Virus record (IMG/VR): IMGVR_UViG_3300045303_000084
Coordinates: 1 to 60,237 of that record
Length of the DNA stretch: 60,237 nt
Direction: 5' to 3' (one strand)
From: a virus
Below the pieces are notes generated by a model. That model was not told the DNA's origin. It made no database searches and saw nothing but the letters and a program-made list of their open reading frames with translations. Below, piece by piece: positions 1-60,237 of the stretch (positions are counted from its first letter, which is position 1; every line of letters begins with the position of its first letter). Made by a program: the position numbers and the translations under genes.

Positions 1-30
1 GCATCCCTCCGATAAGGAAAGCCCGCCCCC
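1..30. terminator. Right arm of a terminator-like hairpin that spans the window ends
   Basis: Bases 16-30 (GGAAAGCCCGCCCCC) are complementary, with one bulged C, to bases 60209-60224 at the other end of the window. The hairpin can only form if the two ends are joined. It would lie between the last small gene (ending 60142) and the scaffold gene (starting 67). Bases 31-66 hold only the ribosome-binding region of the scaffold gene. Confidence 0.6.
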
Positions 31-66
31 CTCATTGTAGTTGCCCGGAACGAAAGGTCAGGCGAG

Positions 67-675
67 ATGCCGGACAACGAAACACAGGTCGACGAGACGA
101 CGACCACCACCGAGAACGGCGCCACCACCGAGACGGGCAAGGATGGCAAGCCGTTTGATGCTGATCGCGCGCAACGGTTGATCGACCAGCAGCGCGAAGA
201 AATCAAAGCACTCAAGGCGACCTCGAAGGAATTGGCCGACGCCAGGGCGCGGCTCAAAGAGATCGAGGACAAGGACAAGAGCGAAACCGAGCGGGCTGCG
301 TCTCGCGCTCAGGAGGCCGAGGCCAAGCTTTCAGCAGCCGAGCAGCGCGCGGCAGACCTCGCGTTGCAGATGGCCGTTGAGCGGGCCGCGCGGAAGCTCA
401 ATTTCATCGATGAGGACGACGCTTTTAGGCTCCTTGACCGCAAGGCGGTCGAGATGGACGCCGATGGCGAGCCGGCCAACGTCGAAAAGCTGCTCACGAC
501 GCTTGCCAAGGCCAAACCGCACCTCGTCAAGGACGAGGACGCAGGCACGGCGAACGGCACCGGCGCACGCACCCAGGCGGTGCCGGGGACGCCGAGGCCG
601 AACAGCGGCAGGCCCACGGACAGAACCCAGGCAGACATTGAAGGCTTGCGGGCAACGGGCCGCTATTCGGTCTGA
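67..675 (+). CDS. Phage capsid scaffolding protein
   Basis: A 202-residue, highly charged protein directly upstream of the decoration and major capsid genes, the usual place for a scaffold. Residues about 30-105 are a long Lys/Glu/Ala-rich coiled coil. Residues 108-155 form a second helical segment, and the last 45 residues are Gly/Thr/Pro-rich and probably disordered. Phage scaffolds are coiled-coil proteins that guide procapsid assembly inside the shell and then leave. The call rests on composition and position. No protease motif is visible. Start ATG at 67 follows a weak AGG/GAG site. Confidence 0.75.
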   Translation: MPDNETQVDETTTTTENGATTETGKDGKPFDADRAQRLIDQQREEIKALKATSKELADARARLKEIEDKDKSETERAASRAQEAEAKLSAAEQRAADLALQMAVERAARKLNFIDEDDAFRLLDRKAVEMDADGEPANVEKLLTTLAKAKPHLVKDEDAGTANGTGARTQAVPGTPRPNSGRPTDRTQADIEGLRATGRYSV

Positions 676-703
676 TCGACTGATCGCCCGCTAGGAGAAC
701 ACG

Positions 704-1099
704 ATGGCACAGGTTACCAAGGTAGGAACGCCGTCACTCTCGACGGTCACACCCTGCCCAGCGCACCACATCTCCGGCCTCGTGGCCGGCGAAGCTATCG
801 CAGCGGGCGATCTGGTCTACATCAAGTCGGATGGCAAAGTCTGGCTTTCTGACGGCGGCGCTGCCGATGCCGAGGCGAAGGTCGCCGGCATGGTGCTCCA
901 GGCCGCTGCCGTTGGCGAGGCCGTTTCGATCTATATGGACGTGAACGTCCGGTACGGCTCCGGCTTGACGCCCGGTGCGCCGCTGTTTCTGTCGGCAACG
1001 GACGGCACCATCGCGGACGCGGCGACGACCGGCGGTACGGCCCCGATCGGCTATGTGATCGACGCGACCCGTATCCGTATCTTCGGTTCGCGGTACTAA
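704..1099 (+). CDS. Head decoration / capsid-stabilising protein
   Basis: A 131-residue small beta-rich protein with hydrophobic strands and Gly turns, preceded by AGGAG 8 bases before the ATG. It sits between scaffold and major capsid gene, where many tailed phages encode a protein that binds the outside of the mature shell. The VAGEAIAAGDLVYI and GAPLFLSATDG segments resemble small capsid-associated proteins in which loading and ageing values are exposed on a beta-tulip fold. That match is from memory, not from a search. It is transcribed with its neighbours (29-bp gap before, 14 bp after). Confidence 0.65.
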   Translation: MAQVTKVGTPSLSTVTPCPAHHISGLVAGEAIAAGDLVYIKSDGKVWLSDGGAADAEAKVAGMVLQAAAVGEAVSIYMDVNVRYGSGLTPGAPLFLSATDGTIADAATTGGTAPIGYVIDATRIRIFGSRY

Positions 1100-1113
1100 G
1101 GGGGGCATGAGAG

Positions 1114-2172
1114 ATGGCCAACTACGGCACAAATGCCCTCAACGACCTGGATGCGTACGGCAACCTGGCAATCTCCGCGATTGGCGAGAACCGGGCGTAC
1201 GATCTCATCAAGGCCGCGCTCGACGCGCAGAACAAACTGCTCGAAGACTTCGTCCCGTTCGCGGAGACGACCACCGACTTCCGCCGGCGCTACGGTGCGT
1301 CCGACGACATGACGATGGACTTCGTTGACGAGTTCGGCCGCGCAGATGCCCAGAAGGTCATTGCCGCGTCGGACGTTGACATTCCGTTGCTGTTGGCGCA
1401 GCGGTCCCTTCAGTGGACCCGCGACGCCTTCCGGCGGATGTCAGGCGCGCAGATGGCCGCGCAGATGGACGCGCTGATGCAGGGTGATGTCCGGGCGGTG
1501 ATCCTGGGCTTCAAGCAGGCGCTATTCATCCCGACCAACCGGACGGTTATCGACCGCCACGCGACCGGCGTCTCGCTGGCCGTCAAGGCGCTCGTGAACG
1601 CCGACTCGGCGCCGATCCCGCTTGGCCCGAACGGCGAGTCGTTCAACGCGGCAACCCACACGCACTACCTGGGGACGGCCTCGTTCGTGGCAGCCGACCT
1701 GACCGCGTTGATTCTGACGGTCATCGAGCACTACGGCAACGTGCGCCCGATGGTCTACATCAACAGCGCGCAGGAAGCGGCAGTCCGTGGCTTCACCGGC
1801 TTTACCGCCTACGTGGACGCACGGATCGTGCAGCCGGGTGGCAGCACCACGGCTATTGGCAGCCGGCCGCTCGACATGCTCAACCCGAACAACCGCGCTA
1901 TTGGCCTATTTGGAGCCGCAGAGGTATGGGTCAAGCCGTGGATGCCAGCTAACTACGTCTTCTGCTGGGGCGACGGTGGTCCAAAGCCACTGCTCCGGCG
2001 CGTGGATGCAGTCACCGGCGGCAACCTGGAGTTGGTCGCGGAGAACGAGATGTTCCCGCTTCGTGCGACCACCTTTGAGCGGCGTTTTGGATTCGGTGCT
2101 TGGAATAGGACCAACGGCGCAATTTTGCTTACCAACAACGCTACATATTCTGCACCCACATTGGCTGCCTGA
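1114..2172 (+). CDS. Major capsid protein (HK97-fold type)
   Basis: A 352-residue protein following scaffold and decoration genes and followed by a strong terminator, as expected for the most heavily expressed virion gene. Length is typical of HK97-fold capsid proteins. The N-terminal 60 residues are helical (N-arm/E-loop region). The central part (about 150-240) contains a spine-helix-like segment. The C-terminal half includes MVYINSAQEAA and repeated aromatic residues. No protease is encoded nearby, so maturation cleavage is not evident. The assignment relies mainly on gene order. Confidence 0.8.
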   Translation: MANYGTNALNDLDAYGNLAISAIGENRAYDLIKAALDAQNKLLEDFVPFAETTTDFRRRYGASDDMTMDFVDEFGRADAQKVIAASDVDIPLLLAQRSLQWTRDAFRRMSGAQMAAQMDALMQGDVRAVILGFKQALFIPTNRTVIDRHATGVSLAVKALVNADSAPIPLGPNGESFNAATHTHYLGTASFVAADLTALILTVIEHYGNVRPMVYINSAQEAAVRGFTGFTAYVDARIVQPGGSTTAIGSRPLDMLNPNNRAIGLFGAAEVWVKPWMPANYVFCWGDGGPKPLLRRVDAVTGGNLELVAENEMFPLRATTFERRFGFGAWNRTNGAILLTNNATYSAPTLAA

Positions 2173-2197
2173 TGATGGGGGCGGCGTAGTGCTGACT

Positions 2198-2232
2198 GCC
2201 CCGAGTGGACGCCTACCCCGTCCACTCGGGGC
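2198..2232 (+). terminator. Hairpin terminator after the capsid gene
   Basis: GCCCCGAGTGGACG (2198-2211) and its exact complement (2219-2232) form a 14-bp perfect stem with a 7-base loop, 25 bases after the capsid stop. There is no clear T tract, so it may act as a partial terminator or protect the mRNA 3' end. Confidence 0.7.
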
Positions 2233-2251
2233 TCCTGAAAGGTGATGGACG

Positions 2252-2470
2252 ATGGCTGAAAATCGCGATCCGCGCCCCGCTCCGGTGGGCGAGTCTGAGG
2301 CGGCACGTACCTCACGCGGACTCGCTGAGGCAGCGCAGGAAGCCGAAGAGAAGCAGCTCGATGAAACCGTTGAGGGTGGCAAGTACCTCGTTGGTGCCGA
2401 TGCTGAAGGCAAGGGCGGGACGATGGTTGACGCCAACGGGAAGCCGCTCAACGAGAAGAAGGACGAGTAG
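2252..2470 (+). CDS. Small acidic head-region protein, unknown
   Basis: A 72-residue hydrophilic protein rich in Glu, Ala and Lys, with a GGT-site upstream of ATG 2252. It contains GGKYLVGADAEGKGGTMVDANGKP, split here as GGKYLVGADA and GTMVDANGKP. Small proteins ending in (V/D)ANGxP...D often follow capsid genes, but a function is not known to me. It is separated from the capsid gene by the 2198-2232 hairpin and lies 3 bp before the next gene. Confidence 0.6.
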   Translation: MAENRDPRPAPVGESEAARTSRGLAEAAQEAEEKQLDETVEGGKYLVGADAEGKGGTMVDANGKPLNEKKDE

Positions 2471-2473
2471 TCC

Positions 2474-2932
2474 GTGGCCTTGCCAGCGAGCTGGACCGAG
2501 TCTTCACTGATCGCGGCGCTTGAGGCTGAGCTGGAACCCGTGATGACGGATCTTGGCCTCGATGCGCTGGACGTGCTCACCACGGCGGCCGGTACGGATG
2601 TGCCGGCCGTCCTCGGCGTCTCGTCAGTAGCCAGTGTCAGTTACGGCTCAGTGGCCGATGTCGTCAAGGTTTTGGTGATCGGACGTTGGGCGGCGTGGCA
2701 AAAAGCGGTTGACGTGGCGTCGGTCCGCTTCGACCTGAAGGCCGGTTCTGCCGACCTGAAGCAGTCGCAGCAGTGGACACAACTCACGGCGCGTCTGGAA
2801 TCGGCCAGGGCAGCAGCACTGCGCTACTCCGAAGTGCAGGACGCGCTCGGTGGCGGCAACACGGCGTACGTCAGCAGTGTCGGCGTGGCTGGCTCACCGT
2901 ATTCGTGGCCGTACGGGACTGAATGGGGATGA
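2474..2932 (+). CDS. Head-tail connector / neck-like protein
   Basis: A 152-residue mostly helical protein starting at GTG 2474. Helices at about 8-40 and 60-125 with conserved-looking Trp (GRWAAWQKAVD) resemble small head-completion adaptors that bind below the portal. The assignment is by size, helical content and position after the capsid gene. The sequence has no diagnostic motif. Its last codons overlap the next gene by 10 bp, implying coupled translation. Confidence 0.5.
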   Translation: MALPASWTESSLIAALEAELEPVMTDLGLDALDVLTTAAGTDVPAVLGVSSVASVSYGSVADVVKVLVIGRWAAWQKAVDVASVRFDLKAGSADLKQSQQWTQLTARLESARAAALRYSEVQDALGGGNTAYVSSVGVAGSPYSWPYGTEWG

Positions 2933-3309
2933 GCCAGGACGCGGCGCAGACCATCACCGAGCAGCACCACGTGATCGCCGGGGTGATCTGGCTGCACCAT
3001 GCACCGGTCCGGACCGTCGAGCACGTTCGCTGCGCTGCTGATCCGGAGGCTGTCTGGATCACGCTGCGCCCTGGCCGAGACTACCAGATCATCGACGCTG
3101 AGAGCGGGCAACTCTACGTCTCGGCTCTGGTCGGGACACTCGTGGAGGTTACGTACACGATCGAACAGGGGCCGGGCACTGCCCGGCCCCGAGGACACCA
3201 AACCACGGTAGGCGTTGCGAGCGCCTACCGTGGAGAGCACCGACACCCGCTTGTGACGGGAGGCGGCAATGACAACGTACCGGACGCTGCGTCCAGGCGG
3301 CGCCCGTGA
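2923..3309 (+). CDS. Unknown head-region protein with hairpin-encoding tail
   Basis: A 128-residue reading frame starting at ATG 2923 (a second ATG at 2929 is equally possible). Residues 1-82 look like a small beta-rich domain. From residue 83 onward the frame runs through two perfect DNA hairpins (3168-3233), and the protein there becomes low-complexity Gly/Arg/His. The real C-terminus may therefore be an extension read through a transcription stop region. Function not recognised. Confidence 0.55.
   Translation: MGMSQDAAQTITEQHHVIAGVIWLHHAPVRTVEHVRCAADPEAVWITLRPGRDYQIIDAESGQLYVSALVGTLVEVTYTIEQGPGTARPRGHQTTVGVASAYRGEHRHPLVTGGGNDNVPDAASRRRP
3168..3233 (+). terminator. Two tandem perfect stem-loops
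   Basis: Stem 1: GGGGCCGGGC (3168-3177) with its exact complement at 3181-3190, loop ACT. Stem 2: CCACGGTAGGCG (3203-3214) with its complement at 3222-3233, 7-base loop. Both lie inside the 3' part of the preceding reading frame and before the small-membrane-protein cluster. Likely a termination or mRNA-processing site. Confidence 0.6.
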
Positions 3310-3373
3310 GTGGCGTAATGGTAGGGATTCGTTACCCCGTCCTGAGCCCCGACATCAACGATGTCGGACGTAA
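3269..3373 (+). CDS. Possible 34-residue peptide
   Basis: ATG 3269 is preceded by a good GGGAGG site 5 bases upstream, and the frame overlaps the start of the next gene. The peptide is Arg/Pro-rich and unlike known families. It could instead be a leader that carries ribosomes to the ATG at 3361. Confidence 0.3.
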   Translation: MTTYRTLRPGGAREWRNGRDSLPRPEPRHQRCRT

Positions 3374-3639
3374 CGCTGAGTCCATCAACAATCGTGCTGG
3401 TCGGTACGCTGGTTTCTGGCCTGGTGACCGCGATCGTGGCTCTTTACCGTCAAGCGCTCAAGGATCGAGACAAGTTGCTCGACGAGGCGTATCGGGAGCG
3501 GGACGAGTCCAAGATCCGGGTTATTGCGCTAGAGGGGCTGGTTCAGCAGCAGCAATCGTTGAGCAACGATGCGGTAGCGGTGGCTCGTCTCGCAGCCGAG
3601 CGGTGGTTAGCCGAGGAGGGGCGGACGAGGATGTCCTGA
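3361..3639 (+). CDS. Small membrane protein, holin-like
   Basis: 92 residues. One hydrophobic helix at about residues 9-30 (IVLVGTLVSGLVTAIVALY) is followed by a charged coiled coil to residue 70. One transmembrane segment plus a cytoplasmic coil is a common layout for phage holin-like or holin-associated proteins. It is the first of a run of small membrane proteins up to 5022. Lysis function is inferred. Confidence 0.5.
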   Translation: MSDVTLSPSTIVLVGTLVSGLVTAIVALYRQALKDRDKLLDEAYRERDESKIRVIALEGLVQQQQSLSNDAVAVARLAAERWLAEEGRTRMS

Positions 3640-3908
3640 TGTGTCAGCTCACCAATGCCGCTCGGTGGGTTTTAGGCATCCGTCCGTACATGCCGAAGAC
3701 CCATTACCTGATCCGCTATGGCGCAACACCGACCGGGGCGCGGGGTGTCGAACGCAACGGGACGGCAAGTGGCCAGGGAGTCTACGGGACAATCTACGGT
3801 CTGACCCCAGAGGAGCGCCGGAGTCTGGAGGAGTTGGCCCAGCAGCATCGGCTCATTCGGCAGATCATGGCCGACGCTGAGCGTCGCCGTGCACGAGGGC
3901 AGGGGTGA
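3639..3908 (+). CDS. Small basic protein, unknown
   Basis: 89 residues starting at ATG 3639 within the stop of the previous gene (TGATG). The N-terminal half contains HYLIRYGATPTGARGVERNG. The C-terminal 35 residues are a charged amphipathic helix (LTPEERRSLEELAQQH). No transmembrane segment. Translationally coupled to the holin-like gene. Function not recognised. Confidence 0.55.
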   Translation: MCQLTNAARWVLGIRPYMPKTHYLIRYGATPTGARGVERNGTASGQGVYGTIYGLTPEERRSLEELAQQHRLIRQIMADAERRRARGQG

Positions 3909-4172
3909 TTGGAATTAGTCGACTTTGCTCTCAACGTGCTGGCGAAGGCTGGACCGGCCGGGCTGATGATCCTGTTCGCCTGGCTCTGGATGGATGGGCG
4001 CATTATCAGCCGTGGCGAGCTGAAGCGGATAGAGGAAGCGCACCTGCGGGAGTTGAAGCGCGCAGAGGACGAGCGCGACCACGCCCGCAAAGAGGGAACC
4101 GAGTGGAAGTTCATGGCCGTACGTGGAACCGAACTCGCCAAGTTTCTCGGGGAGAAAGCGACGGCATCGTGA
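3909..4172 (+). CDS. Small membrane protein, holin-like (second copy type)
   Basis: 87 residues starting at TTG 3909. A hydrophobic segment at about 12-28 (AGPAGLMILFAWLWM) is followed by a charged helix with Lys/Glu/Arg. The layout matches the 3361 gene: one membrane span and a cytoplasmic coil. The two may be alternative holin or antiholin partners, but no sequence relationship is obvious. The stop overlaps the next start (GTGA). Confidence 0.5.
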   Translation: MELVDFALNVLAKAGPAGLMILFAWLWMDGRIISRGELKRIEEAHLRELKRAEDERDHARKEGTEWKFMAVRGTELAKFLGEKATAS

Positions 4173-4381
4173 ATTGGCTCAGTGCGATGTGGCATCGGTG
4201 GCTGCATCAAGAAACTGATACTCCCCGCTCTCCGCAGGCCGTGCGTCTCGAACGTGATCCGGACCTTGATGCGATGCACCACGAGCAGCACGACCTCATG
4301 AACCAGAGTGGCTATACAGCCCAGAAGATCAGAGATTCTTGGAATGAGCACGTACGCCGATCATGGGGACAGAATGCCTGA
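4169..4381 (+). CDS. Small soluble protein, unknown
   Basis: 70 residues from GTG 4169, overlapping the previous stop. Hydrophilic, with His-rich DAMHHEQHDLMNQ and several Trp. No family recognised. Its 3' end overlaps the start of the next membrane protein gene. Confidence 0.5.
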   Translation: MNWLSAMWHRWLHQETDTPRSPQAVRLERDPDLDAMHHEQHDLMNQSGYTAQKIRDSWNEHVRRSWGQNA

Positions 4382-4727
4382 GCGGGTGTTGGCATCGATT
4401 GTCGTGGCGTTTGCCATCGCGTCGTTGGCCGCACTGAGCGTTGCTATTCCCCAGTCCGTGCTCTTGATACGCCTTATTCGTGCCCGAAACGGGATCGTTC
4501 CTTATACGCTCCAGACCGTGGCATGGACGAGCACTATCGGCGTAGCGTTCGCGTGGCGGTGCATCGTCTTCATCGACTTCACGTATTTTGACCAGTATTA
4601 CCTTGGCACCATCGAGGATCGTTGGCCGATTGAATCCGTGATGGCGTTTCTGCTCGCTGCCGCAGTGATCTATGGCGCTGCGCTGTATCACCGGACGGCG
4701 ACGTTTCCACCACGGAGCCACGCATGA
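4374..4727 (+). CDS. Three-helix membrane protein
   Basis: 117 residues from ATG 4374. An alternative ATG at 4344 would add 10 residues. Hydrophobic segments lie at about 6-32, 45-62 and 88-104. The protein belongs to the cluster of small membrane proteins but shows no lysis motif. Function unknown. Confidence 0.5.
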   Translation: MPERVLASIVVAFAIASLAALSVAIPQSVLLIRLIRARNGIVPYTLQTVAWTSTIGVAFAWRCIVFIDFTYFDQYYLGTIEDRWPIESVMAFLLAAAVIYGAALYHRTATFPPRSHA

Positions 4728-4804
4728 GCCGCGCTGAACGCCTCTTCCTCGCCGCCATGATCTGCGGCGTCCTCATCGCATTGTGGTGGAAGTTCGGACC
4801 GTGA
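4724..4804 (+). CDS. 26-residue membrane peptide
   Basis: ATG 4724 overlaps the previous stop and its own stop overlaps the next GTG, so the reading frame is locked into a coupled run. The peptide has a charged N-terminus and one hydrophobic span (FLAAMICGVLIALWW). Its size and layout fit a membrane mini-protein. Confidence 0.45.
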   Translation: MSRAERLFLAAMICGVLIALWWKFGP

Positions 4805-5022
4805 ATCTGCGCGTCTGGGTCAATGATCCTGAGCACCGCATCGCGCTGCACACCTACGCGGCGTGGCTCTGGCTGGTGCTCGCGATTCTGACAACAGCGT
4901 GGGCACTCTATGATCCGGAGAATCGGTATCTTTTGGCATGGGTGATCTTCATGTCGGCGTATGCGAATACAGCGAGTCATTGGTCGGCGCGCGAAGGCGC
5001 GGCGCCATCAGCACAAGGGTAG
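4801..5022 (+). CDS. Small membrane protein with two hydrophobic segments
   Basis: 73 residues from GTG 4801. Hydrophobic segments at about 20-35 (AAWLWLVLAILTTAW) and 46-58, joined by a short polar loop. It closes the membrane-protein run. Function unknown, possibly lysis-related. Confidence 0.5.
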   Translation: MNLRVWVNDPEHRIALHTYAAWLWLVLAILTTAWALYDPENRYLLAWVIFMSAYANTASHWSAREGAAPSAQG

Positions 5023-5032
5023 GAGAGTTAGC

Positions 5033-5074
5033 ATGGATATCCCGACTCATGAGCGGTTACGGCAATGGGCGATT
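5033..5074 (+). pseudogene. Abandoned 5' stub of the gene now starting at 5682
   Basis: ATG 5033 has a strong TAGGAGAG site and reads MDIPTHERLRQW, then runs antisense into the HNH gene. The intact gene at 5682 reads MADLVSHQEIEEAY behind a very similar TAGGAG site. D, H and several conservative positions match. I read this as the original start left behind by the endonuclease insertion. Confidence 0.45.
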
Positions 5075-5587
5075 AGCACTACGTTGCCGCATGTAGGCGC
5101 GCATGTAGCAGCGACGGCAGAAACCACGTCCCCAATGCGGCAGATCAGTTGTCTCGCATTCGATGCAGCGGTCATGCGAAACCGACCACGCTCCGGTTCT
5201 TCGAGCGACACTTGGCGCTCGCAGCGTCTTCGGATCGGCCTTGTCCCACACGATGTGGCAGTGTCCACACAGCCAGCGTACTTCTAGGGGCTTGGAATAA
5301 TCATGATGCGCAGCGGTGATCCGGCGATTCTCACAACCGCACTCTTCGCACGCCGATGCGCGCGTCAGAATGCCACGGGAGATCGCTTGAGCAACGGCAT
5401 TCGCGGCGCGCTGGATCATCCTGTGGCGCTCGATATTGGCCGCCTGCCAACGAAGGGTCTGCTCGCGTTTCCATTCCGGATGAGTTTCTGCGTAGCGCTT
5501 GACGGCTTCGCGGCTCTTTGCGGGGTTCTCAGATCGCCACTTACGCATGTCAGCGGCATGCTTTGCTCGGGTAGACTCATCACGCAT
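5057..5587 (-). CDS. HNH-type homing endonuclease
   Basis: 176 residues read leftward from ATG 5587, with GGAG six bases upstream. The first 70 residues are a basic helical domain with repeated Arg/Lys/Trp, like DNA-binding segments of HNH enzymes. Residues about 80-120 hold CEECGCENRRITAAHHDY followed by WLCGHCHIVWDK, the zinc and His-Asn-His-like core. A second Cys4 cluster (CIECETTDL, CRRCY) ends the protein. It lies antisense among late genes with its own promoter and leader hairpin. Expected activity is DNA cleavage at a homing site. The stop TAA is the complement of a Leu codon in the stub at 5033. Confidence 0.75.
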   Translation of the reverse strand: MRDESTRAKHAADMRKWRSENPAKSREAVKRYAETHPEWKREQTLRWQAANIERHRMIQRAANAVAQAISRGILTRASACEECGCENRRITAAHHDYSKPLEVRWLCGHCHIVWDKADPKTLRAPSVARRTGAWSVSHDRCIECETTDLPHWGRGFCRRCYMRAYMRQRSANRPLP

Positions 5588-5615
5588 CGGGTGCTCCAAT
5601 CACTCGGTGTGCTCT

Positions 5616-5662
5616 GGCCCGACATTGCTCTAACAATGTCGGGCCTTTGTGCGTCAATTATA
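5616..5662 (-). promoter_or_regulatory. Endonuclease leader: extended -10 box and 5' hairpin
   Basis: On the minus strand TGG-TATAAT (-10 at 5657-5662) is followed by a perfect 12-bp stem (5616-5627 with 5634-5645, 6-base loop), then a CACACC block, GGAG and the ATG of the HNH gene. The same order is seen at six other endonuclease genes in the window. Confidence 0.65.
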
Positions 5663-5681
5663 CCATCTGGTAGGAGTTGAT

Positions 5682-6050
5682 ATGGCTGACCTTGTTTCGC
5701 ATCAGGAGATAGAAGAAGCTTACAAGCAGGCAAAAGACGTGACGGCGAAACTGCCAGAAAGCACCGAGAGCCGGCGTGCGCAGGAACATCTCGGCCTGGC
5801 AGAGAAGTACGTGCATGAGGCACGGGACCGCGCGAAGGTTGATCGCGTGACAGAGCCTGAGCTTGACGCCTCCGTCGAGATGAAGATCCGCTACGACGCG
5901 GTTGTCTCTGCGCTCATCAAGCCGGAGTATCTGTCTGCCGCATGCCCGACGCACGGCAGTTCGTGCAGGGCGAACAACGCTCAGGTGTCCGGCTGGCCGT
6001 CCGCGTCGCCGGCGGCGCGGTGGACGTGGAACGACGGATCTGCACCGTGA
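5682..6050 (+). CDS. Unknown late protein, helical
   Basis: 122 residues from ATG 5682 with TAGGAG 6 bases upstream. Residues 1-85 are mainly helical and charged (HQEIEEAYKQAKDVTAKL). The last 35 are Cys/Trp/Ser-rich and less regular. The gene has apparently been re-started to the right of the HNH insertion, and its former start is at 5033. Function not recognised. Confidence 0.55.
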   Translation: MADLVSHQEIEEAYKQAKDVTAKLPESTESRRAQEHLGLAEKYVHEARDRAKVDRVTEPELDASVEMKIRYDAVVSALIKPEYLSAACPTHGSSCRANNAQVSGWPSASPAARWTWNDGSAP

Positions 6051-6061
6051 GGGGGGAAACG

Positions 6062-6442
6062 ATGATGCGCTGGTTTCGTATCGCTATGGTCGCGTTGGCG
6101 ATCAGCGCGCCGGGCTTCGGATTCGTGTCCACGGTGTCGGCGCAGAGCCTTATCGGCTCAAGCAAGGAATGCGGGACGTACGAGTTCGACGGCGACCTGG
6201 TGAAGGGCCGGACGGACGGCATGGTCGTTCGTGTCGATCACACCGAAGGCTGCTACCGCTACAAGTTCATGACCATCGTCGGCACCGGATTGACCGAGGG
6301 CTACGGCTACCCGGGCCAGCAGGCGATGTGCGAGAAGGCCGGTCGTGAGGCGGCAGTCGGCCACTTCCGCTACTACCGGGGTATGGAGATCGATCCGAGT
6401 TCGGTCAAGGTTTCCTGTACCAACTATGCGGGGCCTGACTGA
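6062..6442 (+). CDS. Small secreted protein
   Basis: 126 residues from ATG 6062 behind GAGGGGGG. The N-terminus is a clear Sec signal peptide: basic start, hydrophobic 7-25, and cleavage expected after VSAQ (about residue 28). The mature part of about 98 residues has four Cys that could form disulphides and no recognised domain. It lies among late membrane proteins and may act outside the cell or on the host envelope. A lysogenic-conversion role is possible but unproven. Confidence 0.6.
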   Translation: MMRWFRIAMVALAISAPGFGFVSTVSAQSLIGSSKECGTYEFDGDLVKGRTDGMVVRVDHTEGCYRYKFMTIVGTGLTEGYGYPGQQAMCEKAGREAAVGHFRYYRGMEIDPSSVKVSCTNYAGPD

Positions 6443-6822
6443 TGGACCCGCTTGTCAAGAACATCCTCCTGTATACGCTCTCGATCCTGGCCGGCGCGCT
6501 GGCTGCCGGCCTCGGCGTGCTCGCGACGCAGCTCGCGGGTGCCGATCCAATCAACTGGCGCCCCGTGATCGCCGCTGCTATCGGCCCGATCGTGGCGGGT
6601 CTGGCGGCGTCCAGGTTGCCACGGCCAGAGGGCGCAGCGCTCGCGGCCCAGATTGACACGCTCAAGGATCAGGGCATCGCTCGGCGTGACATGGTCGTGG
6701 TGACGCAGGAGGAAGCCGTCAAAGGGATGCAGAACGCGCCGCCCCCGGATGGGGACAGGATGCCGCAGGATGCACCGCCATCCCGTCCGCGACCGCGACC
6801 ACGGCTGGAGGATGCGTCCTAA
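6442..6822 (+). CDS. Holin-like membrane protein
   Basis: 126 residues from ATG 6442, overlapping the previous stop by one base. Two hydrophobic segments at about 8-28 and 41-58 are followed by a charged region and a Pro/Arg-rich tail. Two transmembrane helices with a short loop and a polar C-terminus fit the phage holin or LysB-type membrane accessory pattern. It is the best holin candidate in this cluster, but it lies far from the endolysin gene at 23.3 kb. Confidence 0.5.
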   Translation: MDPLVKNILLYTLSILAGALAAGLGVLATQLAGADPINWRPVIAAAIGPIVAGLAASRLPRPEGAALAAQIDTLKDQGIARRDMVVVTQEEAVKGMQNAPPPDGDRMPQDAPPSRPRPRPRLEDAS

Positions 6823-7196
6823 TGCCATCCGCTGCACCACTGAACGCCGCCATCGTCCGCTCGGTGCTCACCATGCGCTGTACGGTGTGGGCGCGCACGG
6901 CCAATACCGGGCCATACAACAGCGCCGTGAAGACGGGGCTCGCCTGCCGGCTCGACACCGTCAACGTGCAGCCGGCCCGGACGGGTACGGAGCGCGCCGA
7001 CCTGGCGGCGCTGCGGGTGTTCATGTGGGACACCACGTATGCGATGCCAGCGTCGGGCGTACAGATCGAAGTCACGTCGCCTGCGCACTATGCCGGCCAG
7101 CGCTGGAACATTCAGGCGGGCACGCAGAAGCCGGCGATTCCGCCGGGTTTTGATGGGCCGATCGCCATAGAGGCCGACGTGCGGAGGGCGAGCTGA
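6822..7196 (+). CDS. Head closure / head-tail joining protein
   Basis: 124 residues. The sequence is beta-rich, with GLACRLDTVNVQPART and a C-terminal HYAGQRWNIQAG. That layout is usual for the small ring proteins that close the head and bind the tail (SPP1 gp16-like). The neighbouring gp10-like gene supports this. The start ATG overlaps the holin-like stop and the stop overlaps the next ATG. Confidence 0.6.
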   Translation: MPSAAPLNAAIVRSVLTMRCTVWARTANTGPYNSAVKTGLACRLDTVNVQPARTGTERADLAALRVFMWDTTYAMPASGVQIEVTSPAHYAGQRWNIQAGTQKPAIPPGFDGPIAIEADVRRAS

Positions 7197-7585
7197 TGGT
7201 CGCCGTCTCGATCAAAATGACCGGCTATGTTCAGGTGCTCGACAAAGTCAAGTTGTTGGGCGCTGGCGCCGAGGCTGTGAACGGTCCGATTGCCTCGTTT
7301 GGCTCGCGTCTAAGTTACGCTCGGTTCATCGAGACGGGGCGTTCCAGCCGACCGCAAGTTCGCCGCGCCGGTCCCGCGCGGATGTTCGAGTTGGGCGTAG
7401 CCGAGGCGGCGAAGCAAGCGCCTGCCCTCCTGGCACCGGCTATCCCGCGAGGTCCCGCCGCTGTGGGAGCCGCAAAAAGGCGCATTCGAGACATTGGGCT
7501 AGAAAGGATTCGGGCACTTACTCCCGTACGTAGCGGGAAGCTTAGGGCAAGTGTCAGCGAGTTGAATCGGCCGGGAATTGGGTGA
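7196..7585 (+). CDS. Tail completion / minor tail protein, HK97 gp10-like
   Basis: 129 residues. It contains SRLSYARFIETGRSSRPQVR, close to the conserved region around (Y)A.yvE.Gt..rPa.pfl in HK97 gp10-like proteins. The C-terminal APVRSGKLRAS-like end here reads LTPVRSGKLRASVSEL, which is characteristic of the family. The protein would sit at the head-tail interface. The preceding gene is the head closure protein and the next late gene at 8366 is another completion protein, with an HNH cassette inserted between. Confidence 0.75.
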   Translation: MVAVSIKMTGYVQVLDKVKLLGAGAEAVNGPIASFGSRLSYARFIETGRSSRPQVRRAGPARMFELGVAEAAKQAPALLAPAIPRGPAAVGAAKRRIRDIGLERIRALTPVRSGKLRASVSELNRPGIG

Positions 7586-7590
7586 TGGCG

Positions 7591-8265
7591 TCACGTCCAT
7601 CCCTTGCCGGTCACGATCAGGGAGATCGTCGCTTGCGACACGTTGAACTGTGCAGCAAGAGCCTTCTGGGAGACGGTGCCGTTCGCGTACAGCGTACGGA
7701 TCAGGATGGCTTGATCGCGATTCAGTCGGGCGTGGGGCCGGCGGGTTCGTACATCTGGATCGGCAGTGTACCCACCGCCTCTACCGATCAGGCCACGCAT
7801 CTTGGCTGCCATGTCGGCCTGATTGGCAGCGATCGCTCCGAGCCAGAGATGACCGTGCCGTTCGTACTCGATGCCATTGACAACATAGACGCCGGTGTCG
7901 TCGTGACGGACGCATCGTCGCACATCGCAAGTATGGCCGACGATCAGCCCAAGTGGTGGCGTCAATCCAGTTGCACGATACCATGCGATGTGATGGGCGA
8001 GAACATCGCCGGCCCGATAGTCTGCGGGATTGGGCAAGACACCGTAACCCTTCGCTTGCGTCCTACCCGGCCAGAGACGGCATTCTCCGTCAACGATCAG
8101 ACTCTCCCAGACTGTTGGACCGCTCCATCGACCACGCCCGCGAGAGTCGAGATAGCAGGCGCGGTTGTGAAATCGACCACGGCCAATGCTGATCGCATAA
8201 GCGCTGGCGAGGAATCCATTCCCGCACCATTCGCAGACGCGGGGGATGGTACCCTTGTTGGGCAT
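7591..8265 (-). CDS. HNH homing endonuclease (HNH_3 type)
   Basis: 224 residues from ATG 8265, preceded by AGGGGGTG. An earlier GTG at 8274 is less likely. The N-terminus has a zinc knuckle (CEWCGNGF...CYL). Residues 110-165 carry the His-Me-finger core: IVGHTCDVRRCV, then GHLWLGAIAANQADM. The C-terminal 55 residues look like a resolvase-type helix-turn-helix (RLNRDQAILIRTLYANG, QKALAAQFNVSQATI). The gene lies antisense between two tail-completion genes with its own promoter. Its first 10 codons and leader are identical to those of the 11036-11683 gene. Confidence 0.85.
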   Translation of the reverse strand: MPNKGTIPRVCEWCGNGFLASAYAISIGRGRFHNRACYLDSRGRGRWSGPTVWESLIVDGECRLWPGRTQAKGYGVLPNPADYRAGDVLAHHIAWYRATGLTPPLGLIVGHTCDVRRCVRHDDTGVYVVNGIEYERHGHLWLGAIAANQADMAAKMRGLIGRGGGYTADPDVRTRRPHARLNRDQAILIRTLYANGTVSQKALAAQFNVSQATISLIVTGKGWT

Positions 8266-8344
8266 CAGGCTCACCCCCTGGTGTCAGGCCCCGGGTGTTG
8301 CAAGCACGCCGGGGTCACTTCGTGTCTAGATTTTACCATGCCTG
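8234..8344. repeat. 111-bp perfect direct repeat, copy 1
   Basis: Identical base for base to 11652-11762. It covers the first codons of the HNH gene, its ribosome site, leader hairpin (8289-8314), -10 box and a plus-strand ATG. Identity stops abruptly on both sides. Confidence 0.95.
8289..8335 (-). promoter_or_regulatory. Endonuclease leader: extended -10 box and hairpin
   Basis: Minus-strand TGG-TAAAAT (-10 at 8330-8335), an ACACGAAG block, a CCCCGG/CCGGGG stem with inner GTG/CAC pairing (8289-8314), CTGACACC, AGGGGGTG, then ATG 8265. Confidence 0.65.
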
Positions 8345-8365
8345 CGCATCTGGTCGGGGGCTCTG

Positions 8366-8827
8366 ATGTCTGGCTTTGACGTGGAAGCCGCACTCAATGG
8401 TCTGAAAGACCTTGTCAGCACGATTCCATCAATCGAGTCGTGTCAGATCGGCGCGCCCGAATCACTGTCGAACCGAATCAGCGCGTGGGTCGTCGTCGGC
8501 GATCCGGGGGAAATCGGATCGCGCGTTCAGGGGGTCTACGAGTTAGACCTGTCGCTGATCGTGTTTTTTGCATATGTCGTGGAAGGCCAGGAATCCGCCA
8601 GCGAAGCACAGTTGGGGGATTACATCACCGAACTCGTCCGACGATTGATCAAAAACCGAGCCGGCGCCGTCGACGGAGTCAGCAGAAACCTCAACGGTTC
8701 GGTAGACATTCTCGGCCTGCCTCAAGCAGCAGCAGGACCGGCGGATTACGCGGTCTATGCCGGCGCCGAGGGGAGGACATATCCTGTCGGCGTCAGAGTC
8801 GTGCAGCGCGAAAACCTTGGAGTCTAG
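8366..8827 (+). CDS. Tail terminator / neck completion protein
   Basis: 153 residues from ATG 8366. Mixed alpha-beta, with an N-terminal helix (VEAALNGLKDLVSTI), a central YELDLSLIVFFAYVVEGQ strand pair and C-terminal GRTYPVGVRVVQRE. Length, fold pattern and position before the tail tube gene fit the tail-terminator (gpU-like) ring protein. No diagnostic motif. The start follows a CGGGGG site. An ATG supplied by the HNH cassette at 8338 is out of frame. Confidence 0.55.
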   Translation: MSGFDVEAALNGLKDLVSTIPSIESCQIGAPESLSNRISAWVVVGDPGEIGSRVQGVYELDLSLIVFFAYVVEGQESASEAQLGDYITELVRRLIKNRAGAVDGVSRNLNGSVDILGLPQAAAGPADYAVYAGAEGRTYPVGVRVVQRENLGV

Positions 8828-8836
8828 GAGGACATC

Positions 8837-9145
8837 ATGCCCCGCGAGAAGTTGATGGCGAACTACCTTGGCGAGATGGGCGAGCATTACATGGGCATCC
8901 CCGCCTGTGACCTGTACGAAACGCAGTGGAACGCGCTCTCCGACGAGCAGAAGGCGCTCGTTGGCGAGTCGGCGTTCTACCGCGTCCGTCCGGCCGCTGA
9001 GGAGGACGTAGAGGCCGCTGCCAAGCACGTCGAGAAGGCTGAGCCGGTCAACCCGATGGCTGAGCAGGCCAAGGCTGAGATGCCGGCGCCGCCTGCGCCG
9101 AAGGACGAGCCGAAGCCGGCGCCGAAGGCCGAGGCGAAGAAGTAA
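8837..9145 (+). CDS. Small tail-region protein with Lys/Pro/Ala tail
   Basis: 102 residues behind AGGAGG. Residues 1-50 look like a small folded region (NYLGEMGEHYMGIPACDL). Residues 60-102 are a low-complexity Ala-Pro-Lys-Glu tail. Function not recognised. The stop overlaps the next ATG. Confidence 0.55.
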   Translation: MPREKLMANYLGEMGEHYMGIPACDLYETQWNALSDEQKALVGESAFYRVRPAAEEDVEAAAKHVEKAEPVNPMAEQAKAEMPAPPAPKDEPKPAPKAEAKK

Positions 9146-9378
9146 TGCAGACGATCAACCCCGATCTGTGTACGACGTGCGCTCAATGTGGGCTCGCGCT
9201 TCCTGACGGGTGGCGCGGCCTTGTCGTGTCGCTCGCAGGCGCCCCCGAAGCCCCGTTGTGCTCTGATGACTGCGCCGAACAGATGCTCCGAGGGCATGGC
9301 GCCGCTACGTGGTGGCCTGACGGTCGGATATTCATGTTTTCGCCGTCCAAAGGCATCCGCGAGGAAGTCTTCGCCTGA
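9145..9378 (+). CDS. Small zinc-ribbon protein
   Basis: 77 residues. CTTCAQCGLALP (residues 9-20) and CSDDC (about 40-44) give a CxxC...CxxxC zinc site. Such mini-proteins recur across this genome. Function unknown. Confidence 0.6.
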   Translation: MQTINPDLCTTCAQCGLALPDGWRGLVVSLAGAPEAPLCSDDCAEQMLRGHGAATWWPDGRIFMFSPSKGIREEVFA

Positions 9379-9554
9379 TGCCAGTGCAGGAGCACCGCCG
9401 CGTCATCAACCAGCAGGGTATACTTGTCCCTGAGCACGACCGCGTGTTCGCTGAGATGTTGCGGCGACTCCTGCTTAAAGCGGTGGCAATGGTCGAAGAT
9501 CGGTACGGGCTCGAACGGGTCAACCTCACCCGTACCTCGAAGACGCTTCGATAA
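9378..9554 (+). CDS. 58-residue basic protein, unknown
   Basis: ATG 9378 overlaps the previous stop (ATGA). The product is helical and basic in its C-terminal half (FAEMLRRLLLKAVAMVEDRY). Its coupling to the zinc-ribbon gene supports reality. No function recognised. Confidence 0.5.
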   Translation: MPVQEHRRVINQQGILVPEHDRVFAEMLRRLLLKAVAMVEDRYGLERVNLTRTSKTLR

Positions 9555-9625
9555 CTGCATAGGCCACTACTCCCGATCACCGGGGGTACCGCCCGAACCC
9601 GTGAGTCACGCGCCCAACAGCGCCC

Positions 9626-9643
9626 GCTCGCTAACAAGCGAGC
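9626..9643 (+). promoter_or_regulatory. Hairpin just before the tail tube start
   Basis: GCTCGCT-AACA-AGCGAGC forms a 7-bp stem ending 6 bases before ATG 9650. It covers the place of the ribosome-binding site, which is otherwise weak. It may regulate or protect the tube mRNA. Bases 9555-9625 show no gene. Confidence 0.45.
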
Positions 9644-9649
9644 GTCGCT

Positions 9650-10981
9650 ATGGCCGCGAACGATCAAGGGCAGCTCTGGTCGGGCACACTTCAGATCGGC
9701 AAAGAGACGGTGGCCGGAACCGCCGTCGCCGCAACGCGGAAGCTCTACACCCGTGAGCCCGCGCTGACGGTTGAGCGCGATCCGCGCGTACACCGCTTCG
9801 CCACCACAACCCGCGACAACGTCCGCGCCTACACCAATGGCCCGGTCATGGCCGGCGGTTCGCTCTCGATGCCGATGAGCGCGGACGAAATCATCGAGAT
9901 GCTGCTGATTGGCGTTCAGGGGTCGGTCACGCCGACCACGCCAGCGGGTGACACGCTGGGACGGCTGTGGACGTTCAAGCCGGCCGGCGCCCTCGACTCG
10001 GCCACGCTCGAATGGGCAGATGGCGCGCGAACGTGGGTCGGTCCCGGTTTCAAGGGTAACTCGCTCACGATCACGGGTGCTGCCAACGAGGCGAATGACC
10101 TGTCCATTGATCTGTTCGGCAACGATGTCGTAGCAGGCTCACTGACGGGCGCGCTCTCCGAACGGGTGCCGACGTTCTTTGAGGGCTGGCAGACGCGGAT
10201 GTACATCGATCCGTTCACGGGCACGCCGGGGACGACCCCGATTCCGGGCGTTCTGCGCAACTGGACCGTCACGATCAACAACAACCTGGCGCGCGTCTAC
10301 ACCGCCGACCTCACGCTGGCGGCGAACCGCATCACGTCTGGCGAGTTGGACATGACGGCGCAGTTGACCTTTGACGCCTACCAGTCGCGCTCGTTGACCG
10401 AGTTCAACAACTGGGCGGCTGGCACACAGCGGATGGTCCGTCTTGAATTCATGGGGCCGGCTGACGAGATCGAGGCCGGTGCCAACGAGGTGCAGACCCT
10501 CACCGCGACTGGCACCCCGACCGGCGGATCGGCCACCGTCAACATTCTCGGCCAGGATGCCGTGATCGTGTTCAACAGCACGAATGCCCAGGCCCAGACA
10601 TCGATCAATGCGGCGCTTGCCGTGCTCGGGACCGGGCATACCGTCACCGTGACGGGTGGCCCCTGGCCGGGTACTGCGCTGACGGTCACGTTCACCGGCA
10701 GTCAGGTCAGCGGACGTGACATCGCGCAGGCGACGCTGACCACCAACGCCTTTACTGGCGGCACCACACCGGGCGTCACGTTCGGCACGACCACGCCAGG
10801 GCGCAACGGTCGCAAGTACGTGGCGATCGACTTGCCCGGCGCGTGGACTGCCGTGAACCTCGGCGGCTCGGCGGATGGTGTGCGGACGTACGAATTTTCC
10901 CTGCAACCAATTTATCAGACCACGCTGGCGTCAATGGGGCAGATCCTCTGCCACAACGCGCGGACGACGGCGTACGCCTAA
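9650..10981 (+). CDS. Major tail (tube) protein with inserted domain
   Basis: 443 residues from ATG 9650, followed by a strong terminator as for an abundant virion protein. Residues 1-285 and 375-443 look like a siphovirus tube protein (GKETVAGTAVAATRKLYTRE at the N-terminus; LPGAWTAVNLGGSADGVRTY near the C-terminus). Residues about 287-372 are a separate Thr/Gly-rich beta domain (NEVQTLTATGTPTGG to FTGGTTPGV) that would decorate the outside of the tube. Gene order before the tail chaperones supports the call. Confidence 0.75.
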   Translation: MAANDQGQLWSGTLQIGKETVAGTAVAATRKLYTREPALTVERDPRVHRFATTTRDNVRAYTNGPVMAGGSLSMPMSADEIIEMLLIGVQGSVTPTTPAGDTLGRLWTFKPAGALDSATLEWADGARTWVGPGFKGNSLTITGAANEANDLSIDLFGNDVVAGSLTGALSERVPTFFEGWQTRMYIDPFTGTPGTTPIPGVLRNWTVTINNNLARVYTADLTLAANRITSGELDMTAQLTFDAYQSRSLTEFNNWAAGTQRMVRLEFMGPADEIEAGANEVQTLTATGTPTGGSATVNILGQDAVIVFNSTNAQAQTSINAALAVLGTGHTVTVTGGPWPGTALTVTFTGSQVSGRDIAQATLTTNAFTGGTTPGVTFGTTTPGRNGRKYVAIDLPGAWTAVNLGGSADGVRTYEFSLQPIYQTTLASMGQILCHNARTTAYA

Positions 10982-10987
10982 GCATTC

Positions 10988-11016
10988 GGCCCGGGGTCAC
11001 TGACCCCGGGCCTTTC
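10988..11016 (+). terminator. Rho-independent terminator after the tail tube gene
   Basis: GGCCCGGGGTC (10988-10998), loop ACT, exact complement (11002-11012), then TTTCT. An 11-bp perfect stem 7 bases past the stop codon. Confidence 0.85.
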
Positions 11017-11029
11017 TCGGAGGCTCAGC

Positions 11030-11050
11030 GTGACATCAATCGACAGCAAA
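11030..11050 (+). pseudogene. Abandoned start of the tail chaperone gene
   Basis: GTG 11030 with GGAGG 6 bases upstream reads (V/M)TSIDS and then enters the antisense strand of the HNH gene. The working start at 11783 reads MSIDIG. The match is short, but placement directly after the tube terminator is where the chaperone start should be. Confidence 0.35.
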
Positions 11051-11683
11051 GGGCAGCAGTCGTTCCCGCGCGGCGCGGGCGACTTCGGCGGCCTCATGCT
11101 CCGATGCGAACACGCCGAGGTAGTGATTGACTCCCGCACTCTTGACGTACGCCATCCATTTCTGAGTCTTCTTGTGCCACGACACGCCACGGTGCGCAGA
11201 CGACGTGGCGTGGTAACTAGGTTTGTTCTGCGCGTTAGCACCTGTCGCCTTCCTATGAACACGCAGATTCGTTCGGCGGCAGTTCAGACGGTTCCGATCG
11301 ATATGGTCGACCTCCATCCCGTCGCCTTCGGTCAGTCCACAGAGATACCGATGCAGACGGATGCGGTGGTCGCGCCCGTCAATGCGTTTTGTCATGACCG
11401 CGTATCCCTTGCTCAGATGCCAGCGGTACTGACCAACGTCCTCGACGTCGTCGGCATCCACGATAGCGTTCGCGCGGACCATCCCGTGGCGATCGAAAAG
11501 CGGTACGTAGGCCGTGGTGCCATCGGCACTCAGGAGGGCACCGGACGGTGGACGACGATGAGCAAGGCTACGGCAAACGTTGGAGCAGTACAGCGCGCGT
11601 CCAACGTTGACTTGCCCGACCAGTGCCAAGAAATCGGCACCGCATTGCTGACAGACGCGGGGGATGGTACCCTTGTTGGGCAT
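11036..11683 (-). CDS. HNH-AP2 homing endonuclease
   Basis: 215 residues from ATG 11683, with the same AGGGGGTG site as the 8265 gene. Zinc knuckle at residues 10-38 (CQQCGADF...YCSNVC). The HNH core is at about 110-140 (EVDHIDRNRLNCRRTNLR, a textbook DH...N...N motif). An AP2-like DNA-binding region follows at 155-205 (HRGVSWHKKTQKWMAYV, HYLGVFASEHEAAEV). The gene is antisense between the tail tube and tail chaperone genes. Its start and leader are identical to the other HNH gene, but the catalytic part is from a different subfamily. Confidence 0.9.
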   Translation of the reverse strand: MPNKGTIPRVCQQCGADFLALVGQVNVGRALYCSNVCRSLAHRRPPSGALLSADGTTAYVPLFDRHGMVRANAIVDADDVEDVGQYRWHLSKGYAVMTKRIDGRDHRIRLHRYLCGLTEGDGMEVDHIDRNRLNCRRTNLRVHRKATGANAQNKPSYHATSSAHRGVSWHKKTQKWMAYVKSAGVNHYLGVFASEHEAAEVARAARERLLPFAVD

Positions 11684-11762
11684 CAGGCTCACCCCCTGGT
11701 GTCAGGCCCCGGGTGTTGCAAGCACGCCGGGGTCACTTCGTGTCTAGATTTTACCATGCCTG
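11652..11762. repeat. 111-bp perfect direct repeat, copy 2
   Basis: Identical to 8234-8344. It includes the leader hairpin and the -10 box of the HNH-AP2 gene (TAAAAT at 11748-11753, minus strand) and an ATG at 11757 that is in frame with the tail chaperone. Confidence 0.95.
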
Positions 11763-11782
11763 ACCAGATCAGAGAGGACGCC

Positions 11783-12226
11783 ATGAGCATAGATATTGGC
11801 CCCCCGGGGTATCAGCGAGCGAATGGAACTGCGGTGCCATCAGACGTGTCCGACCCACGCGGAAAACGCATAGCTAATAGGTGCCCCTGGCTCGATCTGC
11901 CGGAGCCGTTCGACAACCTGCGCGTCCGTTGTTGGCTTGACTATCCGCAGGACATCGCGGAGATGCTGACGGCCGAACCGGACGAGACGCCGGAGCAGGC
12001 GTCTGCACGGGTGATGGAGTTCCTGAAGGGGGTCATCCTGCAGCACGACGGCTGGGAGGCTGACGACAACGAGGGGCCGCTCCAGCAGCCCGATACTGAT
12101 GACTTTTGGCGACGCATCCCGACGCCGCTCGGCCGTGCGATCTCGGAGCGGTTCTTCGAGGAGTTGCAGGGAAACGCATCCCGCGCCTCACGCCGCAGGA
12201 AGTTCAAGACCTCTCGACGGCGCTGA
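11783..12226 (+). CDS. Tail assembly chaperone (upstream frame)
   Basis: 147 residues from ATG 11783, with AGAGAGGA 4-5 bases upstream. An in-frame ATG at 11757, supplied by the HNH cassette, could add 9 residues. Position between tube and tape measure, size, and the frameshift signal near its end identify it as the gpG-like chaperone that coats the tape measure protein during tail assembly and is absent from the virion. The acidic central region (DETPEQASARVMEFLKG) is helical. Confidence 0.8.
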   Translation: MSIDIGPPGYQRANGTAVPSDVSDPRGKRIANRCPWLDLPEPFDNLRVRCWLDYPQDIAEMLTAEPDETPEQASARVMEFLKGVILQHDGWEADDNEGPLQQPDTDDFWRRIPTPLGRAISERFFEELQGNASRASRRRKFKTSRRR

Positions 12227-12408
12227 AGGCGCGGGATAGCAGGAGTTTCAAACCACCGTGGCCTTGGATCAAGCGGCAGATCGCGCAGCGCTGGAACTGT
12301 CCGCCGATGGCGGTCGATGCCGCGCCGTGGTTCGAAGTCGCCAACGAGTTGGACTTCATGAATCTGGAGGCCGAGGTGGCGCGGTGGAAGCAGGACAACG
12401 GGCGCTAA
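11783..12408 (+). CDS. Tail assembly chaperone, -1 frameshift product (gpGT-like)
   Basis: A ribosome slipping back one base at GGGAAAC (12169-12175) leaves the 147-residue frame after residue 131 and adds 77 residues read to the stop at 12408, making about 208 residues. The added part (RIPRLTPQEVQDLSTALKAR... to WKQDNGR) has no good start of its own. Most long-tailed phages make a long and a short chaperone this way at a fixed ratio. The arrangement here is fully consistent with that. Confidence 0.8.
12169..12237 (+). promoter_or_regulatory. Programmed -1 frameshift signal
   Basis: The slippery heptamer G-GGA-AAC is in the correct phase. It is followed after 2 bases by an 11-bp perfect stem: ATCCCGCGCCT (12178-12188) with AGGCGCGGGAT (12227-12237). 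An inner CGCCG/CGGCG pair may extend it. The zero-frame stop (12224-12226) lies at the edge of this structure. Confidence 0.85.
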
Positions 12409-12815
12409 ACCCGCTTGAGACGGTAGAAGCCGACGAACTGGCCGTATGGGTCGACGGTGATGACCTGCACGAAACCCGGCTCTGCTGGTTTGATGCCGAG
12501 GGTGTAGGCGTTGTCCAGGTAGCCGACAGCCGCATCAGGTTTGGACCCACTGGCGATGACGCCGCCGCCCGGCAGTCGATCAGCGACCGTGTACAGCGCC
12601 AGGTGCCGGCCGTAGGCGTTGTCCCACAGCAGCGTGGTGCCACCACACGGGTAGACCTGCACGCGCATCGGGCCGTCCGTGCCGATGTAGATCCCAGCCA
12701 TGTCCTCGGTGTTGAGCAGTCCGGGCGCACACGGGGCGGGTTGAGCGTGGGCGGCTCCCGGAGTCAGTGTCAGCAGAACGGCCACCACAAGCGCACCAGC
12801 GGCGATTTTCAGCAT
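12405..12815 (-). CDS. Secreted protein on the opposite strand (moron-like)
   Basis: 136 residues from ATG 12815 behind a GGGAGGAGGAGAG site. The N-terminus is a clear signal peptide (LKIAAGALVVAVLLTL, cleavage near AHAQP). The mature part of about 110 residues has two Cys, many Gly and a DPYGQFVGFYRLKRV end. The family is not recognised. It is the only non-endonuclease gene running against the tail operon and overlaps the chaperone stop tail to tail by 4 bp. A weak TAGAAT -10 box lies upstream. This layout suggests a gene expressed from the prophage and acting outside the cell. Confidence 0.65.
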   Translation of the reverse strand: MLKIAAGALVVAVLLTLTPGAAHAQPAPCAPGLLNTEDMAGIYIGTDGPMRVQVYPCGGTTLLWDNAYGRHLALYTVADRLPGGGVIASGSKPDAAVGYLDNAYTLGIKPAEPGFVQVITVDPYGQFVGFYRLKRV

Positions 12816-12870
12816 GTCTCTCTCCTCCTCCCAGGAATGACGCTCCATTCTACAGAAATGGTTCCGTCCT

Positions 12871-15800
12871 GTGGCTGACGTTGCCGCGCTGACCGTCTCC
12901 ATTCTCGGGACGCAGACCGTTACGCCGGCCGCGAATGCCGCCGTCAGCGCGCTCGGGAGCGTGGAATCGGCTGCCAGCCGTGTTGGCGCCAGCATGGTCA
13001 ACGTAGCCGCGAATATCGCGAAAGTGACAGCGGCGACAGTGGCGCTCGGCGCCGGCGCGGCGGCGGCCGGGCTTGGCAATGCGGTCAAGGTGGCTGCTGA
13101 CTTCGAGTCTCAGCTCTCAGCTATTGCCGCCGTCTCCAGTAAGGCCGAGGTCGCGGCGGTCGGCGGCATGAAGGCGATGTCCGATGTCGCGCTGCAACTC
13201 GGCAAGGATACGGCCTTCAGTGCGACACAAGCGGCGGCCGGCATGGAAGAGATGGTCAAGGCCGGCGTGTCGTTGACCGATGTCATGGGCGGTGGCGCCA
13301 AGGCGGCGCTCGACCTGGCGGCGGCCGGCGCGCTCGAAGTGTCGGAGGCTGCGACGATCGCCTCCAACGCCATGAACGCCTTTGCGCTGTCCGGTAAGGA
13401 TCTGCCGGCCATCGCGGACACCCTCGCCAACGCTGCCAACGCCAGCGCGACCGATGTCCATCAGCTTGGACTCGGCCTCGCCTCGGTCGGCGCCGTTGCG
13501 CACACGGTCGGCCTCTCCTTCGAGGACACGACGACGGCCATTGCCGAGTTCGCGCAGATGGGCCTCAAGGGCAGCGACGCGGGTACGTCATTCAAAACGA
13601 TGCTGCTGAAACTATCCGGCGACGGCAAGCCGGCGATCTCGATGATGAAAGAGCTGGGCATCATTACGGCGGATGGCGCTAACCAGTTTTTCGATGCAGA
13701 GGGCAAGGTCAAGAGCTTCGCGGAGATATCCGGCGTTCTTCAGACCGCGATGAAGGGGCTGACCAAAGAGCAGCAGATCAACGCGCTTCAGACGATGTTC
13801 GGCACCGATGCGATCCGCGCCGCCGCCATCGCGGCTGAGAAGGGTGCCGAGGGCGCCAACGCGCTGACGCAAGCGCAGAAGGAAGTCGGTGGTGCGGCAG
13901 CGGTCGCCAAGGAGCGGCTGAACAACCTCAAGGGCGCAATGGAAGCCCTCGGCGGCTCCTGGGAAGTCATCCGGATCAAGATCGGCACACCGTTCCTCCC
14001 GATCTTGACGAAAGGCGTGCAGGCACTCACGAAAGCGCTGAACGACGCCGAGCCGACCATCAGCGCTTTTGCCGAGAAGATGGCGGCCGGCCTGGATGCG
14101 CTGATCGCACGGGCAACAACGGCCGCGCCGCGATTGATGGCCTTCGGCGCCGGCCTCGTGACGTTCGGCCGTAACGTCGTGACACTGGCTCAGGCACAAC
14201 TCCCGCGCCTGCTCGATGCTTTCGAGAAACTACGCGGGTTCGTGATGGATGGTGGCCTCGCGTCAGGCGCCGGCGGACTTGTCGGAGGATTGGTCGGCGC
14301 GTTCAAGGATATCGAGCCCGTCGTGATGTCGGTCGGCAAACAGATCGTCACGAACATCACCGAAACCTTCAACTTCCTGACGACGCGCGTTATCCCGCCG
14401 CTCGTTAGCATCATCCAGCAAGTCGGGACCGTACTGGAGCGGACGCTCCTGCCGGCTGCCGCTGCGACTGGCGCTACGATGCGCGGCATCTTCGGAGACA
14501 CGCTCGACTGGCTCGCCAAGACCGTGATGCCGCCGTTTCTCAGCATCGTGGAGCAGACGGCGAACTTCTGGACCCAGGTCATGTTGCCGACGATACCGTC
14601 CGTGGCGCAGGCGCTCCGGACGACGTTGGGCGAAACGGTGCAATGGTTGGCGACGGATGTCTGGCCGAAGCTCCGTGTGGCAGCCGAAGCGGCATGGACG
14701 TTCATCAGCGGGACCATCGTGCCGGCCATCCCTGGACTTGTGCGGCAGCTCCGCGACCTTCTCGGTGGCGCGCTCACGTGGCTTGCGGAAACAGGCTGGC
14801 CGGCGCTCGTGAAGGGCGCCACGGCCGCGTGGACGTTCCTCCAGGATAACGTGATCCCCGTTGTCCGCGACACCTATGACTGGCTGAAGGTCAAGCTGCC
14901 AGAAGCCATCAACACGGTGGTATCGACCTTCGAGACGATCAAGGGCAAGGTCGGCCCGATCGTTGAGGCAGCACTGAATGGCGACATCGCGGGCGCGATC
15001 AAGAATCTCGGTACGGCGTTCGCGGAGTTTGCGACGCTGGCGATGGGTTGGCTGGGCGAGCAGGTTTCACAGATCAAGTGGGATCAGGTCTGGGCGCAGG
15101 CCGTCGATGTGGCAACTGCGCTCGGCACCTACCTACTCGGTCTAGCCGTTGACTTCGCAACGTGGCTCGGGGAGCAGGTTAGCAAGATTCCGTGGGCGTC
15201 TGTCTGGCAGCGTGTGGTAGACGCGGCGGCGGCGCTCGCGCGGTATCTCTCCCTGCAAGCCGTGGACTTCGCGACATGGCTGGGCGCGGAGGTTGCGAAG
15301 ATCCCGTGGCCGACCGTCTGGGCGAACGTCAAGCTAACCGCGCAGCAGGTTGTGGATGCGGTAGCGGCTGCCGCATCGGGCCTCGACGCGGCATTGACAA
15401 CCTGGCTTCAGAAGCAGATTGAAACGATCAACTGGAAGGGGCTTGGTGATTCTACCGGGCAATTCCTGGGCGCTATGTTCGTCGGCGCGGTTACGGGTGG
15501 CGACGGCGGGGGACTGAAGCCGGAGACGGTCCGCAAGGCGCTCTATGACTTCTTCGTCGGGGTGTTCGCAGGGTTGTGGGAATCGCTGAAGGCGCCGATC
15601 CAAAAGGGATTCATGGATCTGCTCAATAGCCTGACGCCGACCCGTCCGTCATGGTGGCCGACTGCCGTACCGTGGCCGTTCGGTCCACAGGCGGGCAGTG
15701 GGCAGCAGTTCCCGGTTGGCGCGGGGGCGGCTTCACCCGGAGGACAGCCGGGTGCCCCTGGGCGGTCGACGGCATCACCGTTGTCGATGCAGACCGGCGC

Positions 15801-17973
15801 ATTTGCCAATAACGAGGAGCGGATTGCGTACGTCCGGGCCGCGTACGCGGCTCAGGGTCATGACCCCGACACTGCCGAGACGGTTGCTCGCCGTGAGGGG
15901 GCTGGCCCGGCTGGCCCGATTGGTGACAACGGGACGAGTTTTGGTGCCATGCAACTTCACGTTGGCGGCGGCCTCGGTGACACATTCCAGCAGGAGACGG
16001 GATTAGACCCGCGAGACCCCAACAACGAGCGGGCGACGATTGACTGGGCCGCCCGTCATCTCGCTCAGACCGGTTGGTCACCGTACAAGGGCGCTGCTGC
16101 CGCTGGCGTTGGCAACCGGCAAGGCATCAACACGCAGACACCCGTGCCAATGCCGCAGGGTGGTCCATCGGGCGGCGGCGGCGAAGGCATGGTCACCTAC
16201 CGAGACGAATGGGGTAACGAGTACACGGTCACGGAGTCGCAGTTCCAGCAGCGCCAGCAAGTCGCGAACGGCACCAACCCCGTGTCGATTGTGGGGCGCA
16301 CGGCCGCGCAGGTTGGGGAGGCGACGAAACCGCAGACCGTCAATATGGGCAACTTCGGTCAGACTGCTGCTATCGGGAATCAGTGGGAGATCCCGGGCCT
16401 GTCTCCGCAAGCTGCGGCAGCAGCGTGCGGACCAGCAGCGGCGATGCTGTTCCTTCAGGCAACGGGACGGACGCCGAATAGCCAGGAGGCAATGGAGATC
16501 GCATCGAAGAACGGTTGGACACCCGGCCAGGGGATGACGCGCGGACCGGCAGGATTCAAGGGGATGCTCTCTGATATGGGCATCGACTACGCCACGCTGC
16601 CGAACACTGGTGCAGCAGCGGCGCAGTCGGTCCAATCGGGACATCTCACGGCGATCTCAACGGGCGGCGGCAATGTGCCACTCGATGCCGGCCACTACTT
16701 CGTGGCACAGGGCTTCAACCCTGAGACCGGCGAGTTCGACCTGGGTGAGACAGGTGGGGGAGCGGGTAACGCCCTCAAGGGTGGCTCGCGCTACATGACG
16801 GCTGAGCAGATCACCGCGCTTGCCGGACCGATCAATGGTGTCATTCAATTGCTCGGCCAGGTTCCGCCGGCAGCCGACGCAGCAGCCGCGAGTATGACGC
16901 CGATGGCCGACGCTACCACGGCGGTAGGCGACGCCAGCACAGCATCGACACCACCCATTACCGATCTTGCTGCCGCGACGACCACACTGCCGCCCGCGAT
17001 GGAGGCCGCCGCCGAAGGCACGACGGCGGCCGGTCAGGTGATGGCGGATGGTACGGCGGTCATGGGCGAACAGGTGCAGGCGAACTTCGATTTGATGCGC
17101 GAAGGCACCATCACCGCCGTGACGGATATGGGCGGTCAGATCCTCACCAGCGTCACAGATACAGCGGGCACGACCGTTCAGACGTGGACGGACCTTGCCG
17201 GCAACGTCACAAGCCAGACGGCCACTCTCGCCTCCGGCGTTACGCTCAGCATGGCAGATATGGGCGTTCAGACGACGGCTAGCGTCAACGAGATGGCCGG
17301 CACGATCACCACCACGATGACCGACACCGCCGGCAACGCCGTGACGACGGTGTCGGACATGAGCGGTCAGGTGATCGGGCAGTACGCCACGATGCAGACG
17401 ACGGCCGGCAGCGCCGTAACACAACTCGCCGCAACCGCTAATCAGCAGTTCGGAGACATGGCAAAGAGCGCCGAGCAGGTTCCGCCGTCAGTCAATCAGG
17501 TCAACGAATCCTTTAGCAGTGTGGAGGCGCCTGACGCCGGTCCGGTGGTCGATGCCTTCGGAGAGATGGCCGACGCTGCCGATGATGCTGCTAAGGCGGC
17601 GAAGAAGGCAGCCGAAGCGATCAAGGACATCACGCAGGCCGAGAAGGGCGGGAGCAAGGGCAACAGCAAGGAGTTCGCCAAGAAGGCATCCGGCGGCTGG
17701 ACGCAGGGATTGACGCTGGTTGGTGAAGAGGGGCCGGAGTTCATTTCGCCACAGCGGCCGATGTACGTTACTGATGCGCCTACCACACGGCAGATGCAGG
17801 GCGGCGGAACGGATAACACGGCGCTCGTTGCCGCGCTCAATCGCCTGACCGCGAGCCTGTCGCGTCCTACGCTCAACGTGTACGGCGCCGGTACCGAGGA
17901 TGTGGTCAGACAGGTTGTCCCGATCCTCAAGCAGATGGAGCGTGATGACATGAACCTGGAGGGGTTGCGCTAA
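12871..17973 (+). CDS. Tail tape measure protein with lysozyme-like and C39-like domains
   Basis: 1700 residues, the longest gene in the window, from GTG 12871. Residues 1-370 contain the phage tape-measure TP901-type core (ESQLSAIAAVSSKAEVAAVG; GTSFKTMLLKLSGDGKP). Repeated amphipathic and Trp-rich segments (WLGEQVSKIPWASVW-like) fill 550-870. Residues about 980-1085 look like a transglycosylase domain (VARREGAGPAGPIG, SFGAMQLHVGGG). Residues about 1180-1330 resemble a C39-type peptidase (ACGPAAAMLFLQATG; DAGHYFVAQGFN). The C-terminus is helical. The protein sets tail length, and the enzymatic domains would open the cell wall during DNA entry. Confidence 0.9.
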   Translation: MADVAALTVSILGTQTVTPAANAAVSALGSVESAASRVGASMVNVAANIAKVTAATVALGAGAAAAGLGNAVKVAADFESQLSAIAAVSSKAEVAAVGGMKAMSDVALQLGKDTAFSATQAAAGMEEMVKAGVSLTDVMGGGAKAALDLAAAGALEVSEAATIASNAMNAFALSGKDLPAIADTLANAANASATDVHQLGLGLASVGAVAHTVGLSFEDTTTAIAEFAQMGLKGSDAGTSFKTMLLKLSGDGKPAISMMKELGIITADGANQFFDAEGKVKSFAEISGVLQTAMKGLTKEQQINALQTMFGTDAIRAAAIAAEKGAEGANALTQAQKEVGGAAAVAKERLNNLKGAMEALGGSWEVIRIKIGTPFLPILTKGVQALTKALNDAEPTISAFAEKMAAGLDALIARATTAAPRLMAFGAGLVTFGRNVVTLAQAQLPRLLDAFEKLRGFVMDGGLASGAGGLVGGLVGAFKDIEPVVMSVGKQIVTNITETFNFLTTRVIPPLVSIIQQVGTVLERTLLPAAAATGATMRGIFGDTLDWLAKTVMPPFLSIVEQTANFWTQVMLPTIPSVAQALRTTLGETVQWLATDVWPKLRVAAEAAWTFISGTIVPAIPGLVRQLRDLLGGALTWLAETGWPALVKGATAAWTFLQDNVIPVVRDTYDWLKVKLPEAINTVVSTFETIKGKVGPIVEAALNGDIAGAIKNLGTAFAEFATLAMGWLGEQVSQIKWDQVWAQAVDVATALGTYLLGLAVDFATWLGEQVSKIPWASVWQRVVDAAAALARYLSLQAVDFATWLGAEVAKIPWPTVWANVKLTAQQVVDAVAAAASGLDAALTTWLQKQIETINWKGLGDSTGQFLGAMFVGAVTGGDGGGLKPETVRKALYDFFVGVFAGLWESLKAPIQKGFMDLLNSLTPTRPSWWPTAVPWPFGPQAGSGQQFPVGAGAASPGGQPGAPGRSTASPLSMQTGAFANNEERIAYVRAAYAAQGHDPDTAETVARREGAGPAGPIGDNGTSFGAMQLHVGGGLGDTFQQETGLDPRDPNNERATIDWAARHLAQTGWSPYKGAAAAGVGNRQGINTQTPVPMPQGGPSGGGGEGMVTYRDEWGNEYTVTESQFQQRQQVANGTNPVSIVGRTAAQVGEATKPQTVNMGNFGQTAAIGNQWEIPGLSPQAAAAACGPAAAMLFLQATGRTPNSQEAMEIASKNGWTPGQGMTRGPAGFKGMLSDMGIDYATLPNTGAAAAQSVQSGHLTAISTGGGNVPLDAGHYFVAQGFNPETGEFDLGETGGGAGNALKGGSRYMTAEQITALAGPINGVIQLLGQVPPAADAAAASMTPMADATTAVGDASTASTPPITDLAAATTTLPPAMEAAAEGTTAAGQVMADGTAVMGEQVQANFDLMREGTITAVTDMGGQILTSVTDTAGTTVQTWTDLAGNVTSQTATLASGVTLSMADMGVQTTASVNEMAGTITTTMTDTAGNAVTTVSDMSGQVIGQYATMQTTAGSAVTQLAATANQQFGDMAKSAEQVPPSVNQVNESFSSVEAPDAGPVVDAFGEMADAADDAAKAAKKAAEAIKDITQAEKGGSKGNSKEFAKKASGGWTQGLTLVGEEGPEFISPQRPMYVTDAPTTRQMQGGGTDNTALVAALNRLTASLSRPTLNVYGAGTEDVVRQVVPILKQMERDDMNLEGLR

Positions 17974-19724
17974 TGGCCGCCCGACTCGGATACCGCGATG
18001 TCGCTATCGCGAAGCGGAACACCGATCAGGCACTCGTCGCCGTCGCCAACCCCGTTGTAACGCTGTATGAGCCCGGTACGACAACACCACTTGCAGCAAC
18101 GGTCTACGCTGCAAGGACCGGCGGCACGACGCTGCCGAACCCGTTCACGGGCGCACCGGACGGCAGCTTCGAGTTCTGGATAGAGACTGCTCAGCCGGTC
18201 AAAGCTATCATCAACGGCGCATCCGCTGGCGCCGGTACCATCACGCGGGATTACACATCGCCAACCTATGAGGCCGGCTTCGTCACGCTAGACGGCAGCG
18301 GTGCGAAGTTGGCGATTGTCCACACGCCATCGGTCGGAACGGCCATACAGTCCGTGTTGACGGGCGGAGGCGGGAGCGTCCTGGCGCTGCAATCGACGCC
18401 CGGTAGCACCGTCAATATTATCCAGCCGGGGTATACGCAGGCACAGGTATTCGGGCTTGCCGTCATCAAGTCATTTCACGGCACCACTACGCATAACGGG
18501 AGCGCAACCGCCACCTTCAACCAGGTCCAGTACGACGCCACGTCGGTAGGGTCTGATGCCACAACGGCGAAGATGATTCACCACTGGACCGGGACGAATA
18601 CCACGGCCAACGCCACGGCGCGAACGCTAGAGATTGAGGCGATCCGCTATCACGCCTCGGCTGGAACCGGCGCCGCTACGTTGATTGGGGCAACCACGGC
18701 TGCTTCGATGAAATACGGATCGACACGCGGTATAGATATCGGGCTCGGCCACGACCCGGCTATCACCGATGCGCCGGTGTACATCACGGGGCTGGTCGGA
18801 CTGAACATCTTCAACGTTGGCGCGGCCGGACCGGATAGCAAGACGTGGGACGGCACGACGGCCGGTCAGCGCGGGAACAAGGCGACGACCGGGGTCGTGG
18901 TCTGGGGCGGCACCTCCAACGCCGGTGGCTTCAACTACGGGTACGTCTACAACGGCCCCGGTATGGCAGATCAGAACCTTCACACGACGACGGGGCGTAT
19001 CTGGCACGTCCGCGAGGCCGGCGGTGTCGATCAGATGCTTCTCTGGTCGGCCCACACGACGGGAACGGGTATCCAGCTCTCCAACACGAGCGGCACGTCG
19101 TTCCAGCGCTCCCTGAACGTCGAGGGCACGGGCGGATCGCATCCCGGCGCGCTGGGTATCTGGAACGCCAACGACAACCGCTACATGGCCGCGTTCTGGA
19201 AGTCCACGACGACATCCACGATTGACCAGTTCCTCGTCGGGGACGGTTCGGCAGCCGTACCCACAGTCGGATTTCTGTCCGACGTTGACAATGGCCTGTT
19301 TAGGATCGGCGCGAATAACTGGGGACTATCGGCCGGCGGCTCGACCGTTATCAACCTCACGGCGACGCAAATTGGCGTGACCGGGGGGAGCGACGCCTCG
19401 CCGGGAGTGGCCGGTTTCGCGGATCTGAATACGGGTTTTGTCTGGGACACCGGCGACGTGATGGGAATCTCAATCGGGGGTACCCGTAAAGTGACGTTGA
19501 GCGCGACAGGATTTGGGATTGGTATCACGCCAGCCAACCCGTTGCACGTCTCCGGGGCCAACGCCATCCGGATTGAGACATCCTCGAACTGGGTAGCCGC
19601 TTCCGGTGGCACGACCGCAACCAACCCCGGTATCACCGGCGGTCCCACTTCGGCAGTAGCCTCCGGGTGGCTCAAAGCGATCAATCTGGGTGGTACAACA
19701 ATCTACATCCCGTACTGGATCTAA
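17973..19724 (+). CDS. Tail fibre / receptor-binding-like protein
   Basis: 583 residues starting in the tape-measure stop. The N-terminal 90 residues begin with a short alpha-beta region and strands typical of virion-attachment domains (VVTLYEPGTTTPLAATVYA). The rest is Thr/Gly/Asn-rich beta sequence. Residues about 420-520 contain FLSDVDNGLFRIGANNWGLS, a motif common in tail fibre shafts, then a C-terminal tip. Its place between tape measure and distal tail gene is unusual for a fibre, so a tail-decorating role is possible. Confidence 0.65.
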   Translation: MAARLGYRDVAIAKRNTDQALVAVANPVVTLYEPGTTTPLAATVYAARTGGTTLPNPFTGAPDGSFEFWIETAQPVKAIINGASAGAGTITRDYTSPTYEAGFVTLDGSGAKLAIVHTPSVGTAIQSVLTGGGGSVLALQSTPGSTVNIIQPGYTQAQVFGLAVIKSFHGTTTHNGSATATFNQVQYDATSVGSDATTAKMIHHWTGTNTTANATARTLEIEAIRYHASAGTGAATLIGATTAASMKYGSTRGIDIGLGHDPAITDAPVYITGLVGLNIFNVGAAGPDSKTWDGTTAGQRGNKATTGVVVWGGTSNAGGFNYGYVYNGPGMADQNLHTTTGRIWHVREAGGVDQMLLWSAHTTGTGIQLSNTSGTSFQRSLNVEGTGGSHPGALGIWNANDNRYMAAFWKSTTTSTIDQFLVGDGSAAVPTVGFLSDVDNGLFRIGANNWGLSAGGSTVINLTATQIGVTGGSDASPGVAGFADLNTGFVWDTGDVMGISIGGTRKVTLSATGFGIGITPANPLHVSGANAIRIETSSNWVAASGGTTATNPGITGGPTSAVASGWLKAINLGGTTIYIPYWI

Positions 19725-19739
19725 ATAGGAGACGCATTC

Positions 19740-19934
19740 ATGGAGAGCGGACATATTGGCGACATCTACACTCGACTCACGCGCGCGGAGGACCGGCTAG
19801 AGGTCCACGTCGCGGAGTTATCCCGTCGCATCGAGCAGTTAGAACAGGCCGAGCAACAGCGGGCATCGGACCGCCAACAGTCCGAGCGTGCGGAGATAGC
19901 GGAACTTCGTAAGAAGGTTGCTGAGGCCGAGTAG
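19740..19934 (+). CDS. Small coiled-coil protein
   Basis: 64 residues from ATG 19740 behind AGGAGA. Almost the whole protein is a heptad-rich coiled coil (LTRAEDRLEVHVAELSRRI). It may be a chaperone or trimerising partner of the fibre-like protein upstream. Function inferred only from position. Confidence 0.55.
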   Translation: MESGHIGDIYTRLTRAEDRLEVHVAELSRRIEQLEQAEQQRASDRQQSERAEIAELRKKVAEAE

Positions 19935-19942
19935 AGATTGCC

Positions 19943-20176
19943 GTGACTCAGCATCAGGAAGCCATCGAGCAGACGAAAACGGTGTTGGCCGTGTATCGAA
20001 CCTGCGATCAGTGCGGTATCCGGGATCGGACACCGGCCGTGCCCGATATCCTCTTACCGCCTGATGGCTGGATCAGTGGCACGTGGTACACCCCGGATCA
20101 TGGACAGATCGCCGTGGACTTTTGCTCACCCGTCTGCGTGCGAGACTATGCGGGCGCAGTCGTGGAGTCTGCCTAA
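19943..20176 (+). CDS. Small Cys-containing protein
   Basis: 77 residues from GTG 19943. CDQCGIRDR (about residues 22-30) and CSPVC (about 62-66) form a CxxC...CxxxC site similar to the 9145 gene. Between them lies a Trp/Tyr-rich stretch (GWISGTWYTPDHG). Function unknown. The stop overlaps the next start. Confidence 0.55.
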   Translation: MTQHQEAIEQTKTVLAVYRTCDQCGIRDRTPAVPDILLPPDGWISGTWYTPDHGQIAVDFCSPVCVRDYAGAVVESA

Positions 20177-21063
20177 TGGTCGTCATGTTGCCTAGCGTTG
20201 TCTCCAGCGGCACCATTGAATATCGATGGGTCGACCCGGCCGGTGTCACGAGAGAGCTGCTTCCGAGCAGCGCCGTGAGCGTGCTGGTTGGCGAACGAGG
20301 ATTAGGTATTCCCGGCTTCGACCTGATGGAAGATAAACTTCCGAGCAACCCAGGCACCGTCCTTCGGCACGCCGCAACATCTTCTCGGGTCATTCAATTG
20401 CCGATCATCTGCGAGGCCGGCAGTCCGTCCACTTTGGAGGCACTGATGGACAGTGTCTATACGTGGTTCGCGACAGCCGACGAACGCGCTCGTACGCCGG
20501 GTTATCTCCATGTCACCCGTGCTGATGGCACGACGCGGCGCATTCGCTGTTACTATCGCGGCGGACTGGAAGGCGATCTGTCGTCGTCCGTGAGCGGAAC
20601 GAACTGGCGCCATGCCACGGTCACCCTGGTGGCACCGGGCGCGTACGCCGAGGATGCCGACCCCGAGGTGCATACCTACACACAGCCGGATTTTGGTGTT
20701 TCCCTTTCGATCATCAACACCGGCCAGTTGCCGGCCGCGCCAATCTGGACGCTCACTGGCCCGATGAACATGCTTTCAATCTACAACAACACGACCGGCG
20801 AGGCCATTGCGCTGACCTCAGACGGTGGCATCAACATCACAGCCGGAGATACGGTTGTTATCGATACGAGGCCGGCTGACGAGCGCGTGGGGTATCAGGT
20901 CCAGGACAGTGGAGGTAATAGTCTCTTCGCCAAGCTGACCGATGTCTCGACACTCTGGCACTTCCAGCCGGGGCTGAACCAGTTCGCATTCGGTCTTGCC
21001 GGGACGACCGTCCAGACGGAAATTGAGCTAACCTATTACGCGCCCTATCGGGGGATACGGTAA
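20176..21063 (+). CDS. Distal tail protein (Dit-like)
   Basis: 295 residues from ATG 20176 (ATG 20185 also possible). The N-terminal half has strands and the GLGIPGFDLMEDKLPSNPG motif typical of siphovirus Dit proteins. The C-terminal half (residues 170-295) resembles the galectin-like domain. Position directly before the tail-associated protein is the canonical Dit-Tal order. It would form the ring at the tail tip that docks the tape measure end and fibres. Confidence 0.75.
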   Translation: MVVMLPSVVSSGTIEYRWVDPAGVTRELLPSSAVSVLVGERGLGIPGFDLMEDKLPSNPGTVLRHAATSSRVIQLPIICEAGSPSTLEALMDSVYTWFATADERARTPGYLHVTRADGTTRRIRCYYRGGLEGDLSSSVSGTNWRHATVTLVAPGAYAEDADPEVHTYTQPDFGVSLSIINTGQLPAAPIWTLTGPMNMLSIYNNTTGEAIALTSDGGINITAGDTVVIDTRPADERVGYQVQDSGGNSLFAKLTDVSTLWHFQPGLNQFAFGLAGTTVQTEIELTYYAPYRGIR

Positions 21064-22643
21064 TGCCGGCGATTATGCCCAACTACCGCGTCTATGTTCG
21101 CGGCAGCGATTATCGCCGGCATGCGGAACTCTTTGACTGGGAACACCTTCAACTCAAGATCCGTTTCAACGAGGTTGGTACGTGGGCGCTGCGCATGAAT
21201 CGGAGCAGCCCTGAAGCAGCACTGATGGTGCGTCAGGCCGGCATCATCGTTACCCGCGATGACGAGACGATCTTCTCCGGTCAAGCATCAACCGAGTGGA
21301 CCCGCACCGGCACCACGCTGAGTGTCGCGGGCGTGGACGATATGGCGATCCTGGAGACACCGGCGCGCCCGGTGCCGGCCCAGGCGACGGGACCGTATGC
21401 GACACAGTTTGATACGCGGACGGGTGTCGCCAGTACCATCATGACCGCGTTTGTGTCCGATCAGGTTGGCACGACCGCGCCGTTTGGCTGGCGTATCGGC
21501 GCTATGAACATGACGGCTGATCCAGCCCTCGGATCGTCCGGGACATTCCAGGCCGAATGGGGTAAGCCGCTGATCGAGGTGCTTGGGCCATTCGCGGCCT
21601 CACCCGTGGCCGGTGGGCTCCGATTCGTCGTCCTCCAGAATGACCTAATTCCGAACACCATCACGTTCAAAGTTATGGACGTTGCCGACCTAACGCACGT
21701 TGCGAAGTTCTCGATTGCACTTGACACGGTGAAGGATTTTGAGGATACCTGGAAGTTTCCGGGCGCAAACTATGTGATGGTGGCCGGTGGCGACGCGCTT
21801 GGTGTCGATCGTACGGTAGTCGAGGGATCGAATAGCACCAGCGTTGCCGAAGTAGGGCGACGTATCGTCCAGTGGATCGATGCACGACACCTGACCACGG
21901 TCGCGCAGTTGAACCAACGGCGTGACGAGGCACTAGCAACGCTGGTGACATCTCGTCAGGTCAAGGTGACGCCGTTCAACAACCAATCGCTCGTGTTTGG
22001 CGTCCACTATGACATTGGTGACCTTGTGACGTTCGTTCTTGATGATGAGGTCTTCAACGACGTGATCCGCGAGGTAACACTCACCCTTGACCCAGAGGGA
22101 GGGGCAACGGCCGTGCCGATGCTCGGCAACACCGGCACGTCATCGGATGATCGTCTCGTCCAGCACATGAAGACGGTCGCCGCCCGTGTCAATCGTCTGG
22201 AGCGGTACTACGCGATGCCGGATGGCGCGATCCTGGCGCCGATGCTCGGGACGGGTGCGGTGGGCTCGACTGCGCTGGCGTCCGGCGCTGCTGCTGCTAA
22301 TCTTGGCTCCGGCAGCGTCAGCTCCTCGATGCTGGCTGCCGGCGCTGCCGTGTCGAATATCGGGTACACACCGGCCCGGGTATCTGCGAGTAGCTACACC
22401 GGGGACAACGCTGCGACGCGCACAATCAGCGTGGGATTCACGCCGATCTGGGTCCAGGTCACCTCGCCCGGCAACAGCGCAACGCTCTATCTGGGCGACG
22501 GGACGCGGCTGGTTCTGGAGGCCAGCGGCGATGTGATTGCCGGGCAGAGCGGCGGATTCGTCGCTGGTGGCTTCACCGCCCGTCATGACGGCAACAGCAA
22601 CAACGCGAGCGGCGTCACGTACTACTACACCGCGATTGGATGA
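21063..22643 (+). CDS. Tail-associated protein, Gp37-like (Tal)
   Basis: 526 residues following Dit, overlapping by one base. Residues 1-390 contain strands like those of the siphovirus ReqiPepy6 Gp37-like family (DYRRHAELFDWEHLQLKIRF; TVKDFEDTWKFPGANYVMV; YDIGDLVTFVLDDEV). Residues about 400-455 are an Ala/Gly/Ser-rich linker (ALASGAAAANLGSGSVSSSM). The last 80 residues are a small beta domain likely at the tail tip. No lysin motif is seen. Its stop lies 3 bases inside the stub at 22640. Confidence 0.75.
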   Translation: MPAIMPNYRVYVRGSDYRRHAELFDWEHLQLKIRFNEVGTWALRMNRSSPEAALMVRQAGIIVTRDDETIFSGQASTEWTRTGTTLSVAGVDDMAILETPARPVPAQATGPYATQFDTRTGVASTIMTAFVSDQVGTTAPFGWRIGAMNMTADPALGSSGTFQAEWGKPLIEVLGPFAASPVAGGLRFVVLQNDLIPNTITFKVMDVADLTHVAKFSIALDTVKDFEDTWKFPGANYVMVAGGDALGVDRTVVEGSNSTSVAEVGRRIVQWIDARHLTTVAQLNQRRDEALATLVTSRQVKVTPFNNQSLVFGVHYDIGDLVTFVLDDEVFNDVIREVTLTLDPEGGATAVPMLGNTGTSSDDRLVQHMKTVAARVNRLERYYAMPDGAILAPMLGTGAVGSTALASGAAAANLGSGSVSSSMLAAGAAVSNIGYTPARVSASSYTGDNAATRTISVGFTPIWVQVTSPGNSATLYLGDGTRLVLEASGDVIAGQSGGFVAGGFTARHDGNSNNASGVTYYYTAIG

Positions 22644-22732
22644 CCATAGTGGACTACCGCCATGCTGGTATGGGATGGAGTAACGGCCCGATCGAGGGCG
22701 GAAACAGCCGCATCCTCTCGCTGCCGTCACGA
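22640..22732 (+). pseudogene. Abandoned 5' part of the endolysin gene
   Basis: ATG 22640 opens a frame reading ...RHAGMGWSNG...RILSLPS and ends where the antisense HNH gene stops (22727). The working endolysin start at 23328 reads KHAGIHFPEN...TILGMPG. HAG, N, and the IL-x-x-P positions match at the same spacing within two gaps. Confidence 0.5.
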
Positions 22733-23257
22733 GTTGTGCCCCCACCATTTGCCTCGGCCCTTTGCTCTCATATCGGCTTGATTGGCTGCTGGTGTTCCAA
22801 GCCAGAGATGCCCGCGCCGTTCATAGGCCACGCCTTCAACGACATAGGTGCCGGCGGTGTCGTTACGGACACAGGCCGGATTATCTCCACCGGGGCAGTC
22901 GTGACAGACATACTCCCAGCGCGTTGGCCAGTGGCCCGTCGCAAGAAACCACGCTGCTTTAGACATCGTGGTCGACGTTTTTACTCCGTCCGGACGGACC
23001 GCGATGATGACGCCATAACCGAATGCGTGATGGCCGCCCGTTGCCACCCAGCAAGAGTGTGTCTTCTTGACACGTGGCCAGAATCGGTCCGGAAGTGGCG
23101 ACAATACGTGATCTCGCGACCGCTGCTCTGCCGAGCACGCAAACGAGCAGAATTTGACATTGCGATCGCTTCTCAGGCGAGTGGGGCCGCCGCAGACGAG
23201 GCACGTTCCCGTACCAATGTAGTTGCAGTACCGGCGCGTGGTACGATCGGGATGCAT
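22727..23257 (-). CDS. HNH homing endonuclease (HNH_3 type)
   Basis: 176 residues from ATG 23257 with GGAG 8 bases upstream. The zinc knuckle CLVCGGPTRLRSDRNVKFCS (residues 19-38) precedes a core with YVCHDCPGGDNPACV (114-128) and GHLWLGTPAANQADMRA (about 147-163), the His-Me-finger order. It shares the insertion between the Cys/His part and the GHLWLG part with the 7591 gene. The gene lies antisense between the tail-tip gene and endolysin. The stop is the complement of a Ser codon in the stub. Confidence 0.85.
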   Translation of the reverse strand: MHPDRTTRRYCNYIGTGTCLVCGGPTRLRSDRNVKFCSFACSAEQRSRDHVLSPLPDRFWPRVKKTHSCWVATGGHHAFGYGVIIAVRPDGVKTSTTMSKAAWFLATGHWPTRWEYVCHDCPGGDNPACVRNDTAGTYVVEGVAYERRGHLWLGTPAANQADMRAKGRGKWWGHNS

Positions 23258-23276
23258 CTGGTCACTCCAGGTGTCA

Positions 23277-23325
23277 GCCCCCGGCGGTGGCGACCGTGCG
23301 GGGGCACTTCGTGTTGAGAATTATA
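23277..23325 (-). promoter_or_regulatory. Endonuclease leader: extended -10 box and hairpin
   Basis: Minus strand TGG-TATAAT (23320-23325), ACACGAAG, a GCCCCC/GGGGGC stem (23277-23282 with 23300-23305; inner CGGT/ACCG), CTGACACC, GGAG, ATG 23257. The CAT before the -10 box is, on the plus strand, the ATG of the endolysin (23328). Confidence 0.65.
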
Positions 23326-23327
23326 CC

Positions 23328-25439
23328 ATGAAACACGCAGGGATTCACTTTCCGGAGAACGCCGGCGGCGAGCATCCAAACATTGAAACTATCCTGGGGA
23401 TGCCCGGCATCAGCCACGGCTGTACGCTCATCTGCGCCCCATCAGCTCGGTACTGGTATAGACAGGCTCGCGGTGCATCACCTCTCGTCGTCTGGCGAGC
23501 GATCCCACGCCAGGGGGCGCTACCGGCGCAACTCAACTGGATCGGGAAGCGAGTTGCAGACGAATGTCTCAACCTTTGGGACGAACAACCGCATGGTGGC
23601 ATTGAGCACTTTACGCCGCTGAACGAACTGCAATTCGTCAAAGAGGCCGGCGAGGTTTTTCGCTCGTATGCTGAAACAGCCTCGAAGCTATCGAACGTGC
23701 GCATTGCCCTGCGCCAACGCTTCGACGCGCTCGGTCAGACGGTCCGGCTGATGTTCCCGGCCTGGGTGCCTCAGGATGACATGGACCGAATCCTCGAATG
23801 GGAAGACGAGGCGCGGCAGTGGGACACCATCGGCCTGCACTGCTACGGCAGCGCGGAGACGATGCGGACGCGGTACGACAGTTACCGAGCCGCGTTCCCA
23901 GACCATCCGATCTTCGTCGGTGAGTGGAACGCCAACCACGAGGGGCACGACGAGCACGCCGCGCTCCAGATGTGGGCCGAGGTTTCCAATACCGATCCCG
24001 GATTCACGGGGGCGACCTACTACATCTGGGAGACTCGGAATCAGGGTGAGGCCGACCTGTCCATCTGGGGCAACCCCGCCCGCCTCGTCCTCTTCCAGAA
24101 TCCGCCGACCGTTGCCGAACCAGAGGATCCGGTAGAACCGGAGGATCCTGAGATGCCGACGCTTGATCCGTGGCAGTATTGGACTCCCGACGCCTTGGCA
24201 ACGCTCATCCAGTGTCCGCGTGACGCGGTGGCGACGAATTGGCCCAAACTCTGCGAACAACTCGGCCACGTCGCGCGGCAAACGGGGCAAGACATCTTCC
24301 TGACGAAAGACACGCTCGTCGCGCTGGCTTCCACGGTGGCGATTGAGACGGCGCACCGCTTCCAACCAATCCACGAGTACAGGATGGCTGACGGCTCGAT
24401 CCCGGCCTACTGGTACACCTACGACGGCGGGCCGGAGTACCACGGTCGCGGCTTCATCCAGAACACGCACAAGTACAACTACGCCGACCTTGGTCCGAAG
24501 ATCGCGGCACTGTGGGGTGCCGGTCCGAATGACTTTGACTTCGTCGCCCGTCCCGATGATTTGCTCGATCCCGATCTTTCGGCAGCAGCATCAGCCATCT
24601 ACTTTCGCGACCATGCCCGCGAAGACGGTGATGGCATCCCAGAGGCAGCGTCTCGGGGTGATTGGCGCGCGGTTCGTCAGCTCGTTCAGGGTGCTGATGC
24701 TGGGCTTACTGAGCTGATATCCTACGCAACGGCACTCGGGGGAACCGTCGTCCCGCCAGTGGACGATACGACGTCCTACAGCGTCAATGTACCTGACGAC
24801 GTCGTCCTTCAGCAGAACAATTGGTCGTGCGCTGTGCGATCGACGTACGCAGCGCTCTGGGCAATGGCACAGGTTGCGCAGGGCGAGCCGGTCACGTACG
24901 GCGACGAGGGGCTACGCGACGTATATGAGTGGATGGTGCCGGCTTTGGCCGATGCCTCAGTCGGGCTCCATGATGGTAGTGGCGCGCAGCTCGCAGCCAT
25001 GCTCCGTGACAAGGGGTACGATGCCGAGAGCGTCTATCCATGCTCCATCGAGCAGGTACGCGAGCGAGCCGGTACAGAGCCGGTCCTGATCGGCGGCGCG
25101 GCCTGGAATCACTGGAGCTACGTGCGCGGGAAGCACGCCGATGGGGGGTTGATCCTGGAGAACCCGTCCCCCGGCCACGATGGTATCACCGACTACATCA
25201 GAGATAGTTGGGGGCGTCTCGGACCGTTCTCGGCAGTGTTCATCCGCCAATCTGTACCCGTTGAGCCGGAGCATACACTGCCGACGTATGAAGACCTGGC
25301 AAACCTGGAGGGCGTCGCCTATCACGATAACGGCGTCGTGATCCCAGCGCTGGAGGGGGCGAAGGCGGTCGGTGACTGGTCACAGGTTGACGCCGTCGTC
25401 AAGTTTCTCCGTGATAACGATCCTCACAAGGCCGCCTGA
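23328..25439 (+). CDS. Endolysin: glycosidase-like, GH19-like and C39-like domains
   Basis: 703 residues from ATG 23328. Residues 1-265 look like a TIM-barrel glycoside hydrolase (EHFTPLNELQF, with N-E of the acid/base type; IFVGEWNANHEG; YYIWETRN). Residues about 285-480 match a GH19 lysozyme/chitinase (ALASTVAIETAHRF; EYHGRGFIQNTHKYNYADLG). Residues about 510-660 match a C39-type peptidase (QQNNWSCAVRSTYAALWAM; AAWNHWSYVRG; ENPSPGHDG). No signal peptide is visible, so a holin should release it. No good ribosome site precedes the ATG, which is embedded in the HNH promoter. Confidence 0.85.
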   Translation: MKHAGIHFPENAGGEHPNIETILGMPGISHGCTLICAPSARYWYRQARGASPLVVWRAIPRQGALPAQLNWIGKRVADECLNLWDEQPHGGIEHFTPLNELQFVKEAGEVFRSYAETASKLSNVRIALRQRFDALGQTVRLMFPAWVPQDDMDRILEWEDEARQWDTIGLHCYGSAETMRTRYDSYRAAFPDHPIFVGEWNANHEGHDEHAALQMWAEVSNTDPGFTGATYYIWETRNQGEADLSIWGNPARLVLFQNPPTVAEPEDPVEPEDPEMPTLDPWQYWTPDALATLIQCPRDAVATNWPKLCEQLGHVARQTGQDIFLTKDTLVALASTVAIETAHRFQPIHEYRMADGSIPAYWYTYDGGPEYHGRGFIQNTHKYNYADLGPKIAALWGAGPNDFDFVARPDDLLDPDLSAAASAIYFRDHAREDGDGIPEAASRGDWRAVRQLVQGADAGLTELISYATALGGTVVPPVDDTTSYSVNVPDDVVLQQNNWSCAVRSTYAALWAMAQVAQGEPVTYGDEGLRDVYEWMVPALADASVGLHDGSGAQLAAMLRDKGYDAESVYPCSIEQVRERAGTEPVLIGGAAWNHWSYVRGKHADGGLILENPSPGHDGITDYIRDSWGRLGPFSAVFIRQSVPVEPEHTLPTYEDLANLEGVAYHDNGVVIPALEGAKAVGDWSQVDAVVKFLRDNDPHKAA

Positions 25440-25440
25440 C

Positions 25441-25605
25441 ATGCCGCGTCAACGCGCCGCCAATGAAGTTGCCCAGGCTGCGGCGCGGGCGTTTGCCCTG
25501 TTCTGGGCAGCAGAATGCCGCAAGATCGAGGAGCACATCCCCGACCCTGCGGCGCGGTGGGCCATCATGGTTGAGGCGTTGGCGAAGATCGCGCGGCAGG
25601 ACTAG
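25441..25605 (+). CDS. 54-residue helical protein
   Basis: ATG 25441 follows the endolysin stop by one base. The product is helical with AARAFALFWAAECRKIEEHI. No membrane span is evident. Possibly a lysis accessory by position. It overlaps the last codons of the opposite-strand gene at 25565. Confidence 0.5.
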   Translation: MPRQRAANEVAQAAARAFALFWAAECRKIEEHIPDPAARWAIMVEALAKIARQD

Positions 25606-25780
25606 CCCCGCGCCCATCGGCCGAGGCGGGGTCAGTGATCGGCGGTAGTGACTCATCGCAGATCCAGCATCGAGTACCGGGCCAAGGCTCGCGCGGTCGC
25701 CCACGATCCTCATCATCGCTGCATGAGAGGCACACGAGTCCGCCACCACGCATGTACGCAACTGGCTTGTCGTCATCCAT
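25565..25780 (-). CDS. Small zinc-finger protein
   Basis: 71 residues from ATG 25780. CLSC (residues 17-20) and CWIC (about 40-43) form a treble-clef-like CxxC pair (LVCLSCSDDED...TRCWICDESLPP). The start overlaps the previous stop by 8 bp in a leftward operon. Function unknown. Confidence 0.55.
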   Translation of the reverse strand: MDDDKPVAYMRGGGLVCLSCSDDEDRGRPREPWPGTRCWICDESLPPITDPASADGRGASPAARSSPTPQP

Positions 25781-26120
25781 CGCCCGCTGCCTCCGTCGCT
25801 GGCTGGGCGGCGAGGGTACGCTTGTACCGTTCAATCGCTCGCAGGCATTCACCGTAAAACGGATCGTTTAACCCCTGATCGCCGGACGGTCTAGAATACA
25901 TCGGGCGAACAATACGCACCAGGATGTCGGCGCAGTCAGTCGCCGCCTTCAGCAATCCGCTCTCCCGAGCCTCCCGCCCCTGCGCGTCGAGGACGGCCTG
26001 GGCCACGGTGACGATGTCGTGCTCGAAGCTCAGGAGCGATTCGACATCGTCTGACTCGCCATCGCGGAACGTAGCCTCGTTCAGCAGCCTCTCGGCCGCT
26101 GCTCTCATGTCGTTGTCCAT
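25773..26120 (-). CDS. Helical protein, unknown
   Basis: 115 residues from ATG 26120, with GGGAG 8 bases upstream (an earlier ATG at 26129 is too close to it). Almost fully helical (RAAAERLLNEATFRDGES; FEHDIVTVAQAVLDAQG), with a Tyr/Arg-rich C-terminus. Similar in style to the 26192 gene (AAAERL repeat), so the two may be relatives. Function unknown. Confidence 0.55.
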   Translation of the reverse strand: MDNDMRAAAERLLNEATFRDGESDDVESLLSFEHDIVTVAQAVLDAQGREARESGLLKAATDCADILVRIVRPMYSRPSGDQGLNDPFYGECLRAIERYKRTLAAQPATEAAGDG

Positions 26121-26191
26121 CCTTGTCATCTCCCTGCCTCCTGGCGCCGGCGCCTCGATTGGGACGCCGGCAGTAATGCTGCATAGGTCGG

Positions 26192-26368
26192 TCACTCATC
26201 CTGCTGTCTCAGCGCCGCGATGGTCGCCAGTGCGAACTGGGCAACCGTGAACATGTCCGTCTCGATGTTCGGTGCGACCTGTGGGTTACCGTACTCGGCA
26301 ACGTGAAGTTCAACCTCACGAACCAGTCGCTCGGCGGCTGCCTTGACCGCTTCGATCGACGTAACCAT
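26192..26368 (-). CDS. 58-residue helical protein
   Basis: ATG 26368 (or 26371) has AGGAG 5 bases upstream. The sequence begins MVTSIEAVKAAAERLVREVE and ends LATIAALRQQDE. The shared AAAERL segment with the next gene suggests a common origin. Function unknown. Confidence 0.5.
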   Translation of the reverse strand: MVTSIEAVKAAAERLVREVELHVAEYGNPQVAPNIETDMFTVAQFALATIAALRQQDE

Positions 26369-26413
26369 CATCTCTCCTGAGTGCCCGTCATAAGGCTGAC
26401 TATCGGCATCACT

Positions 26414-26433
26414 GGCCCGCCGCTCGACGGGCC
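26414..26433 (-). terminator. GC-rich stem-loop between leftward genes
   Basis: GGCCCG (26414-26419) with CGGGCC (26428-26433), 8-base loop. It lies just downstream of the 26445 gene. No T tract. Confidence 0.4.
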
Positions 26434-26444
26434 ACGGGGCGGCG

Positions 26445-26738
26445 TCAGCGGTTCTCTCTCAGGATCGCGGTCATCGCGCAGTTCGGGCAGCCGTCTCCAT
26501 CGCACGAGGCGCACGGGAGCGCGACCGGCGGATCTTCCTCCTCTTTTAGGTGCGCGATAGCGTGTTCAATCTCTCTCATCAGTGCTTGGAATTGTGCCCA
26601 CAGTTCTACGCTGCCCTGCGGGGTGTACGGGCAGTGAAGCCACGGGTAGGCGCGATCCAGGAGGCGCTCCAGCGTCTTGATACGATCCGCGCCAACCTGG
26701 GCGCGCTGCTTCCAAAGGTACGCTTCATCTTGGTCCAT
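26445..26738 (-). CDS. Zinc-ribbon and coiled-coil protein
   Basis: 97 residues from ATG 26738 behind a GAGGAGGAGAG site. Helical residues 1-68, then CASCDGDGCPNCAMTAI (about 74-90), a CxxC-x4-CxxC-like knuckle. Function unknown. Confidence 0.55.
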   Translation of the reverse strand: MDQDEAYLWKQRAQVGADRIKTLERLLDRAYPWLHCPYTPQGSVELWAQFQALMREIEHAIAHLKEEEDPPVALPCASCDGDGCPNCAMTAILRENR

Positions 26739-26767
26739 CGTCTCTCCTCCTCCTCGCGGGGGTCGTG

Positions 26768-26791
26768 GGCCGGGCGACGGTGCGCCCGGCC
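26768..26791 (-). terminator. Perfect GC-rich stem-loop
   Basis: GGCCGGGCG (26768-26776) and CGCCCGGCC (26783-26791), 9 bp, 6-base loop, downstream of the SWIM-like gene and upstream of the next ribosome site. Confidence 0.5.
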
Positions 26792-26799
26792 GCTACTTG

Positions 26800-27252
26800 C
26801 TACAGATACCGTGCCTCGATCCGCTGGCGCTGCACCGTCCTGCGTTCCTCCCATTCACGATCGCTGGCGCAGCGGTTGCAGCGTCCGTCAAGTCCGTCGA
26901 CCAATTCGCCGCACCCCTCACGGCAGGCGGGAAACAACTCATCGTAAGACGCCCTCGGCTTGCTCTGCGGCCCGAGCGCCACGTCAACCTGCGCCTGCCA
27001 CAGCTCCGACTCCAGCGCGCTCAGTTCGACCGCAAGCATATGACTGCACTGCGTCCGCGTGCGGGTCCACCAGATGCAGTGGTCGGCGCACGCGCTGGCG
27101 TCGGCGCGGACCTGATACACGCGCCCGCTCGTGCCGCTGGTGACGACGGCGTAGCGGATGCCGTTGGTGCGGACGTACGTGATGGGCTGCTCCAGGTGAG
27201 TCGATGCGCTGGCGTACTGGCTGGCGGTTGGGGTGCTAAACTGCGTTGCCAT
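26800..27252 (-). CDS. SWIM-like zinc protein
   Basis: 150 residues from ATG 27252. Residues about 28-80 read YVRTNGIRYAVV...VYQVRADASACADHC...QCSHMLAVEL. The Cys-x3-Cys...Cys-x-His order, with strands before it, resembles the SWIM zinc-binding domain found in DNA-binding and ubiquitin-related proteins. A second knuckle, CREGCGELVDGLDGRCNRC, lies at about 112-130. It is the largest gene of the leftward set. A DNA- or protein-binding role is likely, but the target is unknown. Confidence 0.55.
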   Translation of the reverse strand: MATQFSTPTASQYASASTHLEQPITYVRTNGIRYAVVTSGTSGRVYQVRADASACADHCIWWTRTRTQCSHMLAVELSALESELWQAQVDVALGPQSKPRASYDELFPACREGCGELVDGLDGRCNRCASDREWEERRTVQRQRIEARYL

Positions 27253-27277
27253 CTGAGGGTGCCTCCTCGGTGGTGCT

Positions 27278-27308
27278 GCCCCGCTCCCGGTTGCATCGGG
27301 AGCGGGGC
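27278..27308 (-). terminator. Perfect 12-bp stem-loop
   Basis: GCCCCGCTCCCG (27278-27289), 7-base loop, exact complement (27297-27308). It lies between the stop of the 27318 gene and the ribosome site of the SWIM-like gene. Confidence 0.6.
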
Positions 27309-27317
27309 GCTTTGGTG

Positions 27318-27584
27318 TTAGCGCTTGTTCCGCTGGTCGGTCGGGGTTGCCCACCCCATCTTGCGGCGGCAGTTCTTGCAGTCGGTGGCGCGCTCACCTT
27401 GCTCTAGACGCCGTTCGGGTGATGCAGCAAAACCGCTGTAGACTCGCATGCGGAACGTTCGCCGTGGCAGTCCGCATGCAACCGTGTACCCCGTCTCAGG
27501 GTTATGTGCCGTTGCAAAGTGCATGATGTCGCGCTTCTGGGTCATCCCGTCGCCGCGCCACTCTCCAAAAACCATCGTCGCCAT
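27318..27584 (-). CDS. Small protein with CxxC and His/Cys residues
   Basis: 88 residues from ATG 27584 with an AGAGGACAGGA site. FATAHNPETGYTVACGL and DCKNCRRKMGW give one likely zinc site (H, C, CxxC). Function unknown. Confidence 0.55.
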   Translation of the reverse strand: MATMVFGEWRGDGMTQKRDIMHFATAHNPETGYTVACGLPRRTFRMRVYSGFAASPERRLEQGERATDCKNCRRKMGWATPTDQRNKR

Positions 27585-27634
27585 CGTCCTGTCCTCTCCT
27601 CTGTGCGTCGGGCCGTGTGGGCCTGACGGTGGGT

Positions 27635-27654
27635 GGGGGAGGTTGCCCTCCCCC
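27635..27654 (-). terminator. GC-rich stem-loop
   Basis: GGGGGAGG (27635-27642), loop TTGC, CCTCCCCC (27647-27654). Downstream of the 27663 gene and upstream of the next leftward ribosome site. Confidence 0.5.
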
Positions 27655-27662
27655 GGTGGCGG

Positions 27663-27860
27663 TTAGGCGAGTGCCATAACCGTGTCGAACTCATCCACGC
27701 TCATCTGCGTCGTGATTGCGATGTACTCAGCTAGTGTGGCGCCGTTCGCGGAGTAAGTCGTGTCGTCCCACTCATAGCTCATCTTCTCTAGGATCGCGTC
27801 GCTGAGCACCGGATTGTTGCCGTAGAACGCTTCACGTGCTGCCTGCTCTCGCTTGGTCAT
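27663..27860 (-). CDS. 65-residue acidic protein
   Basis: ATG 27860 with GGAGAG 7 bases upstream. Helical and acidic (REQAAREAFYGNNPVLSDAI; MSVDEFDTVMALA). First gene of the leftward set, read from the promoter at 27909-27937. Its start resembles typical small actinophage-like early proteins, but no family is recognised. Confidence 0.55.
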   Translation of the reverse strand: MTKREQAAREAFYGNNPVLSDAILEKMSYEWDDTTYSANGATLAEYIAITTQMSVDEFDTVMALA

Positions 27861-27908
27861 GTCCGTCTCTCCTGGCGCCCCTGCGCTCTGTGTTCCAGGT
27901 GTGACTTC

Positions 27909-28011
27909 ACTATATACCATCGGTATGAGTCTGTCAATAGGGTTTGGGGGCAATATTGGACGAATTTTCAGACTCGTGGGTGTTGACAACTACATACCTA
28001 TGGTATATACT
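27909..28011. promoter_or_regulatory. Divergent promoter pair with matching operators
   Basis: Rightward: TTGACA (27983-27988), 17 bp, TATACT (28006-28011). Leftward: TTGACA (complement of 27932-27937), 17 bp, TATAGT (complement of 27909-27914). Each spacer/-10 region holds the palindrome ATACC-NNN-GGTAT (27914-27926 and 27994-28006). Both directions are thus probably controlled by the same regulator. Confidence 0.8.
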
Positions 28012-28038
28012 GAGGGTACAGCAGCAGGGGAGACAGAC

Positions 28039-28347
28039 ATGACGACTCACACCGCGATCACCCTCAGCAAGTGCCAGTGTGGCGAGATCACCCGAACCGA
28101 GTGGATCGCGCGATGGTTCGGCGGCTGGGAGGAGTTCCAGGTTAGTCGGTTCGGATGGGAACTCCCCCGAACGGCGATGAAGTCAGTGACCTGCCGCGCT
28201 TGCGGCGAGAAGATCGTGAAGGGCACGAAGCGGGTTGTTGGCAAGCTCGGCAAGCAGGAGTGCAACGACAAGTGCATGAGCAGCACGAGCGGCGCGTGCG
28301 AGTGCCGGTGCGAGGGTCAGAATCATGGCGGCGGCTACGCCGCCTAG
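28039..28347 (+). CDS. Cys-rich phage protein with CxCxC...GxNHG end
   Basis: 102 residues from ATG 28039 behind AGGGGAGA. CQCG near the N-terminus, CRACGEKI at about 52-59, CNDKC at about 75-79 and the C-terminal CECRCEGQNHGGGYA form one or two zinc sites. A C(E)C.C.G.NHG end is common in small phage proteins of unknown role. First gene of the rightward unit from the promoter at 27983. Confidence 0.6.
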   Translation: MTTHTAITLSKCQCGEITRTEWIARWFGGWEEFQVSRFGWELPRTAMKSVTCRACGEKIVKGTKRVVGKLGKQECNDKCMSSTSGACECRCEGQNHGGGYAA

Positions 28348-28355
28348 GAGGCGAG

Positions 28356-28592
28356 ATGGACACCTACTACACGAAACTCCCGCTCCGGAAGGTGGTTGAG
28401 ATCCGCTATGAGGGCGGGCGCCCGGTTGAGGTCTACGAATGCGGCCATGCGTTCTTCGCCCCAATGAACCCGTACTCGGGCGTCAAGAAGGCGAAGCGGC
28501 GGCGGTGCGCGTGGTGCGATCCGACCGGCCCCTTCGCCGGAGCGGATAGGCAACGGCAGAATGACATCAGGGACGGGCGCCTCTATGACTGA
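28356..28592 (+). CDS. Small protein with C-x-H and CxxC
   Basis: 78 residues behind AGGAGG. ECGHAFFAPMN and RRRCAWCDPTGP make a likely zinc ribbon. Function unknown. Coupled to the HTH gene by overlap. Confidence 0.55.
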   Translation: MDTYYTKLPLRKVVEIRYEGGRPVEVYECGHAFFAPMNPYSGVKKAKRRRCAWCDPTGPFAGADRQRQNDIRDGRLYD

Positions 28593-28833
28593 TACGATGG
28601 TCCCCGAGAGGGACATGACGCCAGCAGAATTCAGGGGATGGGTCACGCGGCTCGGGCTCTCCGAAAAGGAACTGGCCCGGCGCCTGGACACCACCCAGCC
28701 AACGATCAACCGATGGACGACAGGGCAGCGGACGCCGCCGCCGTATCTGTGGCGCGCCCTCACGCACCTGGAGGCCGAGTTGCAGGAGGAGCGCCGCCGC
28801 CCGCCCACGCCGCAGGAGAGTCGTCATGAGTGA
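28585..28833 (+). CDS. Small XRE-type helix-turn-helix protein
   Basis: 82 residues from ATG 28585, overlapping the previous stop. Residues 15-50 hold a clear HTH: WVTRLGLSEKELARRLDTTQ followed by PTINRWTTGQRTPP. The C-terminus is a charged helix. It could be the regulator of the ATACC-NNN-GGTAT operators just upstream, but nothing in the sequence proves that. Confidence 0.65.
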   Translation: MTDTMVPERDMTPAEFRGWVTRLGLSEKELARRLDTTQPTINRWTTGQRTPPPYLWRALTHLEAELQEERRRPPTPQESRHE

Positions 28834-28996
28834 GCACGTGGTCGGAACCTCGAACATCTTCGACTTCTGGCGGTCGTGGTGCTCCTGCGGCTGGTATCGT
28901 GAGCGCAAGACGCTCCGGACTGCGATCAAGGATGCTAATCGCCACCTGGATCAGGCCACAGCTCCCGCCGAGTCGCAGGGAGAACCAGGGGCATGA
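28826..28996 (+). CDS. 56-residue protein with CxCGW motif
   Basis: ATG 28826 overlaps the HTH gene, and its stop overlaps the next ATG. Contains FDFWRSWCSCGWYRERKT, a short zinc-like or structural motif often seen in phage mini-proteins. Function unknown. Confidence 0.5.
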   Translation: MSEHVVGTSNIFDFWRSWCSCGWYRERKTLRTAIKDANRHLDQATAPAESQGEPGA

Positions 28997-29277
28997 GCGA
29001 AGCACGGGAGGTCGACTACATGAGTCTGATCGACGCTGAGCGGTCACGTCTGAAGGGCGAGATCCGCGTCCTAACACGGGAGCGGGACGACGCCAGGCGA
29101 CAGGCACTCCTATTCGTTGCCGACGACTTGCGACGAGCCGCTGAGGCGCATCTCAAGAGCGCTGCCATTGAGGGGCGGCGTCTCTATCGCAAGCATCTGG
29201 CTGATACCGCACATGTCCTGATCGAGCGCGCTACGTTCTATGAGCAGCAGTCGCAGGATGACACCCAGGAGCCCTGA
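28993..29277 (+). CDS. Coiled-coil protein
   Basis: 94 residues. Residues 10-80 are an almost continuous charged helix (LIDAERSRLKGEIRVLTRER). Starts by ATGA overlap. Function unknown. Confidence 0.5.
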   Translation: MSEAREVDYMSLIDAERSRLKGEIRVLTRERDDARRQALLFVADDLRRAAEAHLKSAAIEGRRLYRKHLADTAHVLIERATFYEQQSQDDTQEP

Positions 29278-29279
29278 CC

Positions 29280-29522
29280 GTGCGCCTCGTCGTCCCCACC
29301 GTCGTTCAGCTCGACCACTGGTTCTCGCCTGCGTTTGGAGACAGGTGGACGCTGACGCATGAGGACCGCGCGCTCATCACGAGGGCGACGGCATTTGAGG
29401 CGCGCCAGGTGGCTAAGGAGATGGGGTGGCAGGTTGAGGGTGTCTCTTCCGAAGATGTCAATGCGTCCCCCGGTGCCCCTCCTGCGCCTCCTGTCCAGGA
29501 GGGCGACCAGAGTACCAGATAG
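29280..29522 (+). CDS. Small unknown protein
   Basis: 80 residues from GTG 29280, 2 bp after the previous stop. Residues 1-55 look folded (VVQLDHWFSPAFGDRWTLTH), and the rest is Pro/Ser-rich. Last gene before the convergent terminator. Confidence 0.45.
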   Translation: MRLVVPTVVQLDHWFSPAFGDRWTLTHEDRALITRATAFEARQVAKEMGWQVEGVSSEDVNASPGAPPAPPVQEGDQSTR

Positions 29523-29562
29523 GGCGGCAGAGATGAAGAAGGTCTAGGCTGCCCTATCTGGT
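29514..29562. terminator. Convergent-gene hairpin
   Basis: ACCAGATAGGGC (29514-29525) pairs perfectly with 29551-29562 across a 25-base loop, between rightward genes ending 29522 and leftward genes ending 29581. It could stop both directions. Confidence 0.55.
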
Positions 29563-29580
29563 CAGGCGGTCAAAAGACAT

Positions 29581-29781
29581 CTAGCCTGACATCTTCGGAT
29601 CGGTTTCGTTCCGTTTTCGGAGCCGAAAGAGCTGCTGTCGGCACCGATTCGAGCAGGTGTGCGCCATGCCTCGTGGCTTGCCTGATCGGGCTACGTATTC
29701 TTTGCCACACATGGCGCACGTGTAGGTAGCGCGGGGCCGGAGCGCGGCGAGCGCCCGGCCCAGGTCGGAAGCGTCGGTCAT
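29581..29781 (-). CDS. Small zinc-knuckle protein
   Basis: 66 residues from ATG 29781. CAMCGKEY and CSNRCRQQLFRLRKR form the CxxC...CxxxC knuckle with a basic tail seen in several other proteins here, including the N-terminus of the HNH enzymes. Possibly a nucleic-acid-binding mini-protein. Overlaps the upstream gene by 4 bp. Confidence 0.55.
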   Translation of the reverse strand: MTDASDLGRALAALRPRATYTCAMCGKEYVARSGKPRGMAHTCSNRCRQQLFRLRKRNETDPKMSG

Positions 29782-30140
29782 GAGGCGCGCTCCTCTCGTG
29801 GCTTCAGTCGTCGTCCGTGCTGCGCCAGCGCTCGCCCAAACTGGTAGCCGCAACGGGTCCGGCAGAACAGTCCGTCGCCGTCCTCTCCGTACGTGCCGGT
29901 CGGCGCCGTGACGGCTCGCTGCTTCGTGTAGGGAGCCGAATCACTGCCGCACTGCTCGCACTTGTAGCGACCACTGGCGGGGTCAAGGTAGATAGCCACG
30001 TAGCAGCAGCGGGATGTCGATCTCCGGATGCTCTCCGTCTGAAACTGGCCGGTCCACGTTGTGATCTGTCGGAGCTGAGCCCCGCACCATAGACAGGTGC
30101 GGGGCTCGTTCGTCGCGCCGTAGTCCTTGTCGCGTGCCAT
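29778..30140 (-). CDS. Protein with three CxxC knuckles
   Basis: 120 residues from ATG 30140 behind GGGAGG. CLWCGAQL (16-23), CEQCGSDS (about 62-69) and CRTRCGYQF (about 94-102). Two or three zinc ribbons on a short chain. Function unknown. Confidence 0.55.
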   Translation of the reverse strand: MARDKDYGATNEPRTCLWCGAQLRQITTWTGQFQTESIRRSTSRCCYVAIYLDPASGRYKCEQCGSDSAPYTKQRAVTAPTGTYGEDGDGLFCRTRCGYQFGRALAQHGRRLKPREERAS

Positions 30141-30141
30141 C

Positions 30142-30468
30142 TCAGACCTCCCGGCCGGCGGCGCAGTCGCCGCGCTCAACGTGCTTGTAACGCATGTGCT
30201 GCTCACAATCCAGGCAGACGGGGCGCGGATCGTACGCGCCTTCGATGACTTCGATGGTGCCCTTCGGCCACGGTGCCCAGAGGTTGACTTGACGAATCTC
30301 GGTCAGGTTCAGCGTCCCGTGGTCGGTGCGGTCATCGTTGCTGAAAATCTGGTAGAGATTCGGGCGGAACTTCTCTTGCTGAGCGGTGTACCCGAGGACG
30401 GCCGGCGGGTTGCCAGGGTAGCTGTAGCGGCAGTTGAAGCAGTCGCAGCCGGTGACGATGGTTGCCAT
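30142..30468 (-). CDS. Small protein with CxC, CxxC zinc motifs
   Basis: 108 residues from ATG 30468 behind AGGAG. CDCFNCRYSYPGNPP at the N-terminus and CLDCEQH near the C-terminus. First gene of a leftward unit driven by the promoter at 30496-30524. Function unknown. Confidence 0.55.
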   Translation of the reverse strand: MATIVTGCDCFNCRYSYPGNPPAVLGYTAQQEKFRPNLYQIFSNDDRTDHGTLNLTEIRQVNLWAPWPKGTIEVIEGAYDPRPVCLDCEQHMRYKHVERGDCAAGREV

Positions 30469-30495
30469 GTGAGGACTCCTTGCCTGTCTGAAGAC

Positions 30496-30524
30496 ATCAT
30501 ACCACTAGCGCTAGCGTTACGCAA
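30496..30524 (-). promoter_or_regulatory. Leftward promoter with palindromic operator
   Basis: Minus strand TTGCGT (complement of 30519-30524), 17 bp, TGG-TATGAT (-10 complement of 30496-30501). The spacer contains the perfect palindrome CTAGCGCTAG, a likely repressor site. Confidence 0.65.
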
Positions 30525-30605
30525 GGGGTCTAGAGCACCAATCTGACGAATCCGAAAAACTCGTTCAGCGCGACTCGTGCCGCTCGCCGTCCGTACAATG
30601 TCTAC

Positions 30606-30693
30606 GGAGCGTGAGTCATGCGGCAAAGACACCGCCCTGCTAAGGCGGCAAGGGGTCACACCTGGCCGGGTTCGATTCCCGGGCGCTCCGCCA
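30606..30693 (+). tRNA. tRNA-Ser(GCU), complete with CCA
   Basis: Acceptor GGAGCGT pairs with GCGCTCC (30683-30689), then G and CCA. Anticodon stem CCGCC/GGCGG encloses CTGCTAA (anticodon GCT). Long variable arm (AGG/CCT), as in class II serine tRNAs. T arm CCGGG-TTCGATT-CCCGG. D stem GTC/GAC. A TACAAT box at 30594-30599 ends six bases before the tRNA. The anticodon reads AGC/AGU codons. The 3' half overlaps the integrase gene end. Confidence 0.93.
30650..30693. other. Candidate attP core (tRNA 3' half)
   Basis: Integrases of this type commonly use the 3' half of a tRNA gene as the crossover site, and the integrase stop (30656) lies inside this tRNA. The T-arm and acceptor segment is therefore the best candidate core. 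The presence of the full tRNA is unusual for an attP and could mean that the phage carries its own copy. Confidence 0.45.
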
Positions 30694-31888
30694 TCTCCTC
30701 GTCCCGCCGGAACGCCTGATCGAGTTCCGCCGCGAGTTCGTCCACCCGGGCCTGCGTCACGCGGAGGGCCCGCTGGTAGAACTTCGCGGTCGTCGCAACG
30801 TTCGAGTGGCCGAGCAGAAACGCAACCCGGGGCAGGGCCATCCCCCGGTCCAACAGTAGGGTGGCAGCCGTCGCCCGCATATCTTTCGGCGTGATCCTGG
30901 GCAGCCCGGCCGCCGCGATCAACTGGTCAATCGTGACCGAGAACTGGCGCAGCGACAATGGCTTGTCCGTCGTCCGGCCCGGCACCAACCAGACGGATAG
31001 CCGATAGTCTCGGACGTGCCTCCGCGCCGCTTCCTCCAGCTCACCGAGTGGGATATCCCTGATCTGCCGCCCCTTCGTGTCGTCCGTCTCGCCGGCCCGA
31101 TCGCCGGCCGTCGAGCTAATCGTCACGATCCGCCGCCGCCAGTCGATGTCGGCTCGCCTGATCGCCAGCACCTCACCGCGCCGAAGCGCTCGACGGAGCA
31201 GCAGCCGGCACGGGAACGACAGATCGGGACGGAGCCGGTCAACCGTCTGGAGGAACCTGTCGGCCTGATTGGCGTCCCAGACCCGCTGTGGCTGCTCCTG
31301 CGTGCGCCCGAGTTTGATTCGCCGCACGGGATTGGCCGGCAGGATCGCCGGCACCAGATGGTCAAGCGCCTGGTGGAGCGTAGCGCGCGCTGCACGGATC
31401 GTAGAGGGGGCGTACGGGTGTCCTGGGCCATAGGGCACCATGCCTGCCGCCGAGCGCTTACGGCGCCGCCAGGTGGCCGTCTGGAGCCCACTGATAGCCG
31501 ACATCACGACCTCGTGGGTCAAGTCACCGAGGCGCACGTCTCCGATGGACACGAACAGCAGCACGCGCCGCCGGTAGGCCCGCGCTGTGCGCTGGGGCCA
31601 CCCCGGCGCGTAGAGACGCCACCAGCGCTCTAGATAGGCACCCAGCGGCTCGCTGAGCGTGGCAGCTCGCGGTGTCGGATTCCGGAGCCGTCGTGCCTCG
31701 GCGTCGAGCCATGCCGTCGCCTGCTCGACGGATGTCCACGGGATGCGGCGGCCGGGTGAATAGATGGGCCGGCGGTGGGGGTCGAGGTCCGGAGGAAGGA
31801 CAACCGCGATACGGCCATCCTTGCGGACGATTACGCTGCCGGTGTTCGGGGCACGGCGTTTCGGCTTCGATGGTGGCTGGCGGGGCAT
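30656..31888 (-). CDS. int: Tyrosine-type integrase
   Basis: 410 residues. Residues 55-165 form a SAM-like core-binding domain (LSEPLGAYLERWWRLYAPGW). Catalytic residues: Arg in LLLRRALRRGEVLAIRRAD, Lys in TDDTKGRQIRDIPL, then PKDMRATAATLLL (Arg present; the usual first His is Lys), LLGHSNVATTAKFYQR with His and the nucleophile Tyr. The last residues (MAERPGIEPGQV) are translated from the antisense of the tRNA. It would insert the phage into, and with a helper excise it from, a tRNA-Ser gene. It lies 5 bp downstream of the repressor gene and is probably co-transcribed with it. Confidence 0.93.
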   Translation of the reverse strand: MPRQPPSKPKRRAPNTGSVIVRKDGRIAVVLPPDLDPHRRPIYSPGRRIPWTSVEQATAWLDAEARRLRNPTPRAATLSEPLGAYLERWWRLYAPGWPQRTARAYRRRVLLFVSIGDVRLGDLTHEVVMSAISGLQTATWRRRKRSAAGMVPYGPGHPYAPSTIRAARATLHQALDHLVPAILPANPVRRIKLGRTQEQPQRVWDANQADRFLQTVDRLRPDLSFPCRLLLRRALRRGEVLAIRRADIDWRRRIVTISSTAGDRAGETDDTKGRQIRDIPLGELEEAARRHVRDYRLSVWLVPGRTTDKPLSLRQFSVTIDQLIAAAGLPRITPKDMRATAATLLLDRGMALPRVAFLLGHSNVATTAKFYQRALRVTQARVDELAAELDQAFRRDEEMAERPGIEPGQV

Positions 31889-31893
31889 CAGGG

Positions 31894-32313
31894 CTAGGGC
31901 GATTGACGGCCGGGGATTTGCCGCACGCGCCGCTCGGAGATGCTTTCGAGCACAACCACGGCGGCGCTGATGTCGCGCTGCTCTAACGCGGCCAGTGCCA
32001 TGTCGAGCCGCGCAACGGCTGTTCCGAGTTCTGGCCCCAGTCGACGCTTCAGCAAATCCGGTAAGTCGACATCCATGCTCCCCGTAGGGTGGCCGTAGAT
32101 GAGCTGATCCAACGACAGGCGTAAAGCGTCGGCAACGGACGCAAGATCGGCCACTTTCGGGTTGCTCACCACGCCGTTTTCGAGTCGGCTGATGTAGGCG
32201 CGGGACATCCCTGAAACAGTCCCTACCTGCATCTGGTCAAGGCCCAGTTCTTCGCGACGGTCCGATGCCCGCTGGCCGATGGCGCCGATGTCCAGTTTCA
32301 CTCGTGGCGGCAT
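31894..32313 (-). CDS. Phage repressor (CI-like, XRE HTH)
   Basis: 139 residues from ATG 32313. The N-terminal HTH at residues 10-65 reads IGQRASDRREELGLDQMQVG followed by MSRAYISRLENGVVSNPKVA, a typical XRE fold. The C-terminal 60 residues are a helical, Leu/Ala-rich oligomerisation region without peptidase motif. No ribosome site precedes the ATG, and a TGG-TACTCT -10 box lies 8 bases upstream, so the mRNA is probably leaderless, as in maintenance transcription of many repressors. It faces the Cro-like gene across the operator region. Confidence 0.85.
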   Translation of the reverse strand: MPPRVKLDIGAIGQRASDRREELGLDQMQVGTVSGMSRAYISRLENGVVSNPKVADLASVADALRLSLDQLIYGHPTGSMDVDLPDLLKRRLGPELGTAVARLDMALAALEQRDISAAVVVLESISERRVRQIPGRQSP

Positions 32314-32320
32314 GTAACAA

Positions 32321-32435
32321 AGAGTACCAGTCACGTCAGTCACTCCTATCCAGTCAGTATGAGATTCTAGCGCGACTGGTGTAACTACTTGACACTTTTG
32401 GCGCTGTCTGGTATCGTGGACGTAACCAGTTGACA
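32321..32435. promoter_or_regulatory. Immunity region: divergent promoters and repeated operators
   Basis: Rightward promoter: TTGACA (32389-32394), 17 bp, TATCGT (32412-32417). Leftward: extended -10 TACTCT (complement of 32321-32326). Operator-like direct repeats GTAACTACTTGACA (32381-32394) and GTAACCAGTTGACA (32422-32435) lie 41 bp apart, about four helical turns. CAGTCA repeats flank the leftward promoter. Confidence 0.7.
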
Positions 32436-32457
32436 AATAGTTCCACCGAGGCGGATA

Positions 32458-32712
32458 ATGGACGGCATGTACCAGCTCACCAAGCGCGTGTCCGAGGAAC
32501 TGGCAGCGAAATTGTCCGAGCTACAGGGTGACCGCACTGACGCGGAAATGGGCGCGCTCCTGGGAGTGACGCGCGTCCACTACGCGCACATCAAGGCGGG
32601 TCGCCGCCAGATGTCCTACGCCACGGTCAAGCGCGCCGCGCTGCACTTTCCCGAGCTGTACCCAATCGTCGTGCGTGATCTCACGTCAGCGCCCTGTGAG
32701 GCGGCGTCATGA
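32458..32712 (+). CDS. Cro-like helix-turn-helix regulator
   Basis: 84 residues from ATG 32458 (ATG 32467 possible). The HTH reads TDAEMGALLGVTRVHYAHIK followed by AGRRQMSYATVKRAA. First gene rightward of the immunity promoter, opposite the repressor, as Cro is in many temperate phages. Confidence 0.75.
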   Translation: MDGMYQLTKRVSEELAAKLSELQGDRTDAEMGALLGVTRVHYAHIKAGRRQMSYATVKRAALHFPELYPIVVRDLTSAPCEAAS

Positions 32713-32873
32713 AGACCGAGAAGCCCGCCCACAACGCCTACGCCGCGCACGTCCTCGTCTGCCGCGCCGCCGAGCACGGCCGATGGTGTCAGGTCTGTCT
32801 GGACCTAGATAAGCAGGCCAGCGCGGAGATGTTCAGGCGGACGGCTGACCGCGCAACGGCGGGAGTGCGGTGA
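32709..32873 (+). CDS. 54-residue protein with CxxC
   Basis: ATG 32709 overlaps the previous stop (ATGA). WCQVCLDLD and an upstream VCRAAEHGR give a small metal-site-like core. The next gene starts in its stop (TGATG). Function unknown. Confidence 0.5.
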   Translation: MKTEKPAHNAYAAHVLVCRAAEHGRWCQVCLDLDKQASAEMFRRTADRATAGVR

Positions 32874-33409
32874 TGCACGCCGTGGCCGTGTCGACGTTTG
32901 CTGACCTCTTTGACGGGCACTGGTTCGCGGTCAAGGACACTGACCCTCGGCTCTACGCGCTCTATCGGCGGCACTACTCAACACAACACCTTGCCGATGC
33001 GCCGAGCCGGCGAGCATTCCGAGCCGGCGGGGCCGTCCCTTCGATTGCTCCCTTTGGCGACTACGTCGCCTTCCTAACGGCAGACGCACAGGCCGCGTGG
33101 TTGTGGGTGCGCGCTCCTGGGGGTATCTGGCAAAGCGGAACGCACGGCGTTTCCTGCGCCTTCTTCCGCAATGAAGGCCCGATCCGTTCATCTGATCTGA
33201 TTCGCGAAGCCTGTGACCTCGCGTGGCAGCGATGGCCCGGCGAACGTCTGTTTACCTATGTCTGGGACGACAAGGTTGCCACGTCGGAGCAGCACGGCCG
33301 AGCAAAAGCCGGCTGGTGCTACCGGGAGGCGGGCTGGAAAGTCGCCGGTCGGAATAAAGACGGCCGCTTGACGATCCTTGAAATCTACCCATCGACGGCC
33401 AAGGTCTAA
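32873..33409 (+). CDS. GNAT-fold-like phage protein
   Basis: 178 residues from ATG 32873 (GTG 32870 possible). Segments LYALYRRHYSTQH, HGVSCAFFRNEGPIRSSDLI, REACDLAWQRWPGERLFTYV and GWCYREAGWKVAGR are in an order I associate with a widespread phage family with an N-acetyltransferase-like fold. Whether it acetylates DNA, protein or a small molecule is unknown. Early expression next to regulators suggests a host-modifying or DNA-modifying role. Confidence 0.5.
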   Translation: MHAVAVSTFADLFDGHWFAVKDTDPRLYALYRRHYSTQHLADAPSRRAFRAGGAVPSIAPFGDYVAFLTADAQAAWLWVRAPGGIWQSGTHGVSCAFFRNEGPIRSSDLIREACDLAWQRWPGERLFTYVWDDKVATSEQHGRAKAGWCYREAGWKVAGRNKDGRLTILEIYPSTAKV

Positions 33410-33411
33410 CG

Positions 33412-33702
33412 ATGGACGCACTGTACATCCAGCCTGCCGCCGCGTCTGCGCGATTCGGCGTCTCCAGGCGAACGCTCGATAGGTGGGCTCGTTTCGGCTG
33501 GATCAGCACCAGTCGGGTCGGCCGCGTCCGGCTTTATCGGCTGGTCGACATCCAGCGGGTGATCGACGCGGGCACAACCGCGCCCACCGAAACGCCGATC
33601 ACGACGCTGGCTCCTGAGCCCACGCTGCCTGAGCAGTGGTGGGTCACCGATTTCTGGGCCGACGCCGACCTGACGGCGGCGGGAAGGGGGCGGCGACGAT
33701 GA
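33412..33702 (+). CDS. Excisionase/MerR-like HTH protein
   Basis: 96 residues from ATG 33412. Residues 5-50: YIQPAAASARFGVSRRTLDRWARFGWI...GRVRLYRLVDI, a winged-helix HTH as in excisionases. It may help integrase or act as a regulator. The stop overlaps the next ATG. Confidence 0.6.
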   Translation: MDALYIQPAAASARFGVSRRTLDRWARFGWISTSRVGRVRLYRLVDIQRVIDAGTTAPTETPITTLAPEPTLPEQWWVTDFWADADLTAAGRGRRR

Positions 33703-34496
33703 GCGTCACATCTTGCCAGCAGTGCAGCGGCGAGATTGTGCGCCGGGGGTCAAAGGCCGGCCGGTTTTGCTCGCTTGATTGCAAGGGCTCCTGGCAGCGG
33801 ACTCGGAAACCCGTTGACCGTGAATGGCTGTATCAGCGGTACGTCGTGGACGGATGGAGTACCTATCGGATTGGGCGCGATGTCGGGCGCGATCCGAAGC
33901 GAGTGTATGAGTGGCTGACTGATTTCGGGATTCCTACGCGGAAACGCGGTTGGCGAACAGACGCGGATTCTAGCGCGCTGAGTGATCCTGAATGGCTTCA
34001 GCGTGAGTATGTCGAGAAGCAACGCTCAACAGGCGAGATCGGCCGCGAACTCGGGATGACTGATGCGAACGTCATCCATTTCTTGCGCAAGCACGGCATA
34101 CGACGGCGAACGACCAGTGAGGCTCGCGCCGTCAAGCATTGGGGATCATCTGGCGACAAGAACCCGATGTACGGCAAGCGTGGCGCGGCGGTTCCGAGTT
34201 GGAAGGGCGGCGTTACCCCACTCCGTCAAGCCTTCTATAGCTCGCCGGAGTGGAAGGTAGCCGCGCAATCCGTCTGGCAACGGGACCAAGGTATTTGTCG
34301 TCGCTGTGAAGCTAAGGCTAAAGAGCGAGGCACCTTCCATATCCACCACATCGTTTCGTTCGCGATACGGGCGCTGCGGACCGAGCTGTCGAACCTTGCT
34401 TTGTTGTGCAACACCTGTCACCGATGGGTGCATAGCAAGAAGAACGTTGATCGTCTCTTCCTTGGGGAGTGGCGTGAGGAAGGGGGTGAAGGATGA
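33699..34496 (+). CDS. HNH endonuclease with N-terminal zinc knuckle and HTH repeats
   Basis: 265 residues from ATG 33699. CQQCSGEIVRRGSKAGRFCS knuckle at 5-24. Two HTH-like segments follow (WLYQRYVVDGWSTYRIGRDV; WLQREYVEKQRSTGEIGREL). HNH core at about 190-245: CRRCEAKAKERGTFHIHHIV...LSNLALLCNTCHRWVH. Unlike the other cassettes it is on the plus strand, lacks the shared leader and overlaps both neighbours by 4 bases. It sits immediately upstream of the interrupted methyltransferase. Confidence 0.85.
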   Translation: MSVTSCQQCSGEIVRRGSKAGRFCSLDCKGSWQRTRKPVDREWLYQRYVVDGWSTYRIGRDVGRDPKRVYEWLTDFGIPTRKRGWRTDADSSALSDPEWLQREYVEKQRSTGEIGRELGMTDANVIHFLRKHGIRRRTTSEARAVKHWGSSGDKNPMYGKRGAAVPSWKGGVTPLRQAFYSSPEWKVAAQSVWQRDQGICRRCEAKAKERGTFHIHHIVSFAIRALRTELSNLALLCNTCHRWVHSKKNVDRLFLGEWREEGGEG

Positions 34497-35920
34497 CAGT
34501 GAAAATCCTATGCGGCGATGCGATGACGGTATTGAAGACTCTCCCGTCTGAGAGTGTTCAACTCGTTGTCACGTCGCCGCCTTGACTTTATTTCGGACTT
34601 AGGTCGTATTCGACCGATCCCCAGGTCTGGGGCGGCGATCCGGAGCATGGACATGCGTTCGGCGCCGCCCTGCCGGCTCATAAGCCGACACAGGTACCGC
34701 AGACGAAGTGGGCGAACGTGACTGCTGTGGCAGACGGTCAGCGAGCAGAACGCGGCGCCTTCTGCCCCTGCGGCGCGTGGCGCGGCGAACTCGGCAGCGA
34801 GCCGACGCCGGCCCTGTTCATCGAGCACCTCGTCTCGATCTTCGATGAGGTGTGGAGAGTTATGCGCAAGGACGCGACTCTCTGGGTAAATCTCGGGGAC
34901 TCGTACTCGGGGAGCGGGAAGGGGCCGACCGGGCACAACGGGATTGGGGATCAGGGCGAGCGTCAGGGGTTCACGGGAGGGCGCGGCAAGACGAGCATGA
35001 AGGTGACTTGTGGCGGTCCGTCTGCCGTGGCGAACGCTCAACAGCGTTCGCTACGGGTTCAGGGCATCCCCGCCAAGAACCTGCTCCTGATCCCCCAACG
35101 CTTCGCCATCGCGATGCAGGACAAGGGCTGGATCGTCCGCTCGGAGATCGTCTGGGCCAAGACGAGTGCCATGCCGGAGTCCGTCCGGGATCGGCCCACG
35201 TCAGCGTGGGAGCCGATCTGGATGTTTAGCAAGCAGGCCCGGTATTTCTACGACGGGGAGGCGGTCAGGCAGCCGAGAATGGAACCGGGCCGTCCGACTG
35301 ATGGGTTTCGTACGGGGGGTGCTTACGTTGAGCAGCGAGGATCACAGGATAACGGCGTCCGAAACGTCGCATACGCCAGCAATGGTGATACCCCGACATC
35401 GGCAAATCTGAGGAACGTCTGGACGCTCGGCCCGGCCCCATTCGCCGACGCGCACTTCGCCACCTTCCCACCGGAGATTCCCCGCCGCTGCATCCTGGCC
35501 GGCACCAGCGAGAAGGGCGCGTGCCCGGCGTGCGGGGCGCCGTGGGTGCGGGTGGTGGAGCGGGAAGCAAACCCGGCCGGCATCCTGGGTGTCGGGAATG
35601 GGCGGCACGTCCACGACTTTAACCCGTCTGCCAAAGGCGCACACGTCGATGCAGTGGCCCGGTCTATCGGCTGGCAACCGTCCTGCTCCTGCCCGCCAGC
35701 CGACCCGGTGCCCTGCGTCGTCTTAGATCCTTTTCTCGGAAGTGGCACCACAGCCCTAGTGGCCGACCGTCTGGGCCGCGACGCCATCGGCATCGAGTTG
35801 AACGAGACGTATGCCCGCATGGCAGAGAAACGGATTTCCGAGGACGCCGGCCCGATGCTCGCGGACGTGGCCGTCGAAATGCCACACCAGGCGTCGCTGT
35901 TCGGGGAGGTCGCAGGATGA
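34493..35920 (+). pseudogene. DNA methyltransferase (beta class) with in-frame TGA in motif IV
   Basis: From ATG 34493 the frame reads (V)VTSPP, then TGA-CTT (34583-34588), then YFGLRSY and runs on to 35920 in the same frame. Without these two codons the product would be a 473-residue N6-adenine/N4-cytosine methyltransferase: motif IV TSPPY first, then WVNLGDSYSG, and the SAM-binding motif DPFLGSGTTALVADRLGRD near the C-terminus. The stop separates the catalytic motif. Either the enzyme is dead, TGA is read through, or translation restarts downstream (for example at 34718), giving a product without motif IV. Confidence 0.85.
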
Positions 35921-36114
35921 CGCCGTTACTTCGTCGTCTCCGATGCCGCCTGTTCGGCCACCCAGACACCGAGATTCACTGGGGCGGTTGGCGGTCTGAT
36001 CCCGAATGTGGCCGCTATCGCGTGGTCAAAGAAGTGTGCGTGCGATGCAGTGCCGTGCTTTCACACCGGCTGCTGATGGAGTCGGATCTGATCCATCGCA
36101 CGAGCGACGCCTGA
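35917..36114 (+). CDS. Small CxxC protein
   Basis: 65 residues, ATGA overlap with the methyltransferase end. FGHPDTEIHWGGW and CVRCSAVLSHR suggest a zinc site (H, C, CxxC). Function unknown. Confidence 0.5.
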   Translation: MTPLLRRLRCRLFGHPDTEIHWGGWRSDPECGRYRVVKEVCVRCSAVLSHRLLMESDLIHRTSDA

Positions 36115-36123
36115 ATAGCAAGA

Positions 36124-36148
36124 CGCCTCCTGGGAGAAACAGGAGGCG
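36124..36148 (+). terminator. Stem-loop between early genes
   Basis: CGCCTCCTG (36124-36132), 7-base loop, CAGGAGGCG (36140-36148). The second arm contains AGGAGG. Possible attenuator before the gene at 36165. Confidence 0.5.
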
Positions 36149-36164
36149 CCGAAGGAGAGGAACC

Positions 36165-36347
36165 GTGGACCCTGCCGACTGCCGACTGAATGATAGCGCA
36201 TCCGAGCGCCAGGAACGCCTCAACGACTGGGCACGCGAAGCCGCTCTGTGCCTGATCGAAGGCCACCCCAGACTCGCGCTGGTCTGCTGGGACATGATCG
36301 CCCGCATCCGCCGCGAGACGGAGATCACGCGGAGCGACGCATCGTGA
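36165..36347 (+). CDS. 60-residue helical protein
   Basis: GTG 36165 behind GGAGAGG. Helical, with QERLNDWAREAALCLIEGHP. Function unknown. Confidence 0.5.
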   Translation: MDPADCRLNDSASERQERLNDWAREAALCLIEGHPRLALVCWDMIARIRRETEITRSDAS

Positions 36348-36448
36348 CCAGAATCGCCTGGCACATCGCCCTGATCGGAATGCTGCTGGTGGCGCTATGT
36401 GTGGACGGCTGGATGGGTGCTGAGATCGGATTGGGGACGGTGCGATGA
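36344..36448 (+). CDS. 34-residue membrane peptide
   Basis: GTG 36344 overlaps the previous stop. A hydrophobic helix (IALIGMLLVALCVDGWMG) makes up most of it. Its stop overlaps the next ATG. Confidence 0.45.
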   Translation: MTRIAWHIALIGMLLVALCVDGWMGAEIGLGTVR

Positions 36449-36693
36449 TGCGCGTCGTCACTGTCCATGAACCGCCAACGACACGCCGAGAGACGGCCGG
36501 CGACCGCATCGAACGACAACGCCTCGGTTTGGGATGGACACAGGCTGACCTGGCCGAGCGCGCTTCAATCAGCCAGATGACCATCTATCGCGCCGAGACG
36601 GGCCACGCAGTGTACGCCTGGGTGCTGGCGGCTATTGCCGAAGCGCTCAACGTCAGCATGGACTGGTTGTGGCGCGGGGAGGAAGCGCTGTGA
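36445..36693 (+). CDS. XRE-type helix-turn-helix regulator
   Basis: 82 residues from ATG 36445 or 36448. HTH: IERQRLGLGWTQADLAERAS followed by ISQMTIYRAETGHAV and ending ALNVSMDWLW, as in XRE regulators. Target unknown. Confidence 0.75.
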   Translation: MMRVVTVHEPPTTRRETAGDRIERQRLGLGWTQADLAERASISQMTIYRAETGHAVYAWVLAAIAEALNVSMDWLWRGEEAL

Positions 36694-37340
36694 ACCGACT
36701 TGACCGCGACACCTTCTGGTTCGGCCTCGCTGCGCAGTACGCGACGCGGGCCACGTGCCCGCGCGCGGCGATCGGTGCGATTTTGGTCAAGTTCGACCGC
36801 CTCTGTGGAGCCGGCTTTAACGGCGCTCGCCCAGGTCAGCCGCATTGCCTGGAGCGCAACCAGACGCTTGAGCAGCACTTGGCGCTCGATCACTGCGGGT
36901 GGGCCGTTCACGCCGAGCGCAACGCGCTCTATAACGCGCTGATCCCGGCTGACGGCGCCACGCTCTACGTGGTCGGCCCACGCCCGATCTGTCCTGACTG
37001 TCGCGACTACTTGCGCAGTCGGGGCGTTGACGACATCCGCTATTCGTACGGCGTTCCATCGCTCGACACCCTCGCTCGCGACATCCGCGCATGGCAGGCC
37101 CAAACGTTTCCGCTGGCTACCCCGTCGTCTATCGCAGAGCACCTACGCCGCGAGGCTCAGGAGTTGGCAGAGGCGCCCCTGAGCCCCGAGGAGATCGCAG
37201 ACATTTTTCATCTTGTCATTGCGGCGGCCGAAACCAACGGATACGACCTCGCAGATATCGTTGGACGCAAGTTCACAGAGAACGTCGCCCGACGATGGCA
37301 GTCACCAGATGAAGCCGGCGTCGTGGAGCACGTCCGATGA
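36690..37340 (+). CDS. dCMP deaminase-like / MazG-like fusion
   Basis: 216 residues from GTG 36690. Residues 1-125 are a deoxycytidylate-deaminase fold: HCGWAVHAERNALYNALIPA (zinc His, catalytic Glu) and PRPICPDCRDYL (second zinc site). Residues 145-200 match MazG/DUF550-type nucleotide pyrophosphohydrolases: LRREAQELAEAPLSPEEIAD and IFHLVIAAAETNG, with the E-x2-E-type metal ligands. The fusion could turn dCMP to dUMP and hydrolyse unwanted dNTPs, adjusting the nucleotide pool for phage DNA synthesis. Confidence 0.75.
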   Translation: MNRLDRDTFWFGLAAQYATRATCPRAAIGAILVKFDRLCGAGFNGARPGQPHCLERNQTLEQHLALDHCGWAVHAERNALYNALIPADGATLYVVGPRPICPDCRDYLRSRGVDDIRYSYGVPSLDTLARDIRAWQAQTFPLATPSSIAEHLRREAQELAEAPLSPEEIADIFHLVIAAAETNGYDLADIVGRKFTENVARRWQSPDEAGVVEHVR

Positions 37341-37699
37341 CTGACCGACCACCTCTCTACCGAACGGTCACGCGCCACGACATCTCCTGCCTTCACTGCG
37401 ATCGTGCTGCCGGCTATCTCCAAGAGGGAGTCGCCTACGACGTGGCCCGCGAGCATGCGGCGTGCGTCCGTCGTGGACGCTGCCCCTGGTGCAGCGGGCG
37501 GCTCCTTCTTGCGAATGAGCGTCCCCACACGTTCTACCGACCGCTGACGGCAGAGGAGATGCGGCCGAACGGCCGGGGGCGTCGTCCAGACCGGACGGAG
37601 CCGCCGTGCGCACCAGCGTTGTGCCTGCGTCCTGGTCCCGGCGGCGGGCCGTGCTCGATGTGCCGAGCCCGGCGAGCCAGGGGGGCGGTGGCATCGTGA
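37337..37699 (+). CDS. Protein with several CxxC motifs
   Basis: 120 residues. CLHCDRAAGYL and CPWCSGRLLL form one zinc ribbon. The Arg/Pro/Cys-rich tail (CSMCRARRARG) may form another. ATGA overlap with the deaminase gene. Function unknown. Confidence 0.5.
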   Translation: MTDRPPLYRTVTRHDISCLHCDRAAGYLQEGVAYDVAREHAACVRRGRCPWCSGRLLLANERPHTFYRPLTAEEMRPNGRGRRPDRTEPPCAPALCLRPGPGGGPCSMCRARRARGAVAS

Positions 37700-38274
37700 A
37701 CGCAACAGAGATCAAGGCGCGCCGGCTGGCGTACCCGCTCACCCCCACCGACCTGGCAAAGCGGCTCGGCGTTAGTGCGAACGCGGTCCGTGCATGGGAG
37801 CGCGGTGACCGTGTGCCGGTAGGACCGAGTAAGGCCGCGCTGGAGCGCCTCTTCGCGAAACGCGACGGGTGTTTCTGTGTGTGCCACGGTGGCGCCCCCA
37901 ATTCTCGGCAGGGCGTTCGGGCATGGAGTGACGCCGAGATTGCCGATCTCAAGCAGCTCGTACAGGAAGGAAAAAGCCCCGACGAGATCGTAGAGATTCT
38001 GGCGGCAACGCACGGTTTTCGGCGTTCGCGTGTAGCGATCACGGATCGGGCAAGCCGCCTTGGACTGTCGCTGTATGTACATCAGTTCAGCGCAACCGAG
38101 GCGGCCAGGGAACTCGGTGTGAGTCGCCGCCGCATTGACCAATTGATCGGGCGGGGGGAACTCCGCGCCCGGCGTCATATCGGGCTCTATCGAGGGCGTG
38201 TGAGCCACTGGTGGCGCATCGAGGCTGCTGATCTTGAGGCGTTCGCCGCCGCGAATCGGGGGCAGGCCGTATGA
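37696..38274 (+). CDS. Multi-HTH DNA-binding protein
   Basis: 192 residues from GTG 37696. Domain 1 (1-50): LTPTDLAKRLGVSANAVRAW, an XRE-like HTH with a WERG turn. Domain 2 (70-125): WSDAEIADLKQLVQEGKSPD, a SANT/GcrA-like or three-helix DNA-binding segment. Domain 3 (130-185): SATEAARELGVSRRRIDQLI...VSHWWRIEAADLEAF, excisionase-like. Three different DNA-binding folds on one short chain are unusual. Probably a transcription regulator of phage genes. Confidence 0.6.
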   Translation: MNATEIKARRLAYPLTPTDLAKRLGVSANAVRAWERGDRVPVGPSKAALERLFAKRDGCFCVCHGGAPNSRQGVRAWSDAEIADLKQLVQEGKSPDEIVEILAATHGFRRSRVAITDRASRLGLSLYVHQFSATEAARELGVSRRRIDQLIGRGELRARRHIGLYRGRVSHWWRIEAADLEAFAAANRGQAV

Positions 38275-38459
38275 CCGCCCGCATCGATCGCATCGTGCCA
38301 CGGACCGTCGTCGAATGGGTTGACCCAGCGCTCGTGTTCGCCTTCGACGTAACTGACCACTGGTCCGAGCCGCCTGACGTGGACACGCTCGCAGCACTGA
38401 TCGCCGTGGCTCGGGTCTGCGAGCAGTTCCAGCGTGAGCGGGAGGCCAATGATGCCTGA
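38271..38459 (+). CDS. 62-residue unknown protein
   Basis: ATGA overlap at the start. Mixed fold with VEWVDPALVFAFDV and a C-terminal helix. No family recognised. Confidence 0.5.
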   Translation: MTARIDRIVPRTVVEWVDPALVFAFDVTDHWSEPPDVDTLAALIAVARVCEQFQREREANDA

Positions 38460-38739
38460 CCAACCTCTACCTGTCGCCGGCGGTGTCAGCGTCACGCCGG
38501 TTGCGCGCGCCGAGTTCCTGCGGATGCTCCTGGAGCGCGAGGTGAAGGGTGTGGCGACGTACGGCATGTCACTCACCACGAACAACGGCCGCGACGTGTT
38601 CCGCGATCTCCTTGAGGAGTTGATCGACGCCTGGCAGTACGCGATTCAGGCGCTCCTGGAGACTGAAGAGTTGGCAGCCGAGAACGCCGCCCTGAAAGCC
38701 GAGTTGATCCGATGCCGGGGGGAGAGACATGACGCCTGA
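38449..38739 (+). CDS. Helical protein, unknown
   Basis: 96 residues from ATG 38449 (or 38452) behind GGGAGG. Residues 20-75 contain REVKGVATYGMSLTTNNGRD followed by LLEELIDAWQYAIQAL, a pattern common in small phage proteins of nucleotide-metabolism neighbourhoods. Role not established. Confidence 0.5.
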   Translation: MMPDQPLPVAGGVSVTPVARAEFLRMLLEREVKGVATYGMSLTTNNGRDVFRDLLEELIDAWQYAIQALLETEELAAENAALKAELIRCRGERHDA

Positions 38740-38920
38740 CCGCTCAACGCTGGACGAACGCTCGCATAACGTCTCGCAGATTGCGGTGCAATTGGAACTG
38801 CCCGACTCGGGATGGGGCGCCGAGGGATCGCGGGCAAGTGTTGAGCGGGTGCGGGCTGCCCGGCGGATTGCGTTTGTCCGCTGGTGCGCCGAGGTGGGGG
38901 AGATTAGTGATGGCGGTTGA
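38729..38920 (+). CDS. 63-residue unknown protein
   Basis: Overlaps the previous gene by 11 bp. Charged, helical second half (VERVRAARRIAFVRWCAEVG). No family recognised. Confidence 0.45.
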   Translation: MTPDRSTLDERSHNVSQIAVQLELPDSGWGAEGSRASVERVRAARRIAFVRWCAEVGEISDGG

Positions 38921-39299
38921 CATCGACTACTGCGACGCTGAGGCCCAGGCCGATCCGCGCTATCAGTACGCCGAGGCGACGTTCAACCCGGCTCCCGGCA
39001 CATGGGCACCCGACTGCGGCCACCCAGCCTGTGTCGCGGATGACGATGTCTGCGTCACGTATGGCCCAGGTGCCGGACACGAGTGGGATTGCCCGGTGGC
39101 GACGTGCCGGCTGGACACGGCAAGTGCGGCGTGCGGCTTTGCGCCCGGCCACGATGGTGATCACTCCTGGGCGCTACCGCCGACACCAGAGGCCCGCCTC
39201 GTTCCGTACGAAGCGCCGAGGATTGAAGCCATCCTGATCCAGGTCGTGCCAGAGGACGACGACACCCCGCGCGTCGGGCAGCCGGCGGAGGCACCGTGA
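38910..39299 (+). CDS. Cys/His-rich protein
   Basis: 129 residues from ATG 38910. CGHPACVADDDVC, HEWDCPVATCRLD and CGFAPGHDGDHSW carry Cys and His pairs that could bind two zinc ions. The FAPGHDGDHSW segment also occurs in small actinophage-like proteins. Function unknown. Confidence 0.5.
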   Translation: MAVDIDYCDAEAQADPRYQYAEATFNPAPGTWAPDCGHPACVADDDVCVTYGPGAGHEWDCPVATCRLDTASAACGFAPGHDGDHSWALPPTPEARLVPYEAPRIEAILIQVVPEDDDTPRVGQPAEAP

Positions 39300-39532
39300 G
39301 CATACACATCTCGATTGGTCTGACCGCCCTACCGCCGTACTGCATCGTCGGGCGGAATGACCTGAGTCAGGAGCCGCTGTGGTTCCTGGAGGTGTGGCCG
39401 ATGAAGAACGGTAACGAAGAGGCGGTGACGTTCCTGACCGATTCGCTTGACGACCTGGATACGCTCTGGCAGGCGATCCGCAGCGCCGTTGATCGTCGGC
39501 GGCAGGTTGAGCAACCAGTGAGGGCATCGTGA
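39296..39532 (+). CDS. 78-residue unknown protein
   Basis: GTG 39296, GTGA overlap. Strands then a helix (SLDDLDTLWQAIRSAVDRRR). No family recognised. Confidence 0.5.
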   Translation: MSIHISIGLTALPPYCIVGRNDLSQEPLWFLEVWPMKNGNEEAVTFLTDSLDDLDTLWQAIRSAVDRRRQVEQPVRAS

Positions 39533-39669
39533 TCGCCTGGGAAACCATCTGCCGCCAGTGCTGGCACTGGTTCGACCGTCCTGGCCGCCGTGGCCCGATC
39601 CCCCGCTGGTGCAGCTTTGCCTGCCGTCAAGCCGCGTACAGGCGCAGGAAGCGCGAGGCGGCCTCGTGA
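39529..39669 (+). CDS. 46-residue zinc-knuckle protein
   Basis: GTG 39529 overlaps the previous stop, and its stop overlaps the next GTG. Reads CRQCWHWFDRPGRRGPIPRW then CSFACRQAAYRRRKR, the CxxC...CSxxC knuckle plus basic tail that is also the N-terminal module of the endonucleases here. Probably nucleic-acid binding. Confidence 0.55.
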   Translation: MIAWETICRQCWHWFDRPGRRGPIPRWCSFACRQAAYRRRKREAAS

Positions 39670-39884
39670 TCTCGAACCCCGACTCCATCGCCGCCGCGCT
39701 CCACCCGTGGATTGCCCTGGTGGGGCTTACGTGCAGCGTGCTGAGTTTGACGCTCGCCGTCCTCTCGCTCACTGTCTCCTGGTGTCTACGCCGCCCACCA
39801 CGCACCACGGTGCTGATGGCGCTGCTCATGGCCTCCATCAGCACCCCGATCAATGCGTACTTCGCCTGGATGTCCTGGTCGTGA
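39666..39884 (+). CDS. Small two-helix membrane protein
   Basis: 72 residues from GTG 39666. Hydrophobic segments at 12-38 and 48-68 flank a short Arg/Pro loop. Function unknown. Last gene before the leftward regulator. Confidence 0.5.
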   Translation: MISNPDSIAAALHPWIALVGLTCSVLSLTLAVLSLTVSWCLRRPPRTTVLMALLMASISTPINAYFAWMSWS

Positions 39885-39904
39885 GCGGGAGATGGGGAGG
39901 GGCG

Positions 39905-40120
39905 TCAGGCGGGTGGGGATTTGCGCGATCCCCGGGGGCGGCCAACCTTCGGGTGGTGCGTCTCCCGGAACCGATCGAGGACGGACTCTTTGACCAGGTA
40001 CGTCTTGCCATACAGGTCAGCCGTCAGTACCCCGCGAGCCGCGAGTTGCCGCAGCCGGCGCTGCGTGTAGCCGGTGATCTCGGACGCCTCGGCCAGCGTA
40101 AACAACCGCTCCTCCCCCAT
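39905..40120 (-). CDS. Excisionase/MerR-like HTH regulator
   Basis: 71 residues from ATG 40120. FTLAEASEITGYTQRRLRQL...YLVKESVLDRF is a winged HTH, followed by an AT-hook-like PKVGRPRGSRK tail. It points away from the replication genes and probably controls the region between 40121 and 40284. A TGG-TAGAAT box lies upstream on its strand. Confidence 0.65.
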   Translation of the reverse strand: MGEERLFTLAEASEITGYTQRRLRQLAARGVLTADLYGKTYLVKESVLDRFRETHHPKVGRPRGSRKSPPA

Positions 40121-40284
40121 GCCGGGCGATTGTATGCGCCCGCGTTTGGATTCTACCAGAGGGTTGTACCCATATAGGAAGAATTCGTATACTTCCCGTG
40201 TAGGAAAAACAGGGAGGAAGTGACTCTTACCCGCTTCGTAACGCAGACCTGGGCGGCAGCCCATTCGAGCAGGATTGACGACAC
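40121..40284. promoter_or_regulatory. Divergent control region for replication genes
   Basis: Contains a leftward extended -10 box (TAGAAT, complement near 40151-40156) and a palindrome GGAAG-N10-CTTCC (40177-40196). A further GGGAGGAAG lies near 40210-40220. AT-richer than its surroundings. Likely operator of the regulator at 39905. Confidence 0.5.
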
Positions 40285-40944
40285 ATGGTGACGTTTGGCG
40301 CAGTGAAGGAACGCGAGTTTTCGCTCATCGAGGCTGGAGAGTATTGCTTGACCCTCAACGAGCTGGAGGAGTCGAGCGGCCAGTTCGGGGATCGCATGAT
40401 CTGGAAGTTCCTCGTAGCCCCGGTCAGCGATCCGACGAACTACATCAACAAGCGGAAGGACGGCACGGGCGACGAGAAGGACGTGTGGGTCTTCACCGAT
40501 CCGGACATCATCCTCGGCTCGATTCAGCACGAGTTCGTGGAGAAGCTCACCGAGCGACCTTTTGCAAAAGGCTCCGAACCGCCCGACGAAGACGATCTGA
40601 TCGGGCACCGCATCATCGGCTACATCACGCACTACGTCCCGAAGAAGGGCAAGAACGCGGGCACGAAACAGGAGCAGGTTGTGGCCGGTTCGATCAAGCC
40701 GTTCAAGGGGCCGTCCAAGACCGTAGCCCGTGCGGTTGAGCCTGACCCCAACGCCGCCTCGTCGCAGAACGGTGACGTGGAGCGCGCCGAGCTGGTCGAG
40801 GAAACCAGGAAGCAAATCCGCAAGGCGACCATCCTCGATCTCGAACACGCCGAGGCGTGGGCCGCGATCGATCTGGAGGGACTGACCCACCAGGAACTCC
40901 GCGACGGCCTCCAGACGATCAAGGAAGCCATCGCGGCGGCGTAG
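40285..40944 (+). CDS. OB-fold-like replication/recombination protein
   Basis: 219 residues from ATG 40285. The N-terminal half (FSLIEAGEYCLTLNELEESS, FGDRMIWKFLVAPV...KGHRI-like GHRIIGYITHYVPKKGKN) resembles DUF669-type phage proteins that bind single-stranded DNA. The C-terminal 60 residues are helical and acidic. Position before the primase-helicase supports a replication role. Confidence 0.55.
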   Translation: MVTFGAVKEREFSLIEAGEYCLTLNELEESSGQFGDRMIWKFLVAPVSDPTNYINKRKDGTGDEKDVWVFTDPDIILGSIQHEFVEKLTERPFAKGSEPPDEDDLIGHRIIGYITHYVPKKGKNAGTKQEQVVAGSIKPFKGPSKTVARAVEPDPNAASSQNGDVERAELVEETRKQIRKATILDLEHAEAWAAIDLEGLTHQELRDGLQTIKEAIAAA

Positions 40945-41025
40945 GTTCGTTGCCCCACTCTCGTACAGCGAGCGCGGTTGTCGTGGACCGGGTGGGGCTC
41001 CAGAAAGAAACCAGGAGAAGCAGCG

Positions 41026-41298
41026 ATGCCAGCGTGTAGGGGTTGCGGAGCGGCGGTGACCTTCGTCCTGACGAAGAACGGCAAGCACATGCCGACCGAT
41101 CCGGACGGGAAAAGCCACTTCGCCTCGTGCCCGCAGGTCAAGACGTCCAGGCGCCCGGCGCTGCCGAAGGACACGTGCCACACCTGCGGGTCACGGAACG
41201 TGTTGCAGGCGCCTGGTATGGGTCCGCATGCGGCTGGTTTGCGTTGCCTCGACTGTCGTGTGTTTCGCTGGCTCCGCGCGAGTGATGTGACGGGATGA
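41026..41298 (+). CDS. Zinc-ribbon protein
   Basis: 90 residues. CRGCGAAVTFVLT, CHTCGSRNVLQAP and CLDCRVFRWL form two zinc ribbons. Overlaps the primase-helicase start. Such ribbons often recognise single-stranded DNA, but the function is unknown. Confidence 0.55.
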   Translation: MPACRGCGAAVTFVLTKNGKHMPTDPDGKSHFASCPQVKTSRRPALPKDTCHTCGSRNVLQAPGMGPHAAGLRCLDCRVFRWLRASDVTG

Positions 41299-43625
41299 TG
41301 CCTGCGCCTCGCGCCTCGTCAATCCCCCGCGCCATGCGCGAGACGGACCAGTGGGTCGTCTGGAAGCTGGAGCCGTCACCGAAAGACCCGTCGAAACTGA
41401 CAAAAGTTCCCTACAGCGCACACGACGGGTCGAACGCCTCCAGCACCGATCCGAAGACCTGGGCGACGTTCAAACAGGCGCTCCTCTTCCACCTCGACAA
41501 CGAGTGGACGGACGGCGTCGGCATGGTGGTCTGCGACGCGGACGACTTCGTTGGCATTGACCTCGACCACTGCCGCGATCCGGACACGGGCGCGATCGAG
41601 CCGTGGGCGCAGCATGTTGTCGAGACCGTCAATAGCTACACCGAAGTCACGCCGTCGAATGCGGGGCTTCGGATCTTTGCGCGTGGGACGTTGCCGCCGT
41701 CCGGCCGCAAGCGCGGCGACTTCGAGATTTACGAGAACGGGCGCTACCTGACCGTCACGGGACAGCATCTCGAAGGAACGCCGCTCACCGTTGAGACGCG
41801 CGAGCTGGAGATCCGCCGCGTGCATCGCGAGGTCTGGCCCGACGCAGGCAAGCCGAAACCGGCCGATCGGCCGTCGCCGCAGCCGACCAACCTGGCCGAC
41901 TCGGAGCTGTTAGAGAAAGCCAACGACGCCGTCAACGGTGCGAAGTTCGCGGCACTCTGGAGCGGCAGCACGGCCGGGTATCCGTCGCAGAGCGAGGCCG
42001 ACATGGCGCTCTGCAACCTGCTGGCGTTCTGGACGGGCGGCGACGCGGGGCGCATGGATCGCCTGTTCCGTGCCTCCGGACTGATCCGTCCGAAGTGGGA
42101 CGAGCGTCACTACGGCGGCGGGCAGACATACGGCGACCACACGATTGAATCGGCCATCGACAACGCGACGGAGTTCTACAAACCGCCGCTGATCGGACAG
42201 AGCCTCGGTCGTATCGGCATGAACGGAGCGACGACGACCAATCCTCCGATTGATGCCAGCAGCGGCGCCGAGGAAGCGCTGGAGGTCCGTGCGTTCACTG
42301 ATACCGGGAACGCCGAGCGACTGGTCGACCAGTACGGCAAGGACATCCGCTTCTGTCACCCGTGGGGCGTCTGGCTGCATTGGGACGGGCAACGCTGGAA
42401 ACGCGACCAGACGGGCACCGTGCGCCGCTGGGCAAAGATCGTGGTCCGATCGATCTACGGCGAGATCGCGGTCGCGGCCACAAAAGAGCAGCGGACGCTG
42501 ATCTGGAAGCACGCCAACAAGAGCGAATCGGCGGCAGCTCGTGCGTCGATGCTGAAACTCGCGGAAGCTGAGAACGGCATCCATATCGAGCCCGAAGAGA
42601 TGGACCGCGACCCATTCCTCCTCAACGTCCTGAACGGAACGCTTGACCTTCGGACGGGACATCTCCGACCGCATAACCAGGCCGACAACATCACAAAGCT
42701 CGCGCCTGTGATGTACGATCCGGATGCCGAGTGTCCGACGTTCCTGGCGTTCCTCGACCGCGTACTTCCCGATCTGGAAGTCCGTCGATTCCTGCGGCGA
42801 ATGACCGGCTACGGGATGACCGGGATTACCTCAGAGCAATGCCTGGCGTTCTTCTACGGCGGCGGCGCCAACGGCAAGTCAACGTACCTCGACGTGATCC
42901 ACGACATGCTCGGAGACTACGCCCAGACGGCGGCGCCTGACCTCCTGACATCGCGCGGCGGTGACCGTCATCCGACTGAACTGGCCGACCTCTTCGGCGC
43001 GCGGTGGGTGTCGTCTATTGAAGTCGATGAGGGAAAACGCCTGGCCGAAACTCTGGTCAAACAAATGACGGGCGGCGACAAGATGAAAGCCCGTTTCATG
43101 CGGACCGATTTCTTCCAATGGACTCCGACGCATAAGCTGCTACTGGCGGCAAACCATAAACCGGAGATTCGTGGGACCGATTACGCCATCTGGCGCCGTA
43201 TCCGACTCGTTCCGTTCACGGTGACGATTCCAGAAGGTGAGCGCGATGGGAACCTTGGCGAGAAACTGCGCGCGGAGTTGCCGGGCATCCTGAACTGGGC
43301 CATCGCGGGGTGCCTGGAATGGCAACGGTCCGGGTTAGGCATTCCGCAGACGATCCGTGATGCGACCGAGGAGTACCGCCAGGAGCAGGACATTCTGGCC
43401 CGATTCGTTGAGGAGAAATGTGTAACCGATCCGCAAGCGTGGGTTGCATCTGGAGTAATCTACGCGGTCTATGTCGCGTGGTGTAAGGGGGGTGGAGAGG
43501 AGCCAATTAGCAACACGGCGTTTGGAAAACGCTTGACGGAGCGCGGATGCTCTGCGGGTCAGCGGCCGAGCGGAGAGCGAATCAGGACGGGAATCCGCCT
43601 CTTGGGGCCGGACGAACAGCCATGA
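41295..43625 (+). CDS. Primase-polymerase / D5-like SF3 helicase
   Basis: 776 residues from ATG 41295 or 41298. Residues 10-185: a PrimPol-like domain (QWVVWKLEPS; VGIDLDHCRDPDTG with Asp ligands; SNAGLRIFARG; FEIYENGRYLTVTGQHL). Residues 215-300 include a NrS-1/PriCT-like helical part. Residues 330-460 hold the D5_N region. The SF3 ATPase spans 480-700: FFYGGGANGKSTYLDVI (Walker A), WVSSIEVDEGKRL (Walker B), THKLLLAANHKPEIRGTD (sensor). It makes primers and unwinds the fork, and is the main replication enzyme encoded here. Confidence 0.9.
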   Translation: MMPAPRASSIPRAMRETDQWVVWKLEPSPKDPSKLTKVPYSAHDGSNASSTDPKTWATFKQALLFHLDNEWTDGVGMVVCDADDFVGIDLDHCRDPDTGAIEPWAQHVVETVNSYTEVTPSNAGLRIFARGTLPPSGRKRGDFEIYENGRYLTVTGQHLEGTPLTVETRELEIRRVHREVWPDAGKPKPADRPSPQPTNLADSELLEKANDAVNGAKFAALWSGSTAGYPSQSEADMALCNLLAFWTGGDAGRMDRLFRASGLIRPKWDERHYGGGQTYGDHTIESAIDNATEFYKPPLIGQSLGRIGMNGATTTNPPIDASSGAEEALEVRAFTDTGNAERLVDQYGKDIRFCHPWGVWLHWDGQRWKRDQTGTVRRWAKIVVRSIYGEIAVAATKEQRTLIWKHANKSESAAARASMLKLAEAENGIHIEPEEMDRDPFLLNVLNGTLDLRTGHLRPHNQADNITKLAPVMYDPDAECPTFLAFLDRVLPDLEVRRFLRRMTGYGMTGITSEQCLAFFYGGGANGKSTYLDVIHDMLGDYAQTAAPDLLTSRGGDRHPTELADLFGARWVSSIEVDEGKRLAETLVKQMTGGDKMKARFMRTDFFQWTPTHKLLLAANHKPEIRGTDYAIWRRIRLVPFTVTIPEGERDGNLGEKLRAELPGILNWAIAGCLEWQRSGLGIPQTIRDATEEYRQEQDILARFVEEKCVTDPQAWVASGVIYAVYVAWCKGGGEEPISNTAFGKRLTERGCSAGQRPSGERIRTGIRLLGPDEQP

Positions 43626-43626
43626 T

Positions 43627-43759
43627 CTGCGGGTTTTCTGCGGGTTGGTCTATCTGGTGACTGCGGGTTCTGCGTCAATTTCCGCATAAACGGCTTTCTA
43701 TATCTTACGTAAGACCGTTTATATGGAAAAACGCGCAGAACCAGCAGACCCGCAGAAAA
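43627..43759. other. Candidate replication origin with iterons and nested inverted repeats
   Basis: A 149-bp AT-rich gap right after the primase-helicase. Direct repeats CTGCGGGTT at 43627, 43638 and 43661. Nested inverted pairs: TTTTCTGCGGGT (43634-43645) with 43748-43759; GGTTCTGCG (43666-43674) with 43734-43742; ATAAACGG (43686-43693) with 43715-43722. At the centre is the perfect palindrome TCTTACGTAAGA (43703-43714). Confidence 0.6.
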
Positions 43760-43774
43760 GACAAAAACAGCGAC

Positions 43775-44218
43775 ATGGAGAGTTGTGAATCAATGGCGGG
43801 GCTGTTTCGCGGAAAAGTCAAAGAAGGCCGGGCACGAAAAACGTCTAGGCGCCGTCGTCACAGTGCGCTCTACACGTCGTACATGCAGTCCGAAGCGTGG
43901 AAGGCGCTACGGCAAACCATGATCGACATCACGGGGTGCTGCGAGCGTTGTGAACTTACGGACGAAGTCACCATGTTAGAGGTTCACCATCTGACGTATG
44001 AGCGTCTCGGGCACGAGGATCTCGATGACCTTCAGGTGCTCTGTCCGCCGTGTCACGTCATTGCCGATGCCGAGCGCGCGCAGGAAACACAGAACGACTT
44101 GGAGTTCCGGCGGCTTGATGGGTGGGCGACGAAGGTATACGGCCCGGACTGGGAAAACGATCCGGGATACGCGGACGCCGAGGAAGCCTTCGAAGAATGG
44201 CTGGAGAGCCGTTCATGA
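43775..44218 (+). CDS. HNH endonuclease
   Basis: 147 residues from ATG 43775 (ATG 43793 possible). Basic N-terminus, then the HNH core: CCERCELTDEVTMLEVHHLT, NLEL-like DLDDLQVLCPPCH. The acidic C-terminus (EEAFEEWLESRS) resembles phage HNH enzymes that work with terminase or in recombination. No leader hairpin, so it is not one of the antisense cassettes. Overlaps the next gene by 4 bases. Confidence 0.75.
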   Translation: MESCESMAGLFRGKVKEGRARKTSRRRRHSALYTSYMQSEAWKALRQTMIDITGCCERCELTDEVTMLEVHHLTYERLGHEDLDDLQVLCPPCHVIADAERAQETQNDLEFRRLDGWATKVYGPDWENDPGYADAEEAFEEWLESRS

Positions 44219-44892
44219 CATACCGTGGCTACACCATCGATGGCGAGCGCCTACCGTCCGTCACGACGGTCATCAGCCAGACGTTGCCTAACCCCGGCAT
44301 CGCAGCCTGGAAGGCCCGCGTAGGGGACGCCGAGGCTGCCCGAGTCAGCAAAGAGGCGACCGATTGGGGAACGGGGATTCACGCGCTCGTGGAAGCCGTG
44401 AATCGTGGCAACCGACAAAGCCTGACGGGTGATGAGCTGTTACTCGTGTACCCGTACTCGACCTGGCTGGACGCTAACGTTGAGTTGGTCATCGGCACCG
44501 AGAAGCTCCTCGTCTCACGGCAGTACGGATACGCCGGAACGACGGACGCTATCGCGGTCATGGCGGGTGATCGGTACCCGGCCATCCTGGACTTCAAAAC
44601 GTCGAAGACCGCGCTCGGCGCCGAGGAGTGGCGGCTTCAGACGGCGGCCTACTGCATCGCGGCCGAGGAGCATCTAGGGCTCGTGTGCCGGCGCCGAATT
44701 ATTGTCAGGTTGTCACGCATGGAACCTGACACGCTTCACGTCCACGAATTGCCCGAGGATGAGTTGGAAACAGATAAGACGTGTTTCCTAGCGTTGCTTC
44801 GGGTCTGGAAGTGGAAGCAGTCGACGGGTGAGATTCACGTGCCGAAGTCGAATTCGATTGGAAGAATCAAATTCAACGGGAGGCGAGCATGA
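44215..44892 (+). CDS. PD-(D/E)XK nuclease (Cas4/RecB-like)
   Basis: 225 residues from ATG 44215. GTGIHALVEAVNRGN (about 50-64, the GxxxHxxxE element), GYAGTTDAIAV (the Asp of the PD motif), ILDFKTSK (D-x-K catalytic pair) and WRLQTAAYCIA (the QxxxY helix) are all present in the standard order. No Fe-S cysteines. Likely a DNA exonuclease used in recombination or replication. Confidence 0.85.
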   Translation: MTYRGYTIDGERLPSVTTVISQTLPNPGIAAWKARVGDAEAARVSKEATDWGTGIHALVEAVNRGNRQSLTGDELLLVYPYSTWLDANVELVIGTEKLLVSRQYGYAGTTDAIAVMAGDRYPAILDFKTSKTALGAEEWRLQTAAYCIAAEEHLGLVCRRRIIVRLSRMEPDTLHVHELPEDELETDKTCFLALLRVWKWKQSTGEIHVPKSNSIGRIKFNGRRA

Positions 44893-45572
44893 CCACCCAC
44901 CACGTCACGATCACCGAACGCGAAACCCTCGCCACCGACGACGGCCGATTCGCCTACCGCGCCGCCTGTACGTGCCGATGGCACGGCTGGGCCGTGTTTG
45001 CCCAAGAGCAAGCGAAGATTCAGCGGGACCGCCACCTCGAACAGGCCGAGATTGACGCGCGGACGCTGGATGAGGCGAGGAAGGGGGAGGGGGAGGACAG
45101 TCCGATGAGGGCGCTGTCACTCTGGCAGCCGTGGGCGAGTCTTGTCGCCTGGGGCGCCAAGACGATCGAGACTAGGAGTTTCAGCACGTCTTACCGAGGC
45201 TGGCTGGCGATCCACGCCACCAGGGCGTTCCCCGAGGACGCGCAAGTGATGTGCCACGAGGAGCCGTTCAAGACGGTCCTGAAGGCGCACGGCATCAGGC
45301 TGCCGGCTGACCTGCCGCGCGGCGCCATCATCGCGGTTGCCCGTCTGGTGGACTGCCGCAAGACCAGTGACGGCAAGCTCGCGTCGTGGCTGGCCGACTT
45401 GACCGCGCAGGAGCGGGCGTTCGGCAACTACGCGCCCGGCCGCTTCGGTTGGTTGCTGACGAACGTGCAGACCCTACCCGAGCCGATCCCAACTCGCGGC
45501 TATCAGATGCTCTGGGATGTCCCTGCCGATGTGCTGGCGCAGATCAACGCGCAGTTGGCGTTGCCGGCCTGA
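44889..45572 (+). CDS. ASCH-domain protein with N-terminal extension
   Basis: 227 residues. Residues 73-220 are an ASCH domain: MRALSLWQPWASLVAWGAKT, IETRSFSTSYRGWLAIHATR, GRFGWLLTNVQTL. The first 70 residues include CTCRWHGWAVF and a charged helix. A strong GGGGGAGGGGGAGGAC site lies before ATG 45105, so a shorter, ASCH-only form is probably also or mainly made. ASCH domains bind RNA or modified nucleotides. The role here is unknown. Confidence 0.75.
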   Translation: MTTHHVTITERETLATDDGRFAYRAACTCRWHGWAVFAQEQAKIQRDRHLEQAEIDARTLDEARKGEGEDSPMRALSLWQPWASLVAWGAKTIETRSFSTSYRGWLAIHATRAFPEDAQVMCHEEPFKTVLKAHGIRLPADLPRGAIIAVARLVDCRKTSDGKLASWLADLTAQERAFGNYAPGRFGWLLTNVQTLPEPIPTRGYQMLWDVPADVLAQINAQLALPA

Positions 45573-45573
45573 C

Positions 45574-46017
45574 ATGCCTACCAACCGCGTACGATCCACA
45601 GAAGCCTCAAAATCGCCGCTCACGCCCTCTACGCGGTCAAAAGTCCAGGGGGTGCTATCTCCAGACCTGAAAACGGTTTTGAAGCCCCAGAAGCCCAGAA
45701 AATACCGAAACGAGCCCGTCGAGTTCAACGGTCTTAGATTCGACAGCAAGGCCGAGCGGGATCGGTACTGCGTGCTGGTGTACGAGGAGAAGAACCGACG
45801 GATTCGCGATGTGGAAGTCCACCCGCGATTTCCGCTGGTGATCCACGAGCAGAACTGCGGCGTGTACGAGGCCGACTTCGCCTACATCGACGCAGCGACG
45901 GGTGAGCGGGTCGTTGAGGATGTGAAGTCGCCGGCGACGCGGAAACTCGCTACGTACAGGCTCAAAGTGCGGATGGTATGGGCGCTCTACGGGATCAGGA
46001 TTCGGGAGGTCGTATGA
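45574..46017 (+). CDS. DUF1064-type nuclease
   Basis: 147 residues from ATG 45574. KYRNEPVEFNGLRFDSKAER followed by VHPRFPLVIHEQN, YEADFAYIDAATGERVVEDV and KSPATRKLATYRLKVRMVWA. This is the standard DUF1064 pattern with a PD-(D/E)XK-type core (E of the SKxE box, AD, ED-K). Such proteins are thought to resolve Holliday junctions or act like endonuclease VII in phages. Confidence 0.8.
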   Translation: MPTNRVRSTEASKSPLTPSTRSKVQGVLSPDLKTVLKPQKPRKYRNEPVEFNGLRFDSKAERDRYCVLVYEEKNRRIRDVEVHPRFPLVIHEQNCGVYEADFAYIDAATGERVVEDVKSPATRKLATYRLKVRMVWALYGIRIREVV

Positions 46018-46063
46018 CCGCACGCCCGTGGCTGGCGACTGAGGAGGGGTAGGGGAGCGAGGG

Positions 46064-46324
46064 ATGAGAGACGAGTCTGAGACGGGACGGATGTTCGCGG
46101 TCGACCCGCACAAGGTCGCTGATGTTGCGATCAAGGTTCAGCAGGAGTACATCGCAAAACTGGAGGCTGAAAACGCGGGACTCAGGCAGGCCGGCAGCGA
46201 GTTGGCAACGTGGCTCCAGATGTGGGTTGACAACCACCCGGAGACAGCGCCGTGCTACAGCATCGCAGCCCTGGAGCGGTGGCGCGCGCTCGTGGACGTG
46301 CTGGCCGGCCAGGGGCCGACGTAG
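46064..46324 (+). CDS. Coiled-coil protein, unknown
   Basis: 86 residues from ATG 46064. A helix (VQQEYIAKLEAENAGLRQAG) dominates, with Trp-rich segments after it. No family recognised. Confidence 0.5.
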   Translation: MRDESETGRMFAVDPHKVADVAIKVQQEYIAKLEAENAGLRQAGSELATWLQMWVDNHPETAPCYSIAALERWRALVDVLAGQGPT

Positions 46325-46522
46325 GTGAGCGGGCAACCGTTGCTCCCGCGCTGCACCGTCTGCCGCCAGCGTTTGCTGTGCGTCGACGGGCCGGAGGTTG
46401 TGCCGATCGGAGCAAGCCGAATCGTCCGCGTTGATCGTGAGACGGGCACCGTAACGATTCAGTGCGTGTGCGGCGCGGTGAGGGATTGGGAAGTACCGAG
46501 GATCAGGACGTACGGACGGTGA
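46325..46522 (+). CDS. Small zinc-ribbon protein
   Basis: 65 residues from GTG 46325. CTVCRQRLLCVDG and IQCVCGAVRDWEV form a CxxC...CxC ribbon. Last early gene before the terminator at 46.6 kb. Confidence 0.5.
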   Translation: MSGQPLLPRCTVCRQRLLCVDGPEVVPIGASRIVRVDRETGTVTIQCVCGAVRDWEVPRIRTYGR

Positions 46523-46579
46523 TCTGATACACTGATTCTCGACTACGGGTGGTGAATTCCGCCCGGACATAGCGCACGA

Positions 46580-46634
46580 GGCATCTCGTCATCGGCTCAC
46601 ATGAGCCGGCGGTGGGGTGCCTTTTCTTCGTTTT
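46580..46634 (+). terminator. Rho-independent terminator between early and late modules
   Basis: Outer stem GGCATC (46580-46585) with GGTGCC (46616-46621); inner stem CGGCTC-ACAT-GAGCCG. A T-rich run (TTTTCTTCGTTTT) follows. It separates the early block from the packaging genes. Confidence 0.8.
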
Positions 46635-46655
46635 AGGGGCAGGAAGGCAGCGCGA

Positions 46656-46838
46656 ATGATCGAGGCTCTCATCATTGCCGTGGTCGTGATCGCGGTCATC
46701 TTCGCCATTGCCCATATTCTCGTGCGGTACACGCCGATCCCGGGCGAGATCGTCTGGCTGGTGTACCTGATCGCCGCACTGATCGCGATCCTGATTCTCT
46801 GGAGAGTCATTAGCTCGGTTGTTGGGCCGCTGCCGTGA
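46656..46838 (+). CDS. Two-helix membrane protein
   Basis: 60 residues from ATG 46656 behind AGGGGCAGGAAGG. Two hydrophobic spans (IEALIIAVVVIAVIFAIAHI and VWLVYLIAALIAILILW) with a short loop. Class II holin-like topology, but it lies next to the terminase rather than the endolysin. Confidence 0.5.
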   Translation: MIEALIIAVVVIAVIFAIAHILVRYTPIPGEIVWLVYLIAALIAILILWRVISSVVGPLP

Positions 46839-46927
46839 CCCGCCGATACAAGGCGCTCCGCGTGATGACCCGTGGCGGCGGCCGGGCGAAGTGGCGGCGC
46901 CTGGTGCGGCACCGGAAGGCGCGGTAG
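46835..46927 (+). CDS. 30-residue basic peptide
   Basis: GTG 46835 overlaps the previous stop. Twelve of thirty residues are Arg or Lys. May be a nucleic-acid-binding mini-protein or simply a leader for the terminase gene. Confidence 0.35.
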   Translation: MTRRYKALRVMTRGGGRAKWRRLVRHRKAR

Positions 46928-46938
46928 ACGTAGGTGTT

Positions 46939-47514
46939 GTGACAGCAAATGACAGCGCTTTCAACTGGTCCCGGCGGACTGAGCGAGCAGCCCTCCTGGT
47001 TGCTCAGGATGAGCAGACGGACACGGCCATTGCCGCATCAGTTGGCGTCAGCCAGGTCACCATTGAGCGATGGAAGCGGCACCCCGAGTTTGCAGGCCGT
47101 GTCCAAGAGCATCGCGACCTCTGGCGAGAGCAGATCGAGGCCAAAGGTATCGCGGATCGCCAGAACCGTGTCGACGCGCTCAATGACCGCTGGCATCGGA
47201 TGCAGCAGGTGATTGAGGAGCGGGCGTCTGACCAAACGACAGCGCATGTCGCTGGCGGGTCGACTGGCTTGATCGTCCGTGATGTCAAGGGCGTTGGTAA
47301 GGGTGACGACTTTCAGCTCATTGACATCTACAGCGTCGATACAGGGTTACTGAGGGAACTGCGCGAGCACGAGAAGCAGGCCGCGCAAGAGCTGGGGGAA
47401 TGGTCCGAGAAGCGGGAGATCAGCGGCCCCGGCGGCGATCCGATCGAAGTCCGCGCTCGTGACTACCGAGAAGGGCTCGCGCCGTTCTTGCCGCCGGCGG
47501 ACGACGATGCCTAG
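46939..47514 (+). CDS. terS: Terminase small subunit
   Basis: 191 residues from GTG 46939. The N-terminal HTH (TDTAIAASVGVSQVTIERWK) is the DNA-recognition part. The helical middle (HRDLWREQIEAKGIADRQNR) would form the oligomer core. The acidic/proline-rich end contacts the large subunit. The next gene is the large subunit, overlapping by 8 bp. Confidence 0.8.
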   Translation: MTANDSAFNWSRRTERAALLVAQDEQTDTAIAASVGVSQVTIERWKRHPEFAGRVQEHRDLWREQIEAKGIADRQNRVDALNDRWHRMQQVIEERASDQTTAHVAGGSTGLIVRDVKGVGKGDDFQLIDIYSVDTGLLRELREHEKQAAQELGEWSEKREISGPGGDPIEVRARDYREGLAPFLPPADDDA

Positions 47515-48781
47515 CATCGTGCTCGATCGGGTGCCGATGCTCCGTCCCGATCAGGCCATCATTGCCCGTCATCCGGCCAAGCGCAAGGCTGTTTGCATGG
47601 GGCGCCGATGGGGCAAGACTGTCCTCGGTCTCGTGTTGGTGCTCTCAGCGTTGCTGCAAGGGCTCAGGGTAGCCTGGTTGGTCCCCACCTATCGCAACTC
47701 TAATCCGCTCTGGCGAGCCGTTGAGTCGGCGTTGGCGCCGCTCCGGAAAGCTGGGCGGGCGAAGCTCAATCGCTCGGAGCGGTACGTCGAGTTGTGGAAT
47801 GGCGGATTCCTGGGTGTCTACACCGCCGATAACCCTGATGCCATGCGCGGCGAATGGTTTGACCTCGTCGTGACGGACGAAGCCTCGCGGGTGCCCGAAG
47901 CCGTGATTGAGGAAGTGGTTGAGCCCACGTTAGCCGATGCCGATGGCGATCACGTCGCGATCAGTACGCCGTTCGGCAAGAACTGGTTTTATCGGCTCTG
48001 GCAGCGCGGCCGAGAGGACGGCGAGTACACCGCCGCGTTCCGGGCGCCATCGTCGGCCAACCCAATGCCGACGATCCGTAAGGCGTACGACCGGGCGCGG
48101 ATGATCTTTGGTGAGGACTCGAACACCTTCCGTCAGGAGTGGGATGCGGAGTTCGTGGACAGCGGCGCCGTCGTCTGGCTTCGGGAGTGGGTCACGCGCT
48201 ACAGCCTGGATGACGACGACATGGACCGTCGCGTTATCGCTCGCATGCTGTCGTATGACACGGCGAACAAGGATAAGAACACCAACGCTTACAGCGCGTG
48301 CGCTGTGATTGAACTGCTCTCGGACTACCGCGCTCGCTTGCGTCACGTTTGGCGCGAACGGCTCTTGATGCCAAAACTGGTGGCCCGAGTCCAGGGTGAT
48401 GAGACAACGACCGGCGATATCGTCCGCTGGAATCACGATGGCAAACTCCAGGCCGTCGTGATCGAGGATCACGCCTCCGGCACTGGGCTCTATCAGACCA
48501 TGATGGATGCTGGCTCGCCGGCGCTTCAGAACATGCTTGTTGCGTTCCGTCCGACCGGCAGCAAGGATGAGCGCTTTGGACAGGCCGGCGTCTGGGTCAA
48601 GAACGGCGCATTCCTGGTGCCGAGTCCGTCCGATCAGACGCGCTGGCTCCATACCTGGGAGTCGGAAATCTTCGAGGAAGATGAGTTCAAGGATCAGCGA
48701 GACGCCACGGCACAGGGCATCCTGTACTGGGAACACTTGCTGGCCGAGGGCCACCGCGCCAGAATGGGCCACGCCGCATGA
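47507..48781 (+). CDS. terL: Terminase large subunit
   Basis: 424 residues from ATG 47507. ATPase: Walker A (VCMGRRWGKTVLGLVL, residues about 25-40), Walker B (WFDLVVTDEASRVPE, about 118-132), then the SPFGKNWFYRLW-like C motif (ISTPFGKNWFYRLWQRG). Nuclease domain about 235-420, with MLSYDTANKDKNTNA and VVIEDHASGTGLYQT carrying the metal-binding Asp residues. It cuts and pumps DNA into the procapsid. Confidence 0.93.
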   Translation: MPSIVLDRVPMLRPDQAIIARHPAKRKAVCMGRRWGKTVLGLVLVLSALLQGLRVAWLVPTYRNSNPLWRAVESALAPLRKAGRAKLNRSERYVELWNGGFLGVYTADNPDAMRGEWFDLVVTDEASRVPEAVIEEVVEPTLADADGDHVAISTPFGKNWFYRLWQRGREDGEYTAAFRAPSSANPMPTIRKAYDRARMIFGEDSNTFRQEWDAEFVDSGAVVWLREWVTRYSLDDDDMDRRVIARMLSYDTANKDKNTNAYSACAVIELLSDYRARLRHVWRERLLMPKLVARVQGDETTTGDIVRWNHDGKLQAVVIEDHASGTGLYQTMMDAGSPALQNMLVAFRPTGSKDERFGQAGVWVKNGAFLVPSPSDQTRWLHTWESEIFEEDEFKDQRDATAQGILYWEHLLAEGHRARMGHAA

Positions 48782-49002
48782 GGCTTTACAGCATGACCAG
48801 AGACGGCGCCTGGCGCGGCTATACACGCGAGGCGTTCCGAGAGTTGCGGCATGGCCGAGACGTGCGCTGGGCGCTTCGGACACTCTGGAAGATGCTTGGT
48901 CCGGGTCTTCATATCGGCATGATGTCGTATGAGGCCCGGTTTGGCCCGTTCATCCTTGCGCATTGGCGTGGCGGTGAGCAGCGTTGGAAGATTGGCGCAT
49001 GA
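48778..49002 (+). CDS. Small unknown packaging-region protein
   Basis: 74 residues by ATGA overlap with terL. Arg/Trp/Gly-rich (HGRDVRWALRTLWKMLGPGL). Not recognised. Confidence 0.5.
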   Translation: MRLYSMTRDGAWRGYTREAFRELRHGRDVRWALRTLWKMLGPGLHIGMMSYEARFGPFILAHWRGGEQRWKIGA

Positions 49003-49050
49003 GCCTACAAGCGGTCCTGTCGCGCTACCCAGAATATGGTAAAATTGTCG
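48999..49050 (+). pseudogene. Possible abandoned start of the portal gene
   Basis: ATG 48999 (ATGA overlap) reads MSLQAVLSRYPEYGKIV and continues in frame into the HNH gene. The portal now starts at 49751 with (V/M)SVLTSLQGFF. The SLQ segment matches, but the similarity is weak. Confidence 0.3.
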
Positions 49051-49084
49051 CAGTAATGCCGGGCGCTGTTGTAGCAGCCCCGGC
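49040..49084 (+). promoter_or_regulatory. Endonuclease leader (sense orientation)
   Basis: TGG-TAAAAT (-10 at 49040-49045), then a stem GCCGGGCGCTG (49058-49068) with CAGCCCCGGC (49075-49084) and a single bulged C, then GGAGG and GTG 49116. The same order as at the six antisense endonuclease genes. Confidence 0.6.
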
Positions 49085-49115
49085 CCGAACTAGCCTGTTG
49101 TGGAGGCCAGTTGCG

Positions 49116-49763
49116 GTGAGTGTACCACCGACTGGGCGAGCGTGCGTTGCTTGCGGTGAATGGAAGTCAGCCGAGCACTTCTACGGACATAAGCGGGGTA
49201 TCAACGGACTCACAGGTCGTTGTAAGTCCTGCTACCGAGTATACCAGCAGGCTTGGCGTGAAAATAACGCCGCGCTGATGCGAGAGCGCACAAGAGCATA
49301 CAACCGGCGACATCGAGCCAAAAATCCTCGTTTGGCTGTTCAGCGGGCTCAGGCATACCGAGCCGCGAACTACGTTACGGTGATGGCTCGCGAAGCTCGT
49401 TTCCGAGAAGAGAATCGGGAGCGTTTGTTAGCTCGCCGCCGCGAGTTGAGGCAGCAGGCGCGGGAACGCTACACCGCGTATCACTACGCCTGGATCGCTC
49501 GCCGGAAGGCGAATGGCGGATCGTTTACGTCGGAAGAATGGGCGAGGCTTTGCAGCTTCTACGGCGGAAGGTGTCTCGCCTGTGGCCGTGTCGCGAAACT
49601 GACGGTTGACCATGTTGTGCCGGTATCGCGTGGCGGCTCGGACGACATCAGCAATCTTCAACCGCTCTGTGGCCCGTGCAATTCCCGAAAGGGGAACCGG
49701 CGGATTATCGACTACCGTCCGTTCTCGTCACTGCTCGACGGGAGTTGTATGTGTCTGTCCTGA
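49116..49763 (+). CDS. HNH homing endonuclease
   Basis: 215 residues from GTG 49116 with GGAGG 10 bases upstream. Upstream in-frame codons belong to the stub and leader. CVACGEWKSAEHFYGHKRGI...RCKSCYRVYQQAWRE is an N-terminal zinc module, then a long basic helix (about 50-145). HNH core at about 155-200: CLACGRVAKLTVDHVVPVSR, ISNLQPLCGPCNSRKGN. It separates the terminase and portal genes. The portal start lies inside its last codons. Confidence 0.88.
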   Translation: MSVPPTGRACVACGEWKSAEHFYGHKRGINGLTGRCKSCYRVYQQAWRENNAALMRERTRAYNRRHRAKNPRLAVQRAQAYRAANYVTVMAREARFREENRERLLARRRELRQQARERYTAYHYAWIARRKANGGSFTSEEWARLCSFYGGRCLACGRVAKLTVDHVVPVSRGGSDDISNLQPLCGPCNSRKGNRRIIDYRPFSSLLDGSCMCLS

Positions 49764-51382
49764 CGAGTCTGCAAGGGTTCTTTGGAGGGGCATCAACGAG
49801 CCTCAATGGTTCGGCCTATCCGTATCGTGCGCACGTTGCATCACGAGTTACGGCGCAGGATCTCCCGCCCAGGGCGTTGTATGACTTCTTGAAGACGATG
49901 TATCTTTCGGTGGGCGCTTACGATGACATGCGTTTGGGGTGGGCTGCGACCGGCTACAGCTCGCCGTCACTCAAGGCGATCAGAAACCCCGTTACCGCCG
50001 TTGTGGACGTTCTGGGCTCCAAGTTGTATCCCGAGCCGCTGACGGTTACCACGCCGCGTACGCAGGGTTTGACGAGTCAGCAAGAGCGGCAACAGGCCGA
50101 GCAGGACGACCCGATCAAGGCGGCCATCGATCAGGTACAGCTCTGGTCAAACTGGGGACGCGCCAAGCGCAAGCACGCCAGATGGGTCAGTCTGTACGGT
50201 GAGGCGTTCATCAAGGTCGTGGCCGATCCGATCGCTGGCCGCGTCTACTACGAACTGATCGAGCCGCAGTACGTGACGGATTACAGCATCGACGTGCGCG
50301 ACTTCATCACCAGTATCCGCCTCGACATCCCGCAGTGTGACGTGGACCGAAACGGCAGGCGACATTGGGTCCATACCGAGGCGTGGGACAAGGATCTCCA
50401 GAGCGTCCGCATTTGGCGTACGGACGGCATGCTCGATAGCGTGACGAATCGTTCACTGGACGACCTCGGTACACCCGTCATCGAGATGTCTCTCTCAGCC
50501 TTTGGCATCGACTTCGTGCCGATCTGCCGTGCGCCGTTCCGTGAGATTGATGACGGTCGTGCGCTCGGCGCCGTACAGCCGGCGTTAGAAGCCATCATCG
50601 AGGGCGACCTGTCAGCCACCAATCTGCATAGCCTGGTGTTCTCGGACCTGGCCGGCGCGAAGGTGCTCAAGAGCATCGGCAATGACGCGACCGGGCGTCC
50701 GTTCGCGCCGCCCCAGGTTGCTGCCGCCAACGCAGACGGGCAGAACGGCCGACAGACGGACAACACCGTCCTTGTCGGCAAGCGTGAGTTCTGGCGCCTG
50801 CCCGGCAACCAGGAATTGCAGGATGTGATTCCGAACATCAATTACGCCGCCGCGCTCGCTATCCTTCAGGATCATGACCAGCACCTAGAGCGATTGCTCC
50901 CAGCATTGGGCTATATCCGTATCAGCGAAATGTCTGGTGGCGACCTGTCCGGCAAGGCGATCACGTACAAGATGCGCGCCTTTGTGGATCAGGTCGAGGA
51001 AGGACGGAGCAACGTCCTGGCCTGCCTGAAGCAAGCCGACATGATGGCGTTGACGATGGGGCAGGCGGCCGGCATCTTCTCGGATCTCGGATCGTTCGAG
51101 GCTGGCGACTTCGAGCATTCCTACCAGGACGAGCCGATCCTTCACATTTCGACGCTGGACGAGGCCGAGGAAGAACGTACCAGGGCACAGGCTGCGCAGG
51201 CGTACGCGGCGGCTGGCATCCCGATGTCGGTCATTCTCACCGGACCGCTGGAGATGACCGAGGATGAGGCCGCTGAGGTCGTGGACGAAGCGACGGCAGA
51301 GGCAGAGCAAGCCTTCCAGCAGCAGCAAGAGCTGGCAGCCGCACAACCGGCACCGGGAGATGGCAATGGCCCGCCTCAGTGA
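49751..51382 (+). CDS. Portal protein
   Basis: 543 residues from GTG 49751 with GGGAG 8 bases upstream. Typical SPP1/phi29-like portal layout: N-terminal helical/wing region, YSSPSLKAIRNPVTAVVDVL (residues about 70-90), YGEAFIKVVADPIAGRVYYE (clip/stem), a long crown-directed helix, acidic C-terminus. It forms the DNA channel at the capsid vertex and binds the terminase. Confidence 0.85.
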   Translation: MSVLTSLQGFFGGASTSLNGSAYPYRAHVASRVTAQDLPPRALYDFLKTMYLSVGAYDDMRLGWAATGYSSPSLKAIRNPVTAVVDVLGSKLYPEPLTVTTPRTQGLTSQQERQQAEQDDPIKAAIDQVQLWSNWGRAKRKHARWVSLYGEAFIKVVADPIAGRVYYELIEPQYVTDYSIDVRDFITSIRLDIPQCDVDRNGRRHWVHTEAWDKDLQSVRIWRTDGMLDSVTNRSLDDLGTPVIEMSLSAFGIDFVPICRAPFREIDDGRALGAVQPALEAIIEGDLSATNLHSLVFSDLAGAKVLKSIGNDATGRPFAPPQVAAANADGQNGRQTDNTVLVGKREFWRLPGNQELQDVIPNINYAAALAILQDHDQHLERLLPALGYIRISEMSGGDLSGKAITYKMRAFVDQVEEGRSNVLACLKQADMMALTMGQAAGIFSDLGSFEAGDFEHSYQDEPILHISTLDEAEEERTRAQAAQAYAAAGIPMSVILTGPLEMTEDEAAEVVDEATAEAEQAFQQQQELAAAQPAPGDGNGPPQ

Positions 51383-51569
51383 CGCACAGAAGCGTCTGAC
51401 CGCTGCGCAGGCCCGTAAGCGCCGTGCTGCGCTTGGCCCGCCCCTGCGTCTCGATGATGCTGCGATTGCCACAGCTTCCGTGGTCGGGCCTGCCGATATG
51501 CCAGAGGTTGAGGCGTTTACTCGCGCCACGGCTGGCGAGCGCGGCGCGGCGCTGCTGGAGGCACGGTGA
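51366..51569 (+). CDS. Small helical protein, unknown
   Basis: 67 residues from ATG 51366, overlapping the portal end. Basic helical N-terminus (ARLSDAQKRLTAAQARKRRA). Function unknown; possibly a portal accessory. Confidence 0.5.
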   Translation: MARLSDAQKRLTAAQARKRRAALGPPLRLDDAAIATASVVGPADMPEVEAFTRATAGERGAALLEAR

Positions 51570-51772
51570 CTCGCTACGTGATGGCAAAGAAGCGCGATAC
51601 CACCAGTGGTATCGCCTACGATGACGATTTCTGGGTCGATGCCGGTCAGCTCGGCTCGGTCCATGACCTTTGTGGCGAGGGTGACGATGACGAGCCGGCC
51701 ATCCTCGTACCCGATGGCAATGGCGACTATCGCGAGCATCGGCCGGAGACGCGACGGAGGCTCGGTTTTTAG
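51566..51772 (+). CDS. Small acidic protein, unknown
   Basis: 68 residues from GTG 51566, GTGA overlap. Acidic (YDDDFWVDAGQLGSVHD; GEGDDDEPAILVPDGNGDY). Function unknown. Confidence 0.5.
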   Translation: MTRYVMAKKRDTTSGIAYDDDFWVDAGQLGSVHDLCGEGDDDEPAILVPDGNGDYREHRPETRRRLGF

Positions 51773-52396
51773 ATGGCGCTTTCGTTCGACACGGCGACGG
51801 GACGCTACCGCGATGCCGCTACGGGGCGTTATGTGTCCGACGCCTCGGTCAGGTCCGTCGTGGACAGCATCGCGGACGGTGCCTCCGCGCGGATGGCAGC
51901 GGCGTCGGAGCGGATGTTGGCCGGCGACATGCTCCTGGCGGAATTCCAGTCCACGATGATGCGCGAGGTCAAGCTGTCACAGCTCGCAGCCAGCACGATC
52001 GCGCACGGCGGGCAAGCTCAGATGGGCTTCAGCCAGTACGGCGCGGCCGGCAACGCCATCAGGGTGCAGTACGACTACATCCGTCAGTTTGCAGCGCAGG
52101 TTGCCGATGGCACGCAACCGCTCAACGGCTCGCTGATCGCCAGGGCGAAGCAATACGGACAGGCATCGCGCGTGACGTATTCCAAGGAGTACGGCCGCGA
52201 TCAGATGCAGCGCGGTTACGCCTTCGAGCGGAACATCCTCGGGGCCGCTGAGCATTGCTCGCTCTGTCCGGATCTGACGACGCGCGGGTGGGTGCCGATT
52301 GGCTCGCTGCCGTCAGTCGGCAGCCGTCCGTGCAGATCAAACGATCGTTGCCACATCGTCTACCGCAAGGAGCAGCCCGCCTCTGTGGCGGCGTAG
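51773..52396 (+). CDS. Minor head / head morphogenesis (MuF-like) protein
   Basis: 207 residues immediately downstream of the portal region, as expected. Long helical N-terminal two-thirds. The C-terminus carries HCSLCPDLTTRGWVPIGSLP...RPCRSNDRCHIVYR. This CxxC, G-W-P-I-xxLP, then CxxxxxC-H pattern matches the C-terminal zinc-like motif of SPP1 gp7/MuF proteins (usually PxHxxCRC). Thought to help assembly and DNA ejection. Confidence 0.65.
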   Translation: MALSFDTATGRYRDAATGRYVSDASVRSVVDSIADGASARMAAASERMLAGDMLLAEFQSTMMREVKLSQLAASTIAHGGQAQMGFSQYGAAGNAIRVQYDYIRQFAAQVADGTQPLNGSLIARAKQYGQASRVTYSKEYGRDQMQRGYAFERNILGAAEHCSLCPDLTTRGWVPIGSLPSVGSRPCRSNDRCHIVYRKEQPASVAA

Positions 52397-52405
52397 GGAG
52401 GAATC

Positions 52406-52609
52406 ATGGACGTACGGACGCGCCATACTGCGAAGGACTACGGGCGGCTCATGGCCGGTATCGGCCTGTTGCTGCTCGGAATCTTCTTCGCGGTGCTGGT
52501 CTGCTGGATGGTGCTCTCAAAGCAGGACAGCAAGCTCTATGAAGCCGATAACGTGGTCTGCGTCTCGCAGCCATTCAGCGTGCAGTGCTTCGAGCGGAAG
52601 CCACGATAA
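52406..52609 (+). CDS. Single-span membrane protein
   Basis: 67 residues behind GGGAGG. Basic N-terminus, one hydrophobic helix (LMAGIGLLLLGIFFAVLVCW) and a small polar domain with two Cys. Function unknown. Confidence 0.5.
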   Translation: MDVRTRHTAKDYGRLMAGIGLLLLGIFFAVLVCWMVLSKQDSKLYEADNVVCVSQPFSVQCFERKPR

Positions 52610-52615
52610 CGCAGT

Positions 52616-52629
52616 AAGGGAGGTGATCC
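52616..52629 (+). promoter_or_regulatory. Near-complete anti-16S ribosome binding site
   Basis: AAGGGAGGTGATCC, before GTG 52633, matches the complement of the usual 16S rRNA 3' end almost completely. It implies very high translation of the following structural gene. Confidence 0.7.
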
Positions 52630-52632
52630 GAC

Positions 52633-53364
52633 GTGGCTGACTTCACGACGATGCGTTTTGAACTGAATACTAACTCCAACGCTTCGCCAACATGGACGAC
52701 AGTGCCGGCGTCTGGCTCGGGTACTGGTCAGGAGTTGCGGTTCTCTGATGTCAGCACGGCGGGCTCTACCGCTTCTGCGTCGTGGCCATTTGTAACGCGC
52801 CCGACTTCGGGCACCGCCGGCGTTGACTACCTCTACGTCTTCACGGCTGACACGACCTCGCTGGGGTCTATTGGTGGCGGCACATCAACGCCGGCCGCGT
52901 TCTCGAACGCAAACTATCTGGAGTTCCGGCTCTGGTGGGACAACGTCGGGACGTTCGCCAGCGCGCCGATCTACACGGCGTACCCGACGACTGCCCACGG
53001 CTCGGTGACGCGCGGCGACGGCTCGCTACTCGGCGGCCATGCCACGGATACCGGTGGTACGGCGCGCTCCTACCTCAAGGGCGCAATGTTCGGCCGGGTG
53101 GTATCGGCTGGCGCACCGGCCGCCGCTGTCGGCTCAGCCCCGACCGTGACCGATGGGACGACTGGAGCGGTTAGCCCGACCGCCGGCGCGAACTGGAGCA
53201 CGTACCAGGGGCTTCAAGGCGATAACGATTACCTTCAATTCCCATCGACCCCGGCAGCGACCACGCAGGATCAGCTAAATCTGATGATCCGTCTTTTCAC
53301 TGGTGCGAATATGAGTCCAGGCACTCACACGCCAGTGGTGAGCGTGAAGTACACCTGGACGTAG
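52633..53364 (+). CDS. Abundant structural protein, unknown
   Basis: 243 residues from GTG 52633. Thr/Ser/Gly/Ala-rich beta sequence throughout, with internal strands (TYQGLQGDNDYLQFPSTPA; NYLEFRLWWDNVGTF). The strong ribosome site and low-complexity beta composition suggest a head decoration or tail-fibre-type virion protein. No family recognised. Confidence 0.55.
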   Translation: MADFTTMRFELNTNSNASPTWTTVPASGSGTGQELRFSDVSTAGSTASASWPFVTRPTSGTAGVDYLYVFTADTTSLGSIGGGTSTPAAFSNANYLEFRLWWDNVGTFASAPIYTAYPTTAHGSVTRGDGSLLGGHATDTGGTARSYLKGAMFGRVVSAGAPAAAVGSAPTVTDGTTGAVSPTAGANWSTYQGLQGDNDYLQFPSTPAATTQDQLNLMIRLFTGANMSPGTHTPVVSVKYTWT

Positions 53365-53374
53365 TTTGCAAAGA

Positions 53375-54121
53375 TTACACAGATGGCTTTTGAGGCAGTC
53401 CGCGATGATTGAGCGCGCGAATCTCAGCGATAAGCGGTACGCGAGCGGCGAGGGTTTCGTCGCTGACCCATCGTGGGGCTTTGCCTCCGCGCGTGTATCC
53501 GAGGTCGCTGAGAGCCAGCACGATCTCTGCTTGCCGATGCTTGATCTTCAAGTACGGCAGGAGTCTTCGGCAGAGACGGACTGCTTCGGTGCCACCCGCA
53601 TACCAGTTCTGCACTGGCTTGTGGATACCCGGGCGAACGGCTCTCGGAGCGGTCAGGTATCCGCCGAACGTCTTTGCTACCCACTGCATAACGGGCTCGT
53701 AGGTATTCGCCATCATCAGTCGGCAGTGCATGCTCTCGTTCCCGGTGCTCGGGCTCGTCGTCATGCGGACAGTAATGGTGCCCTCGCCATCGATCAGGCC
53801 GGCGAAGTAGATGAGATCGCGCTCGTCGTCTGGAATGATGACCGGGACGTTTTCTGCGGCGCTCTTGCACTCGAAGCTACAGAACCGTTGCGGCTTGGCC
53901 GCGTTCGGTGCGTGCGGCCGGAACTCGGCGCCGCATTGCTCGCAGGGCATGACGACGGTGTGTCCTGTCCCCTTGAGCGGCGACGGACGGCCCTTGCTGC
54001 CGACACCACGGCATGTCGCGGAGCAGTAGCGGACGGCTCGTTGCTTGACGCGGAACGGCTCAACGAGGAACTCGGAGCCGCAGACCTCGCATGTGCGGGG
54101 CATGGTACGCTTTTGGGGCAT
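53375..54121 (-). CDS. LAGLIDADG homing endonuclease with N-terminal zinc knuckles
   Basis: 248 residues from ATG 54121 with GGAGG upstream. Two zinc knuckles (CEVCGSEFLVEPFRVKQRAV...CSATC and CEQCGAEF...CSFEC) form residues 7-90. The LAGLIDADG helix, YFAGLIDGEGTI, is at about 104-115, followed by a single typical alpha-beta core. One motif implies action as a dimer. It shares the knuckle module and leader with the HNH cassettes although the nuclease fold is different. The stop codon is TAA, 10 bp beyond the upstream gene's stop. Confidence 0.88.
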   Translation of the reverse strand: MPQKRTMPRTCEVCGSEFLVEPFRVKQRAVRYCSATCRGVGSKGRPSPLKGTGHTVVMPCEQCGAEFRPHAPNAAKPQRFCSFECKSAAENVPVIIPDDERDLIYFAGLIDGEGTITVRMTTSPSTGNESMHCRLMMANTYEPVMQWVAKTFGGYLTAPRAVRPGIHKPVQNWYAGGTEAVRLCRRLLPYLKIKHRQAEIVLALSDLGYTRGGKAPRWVSDETLAARVPLIAEIRALNHRGLPQKPSV

Positions 54122-54147
54122 CAGATCCTCCAACGGTCTGGTGTCAC

Positions 54148-54197
54148 GCCCCGGGCTGTTTCTACCAGCGCCGGGGCTTCATCGTGCCTGAAGTATA
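54148..54197 (-). promoter_or_regulatory. Endonuclease leader
   Basis: Minus strand TATACT (complement of 54192-54197, without the TG), a GCCCCGG/CCGGGGC stem (54148-54154 with 54171-54177, inner GCTG/CAGC), GTGACACC, GGAGG, ATG 54121. Confidence 0.6.
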
Positions 54198-54220
54198 CCG
54201 TCTACCAGGAGGGATGACCG

Positions 54221-54475
54221 ATGCCAAAGAAAGACGATGCGCCCGAGCTGACCGTCTGCGACGGCTGCGGGATGGAGCGCGACGACGTGAACGGCGACGG
54301 CTACTGCCCGGCCTGTGCTGAGCGCCGCGCCGATGATCCACAGGTCACGGTGCAGGGTCGCGCGCTGACCGTCTCCGAACTGGAGATGCAGGCCGAGGAC
54401 GACGAGCACCTGGCAGCAGCGCTCAAAGGCGATAGCGTGCAGGATCAGATCAAGGTGGCAAAGGCGGATCGGTGA
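54221..54475 (+). CDS. Small zinc protein with acidic tail
   Basis: 84 residues from ATG 54221. CDGCGMERDDVNGDGYCPAC at residues 13-32 is a zinc ribbon, followed by an acidic helical tail. Function unknown. Confidence 0.5.
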   Translation: MPKKDDAPELTVCDGCGMERDDVNGDGYCPACAERRADDPQVTVQGRALTVSELEMQAEDDEHLAAALKGDSVQDQIKVAKADR

Positions 54476-54690
54476 ACGAGATGGGTCAGTGTCGGGATTG
54501 CCGCTGGTGGGAAGTTTCCGCGCAGGAGCAGGATAGCGGTAAGCGATTCTGTGGCCTGGCTACCAGTGACGATGGCGTGGCGCTCCATACGGAAACACCG
54601 TTTTGGGCAGTAGCAACAGATGGCGGCGAGGCGGTCGTCTTTACGAGTCCAGACTTCGGCTGCGTCCAGTTCGAGAGGAAAGAATCGTGA
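54472..54690 (+). CDS. Small Cys-containing protein
   Basis: 72 residues from GTG 54472, GTGA overlap. CRDCRWWEVSAQEQDSGKRF then CGLA and CVQF give one Cys4 site, as in the common CxxCxxW phage proteins. Function unknown. Confidence 0.5.
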   Translation: MNEMGQCRDCRWWEVSAQEQDSGKRFCGLATSDDGVALHTETPFWAVATDGGEAVVFTSPDFGCVQFERKES

Positions 54691-54782
54691 GCGCCGTTGC
54701 CGATGTCCTCAAGACGATGGACCCGGCCGCCCTGCGCGCCCGTGTGACAGGTCGGCCGTGGTGGCGGGTGTCAGTCATCATC
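54688..54782 (+). pseudogene. Abandoned 5' part of the gene now starting at 55379
   Basis: GTG 54688 (overlapping the previous stop) reads about 31 residues ending LRARVTGRPWWRVSVI and then enters the antisense strand of the HNH gene. The intact copy at 55379 contains MHARLKGRSYWRMRFI: 7 of 16 positions are identical and most others are similar. This is the clearest duplicated gene start in the window. Confidence 0.6.
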
Positions 54783-55301
54783 GCCAACGACATCGACGTA
54801 GCGATGCTCGAATTTGGGTCCATAGCGCCAAGTTTGCCGGTGTCGCTCCGGGTCTGTCCGGGCGAAGTGTCGATCTCCCGTAGGCAAGCGTCCTCGCTCA
54901 GAAGCGTCAGCCATGTTGTCAGCCTGGGTGCCGAGCGAGAGATGCCGAATGTTGCAACACGGGGGATTGTCGCACGCATGCCGGACCTTCAATCCGGGAG
55001 GAATCGGACCGTACGACAACTCCCAAGCCACTCGGTGAGCCTTAGCAGGCCGGCTATTGACGCTGACCTGTCCGTAGCCTCGCCCATCGGTCGCCCCGAT
55101 CCATACGTGGCACTCATTGGGCGTTCCGAGTCGCACCTTGTCCCAGAACCGATCTGCAATAGGGACTCGGCGGCTCGAATGGAGACTGTCGCGGCAGCCC
55201 AGACTGCAAACCTTGCCTCGATTTCCACGAATTCTCGACGGTGTCGTGGTGAAGGTAGATCCGCAGTATGCGCAGTCTCGCGTGATAGGATTTGGACGCA
55301 T
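54771..55301 (-). CDS. HNH homing endonuclease (HNH_3 type)
   Basis: 176 residues from ATG 55301. Zinc knuckle CAYCGSTF...CSLGC at 10-35, DRFWDKVRLGTPNECHVWIG at about 50-70. The catalytic core is VRHACDNPPCCNIRHLSLGT followed by QADNMADASERGR, a textbook HNH_3 signature. Antisense cassette with the shared leader. The stop is the complement of a Ser codon in the stub at 54688. Confidence 0.88.
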   Translation of the reverse strand: MRPNPITRDCAYCGSTFTTTPSRIRGNRGKVCSLGCRDSLHSSRRVPIADRFWDKVRLGTPNECHVWIGATDGRGYGQVSVNSRPAKAHRVAWELSYGPIPPGLKVRHACDNPPCCNIRHLSLGTQADNMADASERGRLPTGDRHFARTDPERHRQTWRYGPKFEHRYVDVVGDDD

Positions 55302-55329
55302 CGGAAGTACATCCCTTCTGGTGCCACGT

Positions 55330-55376
55330 CCCCGGCAGTTCGCGCTGCGCGGGGGCTCTCTTGTGCCGGAATTATA
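55330..55376 (-). promoter_or_regulatory. Endonuclease leader
   Basis: Minus strand TGG-TATAAT (complement of 55371-55376), GCACAAGAG, a CCCC-G-GCAG/CTGC-GC-GGGG stem (about 55330-55355), GTGGCACC, AAGGGA, ATG 55301. The plus-strand ATG 55379 is embedded in the extended -10 box. Confidence 0.6.
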
Positions 55377-55378
55377 CC

Positions 55379-55804
55379 ATGAATGTCGCGCGTATGCTGA
55401 TTCCACTCGAAATGCACGCTCGTCTGAAGGGGCGTTCCTATTGGCGTATGCGCTTCATCGACGGTCGCACGATTGATGAGCGTGACGTGGACTGGAGTCT
55501 CGCGCCGCAACGAGGGAGGATGGCCCTGCAACTGGTCTGCCCGGATGGTCAAATTGCTCAGGTCGGGAATACACAAGACTCGACGGGAAGACTTTTCCAA
55601 CTGAAAGCCGGCGCACTGACCGGCTCGACGCGGAGCACTGACGCGCACCTGATCGGGATCGTGCATGGCACGGACGGGCAGGCGACGGTCGCTGCCTGGG
55701 AGTACGGCCCGAAGCGGCTCGTGACATTTGAGGACAACGTGTGGAATGTTCGATACCGGGGCATCGGGCGCCTGAATTTCGATGTTCTCGGGATCAGGGG
55801 GTAA
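55379..55804 (+). CDS. Unknown structural-region protein (replacement start)
   Basis: 141 residues from ATG 55379. Segments RMRFIDGRTIDERDVDWSLA, MALQLVCPDGQIAQVGN and TDAHLIGIVHGTDGQATVAA. These resemble a family of phage proteins next to tail or decoration genes, but the function is not established. No clear ribosome site lies before the ATG. Confidence 0.6.
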   Translation: MNVARMLIPLEMHARLKGRSYWRMRFIDGRTIDERDVDWSLAPQRGRMALQLVCPDGQIAQVGNTQDSTGRLFQLKAGALTGSTRSTDAHLIGIVHGTDGQATVAAWEYGPKRLVTFEDNVWNVRYRGIGRLNFDVLGIRG

Positions 55805-55811
55805 TCAACAC

Positions 55812-56183
55812 ATGGTCGTCGTGGTCAACCAGGCCAATCGCGGCCCCGGACTCGTGGACAGCGGCACGCAAAACCTCGCTGCGGTGCTCGGTTCGGCTCC
55901 GGTGCCCGGCACGGTCTACATCGGCACGCTGATTCTCGACGCTGCTGACCGCGACGACCCGGCATTGGTCTTCGGACAGATGGCGCTCTCGATTGACGGA
56001 CAGGTGGTCTGGGGTCCGACCGACTGCCCATGCGGCGCAAAGGATCGTAACGGCAACCCGATCGTGCCGTCGCTCGCTTGGGGGAATTCCGGCTTCGGGG
56101 CGACGACCTGCCGGGTGACATTCAACGCCTCTCGGCGCGTCAGGGTGGGCCTGGACGTGTCGACGCAGCCGATGGTGCGGTGA
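55812..56183 (+). CDS. Small beta-rich virion-type protein
   Basis: 123 residues from ATG 55812 behind AGGGGGTAAT. Strands with Val/Gly and a Cys pair (GPTDCPCGAKDRNGNP). Probably structural. No family recognised. Confidence 0.5.
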   Translation: MVVVVNQANRGPGLVDSGTQNLAAVLGSAPVPGTVYIGTLILDAADRDDPALVFGQMALSIDGQVVWGPTDCPCGAKDRNGNPIVPSLAWGNSGFGATTCRVTFNASRRVRVGLDVSTQPMVR

Positions 56184-56186
56184 GCC

Positions 56187-56888
56187 GTGGCTGTCGGTAT
56201 CGGGACGGTGACGACGGCGTCGAGCCCGCCCAGCAGCACATGGACCGTGTCATTCACAAGTACAAATCAGCCGCTCTATATGATCGTTGCGGTCTGGCGC
56301 GCTGCGCGGACGCTCAACACGGTCACCTATGGCGGCACGTCGATGACGCGCGTGGCGCAAGCATCGCCATCGAACGGCGATGACATCGTGGAAATCTGGC
56401 GGCTACTGGCGCCAACAGCCGGTACGGCCAACCTCGTCGCGACATGGAGCGCCTCGGGATATGGAGGTTCACTCGGAATCTTCAACACAACGGGGCAGGA
56501 CGTTGGCGGTACGCCGGAGGGCACCGCTGCATCGAACACCAGCACGGTCAATGGAACCGCCACCGGTTCGCTCGCTGTCTCTGGCATGGCATCCGGCGAC
56601 CTCGTGATCGTCGGAATTGCCAATGGCTCTGGCGCGGCGGTGACGCCGGGATCAACCGGAGGCGGGGCTTCGACCGAAATGTTTGACCTGACCAGCGCTG
56701 GCGAGCAGTCAGAGGCGTTCCGCGTCCCGGATGCCGTCACCGCCGTTTCGGGGTCGTGGACCGGGTCGACCGGCTGGGCCATCGCCGCCATTCCGCTCAA
56801 GGCGCCTGCCGCCGGTTTCGATCCGACGACCATGCCGTTGACGCAGAACGTGTTCATCCCGACCGGGCAGCAGCTCGGCCAGTATTGA
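56187..56888 (+). CDS. Structural protein with repeats of Thr/Gly/Ser strands
   Basis: 233 residues from GTG 56187. Beta-rich with SGSWTGSTGWAIAAIPLKA near the end and the pattern TASSPPSSTWTVSFTSTNQP at the start, as in virion proteins with an immunoglobulin- or lectin-like fold. Function unknown. Confidence 0.5.
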   Translation: MAVGIGTVTTASSPPSSTWTVSFTSTNQPLYMIVAVWRAARTLNTVTYGGTSMTRVAQASPSNGDDIVEIWRLLAPTAGTANLVATWSASGYGGSLGIFNTTGQDVGGTPEGTAASNTSTVNGTATGSLAVSGMASGDLVIVGIANGSGAAVTPGSTGGGASTEMFDLTSAGEQSEAFRVPDAVTAVSGSWTGSTGWAIAAIPLKAPAAGFDPTTMPLTQNVFIPTGQQLGQY

Positions 56889-56897
56889 GGAGGTCCG

Positions 56898-57347
56898 ATG
56901 CCGGCCTACACCGCTACCGCCCGAGCCGCTGTTGCCAACCCGCGTACCATTGGCCGCATCGGCCACGACGCTACGGCTGTCCAGCGTGGCTGCCTCAACC
57001 GGATGACCATCAGCGTGTCAGGCACGCCGGCTGACAATGCGATCATCTGGACGCTCCAACGCTGCACTACGACGGGCACCATGACCGGCGTCACGCCGGC
57101 CACGCGCGATACGGCTGACGGTGCGGCTGACCTGATCGCGTCTGAGAACGCGACGGCCGAGCCAACCTACACGGCATCCACGGAGATGTTCGACAACGCG
57201 ATCAACCAGCGAGCCACCTTGATTGTGGTCTATGACGACCGCAACGAGATCATTATTCCTGCGACAGCCAACAACGGATTAGGCCTCAAGGCGACTCACG
57301 CCTCGTTCACCGGCAACTCCGAAGTGACGTTCACCTGGACCGAGTAA
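56898..57347 (+). CDS. Small beta-rich virion-type protein
   Basis: 149 residues from ATG 56898 behind GAGGAGG. Strand-rich with MTISVSGTPADNAIIWTLQR and a C-terminal SEVTFTWTE. Likely head or tail decoration. No family recognised. Confidence 0.5.
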   Translation: MPAYTATARAAVANPRTIGRIGHDATAVQRGCLNRMTISVSGTPADNAIIWTLQRCTTTGTMTGVTPATRDTADGAADLIASENATAEPTYTASTEMFDNAINQRATLIVVYDDRNEIIIPATANNGLGLKATHASFTGNSEVTFTWTE

Positions 57348-57351
57348 CGAC

Positions 57352-57615
57352 TTGACTTTGATTCGCACGGATGAATCAAATACAGTACGCCGCCCTCACG
57401 GCGTACTCTACGCTGTCCACTTCGATGGATCATTAGAGGAGCGCGACATCCTCGTGTGCCGACACTGCGCCTATACCTGGGCCGTCATCCCAGGGAGCGG
57501 CAAGCAGCGCGGCTGGTGTCGCCTCTGTAGCGGCCCGCTCTGCGGCAAGACGCCGTGCATGACCTCCTGTGTCCCGTATGAGCGGATGATCGAGCAGATC
57601 GAGGCTGGCGGATGA
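57352..57615 (+). CDS. Zinc-binding virion-associated protein
   Basis: 87 residues if the TTG at 57352 is used. AVHFDGSLEERDILVCRHCA, then WCRLCSGPLCGKTPCMTSCV. The CxxC...CxxC...CxxxxC...C order is the pattern of a widespread small phage protein. The only later usual start, GTG 57454, would remove the HFDGSLEERD part. Two hairpins (57357-57407) lie in its first codons, so start choice or translation may be structure-controlled. Confidence 0.6.
   Translation: MTLIRTDESNTVRRPHGVLYAVHFDGSLEERDILVCRHCAYTWAVIPGSGKQRGWCRLCSGPLCGKTPCMTSCVPYERMIEQIEAGG
57357..57407 (+). promoter_or_regulatory. Two tandem perfect hairpins in the 5' coding region
   Basis: TTTGATTC (57357-57364) with GAATCAAA (57373-57380), and AGTACGCCG (57384-57392) with CGGCGTACT (57399-57407). 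Possible terminator or translation control before the zinc protein and repeat protein. Confidence 0.5.
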
Positions 57616-59174
57616 GCAACTGGCTGCTGATCCCGGTCAACGCGGCGATCGGTTGGATTCAGGCTGTCATCGGTGCTGCCACGACTGCGTACAACGACGC
57701 CGCGACGCGCCTGCGTCTTGCCGTTCCCGGCGTCAAGGACGCGACGTTCCGCGCCCGGCTCCAGGCGACCGGGTACAAGGATGCCGGCCTCCGAGCGCGC
57801 GTCAACGTTCGTGGCTTCAAGGACACCGGTGTCCGCTTCCTGCTTCGCGCGACGGCGTACAGAGACGCGACAGCCCGATTCCGCCTCTACGTTCTGAACT
57901 ACCGCGACGCCACCCTCCGGCTGGTACTGCGCGCGACGGGGTACCGTGATGCGGTTGCTAGATTCCGCCTCGCCGCGACCGCATACCGCGATGCGGTCGC
58001 CCGGCTCCGGCTGCGTACAACCGCCTACCGCGACGCAACGCTCCGATTCCGCCTCCTGACGACGGCCTATCGAGACGCCGTCGTTCGTGCTCGAATCGGG
58101 GTGCTCGGCTACAAGGACGCGGCAGCTCGTCTGCGCGTGCGGGCTACGGGCTACCGTGACGCAGCCTTCCGCTTTCGCCTGACCGGCCCGGCCTACCGTG
58201 ATGCTGTTGCTCGATTCGCGCTCCGGACTGGCGCCTATCGGGATGCCACGACTCGCCTCGTGCTCTATGTCCGCAATTATCGAGACGCCGTCCTGCGCCT
58301 GCGACTGGCCGGCACGGCCTACAGGGACGCTGTAACTCGTCTGCGGCTCATGGCGACGGCGTACCGAGATGCTACCCTGCGCTTACGCCTCCAGATCACG
58401 GGCTATCGTGATGCGACCGCCCGCGCTAGGATCAGGGCGACGGCCTACCGCGACGCTACTGTCAGGTTCGTGCTGGCAGCTCCGGGCCTCTCGTACCGTG
58501 ACGCGACGGTCCGTCTTCGCCTCCGGGCAACCGCGTATCTGGACGTGGCAACACGGATCAGGATCGCTGCTCGCGCATTCAAGGACGCGGTTGCCAGGCT
58601 CCGTCTCGCAGGTTCCGGCTTTCGCGACACTGTAATCCGCCTTCGACTCCGGGCGACGGCCTATCTTGACGCCGCGAGCCGCTTCCGGTTGGCCGTTGGC
58701 GCATTCAGAGACGCGACCTCCCGCACCCGAATCCGGGTGCCCGGCTGGCGCGATGCGGTTGCTCGCCTGCGCCTACGGACAACGGCCTACCTGGATGCCA
58801 CGCTCCGAGTGCGATTGGCGGTCCGCGCCTACCGCGACGCCACAGGCCGGCTGCGCCTGGTGGCACTGGCGTTCAGGGATGCTACGGGCCGGGTGCGGGT
58901 CCGTGCGCTCGGTTACCGGGACGCTACCGGGCGCCTCGTGCTGTACGTCGGTGGCTATCGGGATGCAGCGTTCAGGTTGCGGATGATCGCCCCGGGCTAT
59001 CGAGATGCCGGCCTGCGGTTTTCCGTCAGGATCGCCGCCGGCCCCGGCACGGTTACGGCCGGTACGCTTCCGGTTGGTGGTGTGCAATCTGGGGGTATCT
59101 CCATCGGTGGTATCTCCGGCGGTACGCTGGCGGTGGGCGGCGTAGGGTCGGGAACGGCGCCGGAAGACGGATAA
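57612..59174 (+). CDS. Arg-rich tandem-repeat protein (about 32 x 14 residues)
   Basis: 520 residues from ATG 57612 by ATGA overlap. Residues 1-26 are hydrophobic (NWLLIPVNAAIGWIQAVIG). From residue 27 to 476 the protein is a tandem repeat of consensus (Y/F)(R/K)DAxxR(L/F)RLxxxx, period 14, with one 16-residue unit. The alternation of Arg and hydrophobic residues suggests stacked beta strands. The last 44 residues are Gly/Thr/Ser-rich. It lies among virion genes. A structural, coat or DNA-contact role is possible. Not recognised. Confidence 0.85.
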   Translation: MSNWLLIPVNAAIGWIQAVIGAATTAYNDAATRLRLAVPGVKDATFRARLQATGYKDAGLRARVNVRGFKDTGVRFLLRATAYRDATARFRLYVLNYRDATLRLVLRATGYRDAVARFRLAATAYRDAVARLRLRTTAYRDATLRFRLLTTAYRDAVVRARIGVLGYKDAAARLRVRATGYRDAAFRFRLTGPAYRDAVARFALRTGAYRDATTRLVLYVRNYRDAVLRLRLAGTAYRDAVTRLRLMATAYRDATLRLRLQITGYRDATARARIRATAYRDATVRFVLAAPGLSYRDATVRLRLRATAYLDVATRIRIAARAFKDAVARLRLAGSGFRDTVIRLRLRATAYLDAASRFRLAVGAFRDATSRTRIRVPGWRDAVARLRLRTTAYLDATLRVRLAVRAYRDATGRLRLVALAFRDATGRVRVRALGYRDATGRLVLYVGGYRDAAFRLRMIAPGYRDAGLRFSVRIAAGPGTVTAGTLPVGGVQSGGISIGGISGGTLAVGGVGSGTAPEDG

Positions 59175-59185
59175 GGAGGTGCGAC

Positions 59186-59527
59186 GTGCCCGATGTTGGG
59201 GATATGTACCGATTTGGTAATTACAGTACCGCCGTCAACCAGGACGGAACGACGGCTGCTGCGTTTACCGATCTCGCCGGAGTTGCGCAAGATCCGACGA
59301 CGGTTACGCTCATCATCCTGAAGCCGGATCGGACAACACGGCTGGTGTACGGCTGGCCGTCCGCTGGCGTGGACGGCACGCTCGTCAAGGAAGCGACCGG
59401 GCGATTCTACGCCGATGTCATTCTCGATCAGTCCGGCAAATGGCGTCAACGGCTCCAGAGTACGGGTATCCCCACAGCGGCATCCGAATCAATCCTCGTC
59501 GTTGAGAAGCAGCGGGTGACGCCGTGA
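59186..59527 (+). CDS. Beta-rich virion protein, unknown
   Basis: 113 residues from GTG 59186, preceded by an excellent AAGGAGGTG site. Strands VTLIILKPDRTTRLVYGWPS and ILDQSGKWRQRLQSTG. Resembles small tail- or fibre-associated proteins; function not established. Confidence 0.55.
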   Translation: MPDVGDMYRFGNYSTAVNQDGTTAAAFTDLAGVAQDPTTVTLIILKPDRTTRLVYGWPSAGVDGTLVKEATGRFYADVILDQSGKWRQRLQSTGIPTAASESILVVEKQRVTP

Positions 59528-59694
59528 CCGACCGACAGATCGTCCGCGCTCGGATCACGTTCTGGCCCGGCGAGCGCTATGCCTGTGCGTGGCCGATGGA
59601 CCCCGACGAGGAGGAACGGTTCTGGCTGCTCGATCCGTATGGTCAGATCGTCGCGACGTTCTGGCGGTACAAGTTTGGGATGTTTCGCCGATGA
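59524..59694 (+). CDS. 56-residue aromatic-rich protein
   Basis: GTG 59524 by GTGA overlap. TFWPGERYACAWPMDPDEEE and FWLLDPYGQIVATFWRYKFG, mainly strands. Unknown. Confidence 0.5.
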   Translation: MTDRQIVRARITFWPGERYACAWPMDPDEEERFWLLDPYGQIVATFWRYKFGMFRR

Positions 59695-59942
59695 CCGAGT
59701 TAGCGACGGTCTGGGTTCTCGTGAGTAATGACCTCTGTATGGGTGTCTTCCGAACTCGTGAGGCTGCCGAACGGCATGCTGAGGAGATCCTGGGTGGTCC
59801 GGAGCGTCGTCAGTATGAAGACTGGATCGGACCTTGGACATTGGAGGATGAAGACGAGGCGGATGCCATCAGAGTCCGATACGTCCGAGAAACGGACGAC
59901 GGGCCACGATTCGTCCTAGAACGAATCAAGGTTTCAGCATGA
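59691..59942 (+). CDS. 83-residue unknown protein
   Basis: ATGA overlap at the start. Alpha-beta pattern (VWVLVSNDLCMGVFRTREAA, then acidic IRVRYVRETDDGPRFVLERI). The strand-helix order suggests a small sandwich fold. Unknown. Confidence 0.5.
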   Translation: MTELATVWVLVSNDLCMGVFRTREAAERHAEEILGGPERRQYEDWIGPWTLEDEDEADAIRVRYVRETDDGPRFVLERIKVSA

Positions 59943-60142
59943 CCCGCTCCGATCGTCTGAAAGCCGCGCTCGTGGCGCTCGTGGACGAACGACACGAGGA
60001 GATCGACGCGCTTCGGTCGGTACGTGTGATTGGCATCGTTCTCACGCTTGATGATGCGGGCTGCGTAGATCAGGAGCAGGTCCGTTACGAGTCGAAGCGG
60101 GAACGCCGGAGAAAGCCTACGGATCATAGTCGCGTGGCATAG
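59939..60142 (+). CDS. 67-residue basic protein
   Basis: ATGA overlap. Helix RLKAALVALVDERHEEIDAL, then strands and a basic tail (RYESKRERRRKPTD). Unknown. Last gene before the joined ends. Confidence 0.5.
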   Translation: MTRSDRLKAALVALVDERHEEIDALRSVRVIGIVLTLDDAGCVDQEQVRYESKRERRRKPTDHSRVA

Positions 60143-60164
60143 CGTGTGATACGATAGTCGCAAC

Positions 60165-60179
60165 GAGCGCAGCGCGCTC
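60165..60179 (+). terminator. Short stem-loop
   Basis: GAGCGC-AGC-GCGCTC, 6 bp, followed by bases that lead into the larger hairpin at 60209. A TGA-TACGAT box (about 60148-60156) just upstream could be a promoter for the head genes across the joined ends. Confidence 0.4.
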
Positions 60180-60208
60180 ACCATACGCTCATCCGGCCGA
60201 GAAGTAGA

Positions 60209-60237
60209 GGGGGCCGGGCTTTCCTAGGTTTAGGAAA
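60209..60237. terminator. Left arm of hairpin completed by the window start
   Basis: GGGGGCCGGGCTTTCC (60209-60224) pairs with bases 16-30. A second option, GCTTTCCT (60218-60225) with AGGAAA at 60232-60237 plus GC at bases 1-2, also needs the ends joined. Confidence 0.65.

Follow-up and report, generated by a model that had tools for sequence, protein, structure and literature searches.

A likely homing-nuclease cassette within the opening codons of a phage gene, flanked by a diverged copy of the gene start

INTRODUCTION

Mobile open reading frames (ORFs) that form gene hybrids have been described in fungal mitochondria, in Allomyces atp6, Rhizopus atp9, Mortierella cox2, and Glomus atp6, atp9, cox2, and nad3 (PMC3630166). 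Each of these elements arrives with a diverged 3′ end, which takes the place of the native end while the latter stays behind as an orphan, and endonuclease activity has been reported as responsible for their mobility (PMC3630166). Among phages, intronless homing is known for the seg and mob genes of the T-even group, and the T4 enzymes cut at a distance of hundreds to thousands of bases from their own genes (PMC2988022). In Skunavirus, HNH endonucleases occupy variable sites within the phage group, including the interval between the terminase and portal genes (PMC12724721).

Here, we analyzed a virus record of 60,237 bases (the window, meaning the whole stretch of DNA under analysis), in which an antisense HNH gene probably interrupts a gene start near 54.7 kb. 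The locus meets the criterion of a free-standing homing endonuclease, namely a nuclease-family ORF outside introns and inteins (PF13392 match, no Rfam intron). It also meets that of an Allomyces-type gene-hybrid element, in which a diverged second copy of the target-gene end flanks the endonuclease gene.

The phage and prophage elements described below resemble the fungal ones in having an endonuclease gene in the target gene, a diverged, protein-preserving replacement end, and an orphaned native end. As in fungi, insert-free relatives match the orphan end, here at a Corallococcus site and at a phage portal site. However, the fungal elements replace the 3′ end and have the nuclease on the sense strand, frequently in the reading frame of the gene, whereas ours carry an HNH gene (in one case a LAGLIDADG-like gene) antisense to the target, replace 5′ as well as 3′ ends, and add a promoter-like leader of their own and an antisense frame that is kept open. 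Because the 3′ sense-strand arrangement is not met at 54.7 kb, we regard the phage elements as working like the fungal ones without being members of that group.

Like seg and mob, these are free-standing phage nuclease genes among late genes that would be spread by break repair with co-conversion of the flanks. Unlike in those systems, the end of the stub points to insertion within the target, accompanied by a replacement gene end; the relevant sections of the T-even review mention no stub of this kind (PMC2988022). The variable siting of HNH genes, the terminase-portal junction included, is shared with Skunavirus, and no duplicated gene ends were found in the text of that paper (PMC12724721). 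A further parallel is offered by synthetic home-and-rescue drives, in which a nuclease sits within the essential gene that it targets, along with a recoded rescue of that gene (PMC7968924). Those drives are engineered, Cas9-based, and made for insects, and the likeness is one of principle only. No precedent for replaced gene ends in phages was found in the open-access literature searched.

RESULTS

A diverged second gene start beside the nuclease

The features of the locus, together with the other antisense cassettes of the window, are given in Table 1. The stub opens with a GTG at 54687–54689 that overlaps the stop codon of the upstream gene, for which no Pfam or PHROG family was matched. An earlier note, made from the sequence alone, had placed this start at 54688 and had proposed common ancestry between the stub and the start of the right-hand gene; the former claim holds with a shift of one base and the latter holds on the scores given below. 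The 31 residues of the stub, VSAVADVLKTMDPAALRARVTGRPWWRVSVI, run into the stop of the antisense HNH gene (TCA, 54771–54773).

Table 1 Coordinates of the 54.7 kb locus and of the other antisense cassettes in the window
Feature	Coordinates	Strand	Remarks
Second antisense nuclease cassette	5057..5587	-	Possible stub from ATG 5033, in phase; next gene 5682
Third antisense HNH cassette	7591..8265	-	Two codons into a gene
Fourth antisense HNH-AP2 cassette	11036..11683	-	Antisense frame continues in frame into next gene
Fifth antisense cassette, zinc-finger nuclease-like	22727..23257	-	Precedes endolysin gene; resembles HNH relatives
Sixth antisense cassette, LAGLIDADG-like ORF (below Pfam cut-off)	53375..54121	-	Same leader
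Upstream gene, 72 aa, function unknown	54472..54690	+	TGA overlaps stub GTG (GTGA)
Stub, 31 codons, read as resident 5′ end of target gene	54687..54779	+	Homology to right-hand start
Stub frame	54687..55382	+	Open through whole antisense nuclease, in codon phase with it
HNH_3 endonuclease gene	54771..55301	-	PF13392, E 2e-15; N-terminal zinc-finger-like cysteines
Nuclease leader	55302..55388	-	Shared by 16 cassettes from several phages
Probable imported 5′ tract of target gene	55379..55619	+	GC3 0.56, then 0.82; extent inferred
Working target gene (right-hand gene), 141 aa, function unknown	55379..55804	+	ATG at 55379

The stub and the right-hand start align without gaps over 26 residues with a BLOSUM62 score of 51. 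None of 5,000 shuffles of the stub reached this score, and across the 12,674 pieces obtained by six-frame translation of the window, unrelated frames scored 36 at most. The pair also stood out when mismatched flanks drawn from 122 cassettes served as the null (P = 0.0003), and when start-anchored peptides were used, its score was matched by 0 of 2,350 mismatched pairs. Reading the stub onward into the antisense nuclease raises the score to 61; the stub may extend to about 54830 beneath the nuclease tail. DNA similarity between the two starts is negligible, which indicates that they are old homologues. A recent target-site duplication was considered and ruled out, the DNA of the two starts being too diverged.

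The right-hand gene changes in composition along its length, with the GC3 step listed in Table 1 falling after about 80 codons (change-point permutation P = 0.011). Across the window, GC3 was lower in 7 cassette-adjacent gene starts than in 37 other genes (P about 0.01).

The nuclease and its leader

The product of the antisense gene matches PF13392 with 56.4 bits, against a curated cut-off of 24.8, and the conserved columns of the catalytic motif are present. It is without the C-terminal helix-turn-helix found in relatives; having lost this part, the copy may be decayed or inactive, and no activity data are available.

Upstream of the nuclease lies a leader consisting of an extended −10-like box, TGGTATAAT (55371–55379), a hairpin at about 55328–55356, the element GTGGCACC, and a purine-rich ribosome site. 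The order of −10-like box, hairpin, and GTGGCACC is shared by 16 leaders from the window and other phages, across which compensatory changes occur at six of six hairpin pairs. No Rfam family matched anywhere in the window.

Leaders occupy minus-strand positions 55302–55388, 54122–54206, 23258–23338, 8266–8350, 11684–11768, and 5588–5668. With its TATAAT-like box, covarying GC hairpin, and GTGGCACC, the leader is common to the nucleases of unrelated phages and to the LAGLIDADG-like ORF; its function is unknown. Two different HNH cassettes are identical over 111 nt of leader and gene start (8234–8344 and 11652–11762), which suggests that the leader may recently have been exchanged between cassettes.

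An open frame on the strand opposite the nuclease

The frame begun by the stub ends in a TGA (55380–55382) that overlaps the right-hand start codon, forming ATGA at 55379–55382. Codon phase between stub and antisense nuclease was matched in all nine of the first-listed 5′ cases and also in L180 and L205. Among the 3′ stubs, three of four were in phase, with L189 breaking the rule.

Only TTA, CTA, or TCA codons in the nuclease can introduce a stop into a phase-matched antisense frame. Just one such codon occurs in the six window nucleases, compared with 21.9 expected from their own A-ending codon use and about 15 when the expectation is scaled by the genome's own bias (Poisson P = 4e-6). Among 31 open frames, 7 had a stop overlapping the start of a following ORF (60 codons or longer), versus 9 of 254 other frames (P = 5e-4). 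Calling orientation by the longest ORF is crude in GC-rich DNA, and the class totals that rest on it are therefore merely supportive. The open frame is broken in some members (L139, L191, L269, and L189). Translational coupling through the insert remains an inference.

Duplicated flanks across HNH cassettes

An HNH profile scan added 80 cassettes and a genome scan 35. For 122 HNH cassettes, translated flanks on both sides of the nuclease were compared, with mismatched flanks serving as the null. A duplicated flank with a score of 50 or more on the strand opposite the nuclease was found in 7 of the 122, against 0.2 expected (Poisson P = 2e-9). On the nuclease's own strand, a frame-free test found flank duplication in only 1 of 122, near chance.

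The duplications comprise a 5′ type, with an orphan gene start (the window at 54.7 kb, L139, and L191, the last with a 74-codon stub), and a 3′ type, with an orphan gene end and an antisense nuclease (L119, L140, L035, and L189). A further short 5′ case, L180 (MAFNGSGVP / LPFNGSGTF), was spotted by eye. In L119, the last 14 codons have a GC3 of 0.38 versus about 0.9, marking an imported 3′ end. The L191 target had no homologue besides itself in 249 genomes of its class, and the L139 portal had no relative among named phages.

A separate observation concerns L035, where an HNH-AP2-like match at 14441–15007 lies near a very similar AAGGAAAA-flanked direct sequence. The same AAGGAAAA-flanked sequence also occurs to the right of that phage's other two cassettes (CTTGCTGTGGCAAGGAAAA), and it is possibly a recombination remnant.

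Empty alleles at a Corallococcus gene end

The L189 cassette sits in Corallococcus carmarthensis. A survey of this site in 96 genomes of the family found the cassette in one further genome, and eight extracted alleles were uninterrupted. The eight uninterrupted ends share 77–93% nucleotide identity with the orphan stub, compared with 49–57% with the working gene's end. Since the resemblance is to the orphan stub, the working end is the part that arrived with the nuclease.

Empty alleles at a phage portal start

The target of the L139 cassette is a phage portal gene. Of 80 portal loci, 7 carry an antisense HNH gene at the terminase-portal junction, and 39 are comparable empties. In one cassette-bearing phage (L239), the 73 nt left of the nuclease, including the six portal codons that make up the stub, are 100% identical to the empty locus of L258. 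The working portal start of L239 keeps 57 of 58 residues (in the four stretches where both could be read), while 53–67% of its codons are changed through codon ~64, versus 19–36% between empties at like distance. Its GC3 is 0.39–0.50 over 60 codons versus 0.82–0.93 in the empties.

Comparison of L239 with L290 showed unrelated upstream sequence, followed by a left arm, nuclease, leader, and ~56 portal codons that are 99–100% identical; beyond this tract, identity falls to 81–84%. This pattern, expected of homing with co-conversion, indicates that the nuclease and its replacement start were transferred jointly. Presence/absence polymorphism with shared flanking tracts is thereby shown at the portal site.

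At the L234–L313 terminase-portal junction, at least three nuclease types occur at different insertion points within one phage group. This junction offers a ready natural system for homing experiments.

Relatives of the target gene

Single-protein scans of viral contigs returned no close relatives of the right-hand gene, portal, or endolysin. Among phages, no close relatives of the right-hand gene or portal were found, and a scan of genome contigs found none of the major capsid protein. Terminase and major capsid scans yielded about a hundred relatives, several with antisense HNH genes; the 55379–55804 gene is absent from these relatives. Viral contigs, phages, and 30 related phage records yielded no close allele of this gene that is free of the interruption.

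A single distant homologue (L314/L322) of the right-hand gene was recovered from a Chloroflexota genome (E = 1e-20), where it is uninterrupted and in single copy. Its start overlaps the end of an upstream gene that is itself a homologue of the window gene at 52633–53364. At the same distance from the start, it has GRSWW where the stub and the right-hand start have GRPWW and GRSYW, respectively. It scores 67 against the right-hand start versus 34 against the stub (P = 0.008). This homologue confirms that the stub resembles the gene start of this family and is too distant to act as an empty allele.

Other cassettes in the window

The junction of the 7.6 kb cassette is empty in L002, in which the two flanking genes are adjacent without an insert. 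The ORF of the fifth cassette has no Pfam match. At the 5, 11, and 22.6 kb sites, stub/start similarity was individually non-significant (P = 0.26–0.48, anchored test), and in all, four window sites other than 54.7 kb were without significant stub similarity. Likenesses seen by eye at 5, 11, and 22.6 kb (RHAG/KHAG, THER/SHQE, and TSID/SID) failed the anchored test and were discounted; for these sites, phase alignment is a better argument than stub similarity.

The earlier note had read the 54.7 kb locus as a cassette that brought a replacement gene end and left the resident end as a stub, and had grouped it with sites at 5, 11, 22.6, and 49 kb. The class held, being shown outside the window with empty sites, and for 54.7 kb itself the reading is supported indirectly by stub/start homology, the GC3 step, and the distant uninterrupted homologue. 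The 5, 11, and 22.6 kb sites are real antisense cassettes without individually significant stub similarity, and the 49 kb site failed as an antisense case, its nuclease being in sense orientation. The check it proposed, a search for an uninterrupted homologue, gave only the one distant gene, which abuts its upstream gene and is nearer the right-hand start than the stub. Both the 3′-end versions and the open antisense frame had been missed.

The sense-oriented HNH gene (48984–49763) lies ahead of the window's portal gene (49763–51382). GC3 in this portal gene is 0.55 over the first 40 codons and 0.75 in the remainder, and its start may be a further imported gene start.

DISCUSSION

Proposed mechanism

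We consider it likely that a mobile homing-nuclease cassette has settled in the opening codons of a phage gene at 54.7 kb. A replacement end, a resident stub, empty alleles, and joint transfer of nuclease and recoded end are shown by comparison at other sites. At 54.7 kb, stub/start homology, an open in-phase frame ending on ATGA, and the shared leader are shown. That this copy arose in the same way as the portal and Corallococcus cassettes is inferred, and the case for it is indirect.

In the proposed mechanism, cutting by the nuclease, itself inferred, would fall near the start of the target gene in a co-infecting or resident relative that lacks the insert. The break would be repaired from the cassette-bearing copy, so that the nuclease, the leader, and the donor's version of the gene start are copied over, with the recipient's old start persisting as a stub beyond the nuclease. 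The donor start and the target sequence are different; the product would still work, and the start would presumably escape cutting, a resistance that is likewise inferred. Since the antisense nuclease shares the codon phase of the stub and avoids TTA, CTA, and TCA, ribosomes from the stub may continue across the insert as far as the new start codon and begin again from it, although re-initiation is again an inference. Such read-through would keep the late operon translated and coupled.

A bolder reading holds that these cassettes form a widespread phage family of natural home-and-rescue elements. Each nuclease would target one late-gene end, carry a synonymously recoded, cut-resistant copy of it, and keep its antisense strand open in phase, ferrying ribosomes from the broken to the new start codon and so making the insertion neutral. 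We can neither favor nor disfavor this reading with any confidence.

Alternative explanations

The alternative that survives best is hitch-hiking only, in which the new gene end is ordinary co-converted DNA from a distant donor lineage, unselected for resistance. The recoded ends may indeed be merely foreign co-converted DNA of this kind: imported tracts far exceed the stub (about 64 codons versus a 6-codon stub) and differ in base composition. Against it, the encoded residues at the site itself are preserved despite altered codons, an unchanged tract recurs in different backbones, and short, sharply recoded ends such as that of L119 (14 codons) look tailored. We lean slightly against this explanation without being able to set it aside.

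Tandem paralogues, that is, related genes side by side of which the first was mostly replaced by the nuclease, would account for the stub and right-hand start being diverged homologues. However, the empty alleles at the Corallococcus and portal sites hold one gene and not two, which refutes this explanation there, and the uninterrupted homologue of the target gene is single and abuts its upstream gene. We regard paralogy as unlikely.

Still less support remains for a plain free-standing nuclease between genes, with the right-hand gene resident under its own start and the stub a chance likeness. In its favor are the shortness of the stub, the lack of any known close empty allele for the target gene, and the closer likeness of the distant homologue to the right-hand start. 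However, the stub/start score exceeds anything seen among unrelated frames or start-anchored mismatched pairs, the stub has the upstream GTGA overlap and an in-phase frame, and the class is demonstrated elsewhere with the same leader, making this explanation very improbable.

A group I intron or intein that removes the insert from RNA or protein is all but excluded: such elements commonly contain HNH genes, but the window has no Rfam match, the nuclease is antisense to the target gene, and a second complete start is present at 55379, so that no splicing is needed.

Implications of the cassette reading

If the homing-cassette reading is correct, phage homing nucleases can invade coding sequence without an intron or intein by supplying a replacement for the gene end, as has been described until now for fungal mitochondria. 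The elements would be natural counterparts to engineered rescue drives. They would account for short orphan gene ends and for abrupt synonymous divergence at phage gene starts, and the end of the stub would predict the cut site at single-codon precision. A new form of selection on the nuclease gene would also follow, with codon choice shaped by translation of the opposite strand.

Additional features of the window

Outside the cassettes, a tRNA-Ser gene (30606–30693) overlaps the 3′ end of a tyrosine integrase gene (30656–31888), and this overlap is likely the attachment site of a temperate phage. The gene at 57612–59174 is built of repeats of about 21 residues with the pattern AYRDA..R.RL (42-nt units in the DNA) and encodes an unusual repetitive structural protein.
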